A DNA stretch of 52,293 bases from Curvibacter sp. (GTDB lineage Bacteria > Pseudomonadota > Gammaproteobacteria > Burkholderiales > Burkholderiaceae_C): the NCBI GenBank assembly GCA_020248905.1, contig JADCGR010000045.1, forward strand, positions 1 to 52,293. Direction: 5' to 3'. Numbering within the stretch: the first letter of the stretch is position 1; the number at the start of each line of letters is the position of its first letter. This document shows positions 1 to 52,293 of this stretch, in pieces. The notes under the pieces were generated by a model. The model searched no databases, was not told where the DNA came from, and worked only from the letters and a program-made list of their open reading frames with translations. The position numbers were made by a program, and so were the translations under genes.

Positions 1-208
1 GCCTTGGTCACACGAGCTTCGTGGTTTCTTGCCCACTTGCCCTGCTTGGCAGCGCCTCCTATGCGATTTTTGTTCATCGGCTCGCGATTACGCTCCACGC
101 TTCCTTCCCACGCTCGGTCACCCTCACGCAGTTGCGCTTCACTTTGCTCACTGTGACCAGTTCGCAGCGGGACTTGCACCCGCAAGAGTACGCCCATGCT
201 GGGCGCAC
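1..208 (-). mobile_element. Group II intron, 5' part (runs off left edge)
   Basis: Read on the minus strand, an intron-like sequence starts at 208 with GTGCGCCCAGCATGGGCG and continues to base 1. The GTGYG start and the short domain I elements, including GAAGGAAGCG, resemble the group IIC class of bacterial introns as I remember it. About 125 bases (84-208) are nearly identical to the right edge of the window, with at least two substitutions. Only the 5' ribozyme part is present, and the reverse transcriptase and the 3' end lie outside. An intrinsic-terminator-like hairpin lies directly upstream of the boundary, which fits the target preference of class IIC introns. The class assignment is by pattern recognition only. 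Confidence 0.75.
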
Positions 209-245
209 AAAACGAAACCCGGCGCGGCGTTCAGCCGGGCCGGGT
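209..245 (-). terminator. Intrinsic terminator next to the left intron boundary
   Basis: On the minus strand ACCCGGC (245-239) pairs with GCCGGGT (223-217), with a further inner CGGC/GCCG helix, followed by the T-rich tract TTTCGTTTT. The intron begins immediately after it. No minus-strand gene that it would end is seen in the window, so it may be a remnant or only the intron's landing site. Confidence 0.55.
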
Positions 246-370
246 CTGATGGATACAAAGCATCCGCCTCCTTGGCTGAACTTCGGAACCCCGGGGTTGC
301 GGCGCCCGCAATCGGGGTCAAATCCGCACTGGGCTAGTATAAGTGCAAGTCTGCACGAGGAGAAACGCTC

Positions 371-1204
371 ATGGCCGAAAGCAATGAACTCTACGGTGCC
401 GACGCCTATGGTCCGGCGCAGGTCGCCCAGCGCATCGAGTCGGTGGGCGTCGCCAAGGCCCGTTTGCCCACCCTGCCCTTGCTCCTGCTTGGCGTGCTGG
501 CGGGTGCCTTTATCGGCTTGGGGGGCATGCTCTTCGTGTTGGTGAAGTCGGACGCTACCCTGAGCTTTGCGGCCGGTGCGCTGCTGGGTGGGCTGGTTTT
601 CTCGCTCGGCCTGTTGCTGGTCATTGTGGCTGGCGCCGAACTGTTCACCGGCAACAACCTGCTGGCCATGGCCTGGGCCGACGGACGCATCACCAGCTAC
701 GAGGTGCTGCGCAACTGGGTGCTGGTTTGTGTCGCCAATTTCGTGGGGGCAGCCGGGCTGGCACTGCTGGTCTTTGCCAGCGGGCACACCGGGCTCAACG
801 GAGGAGCCATCGGCCAGACGGTGGTAAAGATTGCCCTGGCCAAGCAGGAGCTTTCGCCGGCGCAGGCCTTCTTTCGTGGCGTGCTTTGTAACGTCCTTGT
901 CTGCATGGCGGTGTGGATGGCCATGGCAGGGCGCAGTGTGGTGGACAAGGCCGTGGCGGTGGTTCCGCCCATTACGGCCTTTGTCGCCGCAGGCTTTGAG
1001 CACAGCATCGCCAATATGTACTTCATGCCCCTGGCCATGCTGCTGCAGCATTTCGGACCGGATGCCCTGGCCAGCACAGCACCGATAACCTGGGCCGGCA
1101 CACTGGGCAATCTGCTGCCAGTGATCGCCGGCAACCTGCTCGGCGGCAGCGTACTGGTGGGGCTGAGCTATTACCTCATCTATCGTCGCCAGCCGAGCGG
1201 CTGA
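371..1204 (+). CDS. Formate/nitrite transporter (FNT) family channel
   Basis: This 277-residue inner-membrane protein has the FNT fold pattern of six hydrophobic segments. Recognisable family motifs are GAELFTGN near residue 95, the conserved segment containing NVLVCMAVWMA near residue 180, GFEHSIANMYFMP near residue 212 and NLLPVIAGNLLGG near residue 248. The family moves small monovalent anions such as formate, nitrite or hydrosulfide. The subtype (FocA, NirC or other) cannot be told from the sequence. The start at 371 follows an AGGAG ribosome-binding site nine bases upstream. No formate- or nitrite-metabolising enzyme lies beside it. It converges on the cation exporter gene that ends at 1211. 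Confidence 0.9.
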   Translation: MAESNELYGADAYGPAQVAQRIESVGVAKARLPTLPLLLLGVLAGAFIGLGGMLFVLVKSDATLSFAAGALLGGLVFSLGLLLVIVAGAELFTGNNLLAMAWADGRITSYEVLRNWVLVCVANFVGAAGLALLVFASGHTGLNGGAIGQTVVKIALAKQELSPAQAFFRGVLCNVLVCMAVWMAMAGRSVVDKAVAVVPPITAFVAAGFEHSIANMYFMPLAMLLQHFGPDALASTAPITWAGTLGNLLPVIAGNLLGGSVLVGLSYYLIYRRQPSG

Positions 1205-1210
1205 AACGGC

Positions 1211-1780
1211 TCAGCGCACCCAGCCCAGCAGGGTCACCCCCCCCAGCACGGCGAACACCAGCGCGGAGATGCGGTGCAGCAGCGTGACGGGTATGCGGTG
1301 CGTGAGGCGCTCGCCCAGCCAGACCACGGGCGCATTGGCCAGCATCATCCCCAGCGTGGTGCCCAGCACCACCCAGAGCCAGCCGCTGTATTGCGCTGCC
1401 AGCATGACGGTGGCAATCTGGGTCTTGTCACCCATCTCGGCCAGGAAGAATGCAATCACCGTGGTGCCGAAAACGCCCCAGCGGGCATAGCCCTGGGAAT
1501 CGTCGTCTTCATCGATGCGGTCCGGGATCAGCATCCAGACCGCCATGGCAAGGAACGACAAGCCCAGGATCCAGCGCAGCCAGACCGGCCCGAGCCAGCT
1601 CGTGACCCAAGCGCCAACGGCACCCGCCAGCGCATGGTTGACCACTGTGGCCACAAAGATACCGGCCGAGATGGGCCACGGACGACGAAACTTGAGGGCA
1701 AGGAGTAGGGCCAAGAGTTGGGTCTTGTCGCCCATCTCGGCCAGCGCGACTAGGCCGGTCGATATCAGAAAAGCTTCCAC
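1211..1780 (-). CDS. GDT1/TMEM165 (UPF0016) family cation exporter
   Basis: The 189-residue membrane protein carries the two hallmark EMGDKT motifs of the family, EMGDKTQLLALLLAL near residue 15 and EMGDKTQIATVML near residue 115, each at the start of a three-helix half. Bacterial and eukaryotic members export Mn2+ or exchange Ca2+/H+, and manganese efflux is the most likely role. The length is typical for the family. I looked upstream (1781-1870) for a yybP-ykoY manganese riboswitch and did not recognise one. The gene ends seven bases from the end of the convergent channel gene. Confidence 0.9.
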   Translation of the reverse strand: MEAFLISTGLVALAEMGDKTQLLALLLALKFRRPWPISAGIFVATVVNHALAGAVGAWVTSWLGPVWLRWILGLSFLAMAVWMLIPDRIDEDDDSQGYARWGVFGTTVIAFFLAEMGDKTQIATVMLAAQYSGWLWVVLGTTLGMMLANAPVVWLGERLTHRIPVTLLHRISALVFAVLGGVTLLGWVR

Positions 1781-1871
1781 GGGCCGATTTTAGTCGGCGG
1801 GTTCCGGGCGCCTTGCTGATTGGGCGCCTTGCTGATAGCCCGGGCACGCCGTAGCGCCGCGCCAGCCACGG

Positions 1872-2315
1872 CTAGGCGCGCTGATCGAGGGACCAGCGCG
1901 CCGGCCCGTACAGGGCCAGGGCAGCCAGCAGGACGCCCCACACCAAGTGCTGCTGCAACGCGGCCGGGGCGATCTTGGCGAGGCTGAGCTCGGCCACGGC
2001 GTTCACGACGCTCAGGCCAGCCCCGCAAGGCGCGCGCCGAGGCTCAGGGCGAGCAGCACGGGCAGTATGAGTCGCCGTCTTTGCCCAGCGCGGCGGCCAA
2101 CGCGGGTGAAAGCAGGGGGACCTGGTAGTCATCGGCAAAGAGCGCGAGAGTGGTCTCCCAGTCGCGCAGTTTGGTAACGCCAGACAGAAAGAAGACCTGG
2201 GTCAGGTAGGCCTCGCCAGCAGAGCGGCAGGGGCCTGCAAAGCCAGCAGGGCGCGACGAAGTGCGCACCAGATGTAAAGAGCTCGTTTGATGAGGCGGTG
2301 TGAAAGATTGAACAT
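1872..2315 (-). pseudogene. DoxX family protein, frameshifted
   Basis: The minus strand starts with MFNLSHRLIKRALY at 2315. It changes frame to give QVFFLSGVTKLRDWETTLAL (about 2200-2130), then changes frame again to give VVNAVAELSLAKIAPAALQQ and a WSLDQRA end at 1872. Joined together, these pieces make the DoxX-family membrane protein pattern (FFLSGVTKLRDW...LFADDY, ending LYGPARWSLD). At least two frameshifts and some small deletions break it. In intact genomes DoxX commonly follows an HvfC-like gene, and the decayed neighbour upstream at 2345-2698 matches that order. Confidence 0.75.
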
Positions 2316-2344
2316 TCAGTGCTCCTGTGGGTCGACACCCTGCA

Positions 2345-2698
2345 TCAAGCGGACACGTCGGCCCGCAGCAGCAGGCCCTCGTGAACGACGGGCGCAAGCC
2401 AGGCCGGGAAATCAAGGTCTGGCGCCTCCGACAAGGTGGCGGCAGCCCGGAGCCAACATCAGGCGCAGATACTCTGGGTCGGTGGGGGTGGGCAGGGCAA
2501 AGGTGGCGGCGTCGGGTGCCGTTGTGGCGCGGTGCAACGCCCACTCGGTGCGCACGAGATCCGCGAGCCAGGGCTGATCGGCCAGCAGTTCCGGCTGATG
2601 GGGTAGCTGCTGCGCGAGCGCCTCCCCCCAGCGGGTGAGGTCACCGCGCCCGGGCGGTGCCCGCAGCCAGAGCCAGCGCGCGAGTACGGTGAGTCGTC
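2345..2698 (-). pseudogene. HvfC-like (DUF2063) protein, C-terminal remnant
   Basis: On the minus strand one frame reads QPWLADLVRTEWALHRATTA (about 2580-2520) and PTDPEYLRLMLAPG. It hits a stop at the GGARP site, after which another frame continues with DFPAWLAPVVHEGLLLRADV and a stop at 2345. The LVRTEWALHRA pattern is typical of the central part of HvfC-type proteins, which work with DUF692 and DoxX partners. The N-terminal half is missing and at least one frameshift is present. The product is certainly broken. The family name is from memory of the motif. Confidence 0.6.
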
Positions 2699-3024
2699 TC
2701 AGGCTTGCGGCGGTATGCGCCCGATGCGGCTCTTTTAGACCTGTCCCTGTTTGTTGATCAGGAAGGTAGCCGGCAGCGTGGGCTGGGCCGCGAAGGGGTC
2801 GGTGTATCGGGGCTGCCCGCTCCAGAGCCGGGGCAAACGCTGCGTGCGGGGCACGGTTTGGGCGAGGATCTGTTCAGATCGAAAGGCTGGCCCTCAAAAA
2901 GTCTTGCCGGCCAGACGGGGGTGGGGTCTGCCGGCACGGCCTGCGGCTCGGCCTGCGCGCGAACGGGGTTGGCGATGGTGCTCAAGGGGAAGGCCAGGAT
3001 CAGGCCGGAGATGGTTGGACGCAT
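2699..3024 (-). pseudogene. TlpA-like thioredoxin-family protein, internally deleted
   Basis: The minus strand begins MRPTISGLILAF at 3024, a signal-peptide-like start, and then reads TPVWPARLFEGQPFDL, the usual opening of a TlpA/ResA redoxin domain. It ends in another frame with TLPATFLINKQGQV, an internal stop, then KSRIGRIPPQA and a stop at 2699. The end is the familiar C-terminal part of TlpA domains (PATFLID..G.V). The central region with the CxxC redox site is absent. The gene is therefore dead, and it belongs to the same decayed block as the HvfC-like and DoxX remnants. Confidence 0.6.
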
Positions 3025-3124
3025 GGGGGTCTAGTTTCTTCGGCATCAACTGTCGCTTTCGGACCTGATTTCTTACGGTTTGGCGCGGGCCAGCCCAGAT
3101 TTCTGTGGCAATTTGACGGATATC

Positions 3125-3133
3125 GCTCATAAT
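3125..3133 (+). promoter_or_regulatory. Possible -10 box shared by both RRM genes
   Basis: GCTCATAAT occurs at 3125-3133 and again at 3725-3733, at similar distances before the two RRM genes. The shared TCATAAT is a plausible -10 element. No convincing -35 element with normal spacing is visible at either copy. Confidence 0.35.
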
Positions 3134-3232
3134 GTTCGTGGGGACGCCGGCCTGACGGGTCCCTGAAATTGCGGTGATTCGTCGGTTTTGCGTCTTCTTC
3201 AAGTCTTTCTTGCTTTGTTGCTCGCGGCTATC

Positions 3233-3270
3233 GGACTCCATCGCCTTACCTGAGTCTTTTTGAGGAGTCC
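3233..3270 (+). promoter_or_regulatory. Hairpin masking the ribosome-binding site of the first RRM gene
   Basis: GGACTCC (3233-3239) is perfectly complementary to GGAGTCC (3264-3270), with a 24-base loop. The right arm contains the Shine-Dalgarno sequence, and the start codon is at 3275. The next RRM gene has the same arrangement. Folding was judged by eye only. Confidence 0.45.
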
Positions 3271-3274
3271 CTTC

Positions 3275-3631
3275 ATGGGCAACAAACTTTATGTGGGCAA
3301 CTTGCCCTATTCCTTCCGTGACGAGGACCTGCAGCGCGCGTTCTCCGCGCACGGCAACGTCACAAGCGCCAAGGTGATGATGGAGCGTGACACCGGCCGC
3401 TCCAAAGGTTTCGGTTTTGTCGAAATGGGCAGCGATGCCGAGGCACAGGCCGCCATCAATGCGATGCACGGACAGCAGCAGGGTGGCCGCGCCCTGGTGG
3501 TCAACGAAGCCCGCCCCATGGAGCCGCGCCCGCCGCGTAGCGGTGGTTACGGTGGCGGCGGTGGTTACGGCGGCGGCCGCCGTGAAGGCGGCGGTGGCGG
3601 CTATGGTGGTGGTGGCCGCGGTGGCTACTGA
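3275..3631 (+). CDS. Glycine-rich RRM RNA-binding protein (copy 1)
   Basis: This protein of 118 residues has one RNA-recognition motif at about residues 3-80, with RNP2 as LYVGNLPY and RNP1 as KGFGFVEM. A tail of glycine, tyrosine and arginine repeats (GGYGGGGGYGGGR type) follows. Such Rbp-type proteins bind single-stranded RNA and are often induced by cold. The start at 3275 was chosen because MGNKLYVGN is the conserved family N-terminus, shared with copy 2, and is preceded by GAGGAG. The neighbouring gene at 3860 is a tandem duplicate with nearly the same RRM. A strong terminator follows, so each copy is its own transcript. Confidence 0.92.
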   Translation: MGNKLYVGNLPYSFRDEDLQRAFSAHGNVTSAKVMMERDTGRSKGFGFVEMGSDAEAQAAINAMHGQQQGGRALVVNEARPMEPRPPRSGGYGGGGGYGGGRREGGGGGYGGGGRGGY

Positions 3632-3651
3632 GCGCGCCCCAGCCTGACTGC

Positions 3652-3677
3652 AAAGGACCCCCAGCGGGTCCTTTTTT
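3652..3677 (+). terminator. Terminator after RRM copy 1
   Basis: AAAGGACCC pairs with GGGTCCTTT across a five-base loop and runs into a T tract. It lies 20 bases after the stop codon. Confidence 0.85.
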
Positions 3678-3817
3678 CATGGTTTTTCCTAGGCCGGGCC
3701 TGCTTGTGGGTTTCGGTTTTATGTGCTCATAATAAAAAAGCGCGGGCTGGGAGGTCCGCCACGGGCTTGCGGTGATTTGCCGAATTCGCATCGCTGAATA
3801 CACACGAATTGCGTTTC

Positions 3818-3857
3818 TGGGACCCCATCGCGTTTCATTGGTTCATCAGGAGTCCCA
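3818..3857 (+). promoter_or_regulatory. Hairpin masking the ribosome-binding site of the second RRM gene
   Basis: TGGGACCCC (3818-3826) pairs with GGAGTCCCA (3849-3857), with one C-A mismatch. It hides the AGGAG just before the start at 3860. The position and right arm match the hairpin before copy 1, while the left arm and stem length differ. Confidence 0.45.
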
Positions 3858-3859
3858 GA

Positions 3860-4276
3860 ATGGGCAACAAACTCTACGTGGGCAACCTCGCCTACTCCAT
3901 CCGCGACAACGACCTGCAGCAGGCCTTCAGCCAGTTCGGCACCGTGGCCAGCGCCAAGGTGATGATGGAGCGTGACACCGGCCGCTCCAAAGGTTTCGGT
4001 TTTGTGGAAATGGGCAGTGATGCCGAGGCCCAGGCTGCCATCAATGGCATGAACGGCCAGCCGCTGAGCGGCCGCAGTGTGGTGGTGAACGAAGCGCGCC
4101 CCATGGAGCCGCGTCCGCCCCGCAGCGGGGGCTATGGCGGCGGCGGTGGGGGTTACGGCGGCGGCCGCAGCGGGGGCGGCGGTGGTGGCTACGGTGGGGG
4201 TGGCGACGGAGGCAGCGAAGGGGGCTTTCGTAGCCCCTACGGCAACCCGCGCGGCGGCGGCCGCCGCGGCTACTGA
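3860..4276 (+). CDS. Glycine-rich RRM RNA-binding protein (copy 2)
   Basis: This 138-residue protein has an RRM with RNP2 LYVGNLAY and RNP1 KGFGFVEM, followed by a longer glycine-rich tail than copy 1 that ends GGGRRGY. The RRM is nearly identical to copy 1, which points to a recent tandem duplication. The tails differ in length, as expected for a repeat-prone region. The start at 3860 (MGNKLYVGN) is the conserved one; an in-frame upstream ATG at 3809 would run through the SD-masking hairpin and is not preferred. The likely role is an RNA chaperone or translation-linked RNA binding during cold or stress, inferred from the family. Confidence 0.92.
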   Translation: MGNKLYVGNLAYSIRDNDLQQAFSQFGTVASAKVMMERDTGRSKGFGFVEMGSDAEAQAAINGMNGQPLSGRSVVVNEARPMEPRPPRSGGYGGGGGGYGGGRSGGGGGGYGGGGDGGSEGGFRSPYGNPRGGGRRGY

Positions 4277-4298
4277 ACGCGCCTGGTTCTCAAGTGCG

Positions 4299-4323
4299 AG
4301 AGGCCCTGCGGGGCCTTTCTTGC
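4299..4323 (+). terminator. Terminator after RRM copy 2
   Basis: AGGCCC-TGCG-GGGCCT followed by TTCTT, 24 bases after the stop codon. Confidence 0.75.
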
Positions 4324-4357
4324 GTCCGCCGCAAGGGTGAGTCGGATCCCAGGCGCT

Positions 4358-4660
4358 TTAGAACTTCTCGGGGCGCAGGACGGCCACATCCGCGAAAAAC
4401 AGTGTCAGGCCGTAATGCGGCGCATAGCGGGCGATCACCTGCTCTGCAATGGCGTCCGCCACTGCGGGCTCGCAGATCACCTTCATCTCGATGGTACGGT
4501 CCGCCTCCCATCTGCCTTCGCGCGTGCTGAAATCACTGCCTCCTCGCACATCGTGGACGGTGTAGCCGTGGGCTCCGGCCTGCAAAACGTCGGCGACAAG
4601 CCGTTTTTCGAGCGCGGCCTCGGCAATGATGACCAAGAGTTTTTTCTGATGCTTGTTCAT
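4358..4660 (-). CDS. sbtB: PII-like signalling protein SbtB
   Basis: This 100-residue protein starts MNKHQKKLLVIIAEAALEKR and ends LFFADVAVLRPEKF, the size and strand pattern of a PII-like ferredoxin-fold trimer. It lies ten bases after the sbtA stop on the same strand, the standard arrangement for the bicarbonate transporter and its regulator. SbtB proteins bind adenine nucleotides and gate SbtA. The start at 4660 was chosen over an in-frame upstream ATG because it removes an overlap deep into sbtA. The fold match is from context and general pattern, not from a strong motif. Confidence 0.8.
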   Translation of the reverse strand: MNKHQKKLLVIIAEAALEKRLVADVLQAGAHGYTVHDVRGGSDFSTREGRWEADRTIEMKVICEPAVADAIAEQVIARYAPHYGLTLFFADVAVLRPEKF

Positions 4661-4670
4661 GGAGCATTCT

Positions 4671-5609
4671 TCAGGCAAGCCGGCTGGCCAGCGCGTGGTA
4701 GAGCGGGATGCCGACCACGATGTTGAAGGGAAAGGTGATGCCCAGCGCGGCCGTGATCGACAGGGCGGCATTGGCTTGCGGGACGGCGATACGCATGGCG
4801 GTTGGCGCGGCTATGTAGCTGGCGCTCGCCGCCAGCGTGGCCATGACCGTGATGCCGCCCAAGCTCAGGCCCAGCGATTTGCCCACCAGGGCCCCTGCCA
4901 GCGCCAGCACTGGCGGAGCGAGCAGGGCAAAGCCCACGATGCGCGCGCCAAAACGGCGCAACTCGGCCAGCCGCCCGCCCGCCACGAGACCGAGCTCCAG
5001 CAGGAAAAGCGCGAGCACGCCCTTGAATGGATCCACGAACACATTGCGGATGGGGGCGGTACCGGCTTCACCCATGAAGGCGCCGATGAGCAGGCCACCG
5101 ACCAGCAGAAGCACGGATTTTCCGAGGAACACGTCGTGCGCGAGCTCTTTCCATCGCAGCGCCTGCGACGCGCCCGCCTGGCCCAGCCGCGCAAGCAGGA
5201 TGCCGCCCACCAGGCCGGGGGCCTCCATGAGCGCCACCCAAAGGGCTGCGTGGCTTTCAACGGGGACGCCCCGCTTTTGCAAGTAGGCCGTGGCGACGGC
5301 AAACGTGACGACGCTGACCGAACCGTAGTGCGCGGCCAGGGCCGCGCTGTCGATGGCGTTGAGGCCGAGGCGTCGCAGAATCGGCACCAGGGCGAAGGGA
5401 ATGGCAAACCCAAGCGCCAGACAGGCCGCGACCTGGGGCAAGAGCACGATCAGCGACTGCTTGCTGAGTTCGACGCCACCCTTGAGGCCGATGGCCAGCA
5501 GGAGGTAGATGGAGAGGGTCTCATAGAGCGCCTCCGGCAAGCGCAAATCACTCTTGCAGAGGCGGGCACACAGACCGAGCAGGAAAAACAAGACAACAAC
5601 GTCAAGCAT
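4671..5609 (-). CDS. sbtA: SbtA-type sodium-dependent bicarbonate transporter
   Basis: The 312-residue protein has about ten hydrophobic segments in two related halves. It carries family patterns such as YLLLAIGLKGGVEL near residue 36, AHYGSVSVVTFAVA near residue 92 and GVLALFLLELGLVAGG near residue 195. SbtA moves bicarbonate with sodium across the inner membrane. It is best known from cyanobacteria but is widespread in proteobacteria. The downstream sbtB would be its regulator. No carboxysome or RuBisCO gene is in view. Bicarbonate here could feed biotin carboxylases, which is only an inference. Confidence 0.88.
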   Translation of the reverse strand: MLDVVVLFFLLGLCARLCKSDLRLPEALYETLSIYLLLAIGLKGGVELSKQSLIVLLPQVAACLALGFAIPFALVPILRRLGLNAIDSAALAAHYGSVSVVTFAVATAYLQKRGVPVESHAALWVALMEAPGLVGGILLARLGQAGASQALRWKELAHDVFLGKSVLLLVGGLLIGAFMGEAGTAPIRNVFVDPFKGVLALFLLELGLVAGGRLAELRRFGARIVGFALLAPPVLALAGALVGKSLGLSLGGITVMATLAASASYIAAPTAMRIAVPQANAALSITAALGITFPFNIVVGIPLYHALASRLA

Positions 5610-5648
5610 GGGACGGGATCATGTCACGGTCGGCAGGATCGCTCGCAC

Positions 5649-6431
5649 TCAGCCCCTTGGGCCGCCAGCACGATGCTTGCGCGGACGACCGGCCAGCAAG
5701 GCATCGAAGAGGGTGTCCGGGAGCCAGCGCAGCGGACGGGCCGCCAGCGCCATGGGCCAGGGTATGACCCTGTGGCTCACGCCCGAGACGATGGCCGGCC
5801 AGGCCCGAGCGGCAAAGGTCTGGGGCGAAATGAGAAAAGGCATGGCGTAGCGGTTCTGCTGGGTCATGGGCGTGTCGACATAACCCGGGCTCAGCGTGAC
5901 CACGCGCACACCACTGCCTCGCAGTTCCCCGCGCAGGCTTTCGCAGTAGCTGATGACGCCGGCCTTGCTGGCGCAGTAGGCGCCATGACCGGGCAGACCG
6001 CGCAGACCGGCGACGCTGGCGATACCCACCAGCCGGCCCGAGCCGCGCTGGCGCATGGGTTCGATGAAGGGATGGAAGGTGGCGGCCAGCCCCACATTGT
6101 TGATGGCAAGGGTCCGCGCCATGATGTCCAGGTCTTCGCGCGCTGCTGTGTCCATGCCGATGCTGATACCGGCGCTGGCGATGACGACCTCAGGCACGCC
6201 CTGCTGCCCGAGGCAGGCGCGGGCCGCCGCGACGATGCTGTCCACGTCAGCCACATCTGCCGCGTAGACGCGATAGCGCGCGGGGTCCAGGCGGCAAGCC
6301 TCGGCCCAGTGCTGCAGCTGCGACTCGCGACGCGCCACAAGGGCCAAGTCCCAGTCCAGCGTATAAGCATGCGCGGCCAGGGCCTGCCCGATACCGCTGG
6401 ATGCGCCGGTGATGAAGAGCAGGCATCGCAT
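5649..6431 (-). CDS. Short-chain dehydrogenase/reductase
   Basis: This is a 260-residue classical SDR. The cofactor motif TGASSGIG is at residues 8-15, the NNVG/NAG-equivalent region reads ASAGIS and INNVG, and the catalytic pattern is S (in GIASVAG) with YCASK near residue 152. The final 30 residues are arginine- and proline-rich. The substrate is not identifiable. It starts 14 bases after lptC and precedes sbtA, all on the same strand, so it may be transcribed with the LPS genes. This is the position where lptA would be expected in related genomes. Confidence 0.85.
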   Translation of the reverse strand: MRCLLFITGASSGIGQALAAHAYTLDWDLALVARRESQLQHWAEACRLDPARYRVYAADVADVDSIVAAARACLGQQGVPEVVIASAGISIGMDTAAREDLDIMARTLAINNVGLAATFHPFIEPMRQRGSGRLVGIASVAGLRGLPGHGAYCASKAGVISYCESLRGELRGSGVRVVTLSPGYVDTPMTQQNRYAMPFLISPQTFAARAWPAIVSGVSHRVIPWPMALAARPLRWLPDTLFDALLAGRPRKHRAGGPRG

Positions 6432-6445
6432 GAGGGCTGATGACC

Positions 6446-7063
6446 CTAACGTGGTGGCGGCGGCAGCAGGGTGCCACGTACGCGACCGCGCAGTTCGAGA
6501 ACCTGGTCGAAGTTGCTGTAGTCCAGGCTGTCAGCGGTGATGCGGTCGCCACCGCGCACGAGTTCGACCGGCTTGTGCGAGCGGATGCGCTCCTGCTCCA
6601 GAAAAGCGTGCAGAAATTCCCCGCTGAAACTCAGGCGCGGCAGAGCCACACCCTGGCGGTCGACCAGCGCCTCGCGCACCACCAGCGCGTCACCCAGGAG
6701 CTGCACCTCGCTGGCATCGTTATTGGTCAGGGCGCGCCGCGCGGTGGCCACCGTCACCGAGCCGCGCTCGTTGATGCTGCGGATGCGCACTTGGTCGATC
6801 TCCAGGATGTCCGTGTGGGGATAGTGCCGGGCCTGTTCGCCATAGACCTCTGTCTTGAGGCGCCCAGCGGCATCGAAGGTCTTGATGGTGAAGCGTTCCA
6901 TTTGATAGTCCGGGTCCTGGCGTTGCGCCTGTTGCTGGGCCTCGGTTTCCAGGGCCGGCGTGCTGCGCACCAGCCAATAGGTGCCCAGGGCCAGCAGGCC
7001 CATGAGCAGGAGGGGGAGGTAGATCGACAGGCGATCCACGGCCCGTCGCAGGCGCAGGATCAC
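6446..7063 (-). CDS. lptC: LPS export protein LptC
   Basis: This 205-residue protein has one N-terminal membrane anchor (about residues 14-32) and a periplasmic beta-jellyroll domain. The patterns DYQMERFTIKTFDAAGRLKT and TADSLDYSNFDQVLELRGRV are typical of LptC. It links the inner-membrane LptBFG exporter to periplasmic LptA and passes lipopolysaccharide outward. The gene overlaps the end of kdsC by four bases, as is usual for the kdsD-kdsC-lptC block. lptA and lptB, which normally follow, are not here. Confidence 0.9.
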   Translation of the reverse strand: MILRLRRAVDRLSIYLPLLLMGLLALGTYWLVRSTPALETEAQQQAQRQDPDYQMERFTIKTFDAAGRLKTEVYGEQARHYPHTDILEIDQVRIRSINERGSVTVATARRALTNNDASEVQLLGDALVVREALVDRQGVALPRLSFSGEFLHAFLEQERIRSHKPVELVRGGDRITADSLDYSNFDQVLELRGRVRGTLLPPPPR

Positions 7064-7614
7064 CGCAGGGCCTCCTGCAGCAGATCCACGTAGCGCCCGC
7101 TGGCCACGAGCAGGAGATCGCAGAACTCGCGTGCGGCACCGGCACCACCCGCAGCCGAGGTAGTGTGATGGACGCGGGCACGCACCTCGGGGTGCGCATG
7201 CGGCGGAGCGGCGGCAAAGCTGCAGCAGCTCACGACGGGCAGGTCAGGCCAGTCGTCGCCAATCGCGGCCGCCTGCGACCAGTCCAGGCCGAGCGCGCGC
7301 AGGGTCTGCTCCGCGGCGGTGCGTTTGTCCTCGATACCGTAATGCACATGCGCAATGCCCAGGGCCTGGAGCCGCGCGCGCAGCGCTGGGCTGTCACGGC
7401 CCGTGATCACGGCAGGCGTGATGCCGGCACGCGGAAGGAGCTTTAGACCGTGGCCGTCCAGGGTGTTGAAGCGCTTGAGTGACTCTCCGGCCTCGCTGAT
7501 GTACAGGCCGCCGTCGGTGAGCACGCCATCGACGTCAAAGAAAGCCACGCGCACGCCCTGCGCACGAAGGAGCAGCTCGGGCGCAAAGTTCAGGGCGGGC
7601 TGCTGCGCATTCAT
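7060..7614 (-). CDS. kdsC: 3-deoxy-D-manno-octulosonate 8-phosphate phosphatase
   Basis: This is a 184-residue HAD-family phosphatase of the small, capless KdsC type. The nucleophile motif is AFFDVDGVLTDG near residue 25 and the late acidic motif is IGDDWPDLPVV near residue 115. It removes the phosphate from Kdo-8-phosphate, giving Kdo for the LPS core. The start at 7614 overlaps the kdsD stop (ATGA), showing translational coupling. The motif order and the neighbours make the assignment firm. Confidence 0.93.
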   Translation of the reverse strand: MNAQQPALNFAPELLLRAQGVRVAFFDVDGVLTDGGLYISEAGESLKRFNTLDGHGLKLLPRAGITPAVITGRDSPALRARLQALGIAHVHYGIEDKRTAAEQTLRALGLDWSQAAAIGDDWPDLPVVSCCSFAAAPPHAHPEVRARVHHTTSAAGGAGAAREFCDLLLVASGRYVDLLQEALR

Positions 7615-8612
7615 ATGACCTTGGCGCGCATGAGATCGTTGCTGTTGAGCGCGCCGCACAGGCGCCCTTCGCTGTCGACGACGAGCACGCTGGTGATGCG
7701 GCGTGCTTCCATCAGCTCGGCCGCCTCGACCGCCAGCGCATCCTGGCTGACGGTGACGGGATGGGCATGCATGAACTCGTGCGCCTGGCCCTGGCGCATG
7801 TCCACGCCCTTCTCGAGCAAACGGCGCAGGTCCCCGTCGGTGAAGATGCCCAGTACGCGGCGCTCGGCATCGACGATGGCGGTCGCACCCAGGCCCTTGA
7901 CGCTCATCTCGCGCATCATGGCGCTGAATCCCGCGTCGGGGGAAACGCTGGGCACCGCGTCGCCGCTGCGCATGACATCGCTCACATGCGTGAGCAGCTT
8001 GCGCCCGAGGGCCCCGCCGGGGTGCGAGCGCGCGAAATCCTCGGCGCGAAAGCCACGGGCATCCAGCAGGGCGACCGCTAGCGCATCGCCCAGGGCGAGT
8101 TGCGCCGTGGTGCTGGCCGTGGGCGCTAGGTTCAGGGGACAGGCTTCTTTGTCGACTGCTGCGTTGAGGACGAGGTCTGCGTGCAGGCCAAGGGTCGACC
8201 GCGGATTGCCGGTCATCGCTATCAGGGGCACACCCTGGCGCTTGAGCACCGGCAGGATGGCGATGAGCTCCTCCGATTCGCCGCTATTGGAGATGGCCAG
8301 CAGCAGGTCGGAGGCGGTAATCATGCCGAGATCGCCGTGGCTGGCTTCGGCGGGATGGACGAACATGGCCGGTGTGCCCGTGGAGGCCAGGGTCGCGGCC
8401 ACCTTGCGACCGATGTGGCCGCTTTTGCCCATGCCCATCACGACCACCCGACCCGGCACGCGGAGGATCAATTCGACCGCGCGGGCGAATCGCTCGTCGA
8501 TGCGTTGGCGCAAACCCTGTACCGCTGCCGCTTCAATCGCGAGTGTCTCCAGGGCGAGCTCAATGGCGCGCTTCGCGTCCACAGGTAGGTGTTGTTGCGG
8601 GCGCTCGTTCAT
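7611..8612 (-). CDS. kdsD: Arabinose-5-phosphate isomerase
   Basis: The 333-residue enzyme has an SIS domain at about residues 35-190 (VVVMGMGKSGHIGRKVAAT, HPAEASHGDLGMI, SNSGESEE) and a pair of CBS domains at about residues 205-330 (FTDGDLRRLLEKG). It converts ribulose-5-phosphate to arabinose-5-phosphate, the first step of Kdo synthesis. It heads a minus-strand operon with kdsC and lptC. The divergent antiporter gene starts 43 bases away, so the promoters of both must sit in this short gap or overlap the coding ends. Confidence 0.94.
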   Translation of the reverse strand: MNERPQQHLPVDAKRAIELALETLAIEAAAVQGLRQRIDERFARAVELILRVPGRVVVMGMGKSGHIGRKVAATLASTGTPAMFVHPAEASHGDLGMITASDLLLAISNSGESEELIAILPVLKRQGVPLIAMTGNPRSTLGLHADLVLNAAVDKEACPLNLAPTASTTAQLALGDALAVALLDARGFRAEDFARSHPGGALGRKLLTHVSDVMRSGDAVPSVSPDAGFSAMMREMSVKGLGATAIVDAERRVLGIFTDGDLRRLLEKGVDMRQGQAHEFMHAHPVTVSQDALAVEAAELMEARRITSVLVVDSEGRLCGALNSNDLMRAKVI

Positions 8613-8655
8613 GGTTCGATTCTATCGAGGCTCAGGCGCTTGCTAGTATGCGGGC

Positions 8656-10641
8656 ATGAGTGGGCTGGAACTGACCCTGGTGTATCTGCTGGCGGCCGTG
8701 CTGGGGGTGGTGGCGTTCCGCAGCCTGAGGTTGCCGCCGATGCTCGGCTACCTCGCCGTGGGGGTCGTGATCGGCCCCAACGCTCTGGCCCTGGCGCAGA
8801 ACTCGACCGGCGTTTCTCATCTGGCGGAGTTCGGCGTTGTCTTTCTGATGTTCGCCATCGGGCTAGAGTTCAACCTTCCGCGCCTGCGCGCGATGCGACG
8901 CCATGTGTTCGGCTTGGGTTTGCTGCAGGTGCTGCTGACGATGGCCTTCACGATGGTGGGCTCGTATCTGCTGGAGCTGCTCGTGCCGGGACTGTGGGAC
9001 ACCAGCTGGCAGAGCGCGCTGGCGCTGTCGGGCGTGATGGCCATGAGCAGCACCGCCATTGTGGTGAAGCTGATGGCGGATCGCCTTGAGCTGGAGTCGG
9101 AACATGGCAAGCGCGTGATGGGCATCCTGCTGTTCCAGGACCTGGCCGTCGTGCCGCTGCTGGTGCTGATCCCCGCGCTGGGCAGCCCGACCAACGAGAT
9201 GCTCAGCGCGTTGGGGCTTGCCCTGCTCAAGGCCACTGCGCTGCTGACACTGCTGCTCGTCGGCGGGCAGCGCCTGATGCGGCGCTGGCTCACAGCCGTG
9301 GCGCGGCACAAGAGCAACGAGCTGTTCATGCTGAACCTGCTGCTCATCACGCTCGGGCTCGCGTGGCTCACCGAGGCAGCCGGCCTTAGCCTGGCGCTAG
9401 GCGCTTTTGTGGCCGGCATGCTGATTGCGGAGACCGAGTTCAAGCATGAGGTGGAAGCGGACATCCGCCCCTTCCACGACGTCCTGCTCGGCCTGTTCTT
9501 CATCACCATCGGCATGATGCTGGACTGGTCCATCGTGCTGCAGCGCTGGCCGCTGGTGTTCATGCTCATGGGCCTGTCCCTGCTGCTCAAGCTGGTGCTC
9601 ATTACGGTGCTGACGCTTGCGCTCGGCGCCACGGCGGGTGTGGCGCTGCGCACCGGCCTGTACCTGACGCAGGCTGGCGAGTTTGGCTTCGTGCTGCTGT
9701 CGCTCACCTATGAGCAGGGGCTGATCGAGCCCGTCATGCTCAACCCCATCCTGGCGTCCATGGTCTTGTCCATGCTGGCGACCCCGTTCATCATTATGTC
9801 CAGCAACCGCGTCGTCATGCGCCTGGTGTCCAGTGAATGGCTGCAGCAATCGCTGCAGATGACGAGCATCGCCCGCCAGTCGATCAACACCAGCCGCCAT
9901 GTCATCATCTGCGGTTACGGGCGCTGCGGGCAAAACCTGGCCCGCATGCTAGATGGTGAAAGAATTCCCCATCTGGCACTGGACCTCGATCCCGACCGGG
10001 TTAGCCAGGCCACGGCGGCCGGGGATGCCGTGGCGTTTGGCGACGCGGCGCGCCTGCAGGCGCTGATGGCCGCAGGCCTGAGCCGGGCCAGCGCCGTGGT
10101 CGTCACCTATCTCGACGTGCCAAGCGCCCTCAAGGTCCTGGGGCATGTGCGATCGCACGCGCCCCATGTGCCGGTCATCGTACGCACGCAGGACGACCAT
10201 GCCCTTGAGCGGCTGCGCGCCGCCGGCGCCACGGAGGTGGTGCCGGAGGCCATTGAGGGCTCGCTCATGCTTGCCAGCCACGCGCTGGCGCTGGTCGGCG
10301 TACCCATGCGGCGCGTGATCCGGCTGGTGCAGGACCAGCGCGACGCCCGCTATAGCTTGCTGCGCGGCTATTTCCATGGCGCGGACGACAGCGCGGTCGA
10401 TGAGGGCGGGCAGGAGCGAATGCAAAGCCTGACCCTGCGCTCGGGTGCACACGCGCTCGGTCGGAACCTGGGCGCGCTCTTGCCGGACCTGTTCGATGCC
10501 CGCATACTCAGCCTGCGCCGGCGCAACGGCAAGACACTGGCACCCGATGCGGGCTTGCAGCTGGAAGATGGCGACACCCTGGTGCTCTGCGGCCGCGCCG
10601 AGGTGCTCGCTCGCGTTGAGGAAAAGCTGCTTCGCGGCTGA
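8656..10641 (+). CDS. CPA2-family cation/proton antiporter with RCK domains (Kef/YbaL type)
   Basis: The 661-residue protein has a membrane domain of about 12 segments (residues 5-385) with the CPA2 patterns [32 protein letters not shown] and [20 protein letters not shown] cytosolic TrkA_N/RCK domain starts near residue 415 with the Rossmann motif [19 protein letters not shown] TrkA_C domain lies at about residues 575-660. Kef-type members exchange potassium for protons under electrophile stress, while YbaL/RosB types are less well defined. No glutathione-linked kefF/kefG partner is adjacent. It diverges from kdsD and is followed by apt 19 bases later. Confidence 0.9.
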
Positions 10642-10660
10642 AAGCCAATCTTCTTACTAC

Positions 10661-11221
10661 ATGACCATGCAAGATCACAACATCACCGATTACCTGCGCT
10701 GCCATATCCGCACGGTGCCTGACTGGCCCTCGCCAGGCGTACAGTTCCGCGACATCACACCCTTGTTGCAGAACCCCAAGGTGTTTCGCGTGATGATCGA
10801 TGCCTTCGTCCACCGCTATATGGACCCGGGAATGCGCCCGGACGTTGTGGCCGGGCTGGACGCACGTGGTTTCATCCTCGGGTCCGTCATCGCCTACGAA
10901 CTTGCCGTCGGCTTCGTCCCCATCCGCAAGAAAGGCAAGCTGCCGTACACGACCGTGGAAGAAACCTACGAGCTGGAGTACGGCAGTGCGACGGTGGAGC
11001 TGCACACGGATGCCGTACGGCGCGGTGACTGCGTGCTGCTCGTCGACGACCTGATCGCCACCGGTGGCACCATGATGGCGGGAAAGAAACTTCTGGAGAA
11101 GCTGGGCGCGCAGGTGATGGAAGGTGCAGCGATTGTCGACCTTCCGGAGCTGGGCGGCTCGGGCCGGCTGCGCGAGGGTGGTCTCGGGCTGTTCACCCTC
11201 GTGGATTTCGCCGGGCACTGA
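10661..11221 (+). CDS. apt: Adenine phosphoribosyltransferase
   Basis: This 186-residue purine salvage enzyme makes AMP from adenine and PRPP. The PRPP-binding motif [14 protein letters not shown] is near residue 125, and the N-terminal pattern [17 protein letters not shown] is characteristic. The start is at 10661, or at 10667 on the second in-frame ATG two codons later; the sequence does not decide between them. It follows the antiporter gene closely and may share its transcript. Confidence 0.95.
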
Positions 11222-11240
11222 AGGCGGAGGCGAGCGCCGC

Positions 11241-11912
11241 TCAGATCAGATCGCCGTATTGGGTGCGACTCAGCGGCATGCGGTCCTCGTCCAGCCGGGT
11301 CTCCTCGAACTTGGTTGTCGGGAACTCGGACGGCGCAAAATCAGCGGCCGGGCTCGGGTGTTGTGCTGGCGCGCGACGCGCACCCGCTGCCGCCTGAGCC
11401 CTCTTGAAAGCCTGCACTTCGTCGGGGCGGATGGGTTCAAAGCGGCGCTTGTGCTCGCCCAAGTCCAGCGGCCCCTGGGGCTCGTCCTCGCCGAAGGCGC
11501 GCGGTTTACGCAGCAACGTGGTCGCAACATTGGCAAGCTCGTTGACACGCCAGTAAACGGCCGTCACGTCGATGTGATGGCGCTGGCTGGCGTTTTGCGT
11601 GATGACCTGCTCAATTTCTGCGAGCTGGCCGATGTGCTCGGCCATTTCGCGTGGCAGGTCCATCATGATCAGGTACTCGTTGCCTAGAGAGTCCAGTGAC
11701 AGCACCTTGTACTTGTAGCTGGAGGAAAGCATGCCCACGCGGGCCATGGACTCGCGCACCACGGCATACAGCAGCTCGCGGCGCTCGAGGCGCTGTGACT
11801 TGAGGTCCACAGCCTGCTCTTTGGCCAGCGGCTGGTTGCTCGGCACGGCGCCCTGCAGCGGCGCCGATTTGCTTGCCGTCTTCTTGGAAAAGAAGTTGTC
11901 CAATCTGACCAT
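11241..11912 (-). CDS. Conserved protein of unknown function
   Basis: This protein of 223 residues begins MVRLDNFFSKKTASKSA. I do not recognise a named domain. The middle (about residues 45-130) has regular alternating strands and helices, including YKVLSLDSLGNEYLIMMDLP. The C-terminal third is charged, proline-rich and likely unstructured. No signal peptide or membrane segment is seen. It lies downstream of mnmE on the same strand (152-base gap) and convergent with apt. The start at 11912 was chosen over an upstream in-frame ATG because MVRLDNFF looks like a native N-terminus, whereas the preceding stretch is low-quality coding sequence. Confidence 0.7.
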   Translation of the reverse strand: MVRLDNFFSKKTASKSAPLQGAVPSNQPLAKEQAVDLKSQRLERRELLYAVVRESMARVGMLSSSYKYKVLSLDSLGNEYLIMMDLPREMAEHIGQLAEIEQVITQNASQRHHIDVTAVYWRVNELANVATTLLRKPRAFGEDEPQGPLDLGEHKRRFEPIRPDEVQAFKRAQAAAGARRAPAQHPSPAADFAPSEFPTTKFEETRLDEDRMPLSRTQYGDLI

Positions 11913-12064
11913 ATTGTTGTTTCCCGGGTCCCTGAGCCAGCGACTCGCGAATACGCCGTGGCATGCGCTGCATTTTCTTCCGAATCTCGGCCCGCAGGGG
12001 TGCGAGCTCGTAATCAAATGTTTCCTAGAAGCGCCCGATGGCGCAGCCCGAAAGCCACGCCGGC

Positions 12065-13465
12065 CTACTTGCCAATACAGAAGCGCGAGAAAATCAGTCC
12101 GAGCAGTTCGTCAGACGTGAACTCGCCGGTGATCTCATTGACCGCATTCTGCGCCAAGCGCAGCTCCTCAGCAAGCAGATCAAGGGCCAAGGCCTGGACG
12201 CGCAGATGCTGCGCCGCAATATTCAAGTGCGATTCGACGCGCTGCAAGGCCTGGATGTGCCGTTCGCGAGCGATGTAAAGCCCTTCGGGCACGGCCTGCC
12301 AGCCCACGGTCTCGAGCAGGCGTTGGCGCAGGCCCTGCAGGCCGGCACCGGTTTTGGCCGACAGGCTTAGGCCCGTGGGCGCAGCCGCGGCAGCGTCGGC
12401 CTTGTTCCAGACATCGATCACGGGGATGCGGCCCTGCAGCCTGCGGGTCAGGTCATCGCTGATCGCCCGGTCAGCAGCGCGGTAGCTGGCCTCGTCCTGA
12501 CGCGTGAGATCGTGCAGGAAAAGCACGAGGTCTGCAGCGTCGATCTCGGCCCACGCGCGGGCGATACCGATACGCTCCACCTCGTCGTTGCTTTCGCGCA
12601 GGCCCGCTGTGTCGATGATGTGCAGCGGGATGCCCTCGATCTGGATTGTTTGCAGGACGGTGTCCCGCGTCGTGCCCGGGATGGGCGTGACGATCGACCG
12701 CTCGGCACCAGCAAGGGCGTTGAGCAGGGAGCTCTTGCCGGCATTGGGCTGCCCGGCAATCACCGCCTTGATGCCTTCACGCAGCAGGCTGCCCTGCCGC
12801 GCGTGCGCGGCGACCGTGCGCAGGCGCTCCTGTAGGCGAACAAGCTGTCCCTGCACGTCGGCTCGGCGCAGAAAATCTATCTCTTCCTCGGGAAAGTCCA
12901 GGGTTGCTTCCACCAGCATGCGCAAGTGGATCAGATCGTCGCGCAGGGCGCGGATTTCTTGCGAGAACGCGCCCGCGAGGGAGCGGCTAGCGCTGCGGGC
13001 TGCCGCCTCGGTGCTGGCATCGATAAGGTCCGCAACAGCCTCCGCCTGTGCCAAGTCCAGCTTTTCGTTGAGAAAAGCCCTTTCGGTGAACTCCCCCGGG
13101 GCTGCCAGGCGCAGGCCCGGCAACACGGGCCGGCCTGTCGCGGCGTCCACCGAGCTTGCGAGCTCAAGACAGCGCGCAAGCAGGAGTTGCACAACAACCT
13201 GTCCGCCGTGCACTTGCAGTTCGAGCACGTCCTCGCCGGTATAGGAATGCGGGGCTGGGAAATAGATCGCCAGACCGTGATCGATCGGCTCGCCGCCGCG
13301 CGCACAAAAAGGCAGATAGTGTGCGTGGCGCGGCCGCAGGGGGCGGCCGCACAGCGTCCGGCTGTAGGTCTCCAGGCCGCGACCACTCAAGCGAACGATC
13401 CCGACCGCGCCGCGCCCGGGTGGCGTGGCAATCGCAACGATAGGTTCCTGGTGGCGCGCAAGCAT
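12065..13465 (-). CDS. mnmE: tRNA modification GTPase MnmE
   Basis: The 466-residue protein has the full MnmE layout: an N-terminal folate-binding domain ([20 protein letters not shown]), a helical domain, an inserted G domain with G1 GQPNAGKSS near residue 230, DTAG and NKAD, and the C-terminal FCIGK signature. With MnmG it installs the cmnm5 group on U34 of several tRNAs, and the terminal cysteine helps catalysis. Its place after yidC matches the conserved origin-proximal order rpmH-rnpA-yidD-yidC-mnmE. Confidence 0.97.
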
Positions 13466-13546
13466 GGCGGGGTGAAGATCAGGCCCCGCTGCGACCGTCG
13501 CGCCGCGCCCCGTCCAGGCGGGTGCGCTGCGGCCAACGCGAGGAGC

Positions 13547-15253
13547 TTACTTGAATTTCGGCAAGTTGAACTGCGGCGGCACGCCCATCCGGGTGTTGAT
13601 GATCCACTGCTGGGCGATTGACAGGATGTTGTTGGTCAGCCAGTACAGCACCAGGCCGGACGGAAAGAAGAAGAACATGACGCTGAAGATCAGGGGCATG
13701 AACCACATGAGCTTGGCCTGGACGGGGTCCGGCGGCTGCGGGTTGAGGGCTGTCTGCAGCATGGTGGTGACCGTCATGAGCAACGGAAGAATGTAATAGG
13801 GGTCCTCGGTGGAGAGATCCTGAATCCACAGAACCCAGGGAGCGTTGCGCATTTCCACGCTGGAGAGCAGCACCCAGTACAAGGCAATGAACACCGGGAT
13901 CTGGATCATGATGGGCAAGCAGCCGCCCATGGGGTTGACCTTCTCCTCGCGGTAGACCCGCATCATCTCCTGCTGCATCTGCTGCGGCTTGTCCTTGAGA
14001 CGCTCGCGCAGCTCGGTGATGCGCGGAGTGATTGCTTTCATCTTTGCCATGCTGGCGTAGGCCTTGGCGTTGAGCCAGTAAAAGGCGATCTTGAGCAGCA
14101 GCACGAGGGCGACGATGGCCCAACCCCAGTTGTGCAACAGGCTGTAGAGCTGGTCGAGAAGCCAGTACAGGGGCTTGGCAAGGATGGTCAGCCAGCCGTA
14201 GTCCTTTACGAGCTCCAAGCCTGTGGCGACGGCTTCCATTTTCTTCTCTTCCTGTGGCCCGACAAAAAGTCGGGCATCCACGCTTCGGCTCGCGCCGGGC
14301 GCGACGGTTTCCAGCGGCGTGATCATGCCCACGGCGTAGAGATTGGTGTCGACCTTGCGCGCGAAGATTTCTCGCTGCACGCCATCGGCGAGCAGCCATG
14401 CGCTCGCAAAGTAATGCTGTACCATAGCGACATAGCCATTGGGTGATTGTTTTTCGAACTCAGCCTTGCCCTTTTCGATGTCGCTGAACTCGACCTTCTG
14501 GTACTTCTTGGCCTCGGTATAGACTGCGGGGCCGGTAAAGGTGGAGTAGAAGGCAGACTCGCCCGGCAGCTTGTTGCCGTCACGCAGGAGCTGCAGGTAA
14601 AGCTGGGGCGCAACCGGCGCACCGCCGACGTTCTGGACTTCATGCCTGACACCCAGGACATAACTGCCCCGATGCAGGGTGTAGGTCTTGACCAGCTTTA
14701 CGCCTCCGACTTCGGGCGACTCGAATTTCAGGAGCAACTCGTCCACGCCGTCCTTGAGCTCGCGCTCGGACGTCGCGAGCTTCATGGTGGTTTTGTGCGT
14801 CGGGTAGCTGGCGCCGCCGGTGCCGGCGATCAGACCGGTCTGCGACAGGTAGACGCGGTGCTTGCTCTCCTCAAAGAGGACGACCTGGACCTTCGGGTCC
14901 TTTTGGTCGTGATGCCGAAGGAGCTCGGACCGTACCAGCGAGCCGCCTTCAGTGTCAAAAGTCAGCCGCAGAACGTCGGTGCTGACCGTGACGCGCTCGC
15001 GCACCGGTGCAGCACTCGCGTCGGGCTTGGCGATGCGGTCGCTGCCGGTGAAGACTTGCTGGGCCTGCAGCACAGCAGCGGTCGACCCGGCGGGCGTGGT
15101 CGGGGCGGCCTCGGGCTGCGTGACCGCAGCCCTGGGGGTTGGCGTCGGAAAAAACGTTGCCTGTCGGCCATTATGCAGCTGCCATTGGTCCCACAGCAGG
15201 ACCAGGGAGAAGCCGAAGATCACCCACAATATGGTGCGACGGAAGTCGTTCAT
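13547..15253 (-). CDS. yidC: Membrane protein insertase YidC
   Basis: The 568-residue protein begins MNDFRRTILWVIFGFSLVLL, a membrane anchor. The large periplasmic P1 domain spans roughly residues 30-345, and five core membrane segments follow from about residue 365, with the conserved pattern VNPMGGCLPIMIQIPVFIAL. It inserts membrane proteins alone or with SecYEG. The start at 15253 overlaps the end of yidD by four bases, which marks the true N-terminus; an upstream in-frame ATG at 15343 would lie inside yidD. Confidence 0.97.
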   Translation of the reverse strand: MNDFRRTILWVIFGFSLVLLWDQWQLHNGRQATFFPTPTPRAAVTQPEAAPTTPAGSTAAVLQAQQVFTGSDRIAKPDASAAPVRERVTVSTDVLRLTFDTEGGSLVRSELLRHHDQKDPKVQVVLFEESKHRVYLSQTGLIAGTGGASYPTHKTTMKLATSERELKDGVDELLLKFESPEVGGVKLVKTYTLHRGSYVLGVRHEVQNVGGAPVAPQLYLQLLRDGNKLPGESAFYSTFTGPAVYTEAKKYQKVEFSDIEKGKAEFEKQSPNGYVAMVQHYFASAWLLADGVQREIFARKVDTNLYAVGMITPLETVAPGASRSVDARLFVGPQEEKKMEAVATGLELVKDYGWLTILAKPLYWLLDQLYSLLHNWGWAIVALVLLLKIAFYWLNAKAYASMAKMKAITPRITELRERLKDKPQQMQQEMMRVYREEKVNPMGGCLPIMIQIPVFIALYWVLLSSVEMRNAPWVLWIQDLSTEDPYYILPLLMTVTTMLQTALNPQPPDPVQAKLMWFMPLIFSVMFFFFPSGLVLYWLTNNILSIAQQWIINTRMGVPPQFNLPKFK

Positions 15254-15522
15254 GAAGTCTTCTTTTCGGAGGAAGGGGAAAGCAGGCTGGAAAACAGACG
15301 CCGCGGATGTGGCGGCACCGGGTCGTGGCCACCGGCGCACCACGGATGGCAGCGAATCAGGCGGGAGGCCGTGAGGCGCGTGCCCGTGAGCGCGCCATGT
15401 TGCTGCAAGGCTTGCAAGGCGTAAAGGGAGCAGGTTGGCTCAAACCGACACGCCGAACCCAGCCAGGGGCTCAGGAAGTAACGGTACCCACGCACCGCTT
15501 GCATCAGCAGGCGCGCCATCAT
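15250..15522 (-). CDS. yidD: Membrane insertion efficiency factor YidD
   Basis: This small protein of 90 residues has the YidD motifs GYRYFLSPWLG, CRFEPTCSLYALQAL and RLIRCHPWCAGGHDPVP. It helps YidC-dependent membrane insertion at the inner membrane. The start at 15522 forms an ATGA overlap with the rnpA stop; the next codon is also Met. It is coupled at its 3' end to yidC by another ATGA-type overlap. Confidence 0.93.
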   Translation of the reverse strand: MMARLLMQAVRGYRYFLSPWLGSACRFEPTCSLYALQALQQHGALTGTRLTASRLIRCHPWCAGGHDPVPPHPRRLFSSLLSPSSEKKTS

Positions 15523-15938
15523 GCTTCGCTCTTCGCTTGGGGCTGGCATCGGCGGTAAAGCTGTTCGAGTTCTGATCGGACCACGCCGCGCAAAACGACA
15601 GATGCCGCGCTTTGGAACTGGCGCTTCTCATAAGCCGAGCGCAGCCTGACAAGATAGGCTGCGTCGCCGGGGCAAAGATGCTGCTGGCCCAAGGTATAGA
15701 TCTGACGCTTGATGAGGTTGCGTGTCACCGCCCGGCGGGCCCAGCGCTTGGACACCATTGCACCGAGCCATAGCCCGCTATGGGCAAAGGGCTGTGGCGG
15801 CACAGGGGTGCTACCGCCGGTGTCTGGAGCAGGGTGCAGATCCATGCGGTGCATGACGAAATGCGCCGTACGGGCCACGGGCGTCGATGCCAGTAGCGCC
15901 CGGAACTGGGCCTGGGTCGTCAGCCGGAGCAAGTGCAC
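15519..15938 (-). CDS. rnpA: Ribonuclease P protein component
   Basis: This basic protein of 139 residues carries the RNR signature AVTRNLIKRQIYTL near residue 82 and the family pattern LGAMVSKRWARRAV just before it. It binds the RNase P RNA for maturation of tRNA 5' ends. It carries a loop insertion of about 20 residues (about 30-50, proline-rich) compared with the shorter E. coli protein, which is common in beta-proteobacteria. It is translationally coupled to yidD and follows rpmH. Confidence 0.94.
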   Translation of the reverse strand: MHLLRLTTQAQFRALLASTPVARTAHFVMHRMDLHPAPDTGGSTPVPPQPFAHSGLWLGAMVSKRWARRAVTRNLIKRQIYTLGQQHLCPGDAAYLVRLRSAYEKRQFQSAASVVLRGVVRSELEQLYRRCQPQAKSEA

Positions 15939-15998
15939 TTGGGATGCGCCCTCAGCTGCGCTGGCCTCGCCCGCTCAAGGCTGTTTGGCGGATCAGGC

Positions 15999-16133
15999 TC
16001 AGACCGCCAGGCGCTTGCGACCTTTGGAGCGGCGAGCGTTGATCACGGCGCGGCCGCCGCGGGTCTTCATACGGACCAAGAAGCCGTGAGTGCGGGCGCG
16101 GCGGATTTTGGAAGGTTGATAAGTGCGTTTCAT
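15999..16133 (-). CDS. rpmH: 50S ribosomal protein L34
   Basis: Translating the minus strand from 16133 gives a 44-residue protein starting [18 protein letters not shown] and ending SKGRKRLAV, the near-universal L34 sequence. The TGA stop is at 15999-16001. It heads the rpmH-rnpA-yidD-yidC-mnmE operon and diverges from dnaA. Confidence 0.98.
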
Positions 16134-16450
16134 CTCGAAATCCTAGTGGTGGGCGAAGGCTTGTAATGCCTGGGATCCAACAGCCTCGGACGGCGGCTGG
16201 ATCCTGGCGCTGTCCCGTCCGCTGGTCCGTGTTTAAGGAGGCCGCGCCTGCGCGGACTGCTCCGGGCACGTCACAGGCCTCGGGAAAACCGCGAATTATC
16301 GCAAAAATTTCCATATCCGGCAATGCTTTGGGCGCATCAGTGCATGCTGCATCTGAAGGAAGAGGTGCCAGCGCGTCGATGTGGAAAAATACTTGATAAT
16401 TTACAATTTCTGTCTTGTACAGGCAGAAATATCCACAATAATCGAACCGC
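16134..16450 (+). promoter_or_regulatory. rpmH-dnaA intergenic region with DnaA-box-like sites
   Basis: This 317-base gap is AT-richer toward dnaA. It holds TGTGGAAAA at 16380-16388 (reverse complement TTTTCCACA) and ATATCCACA at 16429-16437, each one base from the TTATCCACA DnaA box. They could autoregulate dnaA or form a second part of the origin. Divergent promoters for rpmH and dnaA must also lie here, but I cannot place them reliably. Confidence 0.55.
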
Positions 16451-17863
16451 ATGAGCCAAGGACAGATCCAGAACCAGAGCCTTGGCAGTAGCGCCGACGT
16501 CGGGCAAGGACTCTGGCAGGCCTGCGTGGACCAGCTGGCCCAGGAACTCCCCGAACAGCAGTTCAATACTTGGATCAAACCGCTGACGGCCCACTTGTCA
16601 GAGGATGATACGCGGCTTACTCTCTTCGTAGTCAATCGCTTCAAGCTGGACTGGATTCGCGCGCAGTACAGCCAGCGCATCTCTGGACTGCTTGAGACCA
16701 TTTACGGACAGCCCGTTAAGCTGGAGTTGGTACTTACACAAAGAGAAAACGCGCTGCCCTCCAGAGAGTCGGTTGGCGAGCCGGACGAGTCTGCCTTGGA
16801 GTTATCCTACGCCGCGCCGAGCGAACGCATCGTGGCGGGCAATCGCAACCGGCTTAACTCGGCGCTGACCTTTGAGAGCCTGGTCGAAGGTACGGCAAAC
16901 CGGATGGCAAGGGCGGCTGCCATGCATGTGGCCAGCTCACCTGGGCAGCTATACAACCCCTTGTTCATCTACGGCGGCGTTGGCCTTGGCAAGACCCACC
17001 TTATCCATGCGGTGGGCAACCGCCTGCTGGCCGAGCGTCCCAATGCCAAGGTTCTCTACATTCATGCCGAACAGTTCGTCTCGGATGTGGTCAAAGCCTA
17101 TCAGCGCAAGACTTTTGATGAGTTCAAGGACAAGTACCACTCTCTGGATCTGCTGCTGATCGATGATGTCCAGTTCTTCGCCAACAAGGACCGTACTCAG
17201 GAAGAGTTTTTCAACGCTTTCGAAGCGCTGCTTGCCAAGAAATCGCATATCGTGATGACCAGTGACACATATCCCAAGGGTCTACTGGACATCCATGAGC
17301 GCCTGGTGTCTCGTTTCGATTCTGGTCTCACGGTAGCCATCGAGCCCCCAGAGCTGGAAATGCGGGTGGCCATCTTGATCAACAAAGCTCGCAGCGAAGG
17401 CAGCGAGATGCCTGAGGAAGTTGCTTTCTTTGTAGCAAAGAACGTGCGCTCAAATGTGCGCGAGCTTGAAGGCGCATTGCGCAAGATCCTGGCGTACTCG
17501 CGATTCAACCAGAAGGAAATCTCCATCCAGCTCGCCCGCGAAGCGCTACGCGACCTGCTTTCGATCCAGAACCGCCAGATCTCGGTCGAGAATATACAGA
17601 AGACCGTCGCTGACTACTACAAAATCAAAATCGCAGACATGTATTCCAAAAAGCGGCCGGCGAGCATTGCACGGCCGAGGCAGATCGCGATGTATCTGGC
17701 CAAGGAGCTGACACAGAAAAGCCTGCCCGAGATTGGTGAACTGTTTGGAGGGCGTGACCACACTACGGTGTTGCACGCCGTGCGCAAGATCGCCGCAGAA
17801 CGACAGCAGCTGACTGAGCTCAACCAGCAGTTACATGTACTGGAGCAGACCCTGAAAGGTTGA
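16451..17863 (+). CDS. dnaA: Chromosomal replication initiator DnaA
   Basis: The 470-residue protein has the four DnaA domains. Domain I ([20 protein letters not shown]) recruits helicase, and domain II is a short linker near residues 95-125. The domain III AAA+ core has Walker [11 protein letters not shown] near residue 176 and Walker [11 protein letters not shown]. The domain IV signature [15 protein letters not shown] near residue 435 binds DnaA boxes. It opens the origin at the site just downstream, before dnaN. Confidence 0.98.
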
Positions 17864-18116
17864 AGCGGCAAGCCAGACCGCTATATCGAGAACCCTGGGG
17901 AATATTTTTGTACAAGTTTAAAGTTATCCACAAGCTAGCGGAAAGCTGCCAAGTTGTTCATGCCTGTCGCTAGGTATGAAGCGCCGGTCTACACAGGGTT
18001 CTACCGATCTCAAGTGCTTGATAAAAAAAGGGAAAATGAGGCTTTCCACAGAGCAACGTGCGCATTAACTACTACTACTAATGTGAAATAAAGAAATAAA
18101 GGAAGAGGTTGACAAC
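17864..18116 (+). other. Probable replication origin (oriC) between dnaA and dnaN
   Basis: This gap contains a perfect DnaA box TTATCCACA at 17924-17932 and a weaker one, CTTTCCACA, at 18042-18050. After the second comes the GC-rich GAGCAACGTGCGC, then four CTA repeats at 18069-18080, then the AT-rich AAATAAAGAAATAAAGG. On the opposite strand the repeats read 3'-GAT-5' four times, the DnaA-trio pattern. The order box, GC-rich spacer, trio, AT-rich matches the basal unwinding layout described for Bacillus subtilis. Confidence 0.75.
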
Positions 18117-19223
18117 ATGATTGTCCTGAAGGCAACGCAAGACAAAGTCCTGTCGGTATTCCAGTCAGTAAGTGGCATCGTCGAACGTCGCCACACCCTG
18201 CCCATTCTTGCCAACGTGATGATCCGTAAGACAGGCTCGGCTTTGCAGTTCACGACGAGCGACCTGGAGATCCAGATACGCACGACTGCGGACTTCGAAG
18301 GAGACACCGGCAGCTTCACGACAACGGTCGGGGCGCGCAAGTTTATCGACATCCTGCGCACCATGCCCGCAGACCAGACGGTTGCACTGGAATCCAGCCA
18401 GAACAAGCTGATCCTCAGGGGCGGCAAAAGCAAGTTCACACTGCAGACCCTGCCAGCCGAGGATTTCCCGCTGGTGCAGGAGGCCGCCAATTTCGGGCCC
18501 AAGTTCAGCGTGCCGCAGAAAACGCTCAAAGAGTTGCTCGGCCAGGTGTCCTTTGCAATGGCGGTGCACGATATCCGCTACTACCTCAACGGCATCCTCT
18601 TCGTTGCCGAAGGCAAGCAGCTCAGCCTAGTAGCTACGGACGGGCATCGCCTGGCGTTCTCATCCGCCACACTGGATGTGGAAGTGCCCAAGCAGGAAGT
18701 CATACTCCCCCGCAAGACCGTGCTGGAGATGCAGCGCCTGCTCAGTGACGCCGACGGTGCTATCGAGATGCAGTTTGCGAGCAATCAGGCCAAGTTCAGC
18801 TTTGCAGGGATGGAGTGTGTGACGAAGCTGGTGGAAGGCAAGTTCCCTGACTACAACCGTGTCATTCCCAAGAACCACAAGAACGCCTTCACTCTTGGCC
18901 GTCAACCCCTGCTCGCCACCTTGCAGCGTACGGCGATCTTGACTAGCGATAAGTTCAAAGGGGTGCGTCTCAACATTGATCCCGGTGCCTTGCGAGTTGC
19001 GTCGAACAACGCCGAGCAGGAGGAGGCCGTGGACGAACTGGATATCGATTACAGCGGGGACAGCATCGAGATAGGTTTCAATGTAACCTACCTGATCGAT
19101 GTGCTGACCAATATGGAACAGGACATGGTCAAGGTGGAGCTTTCGGATTCCAACAGCTCCGCACTTATCTCCATTCCTGACAACCAGAATTTCAAGTATG
19201 TCGTGATGCCCATGCGCATCTGA
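18117..19223 (+). CDS. dnaN: DNA polymerase III beta subunit (sliding clamp)
   Basis: The 368-residue protein matches the three-domain clamp over its full length, beginning MIVLKATQDKVLSVFQSVSG and ending with the NFKYVVMPMRI C-terminus that is almost fixed in proteobacteria. It forms the ring that tethers polymerase III. The start follows GGAAGAGG. It stands between dnaA and gyrB in the classic order. Confidence 0.98.
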   Translation: MIVLKATQDKVLSVFQSVSGIVERRHTLPILANVMIRKTGSALQFTTSDLEIQIRTTADFEGDTGSFTTTVGARKFIDILRTMPADQTVALESSQNKLILRGGKSKFTLQTLPAEDFPLVQEAANFGPKFSVPQKTLKELLGQVSFAMAVHDIRYYLNGILFVAEGKQLSLVATDGHRLAFSSATLDVEVPKQEVILPRKTVLEMQRLLSDADGAIEMQFASNQAKFSFAGMECVTKLVEGKFPDYNRVIPKNHKNAFTLGRQPLLATLQRTAILTSDKFKGVRLNIDPGALRVASNNAEQEEAVDELDIDYSGDSIEIGFNVTYLIDVLTNMEQDMVKVELSDSNSSALISIPDNQNFKYVVMPMRI

Positions 19224-19230
19224 CCAGTGA

Positions 19231-21876
<2,646 letters not shown>

Positions 21877-22010
21877 GCGGGCTTGTCGAATGCGCTAATT
21901 GGTGAGAAAGTGACCTTAATAGCTGAGAAACTGGGCCGTTTTGAGAGCGCCCAGCGTTACTCAAAAGGAAACCTGGTTGTCCCGAGTCGTTTTATTAGCT
22001 GTGCGTGACC

Positions 22011-22047
22011 CAAATAGATGTCACTTGTGGCACAAATAAATGTCACT
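22011..22047. repeat. Tandem 15-bp repeats, possible insertion-sequence end remnant
   Basis: CAAATAGATGTCACT (22011-22025) is repeated as CAAATAAATGTCACT (22033-22047), 22 bases apart. Repeated sites of this kind occur inside the ends of IS21-like elements. No transposase is adjacent. The rest of 21877-22326 holds only a terminator and no gene that I can support. Confidence 0.35.
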
Positions 22048-22065
22048 AAGCTGAATCGACACATC

Positions 22066-22095
22066 AAAGCGCTGGGTAATACCAGCGCTTTTTTT
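22066..22095 (+). terminator. Strong intrinsic terminator downstream of gyrB
   Basis: AAAGCGCTGG pairs with CCAGCGCTTT across GTAATA and is followed by more T residues. It lies 190 bases after gyrB, beyond the tandem repeats, so part of the gap may be inserted. Confidence 0.85.
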
Positions 22096-22326
22096 CGTCG
22101 CTGCATTCAGCCATGGGCCGAAACTCATCTACAACTGCCTCTATGTGAGCTTCAGGCTGTCTGCCGTCACTTGGTTCCGGATCGCGAATGACCGCAGCCG
22201 TCGACACCAGTCATTGCCCAGCTCTCAGGCTGACGGGCTGCTTCACACGCGAAACGACCGTTCGACGGCACTGTTGCCGAAGATGGCCGAAGGCGATCAA
22301 GTCACGGGTGCAGACGCAGCCGGGTA

Positions 22327-22464
22327 ATGGGTGAAAGCGCTCTGCGCGACGTTATCACCGAATTGGCGGAAGACCTCTACGCCTTCAAGGATTGGGCGAT
22401 CGGCGAGTACAGCGACAACGAAGAGCTGAACCAGCGGATCTGGCGGAAGTACCCGGGATTCTGA
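22327..22464 (+). CDS. Small hypothetical protein (45 residues)
   Basis: A short reading frame begins MGESALRDVITELAEDLY and ends with a basic segment, RIWRKYPGF. It is acidic and helical in character. It lies 16 bases before the zinc-ribbon protein gene on the same strand and may be cotranscribed. The ribosome-binding site is weak. The codon usage looks coding, but I recognise no family. It could be a small partner of the next gene or a chance frame. Confidence 0.4.
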   Translation: MGESALRDVITELAEDLYAFKDWAIGEYSDNEELNQRIWRKYPGF

Positions 22465-22480
22465 GATGGAGTGAACTGGC

Positions 22481-22990
22481 ATGAGCGGAAATCGATGGGA
22501 CCAGCCGGGCGTGCCCCACAAAGGATGGCACTGCGTGGATGTGGTCGACCTGCGGGCCGACGGCGAGTCGGCGAACGAAACCGATTACGCGACCTGCCAG
22601 ATGTGCGGCAACGAGAAGATCCGCTACGTCCACATCATGGAGCACCCGGATCTGGACGAGAACTTCGACGTCGGGTGTGTCTGCGCCGAGAAGATGAGCG
22701 GCGACTACGAGGGGCCGAAACGGCGTGAGGCCAAGTTGCGCAACCGAGCAGCACGCCGAACCCGATGGCTGCAGCGCAAGTGGCGAGTTTCTGCCAAGGG
22801 GAACAGCTTTCTGAATCTTGAAGGCTACAACCTCGTCGTTTACCCGACAAAGACTGGTCGCTGGGGCTACAAGATTGGCGATCGTTTTGGGTCTCGAACA
22901 TACCCGACAAACAACGAAGCGAAGCTGGCGCTGTTCGATGACTTCTGGATGGCGACCCAGGATGACGAGCAGCTGTGGAGCAGTGATTGA
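22481..22990 (+). CDS. Hypothetical protein with an N-terminal zinc ribbon
   Basis: This protein of 169 residues has paired cysteines in CQMCGNEKIRYVHIM (about residues 39-53) and VGCVCAEKM (about residues 64-72), spaced like a zinc-binding ribbon. A basic stretch follows (residues 80-100, RREAKLRNRAARRTRWLQRK). The C-terminal domain, rich in Trp and Tyr (LVVYPTKTGRWGYKIGDRFG), may be an AP2-like or other small beta domain. Nucleic-acid binding is a fair guess from the charge, but no function is known to me. It lies in an accessory stretch between gyrB and the guanidine genes. Confidence 0.65.
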   Translation: MSGNRWDQPGVPHKGWHCVDVVDLRADGESANETDYATCQMCGNEKIRYVHIMEHPDLDENFDVGCVCAEKMSGDYEGPKRREAKLRNRAARRTRWLQRKWRVSAKGNSFLNLEGYNLVVYPTKTGRWGYKIGDRFGSRTYPTNNEAKLALFDDFWMATQDDEQLWSSD

Positions 22991-23010
22991 TGAGCCCGGA
23001 GAAATGAGAA

Positions 23011-23688
23011 ATGGCTAAACCTGTCGTAATCGGCTCGCGGAGTTTCCGAACCCAGAAAAGCGCACTGGACCATTACAAGGCGCTGCTACACCGGTACCAG
23101 GACGGGGATCGCATATCTGACCCAGGGGACCACGCCGACCTCGTGGCCCTCGTCGAACGGTATGACCCGATTCTTGACCAGGTTGGTGAGCCGGCGAAGG
23201 GTTGTGGCCAGATCGGCCACTTCGAACGGCGCCTGAACACAGGAACGGGCTGGAGCAACTCCGGCTTTTGGGTGGTGCGACTGGACGGGTCCGCCACGGA
23301 CTTTTCGTACATCTGGGCCGTCAAAGGCTTACCAGGGGACCGATCGAAGGATTTCTACGGTGCATATCGACAGGCGGTCGCTTTGGACCTCGTCCTCGCC
23401 AAGAAGCAGGCGTTTGCACCGTACGGCGACGATCAGGGCCGGGTTGAGTGCGAGTTGACCGGAAAGATGGTCACCATCGACGACGCACACCTTGACCACG
23501 CATGGCCGTACTTCTCGCACATGGTGAGTGGGTTTCGGGCTGCCAGGGGTTGGTCGCGGGACATTCCGGATGGCATCGTTTCCGCCCCGGCTGACGGCCA
23601 GACCACGGCAACATTCGTGGACAGCGCCGTGACTGAGGCATTCCGAGCGTTCCACCATGACCAAGCGGTTCTTCGGATTCTCAGCTGA
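23011..23688 (+). CDS. DCL-family (DUF3223) protein with HNH-like C-terminus
   Basis: The 225-residue protein begins with a DCL/DUF3223-type domain, about residues 5-75: IGSRSFRTQKSALDHYKALL and the GQIGHFERRLNTGTGW region. The second half has VECELTGKMVTIDDAHLDHA near residue 145, which resembles a reduced HNH motif (C..TG....DDAHLDH..P.F). DCL-type proteins are linked to rRNA processing in plants and are of unknown role in bacteria, where HNH fusions occur in accessory regions. It could be a nuclease, but only one cysteine of a zinc pair is evident. It starts 21 bases after the zinc-ribbon gene. Confidence 0.6.
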   Translation: MAKPVVIGSRSFRTQKSALDHYKALLHRYQDGDRISDPGDHADLVALVERYDPILDQVGEPAKGCGQIGHFERRLNTGTGWSNSGFWVVRLDGSATDFSYIWAVKGLPGDRSKDFYGAYRQAVALDLVLAKKQAFAPYGDDQGRVECELTGKMVTIDDAHLDHAWPYFSHMVSGFRAARGWSRDIPDGIVSAPADGQTTATFVDSAVTEAFRAFHHDQAVLRILS

Positions 23689-24244
23689 GAAGCAAACCTG
23701 AAGACCGCGAGTTCAGCTCGCCGGCCAAAAGTTGCACGGCCTGTCCGGCTGGCGTGACCAGCTCCAGTTGGCTGCGATCGGGCCGGCGTAGACGTCTTGC
23801 GGACGCGGGTTCAATTCCGCAAACGGGAATCGAACTGGCGACCCTTCTGATGCACCCGGTTGATGACCTCGGCCGGGCGTAACTGGTAGGATTGTCGGCA
23901 TCAGGGGCTGGATTCCGCACCTTTCCGCAGGAGTTCGCAGCGGTCGTAAGGCGCTGAGTTACATAGGTTTGGCGCAGGGTTCCACCCCACCACCAATACC
24001 CCTGAGAATGGCCTCAGTGCTTGATCGCACTGGGGCCAATTTCTTTGCCGTTCCACTCTAAGCAAGAGGGGATTGTGGCAGTGACTCAGGCCATCTCTCA
24101 CGCTCAGGCCACCAGTCAGGAACTCCACTACGCCAGTAGGGCCCATTGATTGTTTGGGCGAGCGCTTCCAGATATGGCGAACGTTGCTCCAACTCATTCC
24201 GAACGACCTTTATCCAGATTGCGAGCCGAGCTCGAAACGGTTCG
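23689..24244. other. 556-base stretch without a convincing gene
   Basis: No frame here reads like a protein. A T-arm-like string, GCGGGTTCAATTCCGC, occurs near 23802-23817, but no tRNA or tmRNA body can be folded around it. A terminator-like stem-loop lies at 24009-24038. The stretch may hold worn ends of former mobile DNA. Confidence 0.5.
24009..24038 (+). terminator. Stem-loop, possible terminator
   Basis: TGGCCTCAGTGC pairs with GCACTGGGGCCA (11 Watson-Crick pairs and one G-T) across TTGATC, followed by ATTTCTTT. The T tract is weak. Confidence 0.5.
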
Positions 24245-25144
24245 ATGAAGGTCGGCATAGTCACAGGAACGATAGCTGCCGATCGCGATGAATTGGCCGA
24301 AAAGCTCGGTCAAGACGGGATGAACAGGGCGACTCTCTGGTTTCCGGACTATGAGGTGACCGCAGGGTTTGGAAGAACCAAATGGCTGGTCGAGGTCAAG
24401 CCGAAAGAACTGGCCGAGACGGTTGAAGCAGAAAAGATCAACGAGAGAAAAAAAGCGTGCGCCAAATTTGGGATTCGATTCGCCTTGGTGACCGACGAGG
24501 CGCTCGGTAAGCATCTGGAAGTGAACATCAGGATGTTGGGGCGCTATAGAAAGCTGCCTATCCTGATGCTGCGGAACCTGAAATCCCCCGAGACCTACTT
24601 CCAGGCCGCTTTCAGGGTGCAATCGCCATGGTCCATCAAGAATCCCAACGGCGACAACCCGAACGAAGAGGAGATACTGAAGCCAGTCTGCTTCGTGTTC
24701 GACTTTGCGCCTACACGCGCCTTACGTCAGCTTTCCGAATACGGCATAGGACTCTCCCCGAACGAGCAGAATCCAGAGAACGCGGTCAAGGATCTCGTGT
24801 CCTTCTTGCCTGTGTTGGCCTACGACGGCGCCAACATGACGCAGATCGATGCAGGTGGAATTCTAGACATTGCGATGGCTGGAACTTCTGCCACCCTGTC
24901 AGCGCGCAAGTGGGAAAGTGCGCTTCTGGTCAATGTGGACAACGACACACTCCGGCGAATCATGGACAACCCGGAGGCTATCTGCAACATTGCGGTCATT
25001 CGTGTCAACAGGTCTCTTTCGGTGGAACGTCTGGCGGCCCCTTTCGCCAGCCCGTGCGTTGTGAACCGGTCGATTCGCGCGTCAACGGCTATTCAAATCA
25101 ATATTGTTTGTAAGGCAGGTACTCCCGACGCCACCCCACGCTAG
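24245..25144 (+). pseudogene. Chimeric remnant: TnsA-like endonuclease piece joined to helicase C-terminus
   Basis: One open frame joins two unrelated parts. Residues of about 25-100 (WFPDYEV...TKWLVEVKP...FALVTDEAL) look like the catalytic part of a TnsA-type or Tn7-like endonuclease (D...VEVKP...LVTD). From about residue 105, LMLRNLKSPETYFQAAFRVQ is helicase motif VI. It continues with VCFVFDFAPTRALRQLSEYG and SARKWESALLVNVDNDTLRR, the C-terminal region of a large restriction-type helicase. An in-frame deletion between two former genes explains it best. The end runs out into sequence without similarity. The frame stays open upstream to 24146. A functional product is unlikely but cannot be excluded. 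Confidence 0.55.
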
Positions 25145-25153
25145 ACCATGGGC

Positions 25154-25169
25154 TGGCACGGTTCATGCT
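25154..25169 (+). promoter_or_regulatory. Sigma-54 promoter for the porin gene
   Basis: TGGCACGGTTCATGCT has the GG and GC doublets exactly ten bases apart (25155-25156 and 25167-25168), close to the consensus TGGCAC-N5-TTGCW. It lies about 40 bases before the porin start. No clear NtrC enhancer was found upstream. Confidence 0.7.
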
Positions 25170-25209
25170 GTGACTCAGGGTTCCCTCATCCCGTATGGAG
25201 TAAGACAAC

Positions 25210-25959
25210 ATGAAGATGAAATCCAAGATCGCCCTGACCGCTCTGGCCCTGACCGCAGGCAGCGCCGCCTTTGCCCAGTTGAGCTACAACGTGGGCGTGG
25301 TCAGCGACTACCGCGTACGCGGCATCGCACAGACCGCCGCGCAGCCCTCGCTGCAAGGCGGCGTGGACTACGCGCACAAAAGCGGTGCATACGTAGGCGC
25401 CTGGGCCGCCAACAACATCAAATGGATCAAGGAGTTCAACGGCGCCACCAAGGGCGACTATGAGATTGATGTCTACGGTGGCTACAAGGCCGAGCTCATG
25501 CCTGGCCTGAGCTATGACGTCGGCGCCATCACCTACCAGTTCCCAAACAACAACTCGGCAGGATCCACCGTCACCAACGCCACCACCTACGAAATCTACG
25601 GTGCACTGACCTACAAGGTCGTGACACTGAAGTACAACCAGAGCGTGGGCGACTTCCTTGGCATCCGCGACTCCAACGGCAGCCGCTATTGGGATCTGAG
25701 CGCCACGTTCGACCTGGGTTCTGGCTTCACATTGGTGCCGCATTTGGGACGTCAGACCATCCCGGCGAACGCGGGCAATGCCGCCAACAACGCCGACTAC
25801 ACCGACTATGCACTGACCCTCACCAAGCAGGTCAGCAACGGCCTCACGGTGTCGCTGGCAGCTGTCGGCACCAATGGCGACAAGGCTTTCTGGACCCAGA
25901 GCGATGGTCGCTACATTGCCAAGGAAGCGGTCGTGGTGGGCGTGAAGTACGTCTTCTGA
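25210..25959 (+). CDS. TorF family putative porin
   Basis: The 249-residue protein has a clear signal peptide (MKMKSKIALTALALTAGSAAFA) cleaved before QLSYNVGVVSDYRVRG, the conserved start of the TorF/Gcw_chp outer-membrane family. Alternating beta strands follow, and the protein ends in Phe, VGVKYVF, as outer-membrane barrels do. In related bacteria this family often stands beside glnK-amtB. Here it has its own sigma-54 promoter, ends in a terminator and lies next to the guanidine genes. I infer nitrogen-controlled uptake of small nitrogen compounds. Confidence 0.87.
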   Translation: MKMKSKIALTALALTAGSAAFAQLSYNVGVVSDYRVRGIAQTAAQPSLQGGVDYAHKSGAYVGAWAANNIKWIKEFNGATKGDYEIDVYGGYKAELMPGLSYDVGAITYQFPNNNSAGSTVTNATTYEIYGALTYKVVTLKYNQSVGDFLGIRDSNGSRYWDLSATFDLGSGFTLVPHLGRQTIPANAGNAANNADYTDYALTLTKQVSNGLTVSLAAVGTNGDKAFWTQSDGRYIAKEAVVVGVKYVF

Positions 25960-25986
25960 CCGCACCTGGTTCTCCAAAGGTTTTAC

Positions 25987-26017
25987 CCGCGGCCGCACCA
26001 GCGCCCGCGGTTTTTTT
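25987..26017 (+). terminator. Terminator after the porin gene
   Basis: CCGCGG (25987-25992) pairs with CCGCGG (26005-26010), with extra inner GC pairs, followed by seven T. It separates the porin from the guanidine operon. Confidence 0.8.
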
Positions 26018-26034
26018 CTTGCCCTCACGATCGC

Positions 26035-26050
26035 TGGCATCAAACTTGCT
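26035..26050 (+). promoter_or_regulatory. Sigma-54 promoter of guanidine unit 1
   Basis: TGGCATCAAACTTGCT carries GG (26036-26037) and GC (26048-26049) ten bases apart, matching the -24/-12 consensus. Transcription would start near 26060, leaving the complete riboswitch (26106 on) in the leader. Confidence 0.72.
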
Positions 26051-26105
26051 GATGCCCATGTCGAGAGATGACCGCCGCGGTGCACGCGGCGGCCCGTTAG
26101 CAAAG

Positions 26106-26210
26106 ACCGCTAGGGTTCCGGGTCCGGCTCACTGCCCGACCGCCTGGTCCGAGAGCAGTCGGCTGCATCTAGGTGCAGTTCCACGGAGGGACAAAAGCCC
26201 GGGAGGTCAC
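26106..26210 (+). promoter_or_regulatory. Guanidine-I (ykkC) riboswitch, unit 1
   Basis: The class signature strings are present in order: CTAGGGTTCCG at 26110, GGTCCGAGAG near 26147, a variable hairpin, and CCACGGAGGGACAAAAGCCC with GGGAG to about 26205. Such RNAs turn genes on when guanidinium is bound. The ribosome-binding site of the permease gene is about 45 bases further on. No clear terminator lies between, so control may act on translation or on a terminator that I cannot see by eye. Confidence 0.95.
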
Positions 26211-26260
26211 GGCGGACGCCGGTGTCACCTCTCATGCGTTTGCCACTCCTGGAGCCTGAC

Positions 26261-27079
26261 ATGAACGACAAGAAGACTGCGCCGCCGCGCCCGAGCATCT
26301 GGGCCATCGGTGCCTCCATCTCCCGGAGCCAGTACTGGCTGTTTGCCGGCATCGGCCTGCTGCTGCCGCTGCTGGCTTGGGCAGCGCTCAGCGCCAGTGG
26401 CTGGATCGATCCGGTCTTCATGCCCGGCCCGCTGCAGGTGCTGCAGCGCTTCTGGCGCTGGCTGGTGCAGGACGACCTGCTGGGCGACACGACCATCAGT
26501 GTCTACCGCGTCACCGCGGGTTTTGTCATCTCCGCGGTGCTGGCCCTGCCCATCGGGCTCCTGATTGGTGCATACCGCCCCATCGAGGCGCTGCTCGAAC
26601 CCCTGACCGACTTCATCCGCTACATGCCGGCCGTGGCCTTCATCCCACTGGTGATGTTGTGGCTGGGCATCGGCGAGAGCGCCAAGATCTCCATCATCTT
26701 CATCGGCACCTTCTTCCAGATGGTCCTCATGGTGGCCGAGAACGTGCGGCTGGTGCCGCGCGCACAGATCGAGGCGGCACAGACCATGGGCGCCACGCGC
26801 GGGGAGATCGTCCAGCTGGTGCTGCTGCAGTCGGCCAAGCCGGCCATGCTGGACACGCTGCGCATCACCATGGGCTGGGCCTGGACCTACCTAGTGGTGG
26901 CCGAACTGGTGGCCGCCAACAGCGGCTTGGGCTACGCCATCCTGAAGGCGCAGCGCTATCTCAAGACCGACACCATCTTCGCCGGCATCGTGCTCATCGG
27001 CCTCATCGGCCTGCTCATGGACCAGGCCTTCCGCTGGCTGCACCGCCGCAGCTTCCCTTGGATGCATACGAAAGGCTGA
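26261..27079 (+). CDS. ABC transporter permease, probable guanidine importer
   Basis: The 272-residue membrane protein has about six segments. It carries the BPD permease EAA loop, IEAAQTMGATRGEIVQLVLL near residue 165, as in SsuC/TauC-type nitrate/sulfonate/taurine permeases. The start at 26261 follows CCTGGAG; an upstream in-frame ATG at 26222 has poor support. It is the first gene after the riboswitch and pairs with the ATPase six bases downstream. Its substrate-binding protein is encoded in the second riboswitch unit at 35182. The guanidine specificity is inferred from the regulation and the neighbours. Confidence 0.9.
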   Translation: MNDKKTAPPRPSIWAIGASISRSQYWLFAGIGLLLPLLAWAALSASGWIDPVFMPGPLQVLQRFWRWLVQDDLLGDTTISVYRVTAGFVISAVLALPIGLLIGAYRPIEALLEPLTDFIRYMPAVAFIPLVMLWLGIGESAKISIIFIGTFFQMVLMVAENVRLVPRAQIEAAQTMGATRGEIVQLVLLQSAKPAMLDTLRITMGWAWTYLVVAELVAANSGLGYAILKAQRYLKTDTIFAGIVLIGLIGLLMDQAFRWLHRRSFPWMHTKG

Positions 27080-27085
27080 TCCGTC

Positions 27086-27919
27086 ATGGCACAAGTTCTC
27101 ATCGAACAACTCGGCAAGCGCTTTGCCAACAGCGCCTCCGCCACCGCGGCGCTTGAAGGCATTGATCTGACGATCGCCGATGGCGAATTCGTCACCCTGG
27201 TTGGCGCCTCCGGCTGCGGCAAGTCCACGCTGTTGCGCATCCTCGCCGGGCTGGAGACGCACACCAGCGGCCGCGTGCTGTGTGCCGGTCGGCCCATCAG
27301 CGGCCCCGGCGCGGACCGTGCCATGGTGTTCCAGCACTACAGCCTCTACCCCTGGCTCAACGTGATGGACAACATCAAGTTCAGCCGCCGTCTCAAGGTC
27401 AACCGCGAAGAGATCACCTCAGCCGACGTCGAGGCCGCCTCGGGCCGTGCCGACGCGCTGCTCGACCTGATTGGCCTGGCCAAGGTGGCCGGCGCCTACC
27501 CGAGCCAGCTCTCGGGGGGCATGCAGCAGCGCGTGGCGATCGCCCGCGCGCTCATGGGGCGGCCCGACATGCTGCTGATGGACGAGCCTTTCGGCGCGCT
27601 GGACGCACAGACGCGTGAGGTGATGCACGACCTGATCCTGCACATCCACCGCGTGGAGAAACCCACCATCGTCTTCGTCACGCACGACGTGGAAGAGGCC
27701 ATCTACCTGGGCCAGCGCGTGGTGCTGATGCAGCCGCGCCCGGGGCGCATCCACAGCATCTACCCGGTGCCGCTGCCGGCGGCACGCACGCAGGAGATGA
27801 AGCACGGCGCCGAATTCCGGGCGCTCAAGAATGAAATTCTCGCCCGCATCCGGGAGAGTGCCGGCGTCAACACCGACCAGGACCTGCTGGAGCGGCTGAA
27901 CATGGCCGCGTCCGCGTAA
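27086..27919 (+). CDS. ABC transporter ATP-binding protein, probable guanidine importer
   Basis: The 277-residue ATPase has Walker [10 protein letters not shown] near residue 38, the Q-loop [10 protein letters not shown], the signature [17 protein letters not shown] near residue 137 and Walker [13 protein letters not shown], and the switch histidine lies in [12 protein letters not shown]. It belongs to the SsuB/TauB/NrtD-like group and would drive import with the preceding permease. It is followed by the first DUF1989 gene after 14 bases, so uptake and breakdown are on one transcript. Confidence 0.93.
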
Positions 27920-27933
27920 ACAAGGAGAAACAC

Positions 27934-28725
27934 ATGAAAGCTACCGTCGACACCCTCGCGCCCCTGACCCCGCTTGCGCGCGCCGAAGTGCCCGAGCACT
28001 CGGCGCAATTCTCGGCGGACAAGGTGTTGTGGGAGGAAATTATTCCCGGCGGCGTGCATTGGTCCTGCCTGCTGCGCCGGGGCAACACGCTGCGTTTCAC
28101 CGACCTGCACGGCGGCGCCAATGTCTCCCTGCTGCTCTACAACCAGGAGGAGAAGACCGAGCGCTACAACATGCCCGACACCCTCAAGGCGCAGCACACG
28201 GCCTTTCTCACCCGCGGCCACGTCTGCTACTCCGACATGGGGCGCGTGCTCTGCTCGATTCCTGAAGACAGCTGCGGCTGGCACGACACCGTCTGCGGCG
28301 CGCTCGACGCCGCCACGCTGGCGCGCAAGTACGGTGTGCAGCGTTTCCAGGAGCACCGCAATGGCATGTACCGCAATGCGGTGGACGGCCTGCTGGTGGA
28401 GATCGGCAAGTGGGGCCTGGGCAAGCGCGACATGGTGGCCAACCTCAACCTGTTCAGCAAGGTGGTGGCCGACGCCGAAGGGCGCCTGCACTTCGAGACC
28501 GCGCACCGCGCCCCCGGCCAGCACATCGACCTGCGCTTCGAGATGAACGTGCTGGTCGCCTTTTCCACCGCACCGCATCCGCTCGACCCCGCGCCGGCCT
28601 ACAACCCCCAGTCGGTCAAGCTGACCGCCTGGCGCTCGGGCACCGCGGGTGCCGATGATGTCTGCCGCCTGTCCTGCCCCGAGAACGCCCGTGGCCTGCG
28701 CAACACCGAGCGCTACTTCCTCTGA
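27934..28725 (+). CDS. DUF1989 protein, carboxyguanidine deiminase subunit
   Basis: The 263-residue DUF1989 protein (urea carboxylase-associated type) carries LHGGANVSLLLYNQEEKTER near residue 63 and the conserved pattern GWHDTVCG near residue 113. Published work showed that the two DUF1989 proteins of such clusters form a carboxyguanidine deiminase (CgdA/CgdB), which makes allophanate and ammonia from carboxyguanidine. I do not assign which subunit this is. The conserved Cys and His residues probably bind metal. It lies 15 bases before its partner. Confidence 0.88.
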   Translation: MKATVDTLAPLTPLARAEVPEHSAQFSADKVLWEEIIPGGVHWSCLLRRGNTLRFTDLHGGANVSLLLYNQEEKTERYNMPDTLKAQHTAFLTRGHVCYSDMGRVLCSIPEDSCGWHDTVCGALDAATLARKYGVQRFQEHRNGMYRNAVDGLLVEIGKWGLGKRDMVANLNLFSKVVADAEGRLHFETAHRAPGQHIDLRFEMNVLVAFSTAPHPLDPAPAYNPQSVKLTAWRSGTAGADDVCRLSCPENARGLRNTERYFL

Positions 28726-28739
28726 AAGCGAGAACCCTC

Positions 28740-29390
28740 ATGAACGCTCAACTCCTGGAAAGCACCCTGGACCCGGCCGAGGCCGTGCTCGACGACATCC
28801 TGCCTGCCGGCGAACCGTGGATGAAGACGATCAGGCGCGGCCAGATCCTGCGCATGGTCGACCTCGAAGGCAACCAAGCCGTCGACACCATCTTCTACAA
28901 CGCCGCCGAGCCGAGCGAGCGCTACAGCCTGACGCACACCATCCAGGCCCAGGGTGCCCTCTACCTAGGCGTGGGCTCGGTGCTCATGTCCAGCGAAGGC
29001 CGGCCCATGCTGACCATCGTGGCCGACACCTGCGGGCGTCACGACACCCTGGGCGGCGCCTGCGCCAGCGAAAGCAACACCGTGCGCTACGCGCTGGAGA
29101 AGCGCTTCATGCACAGCTGCCGCGACAACTACCTGCTGGCCATCGCGCACGACGGCTTGGGCCTGAACAAGCGCGACGTCGTCTCCAACGTCAACTTCTT
29201 CATGAACGTGCCGGTCACGTCCGAGGGTGGCCTCACCTTCGCCGACGGCATCTCGGCCCCCGGCAAGTACGTGGAGATGCGCGCCGAGATGGACCTCGTC
29301 GTGCTCATCTCCAACTGCCCGCAGCTCAACAACCCCTGCAACGCCTACAACCCCACGCCCGTGCGCTGCTTGGTCTGGGACCCGGTTTAA
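28740..29390 (+). CDS. DUF1989 protein, carboxyguanidine deiminase partner subunit
   Basis: The 216-residue DUF1989 paralogue has matching motifs: VDLEGNQAVDTIFYN near residue 40 and TCGRHDTLGGACASESNTV near residue 97. NKRDVVSNVNFFMNVPV follows near residue 142, equivalent to KRDMVANLNLFSKV in the first subunit. It would complete the heteromeric carboxyguanidine deiminase (CgdA/CgdB). The 85-base gap before the carboxylase gene has no terminator that I can see, so one operon is likely. Confidence 0.88.
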   Translation: MNAQLLESTLDPAEAVLDDILPAGEPWMKTIRRGQILRMVDLEGNQAVDTIFYNAAEPSERYSLTHTIQAQGALYLGVGSVLMSSEGRPMLTIVADTCGRHDTLGGACASESNTVRYALEKRFMHSCRDNYLLAIAHDGLGLNKRDVVSNVNFFMNVPVTSEGGLTFADGISAPGKYVEMRAEMDLVVLISNCPQLNNPCNAYNPTPVRCLVWDPV

Positions 29391-29475
29391 ACACCACAAG
29401 CCACAGCCCCGCGGGACGACCCGTGCGGTGAGAACGACAGCGCAGGACGGCCTGCACGAGCACAGAGAGACCGCC

Positions 29476-32400
29476 ATGCTCACCAAAGTCCTGATCGCCA
29501 ACCGCGGCGCCATCGCCTGCCGCATCATCCGCACGCTCAAGCGCATGGGCATCGCCTCGGTGGCCGTCTATTCGGAGGCGGATGCCGAATCCATGCACGT
29601 GGCGCTGGCTGACGAGGCGGTCTGCATCGGCGCCGCCGCTCCCGCCACCAGCTATCTCTCCATGCCGCACATCATCGACGCGGCACGCAAGACGGGTGCG
29701 CAGGCCGTGCATCCGGGGTACGGCTTCCTGTCCGAGAACCCGGCCTTCGTCGAAGCGTGCGAGGCCGCAGGCCTGGTCTTCCTCGGTCCCACCCCGGCGC
29801 AGATGCGTCTGTTCGGCCTCAAGCACACGGCGCGGGCACTGGCCATCGAGGCCGGCGTGCCGCTGTGCCCGGGCACGGGCCTGCTGCCGGACGCGGCCAC
29901 AGCCCTGCAGGAGGCCGAACGCATCGGCTACCCCGTGATGCTCAAGAGCAGCGCCGGCGGCGGGGGCATCGGCATGCAGATGTGCCGCAATGCTGATGAA
30001 CTTGCCGCGGCGTTCCAGACCGTGACGCGCCTGGCCCAGGCCAACTTCTCCGAGGCCGGCGTGTTCCTCGAGCGCTACATCGCCGACGCGCGCCACGTCG
30101 AGGTGCAGATCTTCGGCGACGGGCAAGGTAACGTCCTGGTGCTGGGTGAACGCGACTGCTCGCTGCAGCGGCGCAACCAGAAGGTGGTCGAAGAGACGCC
30201 CGCACCCAACCTGCGCCCCGAGGTGCGGCAGGCCCTGCACGAGACGGCGCGCAAGCTCGCGGCCGCCGCGTCCTACCGCTCGGCCGGCACCGTGGAGTTC
30301 GTGGTCGACGCCACGACGCAGGAGTTCTTCTTCCTGGAAGTCAATGCGCGGCTGCAAGTCGAGCACGGGGTGACCGAAGCCGTGACCGGCGTGGACATCG
30401 TCGAGTGGATGACGAGACTTGGTTCCGGCACGATGCCCGCCTTTGACACCCTGAACATCGAGGCCAAGGGCCACGCCGTGCAGGCGCGCCTGTATGCGGA
30501 AGACCCGCAAAAGAACTTCCAGCCTTCCACCGGCGTGTTGACCGAGGTGGTGTTCCCCTCGGACCTGCGCGTGGACACCTGGGTCGAGCGCGGCAGCGAG
30601 ATCGGCGCCTACTACGACCCGATGATCGCCAAGCTGATTGCCTACGGTGCGGACCGCGGCGATGCCATCGCCAAACTCTCGCAAGCGCTGCAAGACACGC
30701 GCATCGCCGGCCTGGAGTCCAACCTGGACTACCTGCGCTCGCTCATGTCTTTCGTGCCCTTTGTCGAGGGGCGCCACACCACGCGCAGCCTCGCCAGTTA
30801 CACCGCGCCAAGCCGCGCCTTCGACGTGCTGGCCGGCGGTGTGCTCACCACCGTGCAGGACTGGCCGGGCCGCCAGGGCTACTGGGACGTGGGCGTGCCG
30901 CCCTCGGGCCCCATGGACCCATTGGCCCTGCGCAGCGCCAACGCCCTGCTCGGCAACCCGGTCGGTGCTGCCGGGCTGGAGATTACTGTGGCGGGCCCCA
31001 CGCTGAGCTTCCGCTGTGACGTGCAACTGGCCGTGACCGGCGCACCGATCGAGCTCACGCTCGACGGTGCACCGGTGCCCATGTGGTCCGTGCTGGATGT
31101 CAAAGCCGGCCAGACCCTACGCTTGGGCCGCATCCAGACCGGCGGCTGCCGCGCCTACGTCGCCATAGCCGGCGGCATCGATGTGCCCCTGTACTTGGGC
31201 AGCGGCTCCACCTTCACGCTGGGTCAGTTTGGCGGCCATGGCGGCCGCACGCTGCGCGCCGGTGACGTCCTGCACGTGGGCACGGCGCCGGCGCAACGCA
31301 AGCTGAGTGCGCTGGAGGTGGAGCAGGTCCGGCCCGCCTACGGCCATGAGTGGGAGATTGCCGTGCTCATTGGCCCGCACGCCGCGCCGGACTTCTTCAC
31401 GCCGGACGACATGGAAGTGTTCTTCGCGACGAGTTGGGAAGTGCACTACAACTCCAGCCGTACCGGCGTGCGCCTGATCGGCCCCAAGCCCACCTGGGCG
31501 CGCAGCGACGGTGGCGAGGCCGGCCTGCACCCGTCCAACATCCACGACAACGCCTACGCCATCGGCGCCATCGACTTCACCGGCGACATGCCGGTCATCC
31601 TCGGTCCCGACGGCCCCAGCCTCGGCGGTTTCGTCTGCCCCGTTACGGTGGCACGCGCCGAACTGTGGAAGGTGGGCCAGCTCGCGCCCGGCCATCGCGT
31701 GCGCTTCGTGCCGGTCTCGCTGGAAGAGGCCAACGTCGTTGCCGCCGCGCAGGACACCGTGCTGCAGCCCGGGCTGCCCGTGCCGCTGACGGGCAGCATG
31801 GCGCTGCCCAACGCGGCCGTGCTGCACCGCACGCCCGCCACGGCCACCAGCGTCGAAGTGGTGTACCGCCGCTCGGGCGACGACAACGTGCTCATCGAGT
31901 TCGGTGAACTCAAGCTCGACCTGGAACTGCGCTTTGAGGCCCACGCCCTCATGACCCAACTGCAGGCCTGGCGCACTGACGGCCGCCTGCCGGGCATCCT
32001 GGACCTGACGCCGGGCATCCGCTCGCTGCAGGTGCACTACGATCCGCAGGTGATTTCGTTATCCGCGCTGATGGAGCGCCTGCTCCAGGCCCAGGCCGCG
32101 CTACCCGCGCTGGAAGACATCGAGGTGCCCAGTCGCACCGTTTGGCTGCCACTGTCGTGGGACGATCAGGCGACGAAACTCGCCATCGAGAAGTACATGC
32201 AGTCGGTGCGCGCCGACGCGCCCTGGTGTCCGAGCAACATCGAGTTCATCCGTCGCATCAACGGCCTGGACGACATCCAGCAGGTCTACGACATCGTCTA
32301 CAACGCCAATTACCTCGTCATGGGCCTGGGCGACGTGTACCTGGGCGCGCCGGTCGCCACGCCGCTGGACCCGCGCCATCGCCTGGTGACGACCAAGTAC

Positions 32401-33078
32401 AACCCGGCGCGTACCTGGACGCCGGAGAACGCCGTGGGCATCGGCGGCGCCTACCTTTGCGTCTACGGCATGGAAGGCCCGGGCGGCTACCAGTTCGTCG
32501 GCCGCACCGTGCAGATGTGGAATCGCTGGCGCGTCACGCGCGAGTTCGAGGCCGGCAAGCCCTGGCTGCTGCGCTTCTTCGACCAGATCCGTTTCTACCC
32601 CGTCAGCGGCGACGAGCTGCTGCAGTGGCGCAAGGACTTCGTGGCTGGTCGCGCGCAGCTGCGCATCGAGGATGGCGTGTTCCGTCTCTCAGACTACCGG
32701 CGCTTCCTGCAGGACAACGCTGACTCCATCGGCGACTTCAAGGAGAAGCAGCAGGCGGCGTTTGAAGCCGAGCGTGAGCGCTGGCGCCAGGCCGGCATTG
32801 CCGAGACGCTGCAGGAGCCGGGTGGTTCTGATGACAGTGCCCGCGCGGCGGCCGAGGCCTTTGAGGGCGAGGTCATCGTCTCCCAGGTCTCGGGCGGCAT
32901 CTGGTGCGTGCTGGTGGAAGCCGGCGCGCAAGTGAAGGCGGGCCAGCCGCTGGTGGTGGTGGAGTCCATGAAGATGGAAATCACCGTGCATGCCAGCAGC
33001 GACGGCGTGGTCCACGAAATCCTGTGCGCCTCCGGCCAGGCCGTGAGTGCGGGCCAGCCGCTGGTGCTGGTGCGCTGA
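29476..33078 (+). CDS. Biotin-dependent guanidine (urea-type) carboxylase
   Basis: The 1200-residue enzyme has a biotin carboxylase domain at about residues 1-450 (LIANRGAIACRIIR; ATP loop KSSAGGGGIGMQ; EVNARLQVEHGVTEAVTG). The carboxyltransferase halves span about residues 480-1090, and a C-terminal biotinyl domain carries ESMKME with Lys1166 as the biotin site. It uses ATP and bicarbonate to carboxylate guanidine. Such proteins were long annotated as urea carboxylase; the riboswitch and DUF1989 partners favour guanidine. Asp700 in GAIDFTGD is, from memory, Asn in eukaryotic urea carboxylases. The start at 29476 lies after a GAGAGA site; the frame is open upstream to 29227, but that part overlaps the deiminase gene. 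Confidence 0.93.
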   Translation: MLTKVLIANRGAIACRIIRTLKRMGIASVAVYSEADAESMHVALADEAVCIGAAAPATSYLSMPHIIDAARKTGAQAVHPGYGFLSENPAFVEACEAAGLVFLGPTPAQMRLFGLKHTARALAIEAGVPLCPGTGLLPDAATALQEAERIGYPVMLKSSAGGGGIGMQMCRNADELAAAFQTVTRLAQANFSEAGVFLERYIADARHVEVQIFGDGQGNVLVLGERDCSLQRRNQKVVEETPAPNLRPEVRQALHETARKLAAAASYRSAGTVEFVVDATTQEFFFLEVNARLQVEHGVTEAVTGVDIVEWMTRLGSGTMPAFDTLNIEAKGHAVQARLYAEDPQKNFQPSTGVLTEVVFPSDLRVDTWVERGSEIGAYYDPMIAKLIAYGADRGDAIAKLSQALQDTRIAGLESNLDYLRSLMSFVPFVEGRHTTRSLASYTAPSRAFDVLAGGVLTTVQDWPGRQGYWDVGVPPSGPMDPLALRSANALLGNPVGAAGLEITVAGPTLSFRCDVQLAVTGAPIELTLDGAPVPMWSVLDVKAGQTLRLGRIQTGGCRAYVAIAGGIDVPLYLGSGSTFTLGQFGGHGGRTLRAGDVLHVGTAPAQRKLSALEVEQVRPAYGHEWEIAVLIGPHAAPDFFTPDDMEVFFATSWEVHYNSSRTGVRLIGPKPTWARSDGGEAGLHPSNIHDNAYAIGAIDFTGDMPVILGPDGPSLGGFVCPVTVARAELWKVGQLAPGHRVRFVPVSLEEANVVAAAQDTVLQPGLPVPLTGSMALPNAAVLHRTPATATSVEVVYRRSGDDNVLIEFGELKLDLELRFEAHALMTQLQAWRTDGRLPGILDLTPGIRSLQVHYDPQVISLSALMERLLQAQAALPALEDIEVPSRTVWLPLSWDDQATKLAIEKYMQSVRADAPWCPSNIEFIRRINGLDDIQQVYDIVYNANYLVMGLGDVYLGAPVATPLDPRHRLVTTKYNPARTWTPENAVGIGGAYLCVYGMEGPGGYQFVGRTVQMWNRWRVTREFEAGKPWLLRFFDQIRFYPVSGDELLQWRKDFVAGRAQLRIEDGVFRLSDYRRFLQDNADSIGDFKEKQQAAFEAERERWRQAGIAETLQEPGGSDDSARAAAEAFEGEVIVSQVSGGIWCVLVEAGAQVKAGQPLVVVESMKMEITVHASSDGVVHEILCASGQAVSAGQPLVLVR

Positions 33079-33093
33079 AACCAAGGAAACAAC

Positions 33094-34914
33094 ATGAACA
33101 AGCGACTCGACCTCTCCCTTGCTACCCTGCGCAGCCGTTACCTGCAGGGAACGCTCACGCCCACACTCCTCGTCGAGCAGATGTACGCGCAGATGCAGGC
33201 CGAAGACGCAGCGCTGGATCGCCACCTCTGGATCCGGCGCCTGACGCTGGAGGAGATGCGGGCCTACGCCCAGGCACTTGAAGGCCGTGACCCGAAGAGG
33301 CTGCCGCTCTACGGCATTCCCTTCGCCATCAAGGACAACATCGATCTCGCCGGGGTGCCCACCACCGCCGCCTGCCCGGACTTTGCCTATACCCCCGAGC
33401 GCAGCGCCACCGTGGTGCAGCAGCTCATCGACGCCGGAGCCATCCCGGTCGGCAAGACCAACCTCGACCAGTTCGCCACCGGCCTGGTCGGTGTGCGCTC
33501 GCCCTACGGTGCCTGCCGCAATTCCCTGAACCCCGAGTACGTCTCGGGTGGTTCGTCCTCCGGCTCGGCCGTGGCGGTGGCGCTCGGGCTGGCCAGCTTC
33601 TCGCTGGGCACGGACACGGCGGGCTCGGGCCGCGTGCCGGCCATGCTGAACAACCTGATCGGCCTCAAGCCCAGCTGCGGGCGCCTCAGCGGCACCGGCA
33701 TGGTGCCGGCCTGCCGCACGCTGGACACGATCTCCATCTTCGCACTCACGGCGGCCGATGCCGCGGCTGTGCTGGCCGTGGCCGAGGGTGAGGACGCGAG
33801 CGATCCGTATTCGAAGGCCATGCCGCCCGCGGGCTACAACTTTGGCGCCGCGGCGACGTTCCGCTTCGGGGTGCCACGGGCCGAGGACCTGGAGTTCCAC
33901 GGCAACGCCGAGGGCCCCGCCCTGTTTGCGCAGGCGGTGGCGCAGCTGAAAGCCTTGGGCGGCACACCGGTGGAAATCGATCTGCGGCCTTTCCGCGCCG
34001 TGGCCACGCTGCTCTACGAAGGCCCCTGGGTGGCCGAGCGCTACGCCGCCATCCGCGGCTTCATCGAGCAGCAGCCGCAGTCGCTGCACCCGGTCACGCG
34101 CGCCATCACGGAGAAGGGCATCCAGATCAGCGCGCCCGACACTTTCGAGGCGCTGTACAAGCTGAAAGCGCTGGAGAAGCAGACCCGCGGCGTGTGGGGC
34201 GGCATCGACTTCCTGCTCACGCCCGCGGCCAGCAATGCCTATACCATCGCCGCGGTCGAGGCCGATCCGATTCGCCTCAATTCCAACCTCGGCCACTACA
34301 CCAACTTTGTCAACCTGCTGGACCTGTCGGCCGTGGCCGTGCCCACGGCGATGATGAGCATGGGCATTCCCTTCGGGGTGACGATGGTCGCGCGCAGCGG
34401 GCAGGACCTGCCCCTGCTTACGCTGGCGGCGCGCCTGCATGCGCGTACCCTGCCCACCGTGGGCGCCACGCTGCATGCGCCGCATCGCAGCGGCACTCTG
34501 CCCGACGCAGCACTGTTCGCCAGCGGCCAGGTGCAGGTGGCCGTGTGCGGCGCCCACATGGATGGGTTGCTGCTGAACGACCAGCTGCGCCAGCGCGGTG
34601 GCCGGCTGGTGCGCGCCGTGCGCAGCGCGCCGCTGTACCGCTTCTACCTTCTGCCGGGCCGGCCCATCATGCGTCCGGGCATGGTGCGCGTCGAGCAGGG
34701 TGGCGCGGCCATCGAGATGGAGATCTGGGAACTGCCGGCGCGTGAGTTCGGCTCATTCGTGGCCGGCATCCCGGCGCCACTGGGCATCGGCACCGTGCAA
34801 CTGGAAGACGGTGGCAGCGTGCAGGGCTTCGTCTGCGAAGCCTATGCGGTGACCAAGGCAGAGGACATCACGCACCACGGTGGGTGGCGCGCCTTCCTGG
34901 CCAGCCAGAACTGA
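33094..34914 (+). CDS. atzF: Allophanate hydrolase
   Basis: This 606-residue enzyme of the amidase-signature family has the Ser-cisSer-Lys triad in place: Lys80 (PFAIKDNID), Ser154 (SGGSSSGSA) and Ser178 (GTDTAGSGRVPA). This gives the same spacing as AtzF (Lys91, Ser165, Ser189). The C-terminal domain (about residues 470-600) is the extra AtzF-type domain that completes decarboxylation. It turns allophanate into two ammonia and two CO2, the last step of guanidine assimilation. It lies 15 bases after the carboxylase and ends unit 1. Confidence 0.94.
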   Translation: MNKRLDLSLATLRSRYLQGTLTPTLLVEQMYAQMQAEDAALDRHLWIRRLTLEEMRAYAQALEGRDPKRLPLYGIPFAIKDNIDLAGVPTTAACPDFAYTPERSATVVQQLIDAGAIPVGKTNLDQFATGLVGVRSPYGACRNSLNPEYVSGGSSSGSAVAVALGLASFSLGTDTAGSGRVPAMLNNLIGLKPSCGRLSGTGMVPACRTLDTISIFALTAADAAAVLAVAEGEDASDPYSKAMPPAGYNFGAAATFRFGVPRAEDLEFHGNAEGPALFAQAVAQLKALGGTPVEIDLRPFRAVATLLYEGPWVAERYAAIRGFIEQQPQSLHPVTRAITEKGIQISAPDTFEALYKLKALEKQTRGVWGGIDFLLTPAASNAYTIAAVEADPIRLNSNLGHYTNFVNLLDLSAVAVPTAMMSMGIPFGVTMVARSGQDLPLLTLAARLHARTLPTVGATLHAPHRSGTLPDAALFASGQVQVAVCGAHMDGLLLNDQLRQRGGRLVRAVRSAPLYRFYLLPGRPIMRPGMVRVEQGGAAIEMEIWELPAREFGSFVAGIPAPLGIGTVQLEDGGSVQGFVCEAYAVTKAEDITHHGGWRAFLASQN

Positions 34915-34956
34915 CCGACTCTGGTGCAGGCCACCGGCCCGGTGACGGCATTTGCG

Positions 34957-34972
34957 TGGCACGCATTTTGCT
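34957..34972 (+). promoter_or_regulatory. Sigma-54 promoter of guanidine unit 2
   Basis: TGGCACGCATTTTGCT matches the -24/-12 consensus almost perfectly, with GG (34958-34959) and GC (34970-34971) ten bases apart. Transcription would begin near 34982, just before the second riboswitch. A TGGTGC half-site (34923-34928) could be part of an NtrC site but is weak. Confidence 0.8.
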
Positions 34973-35032
34973 AAATAGTTGCCAGCAGGTTGAGCGTCCC
35001 GATTGGCCACAGTCGTGACATTTGGCTGAGGG

Positions 35033-35134
35033 GCACTAGGGTTCCGGTCATGGCGCGAGCGGTGATGTCTGGTCCGAGAGTGCCCCGGCTCCGCAAGGGG
35101 CTCCACGGAGGGACAAAAGCCCGGGAGAGAGATG
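35033..35134 (+). promoter_or_regulatory. Guanidine-I (ykkC) riboswitch, unit 2
   Basis: The same class elements appear: CTAGGGTTCCG at 35036, GGTCCGAGAG near 35070, a variable GC hairpin (GCCCCGGCTCCGCAAGGGGC), and CCACGGAGGGACAAAAGCCC with GGGAGAGA to about 35132. The variable hairpin differs from the first copy, while the ligand-core strings are identical. It precedes the binding-protein gene by about 50 bases. Confidence 0.95.
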
Positions 35135-35181
35135 TAGGTGTCGCCTCTTCCTGCCTTTTCATCCACTTCAGGAGTTATTCG

Positions 35182-36219
35182 ATGGGCTCTCTACTGCACA
35201 ACACCAAAAGCTCCGGCCAGCTCAGCCTGCTCGGGCGCATCCTCAAGCCGCTGCTGGGCGCGGCACTGGCGCTGGGCGCGAGCTTCGCCTTTGCGGTTGG
35301 CCCGGTGCAAATGAAGATCGGCACCGTGGTCTGGATCGGCTACGGGCCCTTCTACGTGGCCGACGCGCTGGACCTGTACAAGAAGTACAACCTCAAGGTG
35401 ACGCTGCAGGTCTTCACCGACCCGGCCCTCATTCCGCCGGCCGTGGCCAGCGGTGCCCTGGATGGTGCCATGCTGACCTACGACCAGGTCATCGGCCAGG
35501 TCGCCACCGGCCAGATGCAGAAGGTCGTCATGCCCATCGACTACTCCAATGGCGGCGATGCCATCGTGGCTGACATGAGCATCAAGAGCGTGAAGGACTT
35601 CAAGGGCAAGAAGATTGGCTACAACCCGCTCTCGCCTTCGGACTTCCTGCTCTCCTACGCGCTCAAGACGGCGGGTCTGTCCGAAAAGGACATCACGCCC
35701 GTCAGCATGACGCCCGAGGCCGTGCCTGCGGCCATGGCCTCCGGCCAGATGCCCATCGGCGTGACCTATGAGCCCAGCCTGTCGCAGATCCTGAGCCAGG
35801 GCGGTGGCAAGAAGTTCAAGGTCGTGTTTTCCTCCAAGGACGCCCCCGGCCTGATCGCCGACGTGTTGGTCTTCGACGAGAAGGTCATCAAGGCCAAGCC
35901 GACCGAGATCAGCGGCATCGTCAAGGCCTACCTTGACGGCATGGCCTACATGAAGTCCAAACCGGATGAGGCCGCCAAGATCATCGGCAAGTTCATGGGC
36001 GTGTCGGCTGCCGAGGTCAAGGAGCAGCTGGGCGGCGTGTACAACATCCCGCTGGCCGAGATGCCCAAAGCCTTCGCCAAGTCCAGTGCCACCACCTCCT
36101 ACTACGGCAGCGGCGACATCATCGCCAAGCTGCTTAAGGACAAGGGTCAGATCACCAAGATCCCGGCCACCGAGAGCACCTTTGATGCCTCTTTTGTGAG
36201 TGCGCTGACCAAGAAGTAA
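35182..36219 (+). CDS. ABC transporter substrate-binding protein, probable guanidine binding
   Basis: This 345-residue periplasmic protein has a signal peptide (about residues 17-38, ending ASFAFAVG) and then an SsuA/NMT1-like fold (IGTVVWIGYGPFYVADAL; VASGALDGAMLTYDQV). It should deliver the ligand to the permease and ATPase of unit 1. Having its own sigma-54 promoter and riboswitch would allow the higher level usual for binding proteins. The start at 35182 follows CAGGAG; a longer in-frame start at 34990 would read through the riboswitch and is rejected. Confidence 0.9.
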   Translation: MGSLLHNTKSSGQLSLLGRILKPLLGAALALGASFAFAVGPVQMKIGTVVWIGYGPFYVADALDLYKKYNLKVTLQVFTDPALIPPAVASGALDGAMLTYDQVIGQVATGQMQKVVMPIDYSNGGDAIVADMSIKSVKDFKGKKIGYNPLSPSDFLLSYALKTAGLSEKDITPVSMTPEAVPAAMASGQMPIGVTYEPSLSQILSQGGGKKFKVVFSSKDAPGLIADVLVFDEKVIKAKPTEISGIVKAYLDGMAYMKSKPDEAAKIIGKFMGVSAAEVKEQLGGVYNIPLAEMPKAFAKSSATTSYYGSGDIIAKLLKDKGQITKIPATESTFDASFVSALTKK

Positions 36220-36228
36220 TCGTCCCGC

Positions 36229-36251
36229 GCGCCCGGCCCGTGGCCGGGCGC
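36229..36251 (+). promoter_or_regulatory. GC-rich hairpin between binding protein and oxygenase genes
   Basis: GCGCCCGGCC pairs perfectly with GGCCGGGCGC across a three-base loop. There is no T tract, so it more likely slows RNA decay or lowers downstream expression than terminates. It would keep the binding-protein mRNA abundant. Confidence 0.55.
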
Positions 36252-36288
36252 CCCCGGAGTCGCTGAACTTCGTCTGCCGTTCTCCCTC

Positions 36289-37311
36289 ATGTCCGCAAAG
36301 AAGCCCCTCTACCGCCACGCTGATGGCGTGCTGCCCAATACGCTGGCACTGTCGGTCGTCGTGCTCGGCTACCCGGCCTCTGTGTTGATGCTCGGCTTGC
36401 CAGCGTGGTGGCTCAGCCTGACCGGCGCGCTCCTGCTGGTGCTCACGCTCACCTGGGCGGCCTACTTCATTCACGAATTTGCGCACCACGCCATCTTTGC
36501 CCGGCCCGAGACCAATGCGCGCTGGGGCGTGCTGATGACGTGGATCACGGGCAGCTGCTACGCGCGCTTCGAGGACCTGCGGCGCAAGCACATGCGCCAC
36601 CACATCGAGCGCGCCGACGTCGTCACCTTCGACGTGCACGGTTTCATCCAGCGCGCGCCGGCCTGGTTCCGCTCGGCGGTGCTGGCGCTGGAGTGGCTCT
36701 ACATTCCCGCCGTGGAACTGCTAATGCACAGCTTCGTGGTGCTGCGGCCCTTCCGCGCAGGCGGCGAGGCAATGGAGCGTGCTCGCATGCTCGCGATCGT
36801 GGCCCTGCGCCTGGCCGGCTTCGCGCTGATGGCCTGGTGGTCACTCAAGGCCCTGGCGCTCTATGCCCTGGCCTATCTGGTGTTCCTCACCCTGCTGCGC
36901 TTTGCCGACTGCTTCCAGCACACCTACGACGCTTACCCCATCCTGGACGACGCGCCCATCCCGAATGACAAGGTGCGCGATCGTGCCTACGAACAGGCCA
37001 ACACCTACAGCGACATCGTGGGCCTCAAGAGTCCAGTGCTCAACATGCTGTGGCTCAACTTCGGCTACCACAACGCCCACCATGAGCGCCCCACCGAGCC
37101 CTGGTACCGCCTGCCGGCCTATCACCGCTCGCTCTACGCCACGGACTACGCGCAGGTCATTCCCGCTGGCGAACTGCTGCGCAGCTTTCACCGCAACCGC
37201 CTGCGTCGCATCATGGCCACGGACTACGGTGTGGTCGAGGCACCGGGCACGCCCCGGCGCGCCGACCGCTTCGTTGGTGCGGTCGGCGTCTCGTTCCTGA
37301 CGGCGGTGTGA
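36289..37311 (+). CDS. Fatty acid desaturase family membrane oxygenase
   Basis: The 340-residue membrane protein has the three histidine boxes of the diiron desaturase/hydroxylase family: HEFAHHAIF near residue 64, KHMRHHIERAD near residue 101 and NFGYHNAHHERP near residue 258. Hydrophobic segments lie at about residues 18-60 and 160-205. Family members desaturate or hydroxylate lipids, but some act on small molecules. It lies in the guanidine-controlled unit 2 with dehydrogenases and hydrolases, so oxygenation of a guanidino compound is a reasonable guess. No ferredoxin or reductase gene is adjacent. The substrate is unknown. Confidence 0.85.
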   Translation: MSAKKPLYRHADGVLPNTLALSVVVLGYPASVLMLGLPAWWLSLTGALLLVLTLTWAAYFIHEFAHHAIFARPETNARWGVLMTWITGSCYARFEDLRRKHMRHHIERADVVTFDVHGFIQRAPAWFRSAVLALEWLYIPAVELLMHSFVVLRPFRAGGEAMERARMLAIVALRLAGFALMAWWSLKALALYALAYLVFLTLLRFADCFQHTYDAYPILDDAPIPNDKVRDRAYEQANTYSDIVGLKSPVLNMLWLNFGYHNAHHERPTEPWYRLPAYHRSLYATDYAQVIPAGELLRSFHRNRLRRIMATDYGVVEAPGTPRRADRFVGAVGVSFLTAV

Positions 37312-37333
37312 CATGACGCTGTCCTACGGGCGG

Positions 37334-37456
37334 GGGCCTGTCCCCACCCATTTCTAATGTGCGAACGTGGCGAGAACGGTGTCAATCGAGGCGCGCGCCT
37401 ACCACATGGTGTTCCTGATCCGCAACGCATCATGAGAAATGGGTGGGGACAGGCCC
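37334..37456. repeat. REP-like element with 22-bp perfect inverted repeat
   Basis: A 22-base arm at 37334-37355 (GGGCCTGTCCCC, then ACCCATTTCT) is perfectly repeated in inverse at 37435-37456, 79 bases apart. GGGCCTGTCCCC-type arms are common in dispersed REP/BIME elements of beta- and gamma-proteobacteria. The right arm lies inside the first codons of the next gene. A weak frame between the arms might be a worn REP-transposase start, but I would not claim it. Confidence 0.65.
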
Positions 37457-38226
37457 TGACCGGCAAAGTGGTCCTGATCACCGGTGCCGCGGGTGGCATC
37501 GGTCGTGCCCTGGCCGCCGCCTTCGCGCGCGAAGGCGTGCGTCTCGTCCTGCTCGACCGCACAGTCGCACCCCTGCATGACCTTGCCGCGCAACTGCAGC
37601 CCGTCACCGAGGTCGCGGCACATGCCTGCGACCTGAATGACGATGCCGCCGTGGCGCAGCTGGCGGAGACGCTGCGCTCCACGCACGGCCGCGTGGACGT
37701 GCTGCTCAACAACGCGGGTGCCGAGTACCCCACGCCGCTGACGGACGATGCACCCGACGCCATGGCCCGCTGGTCGCGCCTGCTCGACAACAACGTCAGC
37801 AGCATGGTGCGGCTGACGCGCGCGTTGCTGCCGTTCCTGCCCGCGGGCGGCAGCATCATCAACCAGTCTTCCATCTGGGGCCGCAGTGCGGTGGCGGATT
37901 TCTCCGCCTACGTGGCCAGCAAGCACGCGGTGATCGGCCTGACGCGTGCGCTGGCCTGGGAGCTGGCGCCGCGCGGCCTGCGCGTCAACGCCGTCTGCCC
38001 CGGCTGGATCCGCACCGACGCGGCGCTCGCCTCGCTGCAGGCCATGGCGCAGAAAGAAGGCCGCAGCGCCGGGCAGATCGAGCGCGAACTGCTGGCGCGC
38101 CAGGCCATCCCGCGCTGGCTGGAGCCGGCCGACATCGCCGGCGTCTATCTTTTCCTCGCCAGCGAGGATGCACGCAGCCTCACGGGCCAGAGCCTGGTGG
38201 CGAGTCACGGTGAGGTGATGGCATGA
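37432..38226 (+). CDS. Short-chain dehydrogenase/reductase (first of two)
   Basis: This 264-residue SDR has the cofactor motif TGAAGGIG near residues 17-24, NNAGAEYP, and the catalytic YVASK near residue 159 with Ser in NQSSIW. The only in-frame ATG close to the domain is at 37432, followed by RNGWGQAL. Those residues are encoded by the right arm of the REP-like repeat, so the insertion seems to have replaced the native start. The ribosome-binding site is poor. It overlaps the second SDR by four bases (ATGA). The likely role is oxidation of an alcohol or aldehyde in the same pathway. The frame is also open to an ATG at 37357. Confidence 0.83.
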   Translation: MRNGWGQALTGKVVLITGAAGGIGRALAAAFAREGVRLVLLDRTVAPLHDLAAQLQPVTEVAAHACDLNDDAAVAQLAETLRSTHGRVDVLLNNAGAEYPTPLTDDAPDAMARWSRLLDNNVSSMVRLTRALLPFLPAGGSIINQSSIWGRSAVADFSAYVASKHAVIGLTRALAWELAPRGLRVNAVCPGWIRTDAALASLQAMAQKEGRSAGQIERELLARQAIPRWLEPADIAGVYLFLASEDARSLTGQSLVASHGEVMA

Positions 38227-38993
38227 GTTCCACGTCTGCATTTGCCGGCCAGCTTGCGGGCCGCGTGGCCCTGGTCACGGGCGCGGCCACCGGCATCGGT
38301 CGCGCCACGGCCAAGGCGCTGGCGCAAGCCGGCGCCGCCGTGGCCGTGAATCATCTGCGTCAGCCGGACGCAGCGGCGCAGCTCTTGCACGAGATCGAAG
38401 CACTGGGCGCACGCGCCGCAGCGTTCGACGCCGACGTCACCCGCGCCGCCGAGGTGGCACAGCTGGTGCAGGTGGTCGAAGACCGGTTCGGTCCCATCGA
38501 CGTGCTGGTCAACAACGCCGGCATCATTCTGGAGAAGCCGCTGGCGGAAACCGGCGAGGACGAATGGGACCACCTGCTCGCGGCGGACCTGAAGTCCGTC
38601 TTTCTCGTCACGCGCGCCGTGCTGCCCGGCATGCAGGCGCGCCAGCGCGGCGCCTTTGTCAATATCGCTTCCGATCTGGGCATCCTGGGCCGCACCCACT
38701 TCACGGCCTATTGCGCCGCCAAGGCTGGCGTCATCGGCCTCACCCGCGCTCTGGCGCGCGAGGTCGCGCCGCACATCCGCGTCAATGCCGTGGCACCGGG
38801 CGCCGTGAACACAGCCATGGTGTCACCGGAGCTCATGAGCGCCGAGAGTCTGGCGCAGGAACTCGGGGTGCCGCAAGGACGCATCGCCGAGCCGGCCGAG
38901 ATCGCGGCCAGCGTGGTCTTCCTCGCCAGCGATCTGGCGCGCTTCTACTGCGGGCAGGTGCTCGGGCCCAACGGCGGCTCGGTCATGCCCTGA
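38223..38993 (+). CDS. Short-chain dehydrogenase/reductase (second, FabG-like)
   Basis: This 256-residue classical SDR has TGAATGIGRA near residue 19, NNAGIILEKPL, the catalytic YCAAK near residue 162 with Ser in NIASDLG, and an ending of GQVLGPNGGSVMP typical of 3-oxoacyl-ACP reductase-like enzymes. The start overlaps the first SDR. Paired SDRs after an oxygenase suggest stepwise oxidation of a hydroxylated side chain. The preferred cofactor is probably NAD(P) without a clear choice. The next gene starts 13 bases later. Confidence 0.88.
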   Translation: MSSTSAFAGQLAGRVALVTGAATGIGRATAKALAQAGAAVAVNHLRQPDAAAQLLHEIEALGARAAAFDADVTRAAEVAQLVQVVEDRFGPIDVLVNNAGIILEKPLAETGEDEWDHLLAADLKSVFLVTRAVLPGMQARQRGAFVNIASDLGILGRTHFTAYCAAKAGVIGLTRALAREVAPHIRVNAVAPGAVNTAMVSPELMSAESLAQELGVPQGRIAEPAEIAASVVFLASDLARFYCGQVLGPNGGSVMP

Positions 38994-39006
38994 AGGAACG
39001 GCAACA

Positions 39007-39924
39007 ATGTCCGCCGCCACGTCCGCCCCGACCCGCCGCGCCGTTGCGCTGCTGTTTTTCTCGGCCACGCTCTGGGGCCTGAGCTGGTGGCCGCTCAAGG
39101 TCTTCAGCGCGCAGGGCCTGGCCGGCGCCTCGCTCTCGCTGCTCAGCTACGGCCCCGTGGCGCTGTGTGGCCTGATCCTGCTGTGGCGCCAGCGCGCCGT
39201 ATGGCGCGAGCAGCCCGGTATGCTGCTGTGGCTGGCGCTGGTGGGCGGCAGCGCCAACGTGGCCTTCGTCACCGCGCTCATGCAGGGCGAGGTGGTGCGC
39301 GTGATGCTGCTGTTCTATCTTTCCCCCGTGTGGTCGGTGCTGGGCGCTCGCCTGTTCCTGGGCGAGGCCATCGGGCGCCGTCGCCAGCTGGCTGTAGTAC
39401 TGGCGTTGGCTGGCCTGGGCGCGGTGCTCGGTGGTGGTGCCGCCGCGCTGGACAGCGCCCTCAGCGCCAACGACTGGCTGGCGCTGCTCTCGGGCCTGGC
39501 GTTTGCCGGCAACAACCTGCTGGCGCGCGCCACGCCGCAGATCCCCATGGCCAGCAAGACCGTGGCCGTCTTCCTGGGCGGCACGCTCACGGCCGCGCTG
39601 ATGCTCGGCCTGGGTGCCCCAGCCCCGGAATGGAGCGCGCTGTCAGCCGGCACGGTGCTGGGCGTGCTGGCCTATGGCTTTCTCTGGCTGGGTCTGGCAA
39701 TGGTGACCTGGCAGTACGGCGTCACGCACCTGGAGACCGGACGCGCAGCGGTGATCCTGATCACCGAACTGGTGGTGGCCGTGGGCTCGTCGGTGCTGAT
39801 GGGCGAGGAGCAACTGGTGGCCCGCATGGTGCTGGGCGCGCTGCTGATCGGTGCCGCCGCCCTGCTGGAGGCGACCGACAACCCGAATCCGGCTGAAGCT
39901 GGCAAGCGACTTGCTACGGAGTAG
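39007..39924 (+). CDS. EamA/DMT-family transporter
   Basis: This 305-residue protein has ten hydrophobic segments in two EamA repeats (FFSATLWGLSWWPLKVFSAQ; LYLSPVWSVLGARLFLGEAI; a similar second half ending VGSSVLMGEEQLVARMVLGA). Members export or exchange amino acids, amines and other metabolites. Its place between the SDRs and the amidohydrolases suggests transport of a pathway substrate or by-product such as an amine. The small drug exporters linked to other guanidine riboswitches belong to a different, shorter family (SMR). The following gene begins three bases after its stop. Confidence 0.85.
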   Translation: MSAATSAPTRRAVALLFFSATLWGLSWWPLKVFSAQGLAGASLSLLSYGPVALCGLILLWRQRAVWREQPGMLLWLALVGGSANVAFVTALMQGEVVRVMLLFYLSPVWSVLGARLFLGEAIGRRRQLAVVLALAGLGAVLGGGAAALDSALSANDWLALLSGLAFAGNNLLARATPQIPMASKTVAVFLGGTLTAALMLGLGAPAPEWSALSAGTVLGVLAYGFLWLGLAMVTWQYGVTHLETGRAAVILITELVVAVGSSVLMGEEQLVARMVLGALLIGAAALLEATDNPNPAEAGKRLATE

Positions 39925-39927
39925 CCC

Positions 39928-40692
39928 ATGAACACCGTCTGGATGAACCAGCTCGCCTGGCCCGACTATGAAGCCCGCGTGCAGCGCGAGCAGCCCGTGA
40001 TCTTCCTGCCGGTGGGTGCCCTGGAGCAGCATGGGCCGCACCTGCCGCTGGGCACGGACGCCATGCTGGCCACGGCGGTGGCCGCCGATGCCGCGGCGCA
40101 GGTCGGCGGCCTGGTGGCGCCTGCGCTCTCCTACGGCTACAAGTCCCAGCCCAAGTGCGGCGGCGGCCAGAACTTCTGCGGCACCACCAGCGTCGATGCT
40201 GCCACGCTGATCGGCTCCGTGCGCGATGCCGTGCGCGAGTTTGCGCGCCACGGCGTGACCAAACTGGTGTTCGTCAATGGTCACTACGAGAACCAGTGGT
40301 TTCTGATCGAGGGCATCGACCTCGGCCTGCGCGACCTGGGCCCGCAGGCCAAGCTGCAGGTGGTGCGCCTGGAGTACTGGGATTTCCTCACCGAGCAGAC
40401 CCTGGCCTCGGTCTTCCCCGCAGGTTTCCCCGGCTTCGCGCTGGAGCACGCCGCGGTGATCGAGACCTCGCTCATGCTGTACTACCACCCTACGCTGGTG
40501 CGGCAAGACCTGATCCCGGGCGACCCGCCGGCCGACTTCCCGCCCTACGACGTCTACCCTACCAAACGCCACTGGGTGCCGATTTCCGGCGTGCTGTCTT
40601 CGGCGCGCGGCGCCACCGCGGACAAGGGCCAGCGTATGGCAACCGAAGTGACCAAACGCATGGCCGAGGCCGTGCGCCACGAGTTCGGCTGA
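39928..40692 (+). CDS. Creatininase family amidohydrolase
   Basis: The 254-residue enzyme closely follows Pseudomonas creatininase. The metal ligands correspond with a one-residue shift: Glu33, His35 and Asp44 (GALEQHGPHLPLGTD), then His119 and Glu121 (NGHYEN), with the active-site His174 in LEHAAVIETSLML. GYKS with GGG (about 70-80) and FPPYDV are also shared. The active-site Trp174 of the Pseudomonas enzyme corresponds to Phe170 here. It may open the ring of creatinine or a similar cyclic guanidine to a linear acid. The alignment is from memory. In the operon it is 10 bases before the isochorismatase-type gene. Confidence 0.85.
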   Translation: MNTVWMNQLAWPDYEARVQREQPVIFLPVGALEQHGPHLPLGTDAMLATAVAADAAAQVGGLVAPALSYGYKSQPKCGGGQNFCGTTSVDAATLIGSVRDAVREFARHGVTKLVFVNGHYENQWFLIEGIDLGLRDLGPQAKLQVVRLEYWDFLTEQTLASVFPAGFPGFALEHAAVIETSLMLYYHPTLVRQDLIPGDPPADFPPYDVYPTKRHWVPISGVLSSARGATADKGQRMATEVTKRMAEAVRHEFG

Positions 40693-40702
40693 AGGCTCGG
40701 GC

Positions 40703-41377
40703 ATGGACACCTTCTCGATTGACCCGACGCGCAGCGCGCTGCTGCTGATCGACCTGCAACGCGACTTTCTCGACCCGCGCGGTTATGCCGCCCAGGCTGG
40801 GCTAGACGTGCTTCGGCTGCGCCGCGTCATCAGGCCGGCACTGGCACTGCGCAACGCTGCGCGCGACAGCGGCATGCGGGTCATCCTCACGCGCGAAGGG
40901 CATCGCCCCGACCTGGCCGACTGTCCAGGCACCAAATGGGCGCGCAGCCGCGCTACGGGTGCGGAGATCGGCTCAGCCGGCCCGTTGGGTCGTCTGCTGG
41001 TGCGCGGCGAGTACGGGCACGACCTGATCGACGAATTTGCCCCGCGCGAAGGCGAGCTGGTACTGGACAAGCCGGGCTACAGCGCCTTCCACCAAACCGA
41101 CTTGGACCAGATCCTGCGCGTGGCGGCCATCGACACGCTTGTGGTCTGTGGCGTCACCACCGAGGTCTGTGTGCACAGCACAGTGCGGGCAGCCATCGAC
41201 TTGGGCTACCACTGCATTACCGTGGGCGATGCCTGCGCTGCTTCGCAGCCCGAACTGCAGGCGCCCGCATTGGCCATGGTGGGCGTGGAAGGCGGCATCT
41301 TCGGCGAGCTGAGCGACCACGCCAGTCTGCTGGGTCGCCTGCCGCAGTCGCGCCGGCTCATCGGAGCGTTGACATGA
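40703..41377 (+). CDS. Isochorismatase-type cysteine amidohydrolase
   Basis: The 224-residue enzyme has the triad Asp17 (LLIDLQRDF), Lys123 (LDKPGYSAF) and Cys156 (GVTTEVCVHST) of the isochorismatase-like hydrolases. This family includes biuret hydrolase, N-carbamoylsarcosine amidase and related ureido amidases. The patterns GHRPDLADCPGTKW and LVRGEYGHDLIDE recall biuret/ureido hydrolases in particular. In this setting it may remove ammonia from a carbamoyl or ureido intermediate. It is coupled to the next gene by an ATGA overlap. Confidence 0.87.
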   Translation: MDTFSIDPTRSALLLIDLQRDFLDPRGYAAQAGLDVLRLRRVIRPALALRNAARDSGMRVILTREGHRPDLADCPGTKWARSRATGAEIGSAGPLGRLLVRGEYGHDLIDEFAPREGELVLDKPGYSAFHQTDLDQILRVAAIDTLVVCGVTTEVCVHSTVRAAIDLGYHCITVGDACAASQPELQAPALAMVGVEGGIFGELSDHASLLGRLPQSRRLIGALT

Positions 41378-42174
41378 CCCAGGCAAAAAAGCTCTGGCCA
41401 CTCCTCACGGCCACGCACCGCTACGACAAATCACTCTCCACCTGGCAGCGCGGCACTGGGCAGATGATCGAGGCGCCCATCCTGGCCTACCTGATCGAGA
41501 CGGCGAATGGCCGCATCCTCTATGACGTGGGCTGCGATCACCGCAAGATTCACGATCCCGTGCTGCGGACGCAGTACTACAACCCGGCCGAATTCGCCTT
41601 TGGCGCACCCGAGATGGGCGAGGAGCAGCGCATCCCCGCGCACCTGGCGCGCCTGGGTCTGACCCCGGCCGACGTGGACCTGATCTTCATCGGTCACCTG
41701 CACTTCGATCATGCCGGCGGCCTCAAAGAACTGCGGCGCTGCGGCTGCGGCGCCGAGATCCATGTGCAGCAGGCCGAGGTGGAGGCCGCGCGCCACGACC
41801 CGGCCGTCTTCCCCGATGACCTGGTGGACGACAGCGGTGCGCCGCTGCAGTGGCGCCAGCTCGCCGGGGAATACACGGTAGCACCCGGCGTTCAGGCCAT
41901 TGCCACGCCGGGCCACACCGCGGGCCACATGTCGCTGTTGGTTGAGCTGCCCCATGGCAGGCCGGTGCTGCTGGCAGGCGACGCGGCCGATCTGCAGGAA
42001 AACCTGGACGACGAGGTCGCACCCGGCAACTGCTGGCAGGGGCGCCATGGCGAGGCCGTAGCGAGCATCCGCAAGCTCAAACAGATCGCGACTGAAACCG
42101 GGGCCTGGCTGTGGCCCAACCATGACATCGACTTCTACCGCCGCCTGCGGCCCTTTCCCGATGCCTATGTCTGA
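41374..42174 (+). CDS. Metallo-beta-lactamase-fold hydrolase (lactonase-like)
   Basis: This 266-residue metallohydrolase has the dizinc motif HLHFDHAGG (near residue 110), TPGHTAGHMSLLVE, the bridging Asp in LLAGDAADLQ and the last His in WPNHDIDFY, the layout of the AHL-lactonase/AttM group. Quorum-signal lactonase activity is possible, but in this operon hydrolysis of a small lactone or lactam in the same pathway is more likely. The start at 41374 overlaps the preceding stop by four bases. It overlaps the following broken gene by eight bases. Confidence 0.87.
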   Translation: MTQAKKLWPLLTATHRYDKSLSTWQRGTGQMIEAPILAYLIETANGRILYDVGCDHRKIHDPVLRTQYYNPAEFAFGAPEMGEEQRIPAHLARLGLTPADVDLIFIGHLHFDHAGGLKELRRCGCGAEIHVQQAEVEAARHDPAVFPDDLVDDSGAPLQWRQLAGEYTVAPGVQAIATPGHTAGHMSLLVELPHGRPVLLAGDAADLQENLDDEVAPGNCWQGRHGEAVASIRKLKQIATETGAWLWPNHDIDFYRRLRPFPDAYV

Positions 42175-42919
42175 GCAAGACCCTGACCCCTGGTCCGCCG
42201 TCCCTGAGCCTGCCACCCCACCGGTGCCCGTGCGTTACCGCGGGGTCTGGCAACGCTCGCTGCTGCAGACAGTCGACGGCGAGGATGACAGCAGTTGGGT
42301 GCGCTGGCTGCAGCTGGGCCGCTGGCATGCTGACCTGCGGGTGGCACGCGCGGCGCGCCCTGGCGCCCTCGCGGCGCAGAACCAAGACAGCCACCCCTAG
42401 GCGCAGAATCGGCTGCGCCTGCAGCAAGGCTTCGCCGGCATCACCCAGGTCGAGACCGGCGTGAGCGGTGAAATCTGCACCTGGCACCGGCTGGTGGACT
42501 ACCAGCCGCCGGGCAGCACCCCGGATGCGGGCCACATGTCCTTCGAGTCGCCAGAACGCATCGTCGAGATCGGCGTACACGGTGCCTACCGCGAAGTCTG
42601 GCAACGTTTGCCCGGTTCCACCGGCCGCAGCATTGCCTTGGCCGAGCCTGCTCGCCGCGACGGTCAGCCGGCAGCACGCCTGTTCCTGGCCGGTCACTAC
42701 CTGATGCGCGTGCGGCCCAGTTCCCGGATCGGGAACCCGGCGTTCGAGATTACCTTCGGTACGCTCACGGACGGCCAATGGCACATCGAACGTTCAACCC
42801 ATCCTCACCTGGAAGGACAGGCACAGGCCGTCGCACTGGATCGTACCGGCATGGAACTGGCCCGGGTGCGGCAGGATGACGCCAGCACCCACTGGCGCAT
42901 CCTGCAATGGGAGAATTGA
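42167..42919 (+). pseudogene. Unknown gene split by one in-frame amber codon
   Basis: A single frame runs from MSEQDPDPWSAV at 42167 to ILQWEN at 42919, interrupted only by TAG at 42398-42400. Both sides look coding: VRYRGVWQRSLLQTVDGEDD before it, and WHRLVDYQPPGSTPDAGHMS and GAYREVWQRLPGSTGR after it. The whole product would have about 250 residues, rich in Trp and charged residues, like a lipocalin-type or DUF protein. I do not recognise the family. A short indel or a point mutation near the stop is likely. It begins inside the end of the metallohydrolase gene, so it was the last gene of unit 2. Confidence 0.65.
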
Positions 42920-42929
42920 ATAGGCAAGG

Positions 42930-43121
42930 GTACGTTGCGTCTGGCCCTGAACGCCGCAGTAGTGGCCGCACGGCCGGGGGACAGGGTCGCGGCTTTGCCG
43001 TGGTAGACGGCGAAGTACGCTCTCTGGTCGATCAAGCCAGCGCCGCATGGAGGAGGTGGTGACCTCAATCCAGCGTGTGAGCGATATGGCAAGTGCGATC
43101 AATATTGCCAGCCTCGAATAG
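42930..43121 (+). pseudogene. Methyl-accepting chemotaxis protein, fragment
   Basis: Three frames give pieces of the most conserved signalling tip of chemoreceptors: LALNAAVVAARPGD, then [19 protein letters not shown], then MEEVVTSIQRVSD, ending at a stop at 43121. Intact receptors read [23 protein letters not shown].EVR and MEEVV.SI.RVS. Only about 60 residues survive, with frameshifts. The rest of the gap to 43349 shows nothing that I can name. Confidence 0.8.
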
Positions 43122-43349
43122 AGTCAAAGTATCTTACAGGTACTGTACCTCTCGGCGACCGTCAAAAGACTGGTTCGGGATGTAGACCAACCAGCCAGTC
43201 CCCGATAGAGCCAATGACCGCTTGCTGAGACCGCTGACATTCGCCGTGCAATGGTGAACGTCGCTGACCAGCCTAAAGCCGCCAAAAGGTCGTTTAACCT
43301 GCTGCCAACTCCAGCCGAGTCTGCCGCTCATTTGACCAATTCGTAAGTC

Positions 43350-44558
43350 TTACAACCAGCCCTCTTGCTCGGCTTTACGCCCTTCGCTCAGCATCGCCAA
43401 ACCGAGTTTCTTCATCGAGTCTGGCAAATCCGTGTCAGCAAGCAATCGCTGCAACAGAACCACATCGTGATCATTGAGTGGCCATTTCTGGCTCACTGCA
43501 TTCCACTCATCCAGTCCCATGCGAAAAGGTTCCCAATCTAGCCCTTGACTCGTCCAAAGCGCCCCAACAGTACGGGCGATGTCGATTCCAGCAGGGTCTG
43601 CATCCGCGCTCACCCTAAGCGGCGCTGGCGCAAGTCGAAGGAGCGTGCGCACCGTATCCAGCCAGTCTTTTGACGGTCGCCCTGGCAACCAAGCCATCAG
43701 TTCTCCCGGCGGTCGCTGTCCCGCCTGCCGCTCGAAGCTGGCTCTGTTTTCAATCAACCACCAATGCTCCGGATGGGCTTTGATTGCTGTCACCCGTTTC
43801 ACATCCTCCAACGGTATTGCGATATAGCGAAGCGGTGAGAGATCCATTACCCGCTCGCCCCACACTAACTGGGCGTCACCCGCCAGCCAGATGACCGGAA
43901 GGAACCGGGTCACTCCCAGACTCTCGAGATCGAACGACTTCTCAAGCCACTTCCAGTCGGCGGCACTGATGGCCTTAGTGTGCTCGCCCGCAAAAAGCGC
44001 GAAGTCTCGCCGGGTGCCTTCCATTTCTTCTCGGCACCAGTCAAGCAAAGACGTCAGCAGGTCCAGCCGAGTGATCAGAATATCCACGCGCAGCGAGGTT
44101 TCCCTCTGCAGTTGCTCAATCGCCTGCGCAACCCGCGCGCGCAGCTCCGCATCGGTCTCTTGCTCGAGCGTGCTCAACCACGCATGGGCTTGTTCCAGCC
44201 GCTGTGATCGGGCTTCGTCACGTTGGCTTCGGCTGCCAACGCCGAGAAGCGACTTGAGACGGTCCAGGTCGCGCCAAGTCAGGGTGTCCCAATGCCAAAT
44301 TCCGCCCTGCAGTCGCTCTTTGCGGGTAATCCATCCCTCACGAAGTAGCCAATCGCACAAGGCATCGGCACGCTCGATGCTTGACCCACCATCTTCCTTG
44401 AGCAAAGCCTCACGGCTGCGACTCAGGTTGTCTTTGCGCACCCAGGCAGCCAACAGCTCCCGATCCTCTCTGGCAAGCAGTCCCAGATCTGCGGGAGGCT
44501 CACGCGACGCCGTTCTTTGTCGCACACCTCGTTTGATCTGAACGTCCTGCCAGTCCAT
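43350..44558 (-). CDS. jetD: Wadjet nuclease subunit JetD
   Basis: The 402-residue protein has a helical N-terminal part (about residues 1-200) and a C-terminal Toprim-like domain. The metal-site pattern is Glu270 (LIENRASFE) and Asp319/Asp321 (VSADADPAGIDIA), with the family ending EQEGWL. JetD is the nuclease of the Wadjet complex, which cuts small circular plasmids after loop extrusion by the SMC-like JetABC part. It is the last gene of the minus-strand operon, nine bases after jetC. Confidence 0.9.
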   Translation of the reverse strand: MDWQDVQIKRGVRQRTASREPPADLGLLAREDRELLAAWVRKDNLSRSREALLKEDGGSSIERADALCDWLLREGWITRKERLQGGIWHWDTLTWRDLDRLKSLLGVGSRSQRDEARSQRLEQAHAWLSTLEQETDAELRARVAQAIEQLQRETSLRVDILITRLDLLTSLLDWCREEMEGTRRDFALFAGEHTKAISAADWKWLEKSFDLESLGVTRFLPVIWLAGDAQLVWGERVMDLSPLRYIAIPLEDVKRVTAIKAHPEHWWLIENRASFERQAGQRPPGELMAWLPGRPSKDWLDTVRTLLRLAPAPLRVSADADPAGIDIARTVGALWTSQGLDWEPFRMGLDEWNAVSQKWPLNDHDVVLLQRLLADTDLPDSMKKLGLAMLSEGRKAEQEGWL

Positions 44559-44567
44559 GAGGTGGCC

Positions 44568-47378
44568 TTACACGTTGACCGGACGGCGCTGCAGGACACC
44601 AATCGGTGGCGCCCACCGTGCCCCTGGTGGTTTCTTGGACGTCACAAGGGTCACATCAGCCGGCTCGAACACCTCGACGTTGTGCGTGATCGGCGTGGTC
44701 AACACGTACTGGGCTCGGGTCGACTTCAGGAAATGCCCCACCAGCTGGATATTGCGCACGTCCAGGTGCGCAAACGGCTCGTCGATGAACACGAATCCTC
44801 CGGGCGTTTCCTCGTCTTTGAGCAGGCCCACCAGGAGGATGAGTGACTTGATCACCTGCTGGCCACCTGAGGCCTCACCGTCGTTCAGACCAATTTGTCC
44901 CTTGCCATCGAAGTTAAAGTTGACCTTCAACTCTGCCTGGCGCAGCACACTGTCGTCGTTGTCCAGGTGCGGAAGATCCGCGCTGACTTCCACGCCGGCC
45001 AGCTGACCGAGTTCCACAATGTTCTTGCGATACCGACGCACGGTGCTACGCAACACGTCGATATAACGCTCCCGTGCATTGTTGACAGCAATGCGGGCCG
45101 CTTCATTGCTGGCTTCTCGCTGCTGGACCTGATGTCTTTGGCCGCTGACCGTGGCCACCATCAGGGTATGACGCTCCTCCACGGAGTCGTCTTTTTCCCA
45201 CTCGCCTTTCTCTAGGGTTCGGTTCAGCTCCTCCCCGCGCAGTCTTGCCTGCGTGGCGTTTTTGAATTGCTCCTGTAGCGCTGCTATGGTCTTCGCCTGA
45301 ATCCATCGTGCCGGGAACTTGGCCTTTGCCGACCGCAACTGGCTGGACTGGTCTTTCAGCTCGTCTCGACGGGCATTCCATTCCCGTTCGTATTTCGTTG
45401 CAGCGGCCTCGTTGTCGCGCAAGCGCGTCTGAACATGGTTGTAGTCCGCCTGTAGATCGCGCGCCCGGTTTGAGGTCGTTTGGTAGTCCTTGTCCAGTTG
45501 CTGCCAGCGTAGAGCGGCTGTGATGCGCGCTTGCTTGAGCTGCGGCAGTTGGCGCCGGGCTTGCTCGAACACGTCTTTGCGCTTCAGCAATTCCTCGACC
45601 GCCCGATGTCCCTTGGAGGCATCCAGTGTGGCGTTCCGTTGACGGGTGTTTTCTTGCTGATCCGTGGCGATCTGGCCCAACTGCTTGTCGAGCGTCTCCA
45701 ACCGGCGCCCGATAGAGTCCTTGCGTGCGCTCAAGGCCGCGGCACCAAACTGGTAGTCCTCGGGATTTATCCAGACACTTCGACCACCACGGCCGTCACG
45801 CCAGTAGGCTTGCGACGTGATCCATTCGCCACCCACTTTGCTGCCCTCGGCCGTGGACTCCACGCGTCGGATCTGGCCTAGCTGCTTGACCAACCAGGAG
45901 GGCACCTTGTCCGTGAATTTCAGGACGGCCAACAGGCTATCCGGATCCGGCTTGCCAGAAACCTGGACTGTGTCTGTCACGATGTAGTGGCGATAGCGCT
46001 CGCGCTCGGCCAGTGCCATGGCACGCGCCTCGTCTCCCGATTTTTTCAGGAGCACGATCCCGCGCGAACCTCGTAAGACGCCCTCAGCAGCCGCACGCCA
46101 GTGGTCATCCACGATGTCCGTGACATCTGCCATGAGGTAGTGATCGATTCCTTCGTTACGCAAGACACGGCGGAAACGGTTCACGTCATCAGGCACGGGT
46201 GCCAGTCGCTCGTTTTGGCACTTGTCCCATGCTTGCTGGGCCGCGCGCCTTTGCGCGCTTAATTCATGCCATTGTTGTTCGAGCTCGTCCTTGCGCCCCT
46301 CAAGTTCTTTCAGTCGCACTGACAGCTGCTGGGCATCGCCTTCCACCTTGGCCAGCTCATGAAGTTCGTTTTCTTCTTTCACCAGCTGTTCGACCGGTCG
46401 TTCCTGTGCAGACGCGTTGTTTAACTCGCCCTGCGCGACGCCGCGATCAACATTCAGTTGTTTCGCGTCTTCTTCCGCTTTTTGCGCATCATTTGAGAGC
46501 TGCAACAGCTTTTTTCTGTCTTCAACTTGCTGGCGTGTTCCTGCGACGTGCTGTAGGCGCTGCCGGTGCAACTCACGTAGCTGTTTGGTCAACTCGGCGC
46601 GGCCTTCGCTCCACTGCAAAACGGGGATGACTTCGGTCCAGAGTCGTTCCTTCTCGCTCAGTTTGTCCTTGTACTGGCGATAGAGATTGACCTTGGCTTC
46701 GAGCTGGGCCAGCTGAGCTTCGCCGTGCGCGAGATCTCGCTTGGCCGCCTCAACTTCCTGCGCCACCTCCTGCTGCTGTCGACGGGCTTCTTCGTATCGG
46801 TCCAGCACTTCCTGGTCGCCAAACACATCGAACACTAGGCGGAGCAGCTCCTTGGGCGAGTATTCGCACAAGCGATCTGTCTGACCTTGCTCCAGCGCCA
46901 GCACGCGGGCAATCGCCCGGCTCAGACCCGCTCCCTCCAGACGCCGGCGCCAATGCTCGATGCCCAACCAGTCTTTCTCTGGAAGTTGCACCAATGTCTC
47001 AATGGGAACATCGCCCTCCGCCATCGTGTAGCGCCGCTGCCAGTCACCGCCGTTGCGCTCGATGCGGCACGCCAGGGTCACCTGATCCGAGTACAGAAGG
47101 TTGCGGGCGAACGGACGGCTGGAGGCTTGGCGACCGTGAGGCTTGTTGTCCACGGTTGCCCGTAGCCAGGCGGAATCCGCATTGGCATGGCGCGCATAGG
47201 TCTTGTAGCTTCGCCCGCCGGAACACTCCAGTCCCAGGAGTGTGCGCATCGCATCCAGTAAAGTGGTCTTGCCTGATCCGTTCGGCCCAGCAACCGTGAT
47301 GATGGAGCCATCCAACGGCAAGGTCAGTCGCTCACAGTAGTCCCAATGCAGCAGCTCAAGTGATAAAAGGTGGAACAT
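44568..47378 (-). CDS. jetC: Wadjet SMC-like ATPase JetC
   Basis: The 936-residue SMC-type protein has Walker A GPNGSGKT at residues 31-38, long coiled coils at about residues 200-400 and 540-800, and a hinge-like globular part near residues 400-540 (VNRFRRVLRNEGIDHYLMAD). The signature GEASGGQQVIKSL and Walker B GGFVFIDEPFAHLD lie near residues 840-880. It is the motor that extrudes plasmid DNA. The order jetA-jetB-jetC-jetD with gaps of -17, 3 and 9 bases indicates one operon. The system subtype is not assigned. Confidence 0.92.
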   Translation of the reverse strand: MFHLLSLELLHWDYCERLTLPLDGSIITVAGPNGSGKTTLLDAMRTLLGLECSGGRSYKTYARHANADSAWLRATVDNKPHGRQASSRPFARNLLYSDQVTLACRIERNGGDWQRRYTMAEGDVPIETLVQLPEKDWLGIEHWRRRLEGAGLSRAIARVLALEQGQTDRLCEYSPKELLRLVFDVFGDQEVLDRYEEARRQQQEVAQEVEAAKRDLAHGEAQLAQLEAKVNLYRQYKDKLSEKERLWTEVIPVLQWSEGRAELTKQLRELHRQRLQHVAGTRQQVEDRKKLLQLSNDAQKAEEDAKQLNVDRGVAQGELNNASAQERPVEQLVKEENELHELAKVEGDAQQLSVRLKELEGRKDELEQQWHELSAQRRAAQQAWDKCQNERLAPVPDDVNRFRRVLRNEGIDHYLMADVTDIVDDHWRAAAEGVLRGSRGIVLLKKSGDEARAMALAERERYRHYIVTDTVQVSGKPDPDSLLAVLKFTDKVPSWLVKQLGQIRRVESTAEGSKVGGEWITSQAYWRDGRGGRSVWINPEDYQFGAAALSARKDSIGRRLETLDKQLGQIATDQQENTRQRNATLDASKGHRAVEELLKRKDVFEQARRQLPQLKQARITAALRWQQLDKDYQTTSNRARDLQADYNHVQTRLRDNEAAATKYEREWNARRDELKDQSSQLRSAKAKFPARWIQAKTIAALQEQFKNATQARLRGEELNRTLEKGEWEKDDSVEERHTLMVATVSGQRHQVQQREASNEAARIAVNNARERYIDVLRSTVRRYRKNIVELGQLAGVEVSADLPHLDNDDSVLRQAELKVNFNFDGKGQIGLNDGEASGGQQVIKSLILLVGLLKDEETPGGFVFIDEPFAHLDVRNIQLVGHFLKSTRAQYVLTTPITHNVEVFEPADVTLVTSKKPPGARWAPPIGVLQRRPVNV

Positions 47379-47381
47379 GGT

Positions 47382-48083
47382 TCAGCTTGCCTCGCCTGTC
47401 TCTTTTTGTTGTTCATCTGTCTGCGCTGTTTTGGCTTCTGCCGCAGCACGAGCTTTGGACAGCACGGCGCCCAGGGTTCCATCCAGAATGCGCGGTGCCA
47501 AGGTGTCGTAGTCCAAGAGGAGATCGAGGAGTGGGCCTTCCACAATGTCATCACCCCGGCGTTCAATAAACCCGTGGTTCTCAAGACGCTTGAGGTTGCC
47601 ATCCAGTCGCGTTTTCTTGCCCAGCTGATTGCCGAAGTCCGCCAACAACGCCTTATAAGAAATCACCGGACTGACGCTCTGGGCTCGCGGCATAGGCCGA
47701 TCGCTGTTGAACATTTCGCTTTGCTCGGTGTTCTCAGTGCCGCTGTCTCGGGCGGCCTGTCGCTCTCGCTTGGGCAGGATGATCAATGACCACAAGACGA
47801 CCAGCAAGGACACGCCATCGCGCGGCAGGTCGATGTTGTTGTTGCTGTTTAGTGCGCTTTCCCCGAACACGGCATGCTCGACGCTGCGCACCATGGCTGT
47901 GGTGACGTGGTCTGCGTGAATGTTGTCGACCAGGCGCAGCCCTACTTGTGCAAGCCGATCCTCAACCGCTTGCCAGAGGTCAGCGTCGATCAGTGCACGT
48001 TTCACGCGCGGGTGTTGCCGCGGCAGCCATCGCCGAGCCAGTAGTTCGGCAACCAGCAATGCGGCTTCATCGGGTGCGTTCAT
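47382..48083 (-). CDS. jetB: Wadjet subunit JetB (MukE-like)
   Basis: The 233-residue protein has the paired winged-helix character of JetB/MukE subunits: SYKALLADFGNQLGKKTRLD, LKRLENHGFIERRGDDIVEG and PLLDLLLDYDTLAPRILDG. It binds the kleisin JetA in the SMC complex. The start at 48083 (MNAPDEAALLVAELL) overlaps jetA by 17 bases and was preferred over an upstream ATG at 48116. Its C-terminus is charged and probably flexible. The assignment rests on the position and the fold-like pattern. Confidence 0.85.
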   Translation of the reverse strand: MNAPDEAALLVAELLARRWLPRQHPRVKRALIDADLWQAVEDRLAQVGLRLVDNIHADHVTTAMVRSVEHAVFGESALNSNNNIDLPRDGVSLLVVLWSLIILPKRERQAARDSGTENTEQSEMFNSDRPMPRAQSVSPVISYKALLADFGNQLGKKTRLDGNLKRLENHGFIERRGDDIVEGPLLDLLLDYDTLAPRILDGTLGAVLSKARAAAEAKTAQTDEQQKETGEAS

Positions 48084-49383
48084 TGTCTTCTTCTGTATTG
48101 ATTTCCAGACGACCATGACTCATCGCAGCCACATGCATGTCGTCGGTTTCAGTAACCGTGGTTTCCAGAACGGACTTCCAGCCAGAACGTGCCAGTTCTC
48201 CTGTTTGTCCCTTGAGCGTCTTGGCCTGGGCATCACCCAACAGGGGCAACAGCTGCATCCGATAGGCCGCTTGGGCAAAGCGGCCTCCTAGAACCACTTC
48301 TTTCAGAGGCTTGGGCGGAAATGTCTCTGCGTCCGACGATTCGCGCCAGTTGCTCAGTTTGTTAATGAGATCTTCAAGTTCCTGCGGCATGCGCAAGACT
48401 TCCATCTCACCGGCGCCCGCCTGGGCAGGGGGCGGCAATCCGGTCGAGCGCAGCGGATCTGGACGATCACGCTCAAACTCACCCTCGGCAACATCGATGA
48501 GATCGTGTTGACTCACAAAGATAGGTTGCACCCCGAACGACAAAGCATCGTCTAGCAGCTTGTCCAGTTCGACCTGTTCCCGGAGCCACTGGCGAACATC
48601 GGAACTGGTCACGCCCGTGCTACCGAGCGTCACCCGCTGGCGATCCGCCTGCTGCATGGCCCGGTTGAACTGGGAGGCCATCGATAGCAGTTTGGCCTGC
48701 GCATGGCCCAGCGCTCTCGCTTCGCGCTCGAGTCGCAAATCATCCGCTTCCGAGCGGATCAACGCAGTTAGCGCCTCGCCGGCGCGCTCAACCAAGGTCA
48801 GTGCCCGATCAAAGCGCGGCTGCGCTTCCCTGAGCCTAGCCTCTGATCCACTGGCAATCGCATCGGCAAACTCATCATGCAAGCGCGACAGTTGCGCATG
48901 AAGATGTTTCAGTTGGCTCGCATCCGTCAAACCAAGTGCTTGGGCACCGGCCACTTGTGCCAGGAGGGCACCCAATTCGTCGTCTTCACCAGATGCTTTG
49001 GTCAGAGGAACGAGCAGTCCCTGGAGCTGCTGGGCCAGACCGGAGAGATAGTAGTCCTGGGACGTTTGATCCCAAATCACGAGGCCCGTGTCACGCAAGC
49101 GCTTGAGCACATTGTCCAGTGCGGAAGGCTGCAGTGCGTAGAACAGACGGTTAAGGTCGTCACGGCCAATGCGGCCTTGTGGCACGCTGGCCAGCTCCAT
49201 GAAACACCAAAGCCTCAGCTGGACGATCGGGCGGGGACCACTGAAGATGCCGCGCATCGCGTCCAACAAGTCCGTGCGTTGACCAATCGCCCAAGCCAAG
49301 GGCGATTCAGTTGCCAGTGAGGGGTCGCGAAAGTACGACTCAAAGCTCGCGCCCTCATCCTCCTGAATTATTTGGTTGTCCAT
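48067..49383 (-). CDS. jetA: Wadjet subunit JetA (kleisin, MukF-like)
   Basis: The 438-residue protein begins MDNQIIQEDEGASFESYF. An N-terminal winged-helix region (about residues 45-115, RLWCFMELASVPQGRIGRDD) is followed by a long helical middle (LERAGEALTALIRSEADDLR and LEREARALGHAQAKLLSMAS). The C-terminal winged-helix part is PLKEVVLGGRFAQAAYRMQL, as expected of a kleisin that bridges the JetC heads. It is the first gene of the defence operon. It seems different from the DUF3375 JetA that I know from type I systems. Confidence 0.85.
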   Translation of the reverse strand: MDNQIIQEDEGASFESYFRDPSLATESPLAWAIGQRTDLLDAMRGIFSGPRPIVQLRLWCFMELASVPQGRIGRDDLNRLFYALQPSALDNVLKRLRDTGLVIWDQTSQDYYLSGLAQQLQGLLVPLTKASGEDDELGALLAQVAGAQALGLTDASQLKHLHAQLSRLHDEFADAIASGSEARLREAQPRFDRALTLVERAGEALTALIRSEADDLRLEREARALGHAQAKLLSMASQFNRAMQQADRQRVTLGSTGVTSSDVRQWLREQVELDKLLDDALSFGVQPIFVSQHDLIDVAEGEFERDRPDPLRSTGLPPPAQAGAGEMEVLRMPQELEDLINKLSNWRESSDAETFPPKPLKEVVLGGRFAQAAYRMQLLPLLGDAQAKTLKGQTGELARSGWKSVLETTVTETDDMHVAAMSHGRLEINTEEDNERTR

Positions 49384-49449
49384 CGGGAGATTTTGCCCAA
49401 GTTTGGGCTGTCTACCTGGGACAACTCTGTGGTTATCTTGTGCTTGTGC

Positions 49450-49781
49450 CTTGGATTTCTTGTTCGTTTCCTAAAAGCATTAGAGATCAGGGCTAGAGCA
49501 AACCCCGACTCTCATCCAGCCACAACGTCCAGCGGCGTTGAACATCGGTGTCGGATACGCCAGTTCTTCCCGCGCAAAGGATCAATTCGGCGGGCGGCGG
49601 ATCCGGAAACTCCGCAACTTGGTCATCCAAGACCCTGAACTGTATAGTTTCCGGGTGCTCCCGCAACCAAGCCTGGATCGACGGCCGGCGTCCGAGCCGG
49701 GGAGGGGTCACTCCAGCCCATCGCATCTCTGGAACACCCAACCGGTCGCGCAAAAAGTCTGCCGGTGAGTTTTGCCGTGCG
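49450..49781. repeat. Direct repeat, left copy (330 bp)
   Basis: This stretch matches 51620-51952 in the same orientation, with scattered substitutions. It spans the 3' two-thirds of a HAD-family gene plus about 40 bases after its stop. Together the two copies frame the hipBA locus. Confidence 0.85.
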
Positions 49782-49798
49782 AACCCAACACCTTCCAT
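49493..49798 (-). pseudogene. Truncated duplicate of HAD-domain gene
   Basis: From about codon 8 (RQNSPADFLRDRLGV) this frame copies the last 94 residues of the intact HAD protein at 51658-52098, including IQAWLREHPETIQFRVLDDQ. It lacks the N-terminal DFDG nucleophile motif, so it cannot be a working phosphatase. Its first codon directly follows the hipA stop codon (TAG then ATG), so a 101-residue product could still be made by coupled translation. Confidence 0.75.
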
Positions 49799-51088
49799 CT
49801 ACCGCAGCGCTTCACGCGCATGCTGTATTGCTTCATGCTCAAACGCAGGCGTGAAGTCGTCAATGTCCTCTCGTGTCATCCCAATGGCCGGAGTACCCGC
49901 GATAACCCGCCAATTGGATACCGCAGCCACCACTTCCGCAAGAACCGCCTGCGCTGCACCGGGTGCGCCAAGTCCGAAGTAGTCTGCGTGCTCCAGCAAC
50001 ATCTGCAGCGAATCGATGGGTCCGGTGTTGGTGGACAGCCATGTCTTTGATTCGCGGTCTTTGTCTGGAAAGGGATTGACGTCGAAAGCAGGAGCGAGGC
50101 GCCACTGCCCATTGCCTGCATACAGGAAGCCGTGGTTTTGCAGGTGATCGTCGACGTTGGTGATAAGTAGGTTGAACACCATTCGGCGCCACAGTTGCTG
50201 CGCATCCTGCGTCGGCTTCACGCACTTGGCGCGAATCATGTCCGCAATCTCAGCATAGGATCGGTCTTCCTCACGAGAGGCCTGTAGCATGGACGCGGCC
50301 GACAGGTAGTGAATCCGTGCGTAATCGTCTGTTCGGTCAAACCGCTCGATGAGCGCGACTGGAGTCCCATTCAGGTTGACGACACGTGCCTTGGCTGCTT
50401 CGATGCTGGCGTTGGCGGCCAGGTGAAGTGCCAATACCTCACCCCGAGTAACGCTGCGCTCGTCGTTCTTGCTTGGAAACTTGCCGATGGCCAGCCGTCC
50501 CTGTTCATCAAGTATCGTGCACTTGGGGCGCATGCCGCCCAACGATGTCCCCTTGCCCTGCAAGTACTTCAAGTCCTCGGCAGTTTCCTGGCTTCGTTCT
50601 ACAGCACGGCTGGCGTTGTAGATGTGCTCTAGCTCTACTAGTGGCGGTGTCGCACGCTTACCCTCGTCAACTGTCCGAAGATAGGCCCCCTTGCCATCGC
50701 GCAAGCGCAGAGCTCCCACGCGACTGAAATCATCGACGGCCGCCAGGTAGTCCAGCTCCGTCAGAGCAGGCAGTGACGGATTTCGTTGTCGTTCTTTGGC
50801 GTGGGCTCGAGCGATGACACGGCATCCCCAGGCGTCCGGCGCGGTGTCGGCCAATGCAAGATGGAAGATGGAGTCTGCCTTGGCTGGCGCGCGCCGTGCT
50901 TGAAAGCCAGCGACCAAAGGAAGGTCAGGCGAAACTTCAAAGCGGTCTTCGCTTGCCAGCCACTGCGTGTCGTAAGCAAAGGCCGAGAACTCTCGCTGGC
51001 CTTGCTTGGCATAGGCCAGTTGGCCCACCAGGAGGCCAGCTTTCCCAACATAGACGTCTACCCGCTGATTGGTTGTGAGTGGCTTCAC
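49799..51088 (-). CDS. hipA: HipA-type serine/threonine kinase toxin
   Basis: The 429-residue protein has the HipA layout. The N-terminal subdomain (VDVYVGKAGLLVGQLAYAKQ) is followed by the P-loop region GKGTSLGGMRPKC near residue 187, the catalytic motif NVDDHLQNHGFL near residue 310 and the metal motif LAPAFDVNPF. Such kinases phosphorylate aminoacyl-tRNA synthetases and induce growth arrest; the exact target of this member is unknown. It starts inside the hipB stop (ATGA overlap). The pair sits between HAD-gene repeats next to the Wadjet operon. Confidence 0.93.
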   Translation of the reverse strand: MKPLTTNQRVDVYVGKAGLLVGQLAYAKQGQREFSAFAYDTQWLASEDRFEVSPDLPLVAGFQARRAPAKADSIFHLALADTAPDAWGCRVIARAHAKERQRNPSLPALTELDYLAAVDDFSRVGALRLRDGKGAYLRTVDEGKRATPPLVELEHIYNASRAVERSQETAEDLKYLQGKGTSLGGMRPKCTILDEQGRLAIGKFPSKNDERSVTRGEVLALHLAANASIEAAKARVVNLNGTPVALIERFDRTDDYARIHYLSAASMLQASREEDRSYAEIADMIRAKCVKPTQDAQQLWRRMVFNLLITNVDDHLQNHGFLYAGNGQWRLAPAFDVNPFPDKDRESKTWLSTNTGPIDSLQMLLEHADYFGLGAPGAAQAVLAEVVAAVSNWRVIAGTPAIGMTREDIDDFTPAFEHEAIQHAREALR

Positions 51089-51465
51089 AACGCACCTCCC
51101 GGTGTCTTTCGCGTCCGGATGCGCTTGGGAACCTGCTCGTCCATCAGAACCAATCCAATCTGGTCTTCGCTTGTATCCAGCAATTGGGACAGGCGCTGAA
51201 GATCGCCAAAGACATGCAAGGTACGGGCGATGATGTGCAGCTGCACCCGTGGGTCCCCCTTCTCCATTCGCTTCACTGTGTTCAGTGAAGCGCCGATGCG
51301 CTCAGCCAACGAAGCTTGGGAGATATGCCTGCGACGCCGTGCAAGTGAAAGATCCTGTCCAAGTTTCAGGAGCGTTCGCTCAACCGGCAGCGGCATAGGC
51401 AGCGATTTTGATTTGCGTACCTCAAAGGAGCCATTAAGTGAAATAATGTCTTTCATAAGAGCCAT
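51085..51465 (-). CDS. hipB: HipB-type antitoxin (XRE family)
   Basis: This 126-residue protein has a helix-turn-helix at about residues 35-90 (LARRRRHISQASLAERIGAS; VKRMEKGDPRVQL). Its C-terminal tail, RIRTRKTPGGAL, may contact HipA. It would neutralise HipA and repress the operon. The N-terminus, about 30 residues longer than in compact HipB proteins, may start at 51465 or at the in-frame ATG at 51456. AT-rich upstream DNA with repeated sites is a likely operator region. Confidence 0.88.
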   Translation of the reverse strand: MALMKDIISLNGSFEVRKSKSLPMPLPVERTLLKLGQDLSLARRRRHISQASLAERIGASLNTVKRMEKGDPRVQLHIIARTLHVFGDLQRLSQLLDTSEDQIGLVLMDEQVPKRIRTRKTPGGAL

Positions 51466-51509
51466 TATTGCAAATTAACCTAAATCAGTCATGTAAATCA
51501 TGATACAGA

Positions 51510-51562
51510 CCATTAGAGGGCCTTAAAATTAATTAATAGCTCCATTGAGGGTCTTTAAATTT
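51510..51562 (-). promoter_or_regulatory. Candidate HipB operator repeats
   Basis: CCATTAGAGGGCCTTAAAA (51510-51528) and CCATTGAGGGTCTTTAAA (51542-51559) are similar direct repeats 32 bases apart, about three helical turns, upstream of hipB. The region is AT-rich, unlike the surroundings. The function is inferred only from the position. Confidence 0.4.
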
Positions 51563-51619
51563 TATGACCTGCCATAAATCTGGGGATCGGAGGTGGTCTC
51601 CCATGTGCGCTGCCTTGTC

Positions 51620-51952
51620 CTCTGGATTTCCTGTTCGTTTCCCAAGGACGTTAGCCATCAAGGTTGCATCAAACCTTGACTCTCATGCAGCCACGACGCC
51701 AAGCGGCGTTGAACATCGGTGTCGGATACGCCAGTTCGCCCTGCGCAAAGGATCAATTCGGCGGGCGGCGGATCCGGAAACTCCGCGGCTTGGTCATCCA
51801 AGACCCTGAACTGTATCGTTTCCGGGTGCTCCCGCAACCAAGCCTGGATCGACGGCCAGCGGCTGAGCCGGGGTGGGGTCACTCCAGCCCATCGCGACGC
51901 TGGAACGCCCAAGCGGTCCCGCAAGAAATCTGCCGGTGAGTTTTGCCGTGCG
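51620..51952. repeat. Direct repeat, right copy (330 bp)
   Basis: This is the partner of 49450-49781. This copy is part of the intact HAD gene, so it is probably the parental one. The unit from one copy to the next is about 2.17 kb and contains hipBA. Confidence 0.85.
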
Positions 51953-52098
51953 GAAGCGTGGACAACAAGTCTGACGTCGGGATGGGGGTCCAGAAGCTCC
52001 CACAGCACCGGAAGCCAAACGAACTGACGCATGACTTGGGCAGGGCCGACGGTGGCGTGCAAGACGCCATCAAAGTCGAGAAAGATCACCCTGCTCAT
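51658..52098 (-). CDS. HAD-domain protein
   Basis: This 146-residue protein starts MSRVIFLDFDGVLHATVG, giving the DxD nucleophile motif of HAD hydrolases. A late acidic motif lies near residue 100 (RVLDDQAAEFPDP). It matches the short HAD domains found in accessory regions, sometimes called Swiss-army-knife RNA repair HADs. The substrate is unknown. It stands between hipB and the right intron end. Its 3' part is duplicated on the far side of hipA. Confidence 0.8.
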   Translation of the reverse strand: MSRVIFLDFDGVLHATVGPAQVMRQFVWLPVLWELLDPHPDVRLVVHASARQNSPADFLRDRLGVPASRWAGVTPPRLSRWPSIQAWLREHPETIQFRVLDDQAAEFPDPPPAELILCAGRTGVSDTDVQRRLASWLHESQGLMQP

Positions 52099-52169
52099 GC
52101 AACTGATAGTACCGAATCAAGCGGCCGGGTTCACAGGTGTTCTTCCGGGGTGAGAAGTTGTTCTTCTTG

Positions 52170-52293
52170 TGCGCCCAGCATGGGCGCACTCTTGCGGGTG
52201 CAAGTCCCGCTGCGAACTGGTCACAGTGAGCAAAGCGAAGCGCAACTGCGTGAGGGTGACCGAGCGTGGGAAGGAAGCGTGGAGCGTAATCGC
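52170..52293 (+). mobile_element. Group II intron, 5' part (runs off right edge)
   Basis: Starting at 52170, GTGCGCCCAGCATGGGCGC and the following domain I sequence match the left-edge intron on the opposite strand, with a few differences. Only about 124 bases are present. The upstream flank (AGAAGTTGTTCTTCTT) can form a tiny hairpin but is not a strong terminator. The two copies therefore point outward and form inverted repeats at the window ends. Confidence 0.75.

Follow-up and report, generated by a model that had tools for sequence, protein, structure and literature searches.

A stretch of Curvibacter sp. DNA (contig JADCGR010000045.1; 52,293 nt, here called the window) contains two gene clusters, units 1 and 2, each headed by a Guanidine-I riboswitch. 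The second is probably a guanidine-induced operon for the oxidative N-dealkylation of an N-alkylguanidine, with methylguanidine as the simplest candidate. This assignment is drawn from sequence comparisons, i.e. from the riboswitches, the gene classes and their conservation, the homology of a lyase including its catalytic residues, the linkage of two genes (SDR2 and CREA) and the clade to which the hydrolase IHL belongs. The features are summarized in Table 1.

Table 1. Features of units 1 and 2 in the window.
Feature	Position	Strand	Basis and remarks
Guanidine-I riboswitch RS1	26099..26207	+	Heads unit 1; RF00442, 84.4 bits
ABC permease	26222..27079	+	PF00528, 89.5 bits
ABC ATPase	27086..27919	+	PF00005, 112 bits
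cgdA, DUF1989, carboxyguanidine deiminase subunit	27934..28725	+	PF09347, 208 bits; operon position
cgdB, DUF1989	28740..29390	+	PF09347, 237 bits
Guanidine-II riboswitch	29408..29455	+	Before carboxylase; RF01068, 38.5 bits
gca, guanidine carboxylase	29476..33078	+	Biotin carboxylase/CT domains
atzF, allophanate hydrolase	33094..34914	+	TIGR02713, 776 bits (cut-off 511)
Guanidine-I riboswitch aptamer RS2	35025..35129	+	Heads unit 2; RF00442, 76.2 bits, E 7.4e-12
SBP, ABC substrate-binding protein	35182..36219	+	PF09084, 90.8 bits; NMT1-like; ATG after AGGAG
10-bp GC hairpin between SBP and DES	36229..36251	+	Strong, without T-run
DES, membrane di-iron hydroxylase, FA_desaturase/AlkB superfamily	36289..37311	+	Pfam FA_desaturase, 121.6 bits (cut-off 29.7)
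SDR1 oxidoreductase	37432..38226	+	PF13561/PF00106; frame open from 37357, likely start 37432
SDR2 oxidoreductase	38223..38993	+	PF00106, 203 bits
EamA-family carrier	39007..39924	+	PF00892, 55.4 bits
CREA, creatininase-family amidohydrolase	39928..40692	+	TIGR04448, 357 bits (curated equivalog cut-off 235)
IHL, isochorismatase-like cysteine hydrolase	40703..41377	+	PF00857
MBL-fold hydrolase, AiiA/pyridoxolactonase-like	41374..42174	+	PF00753 (Lactamase_B), 62.8 bits; NF045699 (149 bits) and NF047925 (146 bits) both below cut-off
MgdL-family hemiaminal lyase homologue, ninth gene	42167..42919	+	In-frame TAG 42398-42400

Unit 1 corresponds to the guanidine carboxylase pathway (Gca, CgdAB and AtzF) with its Guanidine-I and Guanidine-II elements, and unit 2 would be an upstream feeder lying outside this described pathway. 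The aptamer of unit 2 scores above the curated RF00442 gathering threshold of 63 bits, which predicts guanidine binding and control, and RS1 and RS2 are the only Guanidine-I matches in the whole genome at E <= 0.001. Since the folding energy of the RS2 region was no better than that of shuffled sequences (z 0.15), no expression platform is claimed.

A first-pass annotation had described this second riboswitch unit with eight named genes, and both the riboswitch and the gene classes after position 35182 were confirmed by Rfam, Pfam and NCBIfam matches. A ninth gene had gone unrecognised: the open reading frame at 42461-42919 is its 3′ part, separated from the remainder by the TAG codon. The permease and ATPase partners of the unit-2 SBP are encoded in unit 1. 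The genes from SDR1 to MBL are tightly packed, with 4-nt overlaps (SDR1/SDR2 and IHL/MBL) and other gaps of 3, 10 and 13 nt, while DES is followed by 120 bp up to the likely SDR1 start, including a 16-bp inverted repeat that extends into SDR1. This repeat was rejected as a mobile element, as a genome-wide search (<=2 mismatches) returned only its own two arms.

The absence of a terminator after SBP had also been stated, which holds for a classical terminator, but a GC hairpin lacking a T-run is present at this place; it is possibly an attenuator or an mRNA stabiliser. Terminator-like sites between 26000 and 45000 were not above chance (9 found, 8.4 expected). The hairpin is compatible with separate transcription of the genes downstream of SBP, which would then be there by chance. 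However, SBP and DES adjoin on one strand in related loci, at distances (SBP stop to DES match) of about -16 to 234 bp, some of them negative, and the order is kept across genera, so this explanation is largely refuted.

For comparison, the best 80 of 482 loci were kept; they belong mostly to Burkholderiales, and some represent one genome fetched twice (e.g. L015/L059, L017/L040, L022/L073 and L023/L103). In the compared loci, SBP shows 57-88% identity. A Guanidine-I riboswitch located 0-210 bp upstream of the SBP match, followed by DES, was found in 74 of 77 testable loci (L026, L086 and L088 were left out, their contigs ending before the place in question). In the first exception, L035, the riboswitch precedes permease, ATPase, SBP and DES genes; in L081 the genome's single Guanidine-I copy was found some 1 kb upstream of the permease gene, beyond the part retrieved (contig G151:C1); and the contig of L099 starts within the carboxylase gene, so that the operon head is not visible. 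Guanidine carboxylase was detected in 10 of 11 genomes with DES and in 21 of 288 others (p 3e-10); in the eleventh, G114, an open frame of 1240 aa is present that matches it as two separate pieces. Among 32 genomes searched, two Guanidine-I copies occur in 10/11 with DES versus 0/21 of the others. A Guanidine-II element over the cut-off precedes the carboxylase gene in nine of the 11 and ten of the 21, respectively, and is thus not decisive as a marker of methylguanidine use; the Guanidine-II element of Vreelandella boliviensis binds methylguanidine (PMC12508155).

Together with the lyase homology described below, the riboswitch-SBP-DES arrangement and the co-occurrence with carboxylase uphold the first-pass claim of a role in guanidine metabolism, in which the unit very likely frees guanidine from a larger guanidino compound. 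Relatives devoid of guanidine genes, which had been named as evidence to the contrary, are not what these counts show. Conserved co-occurrence of the eight genes had been proposed as a check; the riboswitch-SBP-DES core does recur, but not every gene is essential, the minimal relative L119 having no more than the riboswitch, DES, MBL, the lyase homologue and EamA.

The ninth gene is the only match in the genome to a profile of its family (E 2.8e-81, with one TAG inside), so this genome has no intact lyase reading frame. A D-x-R motif is kept in 69/69 homologues, and in the window copy it lies upstream of the stop codon. In two loci, L117 and L120, family members directly follow a 2-OG-Fe(II) oxygenase gene (351 and 354 aa), itself located after a guanidine carboxylase gene (the carboxylases of L120 and the window are 56% identical over 1213 columns). 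This order matches that published for V. boliviensis, and in the L120 member D49 and R51 occupy the positions of the catalytic residues reported for MgdL. We therefore assign the ninth gene to the MgdL family; in the comparisons the L117 and L120 proteins stand for the published MgdL by gene order and residue positions. A profile built from the operon homologues finds L117 at E 1.5e-50 and L120 at E 6.6e-47, and the L026 and L120 members share 29% identity in a pairwise alignment (E 2e-21). An AF2 model of the L026 homologue is a beta-barrel (pLDDT 91.4), as is the published model of MgdL (PMC12508155).

MgdL is an N-(hydroxymethyl)guanidine lyase, reported to be specific for that compound (PMC12508155). 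Given the homology to it, including D49 and R51, we consider dealkylation of an N-alkylguanidine the most likely function of the operon, with DES replacing the published dioxygenase; as the operon homologues are only about 30% identical to the L120 member, transfer of the exact substrate is weak. Of the 59 loci with at least 7 kb of sequence after DES (22 of the 80 loci with <7 kb were dropped and L024 was added), 56 carry the lyase homologue, which is also retained in the minimal operon. Two of the three loci without it (L024 and L081) carry SDR2 and CREA.

DES has invariant His columns corresponding to conserved histidine boxes, and is proposed to be an N-alkylguanidine hydroxylase. A sequence search gave no match among solved sequences. 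Its nearest solved enzymes by fold are the alkane monooxygenase AlkB and the stearoyl-CoA desaturase SCD1, which share just 12-14% sequence identity with it and act on hydrophobic chains, whereas the substrate proposed here is polar and cationic. The FA_desaturase and EamA families would also fit a guanidine stress response, in which a membrane-lipid desaturase, an exporter and the SDRs are induced for protection and no guanidine is made; genes under guanidine riboswitches elsewhere include exporters (PMC12508155). Such a response would leave no place for an MgdL-family lyase and two acylguanidine-type amidohydrolases, SBP implies uptake, and the genomes with DES also carry the carboxylase, all of which makes it very unlikely.

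Gene presence in the 59 loci was scored by fixed identity thresholds, under which a diverged orthologue may count as absent. SDR2 and CREA occur together in 49 loci, neither is present in ten (which lack SDR1 too) and neither is found alone, i.e. they are concordant in 59/59. They change together in 4/4 supported independent tree contrasts (p 0.125, too few for significance), while L094, outside the 59, has CREA and SDR1 with no SDR2 call. This linkage suggests a second exit from the hemiaminal, through oxidation to an acylguanidine and hydrolysis.

CREA belongs to the same family, over its full length, as creatininase of Pseudomonas putida (PDB 1j2t). It also keeps the metal-site motifs and W154 of that enzyme. 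The substrate-pocket residues W174 and D175, which have a role in creatinine binding, are replaced by F and A in the window and by F/Y and A in 58/59 CREA sequences, the remaining one not matching the pattern. A first idea based on CREA and IHL, also suggested in the first-pass annotation, was that a cyclic guanidine such as creatinine is the substrate. In this creatol/creatone route DES would hydroxylate C5 of creatinine or glycocyamidine, an SDR would yield the 5-oxo compound, CREA would open the ring and IHL would cleave N-oxalyl-guanidine to oxalate and (methyl)guanidine. The hydroxylase-SDR-CREA-IHL order suits this chemistry, CREA exceeds the curated creatininase cut-off, and a non-enzymatic conversion of creatinine to creatol and methylguanidine is described in PMC3775425. 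The idea was nevertheless demoted, and we consider it improbable: a lyase related to MgdL suits, and implies, an open N-(1-hydroxyalkyl)guanidine better than a ring, CREA is altered at W174/D175 and, with SDR2, is dispensable in 10/59 loci with DES, and the window genes gave no match to a creatinase or sarcosine oxidase family in Pfam or NCBIfam.

The best plasmid match of IHL (59.5% identity) is the protein of the metformin-degrading plasmid pMET-2 that was identified as a guanylurea hydrolase and acts as an amidase on an N-acylguanidine (PMC9800807). Both fall into one clade of 60 rows (58 operon IHLs, L106 and L107; SH-aLRT 100), within which L106 is placed on branches of 81 and 90 (quick tree, L106 being flagged as a long row); from its plasmid and neighbours, we infer L106 to be the assayed gene BB_00025. 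The catalytic D, K and C motifs are kept in nearly all of 57 IHLs. Biuret hydrolase is the best solved relative (209 bits), but this function was rejected, because the NCBIfam score of IHL (228 bits) stays below the cut-off of 370 and its best match among plasmids is the pMET-2 enzyme. The pMET-2 gene adjoins deaminase and ABC genes, with no DES or lyase annotated.

According to the dealkylation pathway we propose, SBP and the unit-1 permease and ATPase would import the N-alkylguanidine, and DES would hydroxylate the carbon adjoining the guanidine nitrogen to give an N-(1-hydroxyalkyl)guanidine, a hemiaminal that the MgdL-family protein would split into guanidine and an aldehyde. In parallel, SDR2 (perhaps SDR1) might convert the hemiaminal oxidatively into an N-acylguanidine, which would be N-formylguanidine in the case of methylguanidine, and CREA and/or IHL would release guanidine and a carboxylate from it. 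A dehydrogenase would have time to act, because the half-life of N-(hydroxymethyl)guanidine without MgdL exceeds 1 h (PMC12508155). With the lyase gene interrupted, the flux in this genome may run through the oxidised exit. Guanidine would enter the unit-1 pathway, ending as ammonia, and as the riboswitch ligand would keep both units on.

MgdH and MgdL demethylate methylguanidine with two proteins (PMC12508155), so if this were the sole substrate, the operon, with its two SDR, two hydrolase, MBL and EamA genes, would hold more than necessary. The broken lyase gene, the hydrophobic substrates of the DES fold relatives and the lack of a clear Guanidine-II enrichment with DES are further counterpoints to the proposed pathway. 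The same logic with another R group would apply to a larger natural guanidine (guanidinoacetate, 4-guanidinobutyrate, agmatine or arginine), hydroxylated by DES at the guanidine-bearing carbon and split into guanidine and the matching aldehyde for use by the SDRs and other enzymes, which would give the extra SDR, IHL and MBL genes work. GntB is a desaturase-like protein. This transmembrane enzyme makes linear hydroxylated arginine in guanitoxin synthesis (PMC10367076). MgdL is, however, reported to be narrow for the hydroxymethyl compound (PMC12508155) and no semialdehyde-type aldehyde dehydrogenase family is found among the window-gene matches, so a larger guanidine seems a rather unlikely substrate.

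The proposed N-alkylguanidine operon resembles the single comparable route described, methylguanidine demethylation by MgdH/MgdL of V. boliviensis (PMC12508155; Nat Commun 2025), in its Guanidine-I control, the link to the carboxylase pathway, the pairing of an oxygenase with an MgdL-family lyase bearing D-x-R, and the ABC importer. It differs in that the oxygenase there is a 2-OG-Fe(II) dioxygenase and here a membrane di-iron protein of the FA_desaturase/AlkB fold, in forming a separate riboswitch unit with additional SDR, creatininase-family, IHL, MBL and EamA genes, in occurring mostly in Burkholderiales rather than halophiles, and in the interrupted lyase of this genome. The word “desaturase” is absent from the MgdH/MgdL paper (PMC12508155), and literature searches on guanidine riboswitches with creatininase, desaturase or carboxylase, covering few subscription papers and preprints and judged by the titles listed, showed nothing on this operon.

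Guanidine riboswitches raise the question of where free guanidine comes from in nature, and unit 2 would add a different class of enzyme for guanidine release, spread over many Burkholderiales. More tentatively, we hypothesize that it represents a second class of pathway releasing guanidine, one assembled independently, in which a di-iron hydroxylase makes a stable hemiaminal with two exits, one through an MgdL-family lyase and the other through an SDR to an N-acylguanidine cleaved by a neofunctionalised creatininase and IHL. The guanylurea hydrolase of metformin-degrading plasmids would then derive from the latter exit, giving this enzyme of metformin breakdown a natural, pre-pharmaceutical origin.

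A paralogue of DES (L025, 47-48% identity) has no cluster around it. Plasmid transfer of DES was rejected, as 72,556 plasmid records gave a single match (36.5%), from a cyanobacterium. Near this cyanobacterial gene lie, among others, a gene resembling ectoine synthase and one for a halogenase.

The second riboswitch-headed unit of the Curvibacter sp. contig (unit 2) is a conserved operon rather than a chance neighbourhood. As in the first-pass annotation, which proposed this gene set, a Guanidine-I riboswitch is followed by genes encoding an ABC substrate-binding protein (SBP), a membrane di-iron hydroxylase (DES), two oxidoreductases (SDR1 and SDR2), an EamA carrier, a creatininase-family amidohydrolase (CREA), an isochorismatase-like hydrolase (IHL) and an MBL-fold hydrolase (MBL); these are confirmed, and a ninth gene, a homologue of the lyase MgdL, completes the unit. 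A 10-bp GC hairpin lacking a T-run separates SBP from DES. Features are summarized in the table.

DES relatives were identified in 11 of 299 same-family genomes, the window genome included. In all ten others, the best DES lies within a shared order, SBP-DES-(SDR1)-SDR2-(EamA)-CREA-(IHL)-(MBL), with identities of 64-82% (SBP) and 70-80% (CREA). A Guanidine-I riboswitch precedes SBP in nine; in the tenth (genome G151, locus L021) unit 2 continues directly from the carboxylase operon, whose permease gene has the sole Guanidine-I copy upstream of it, beyond the fetched stretch. When 84,980 species genomes were scanned, 482 relatives emerged; the best 80, assigned by record title to Burkholderiales or unplaced Proteobacteria, were retained. 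Culturable relatives with copies of the operon include Hydrogenophaga flava or pseudoflava, Rhodoferax lacus and Polaromonas CG9_12. Among the 80 loci, the riboswitch was found 0-210 bp 5′ of the SBP match in 74 of the 77 loci with contigs reaching far enough. The exceptions are L035 (riboswitch ahead of permease-ATPase-SBP-DES), L081 (same arrangement as G151) and L099 (contig starting within the carboxylase gene). No comparable gene cluster was found at the locus of a DES paralogue (L025, 47-48%).

Features of the window and of related loci (L)
Feature	Position	Strand	Remarks
Group II intron fragment	1-127	minus	truncated by contig end
Unit 1, full guanidine carboxylase operon	26099-34914		Guanidine-I riboswitch, ABC permease, ATPase, cgdA, cgdB, Guanidine-II element, gca, atzF
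Guanidine-II element	29408-29455		within unit 1, 5′ of gca
Second Guanidine-I riboswitch	35025-35129		start of unit 2; 76.2 bits
Perfect 16-bp inverted repeat	37340-37355, 37435-37450		flanks SDR1 start; only these two arms genome-wide
Lyase homologue (ninth gene)	42167-42919		8-nt overlap with MBL; frame interrupted by TAG at 42398
Defence-like genes	43350-47378	minus	weak matches: JetD 46 bits, mad3 83 bits, JetC 78 bits
Two genes	47382-49383		no match to defence models
Minimal operon	L119:3468-7160		Guanidine-I riboswitch, DES (42%), MBL (62%), MgdL-family gene, EamA
Guanidine operon variant	L116:9349-18890		MgdL-family gene, EamA, ABC genes, creatininase-family gene and glutamine-synthetase-like gene, all ahead of cgdA, cgdB and gca; no DES match
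MgdL-family gene	L118:9654-11426		adjoins zinc alcohol dehydrogenase; no guanidine gene matches across the 20-kb locus
Cyanobacterial DES relative (36.5%)	L141:6758-8337		adjoins ectoine-synthase-like gene; halogenase nearby
pMET-2 guanylurea hydrolase region	L106:5540-9248		binding protein, deaminase, IHL, permease, ATPase

The unit 2 genes travel with guanidine catabolism. A query made of the C-terminal 650 carboxylase residues detected the enzyme in 31 of the 299 family genomes: 10 of the 11 that have DES and 21 of the 288 that lack it (Fisher p 3e-10, uncorrected for kinship). In the eleventh DES genome (G114) the carboxylase is an open frame of 1240 aa whose match is split in two, which fell below the threshold of that search. 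A further search covered nine genomes (that of the window, five family genomes in which units 1 and 2 lie apart, and three others). Each gave a carboxylase match: seven matches were full-length, that of G114 comprised two pieces in one frame, and in G537 the pieces lay on separate contigs. Guanidine-I riboswitches occur in all 11 DES genomes, with two copies in ten; each of the 21 genomes that have the carboxylase but no DES carries at most one. The gca product of the window shares 56% identity with that of L120 (1213 columns), and a Guanidine-II element at the equivalent place in V. boliviensis binds guanidine and methylguanidine.

These data support the proposed role of unit 2 as a feeder for guanidine catabolism. 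Neither a guanidine stress response nor chance neighbourhood accounts for the lyase, the linkage to the carboxylase or the binding protein. As for the substrate, the cyclic guanidine originally suggested gives way to an N-alkylguanidine, which unit 2 would oxidatively dealkylate.

Within the window, the lyase homologue contains one TAG, and a second match was not found in the 3.2-Mb source genome (window contig C40). The frame is uninterrupted in L026 and L066 (DES 89% and 80% identical, respectively). Either this strain uses spontaneous decay or an SDR/CREA exit, or the TAG is an assembly error.

Gene co-occurrence suggests such a second exit. Of the 59 loci in which 7 kb or more follows DES, 56 carry the lyase homologue, 51 IHL, 51 EamA, 49 SDR2, 49 CREA, 44 SDR1 and 39 MBL. 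SDR2 and CREA occur together in 49 loci, are both missing from 10 and are never found singly (Fisher p 1.6e-11, uncorrected for kinship); the natural reading makes the product of an SDR the CREA substrate. Of the three loci without the lyase homologue, L024 and L081 carry both genes and L099 neither. Outside this set, L094 has CREA and SDR1, with SDR2 not called. Of the independent contrasts on the DES tree (seven counting all branches), four are supported; CREA tracks SDR2 in each of these four, which are too few for significance, while IHL, MBL and EamA are mostly unchanged when SDR2 changes.

Two checked CREA motifs (the metal site, and YWDF with W154) are present in 59 of 59 sequences and GHYEN in 58. 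W174 and D175, counted along the printed alignment of the P. putida creatininase structure 1j2t, are replaced in 58 of 59 by F/Y and A; in creatininase these two residues belong to the substrate pocket. Breakdown of creatinine by unit 2 is not favoured. Creatinine is a cyclic acylguanidine, and guanylurea, as N-carbamoylguanidine, is an acylguanidine too. In the dealkylation route, oxidation of the hemiaminal would give an N-acylguanidine suitable as CREA substrate. We infer the SDR, CREA and IHL steps of this exit throughout.

The IHL clade (60 rows; SH-aLRT 100 in a quick tree) comprises 58 operon proteins, a Nitrosospira plasmid protein and one from the metformin-degrading plasmid pMET-2. 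The last, a long row, is nested among the operon proteins (branch supports 81 and 90). An assay identified the pMET-2 IHL as a guanylurea hydrolase (PMC9800807).

Downstream of unit 2, the genes at 43350-49383 resemble an SMC-like system, diverged or different.
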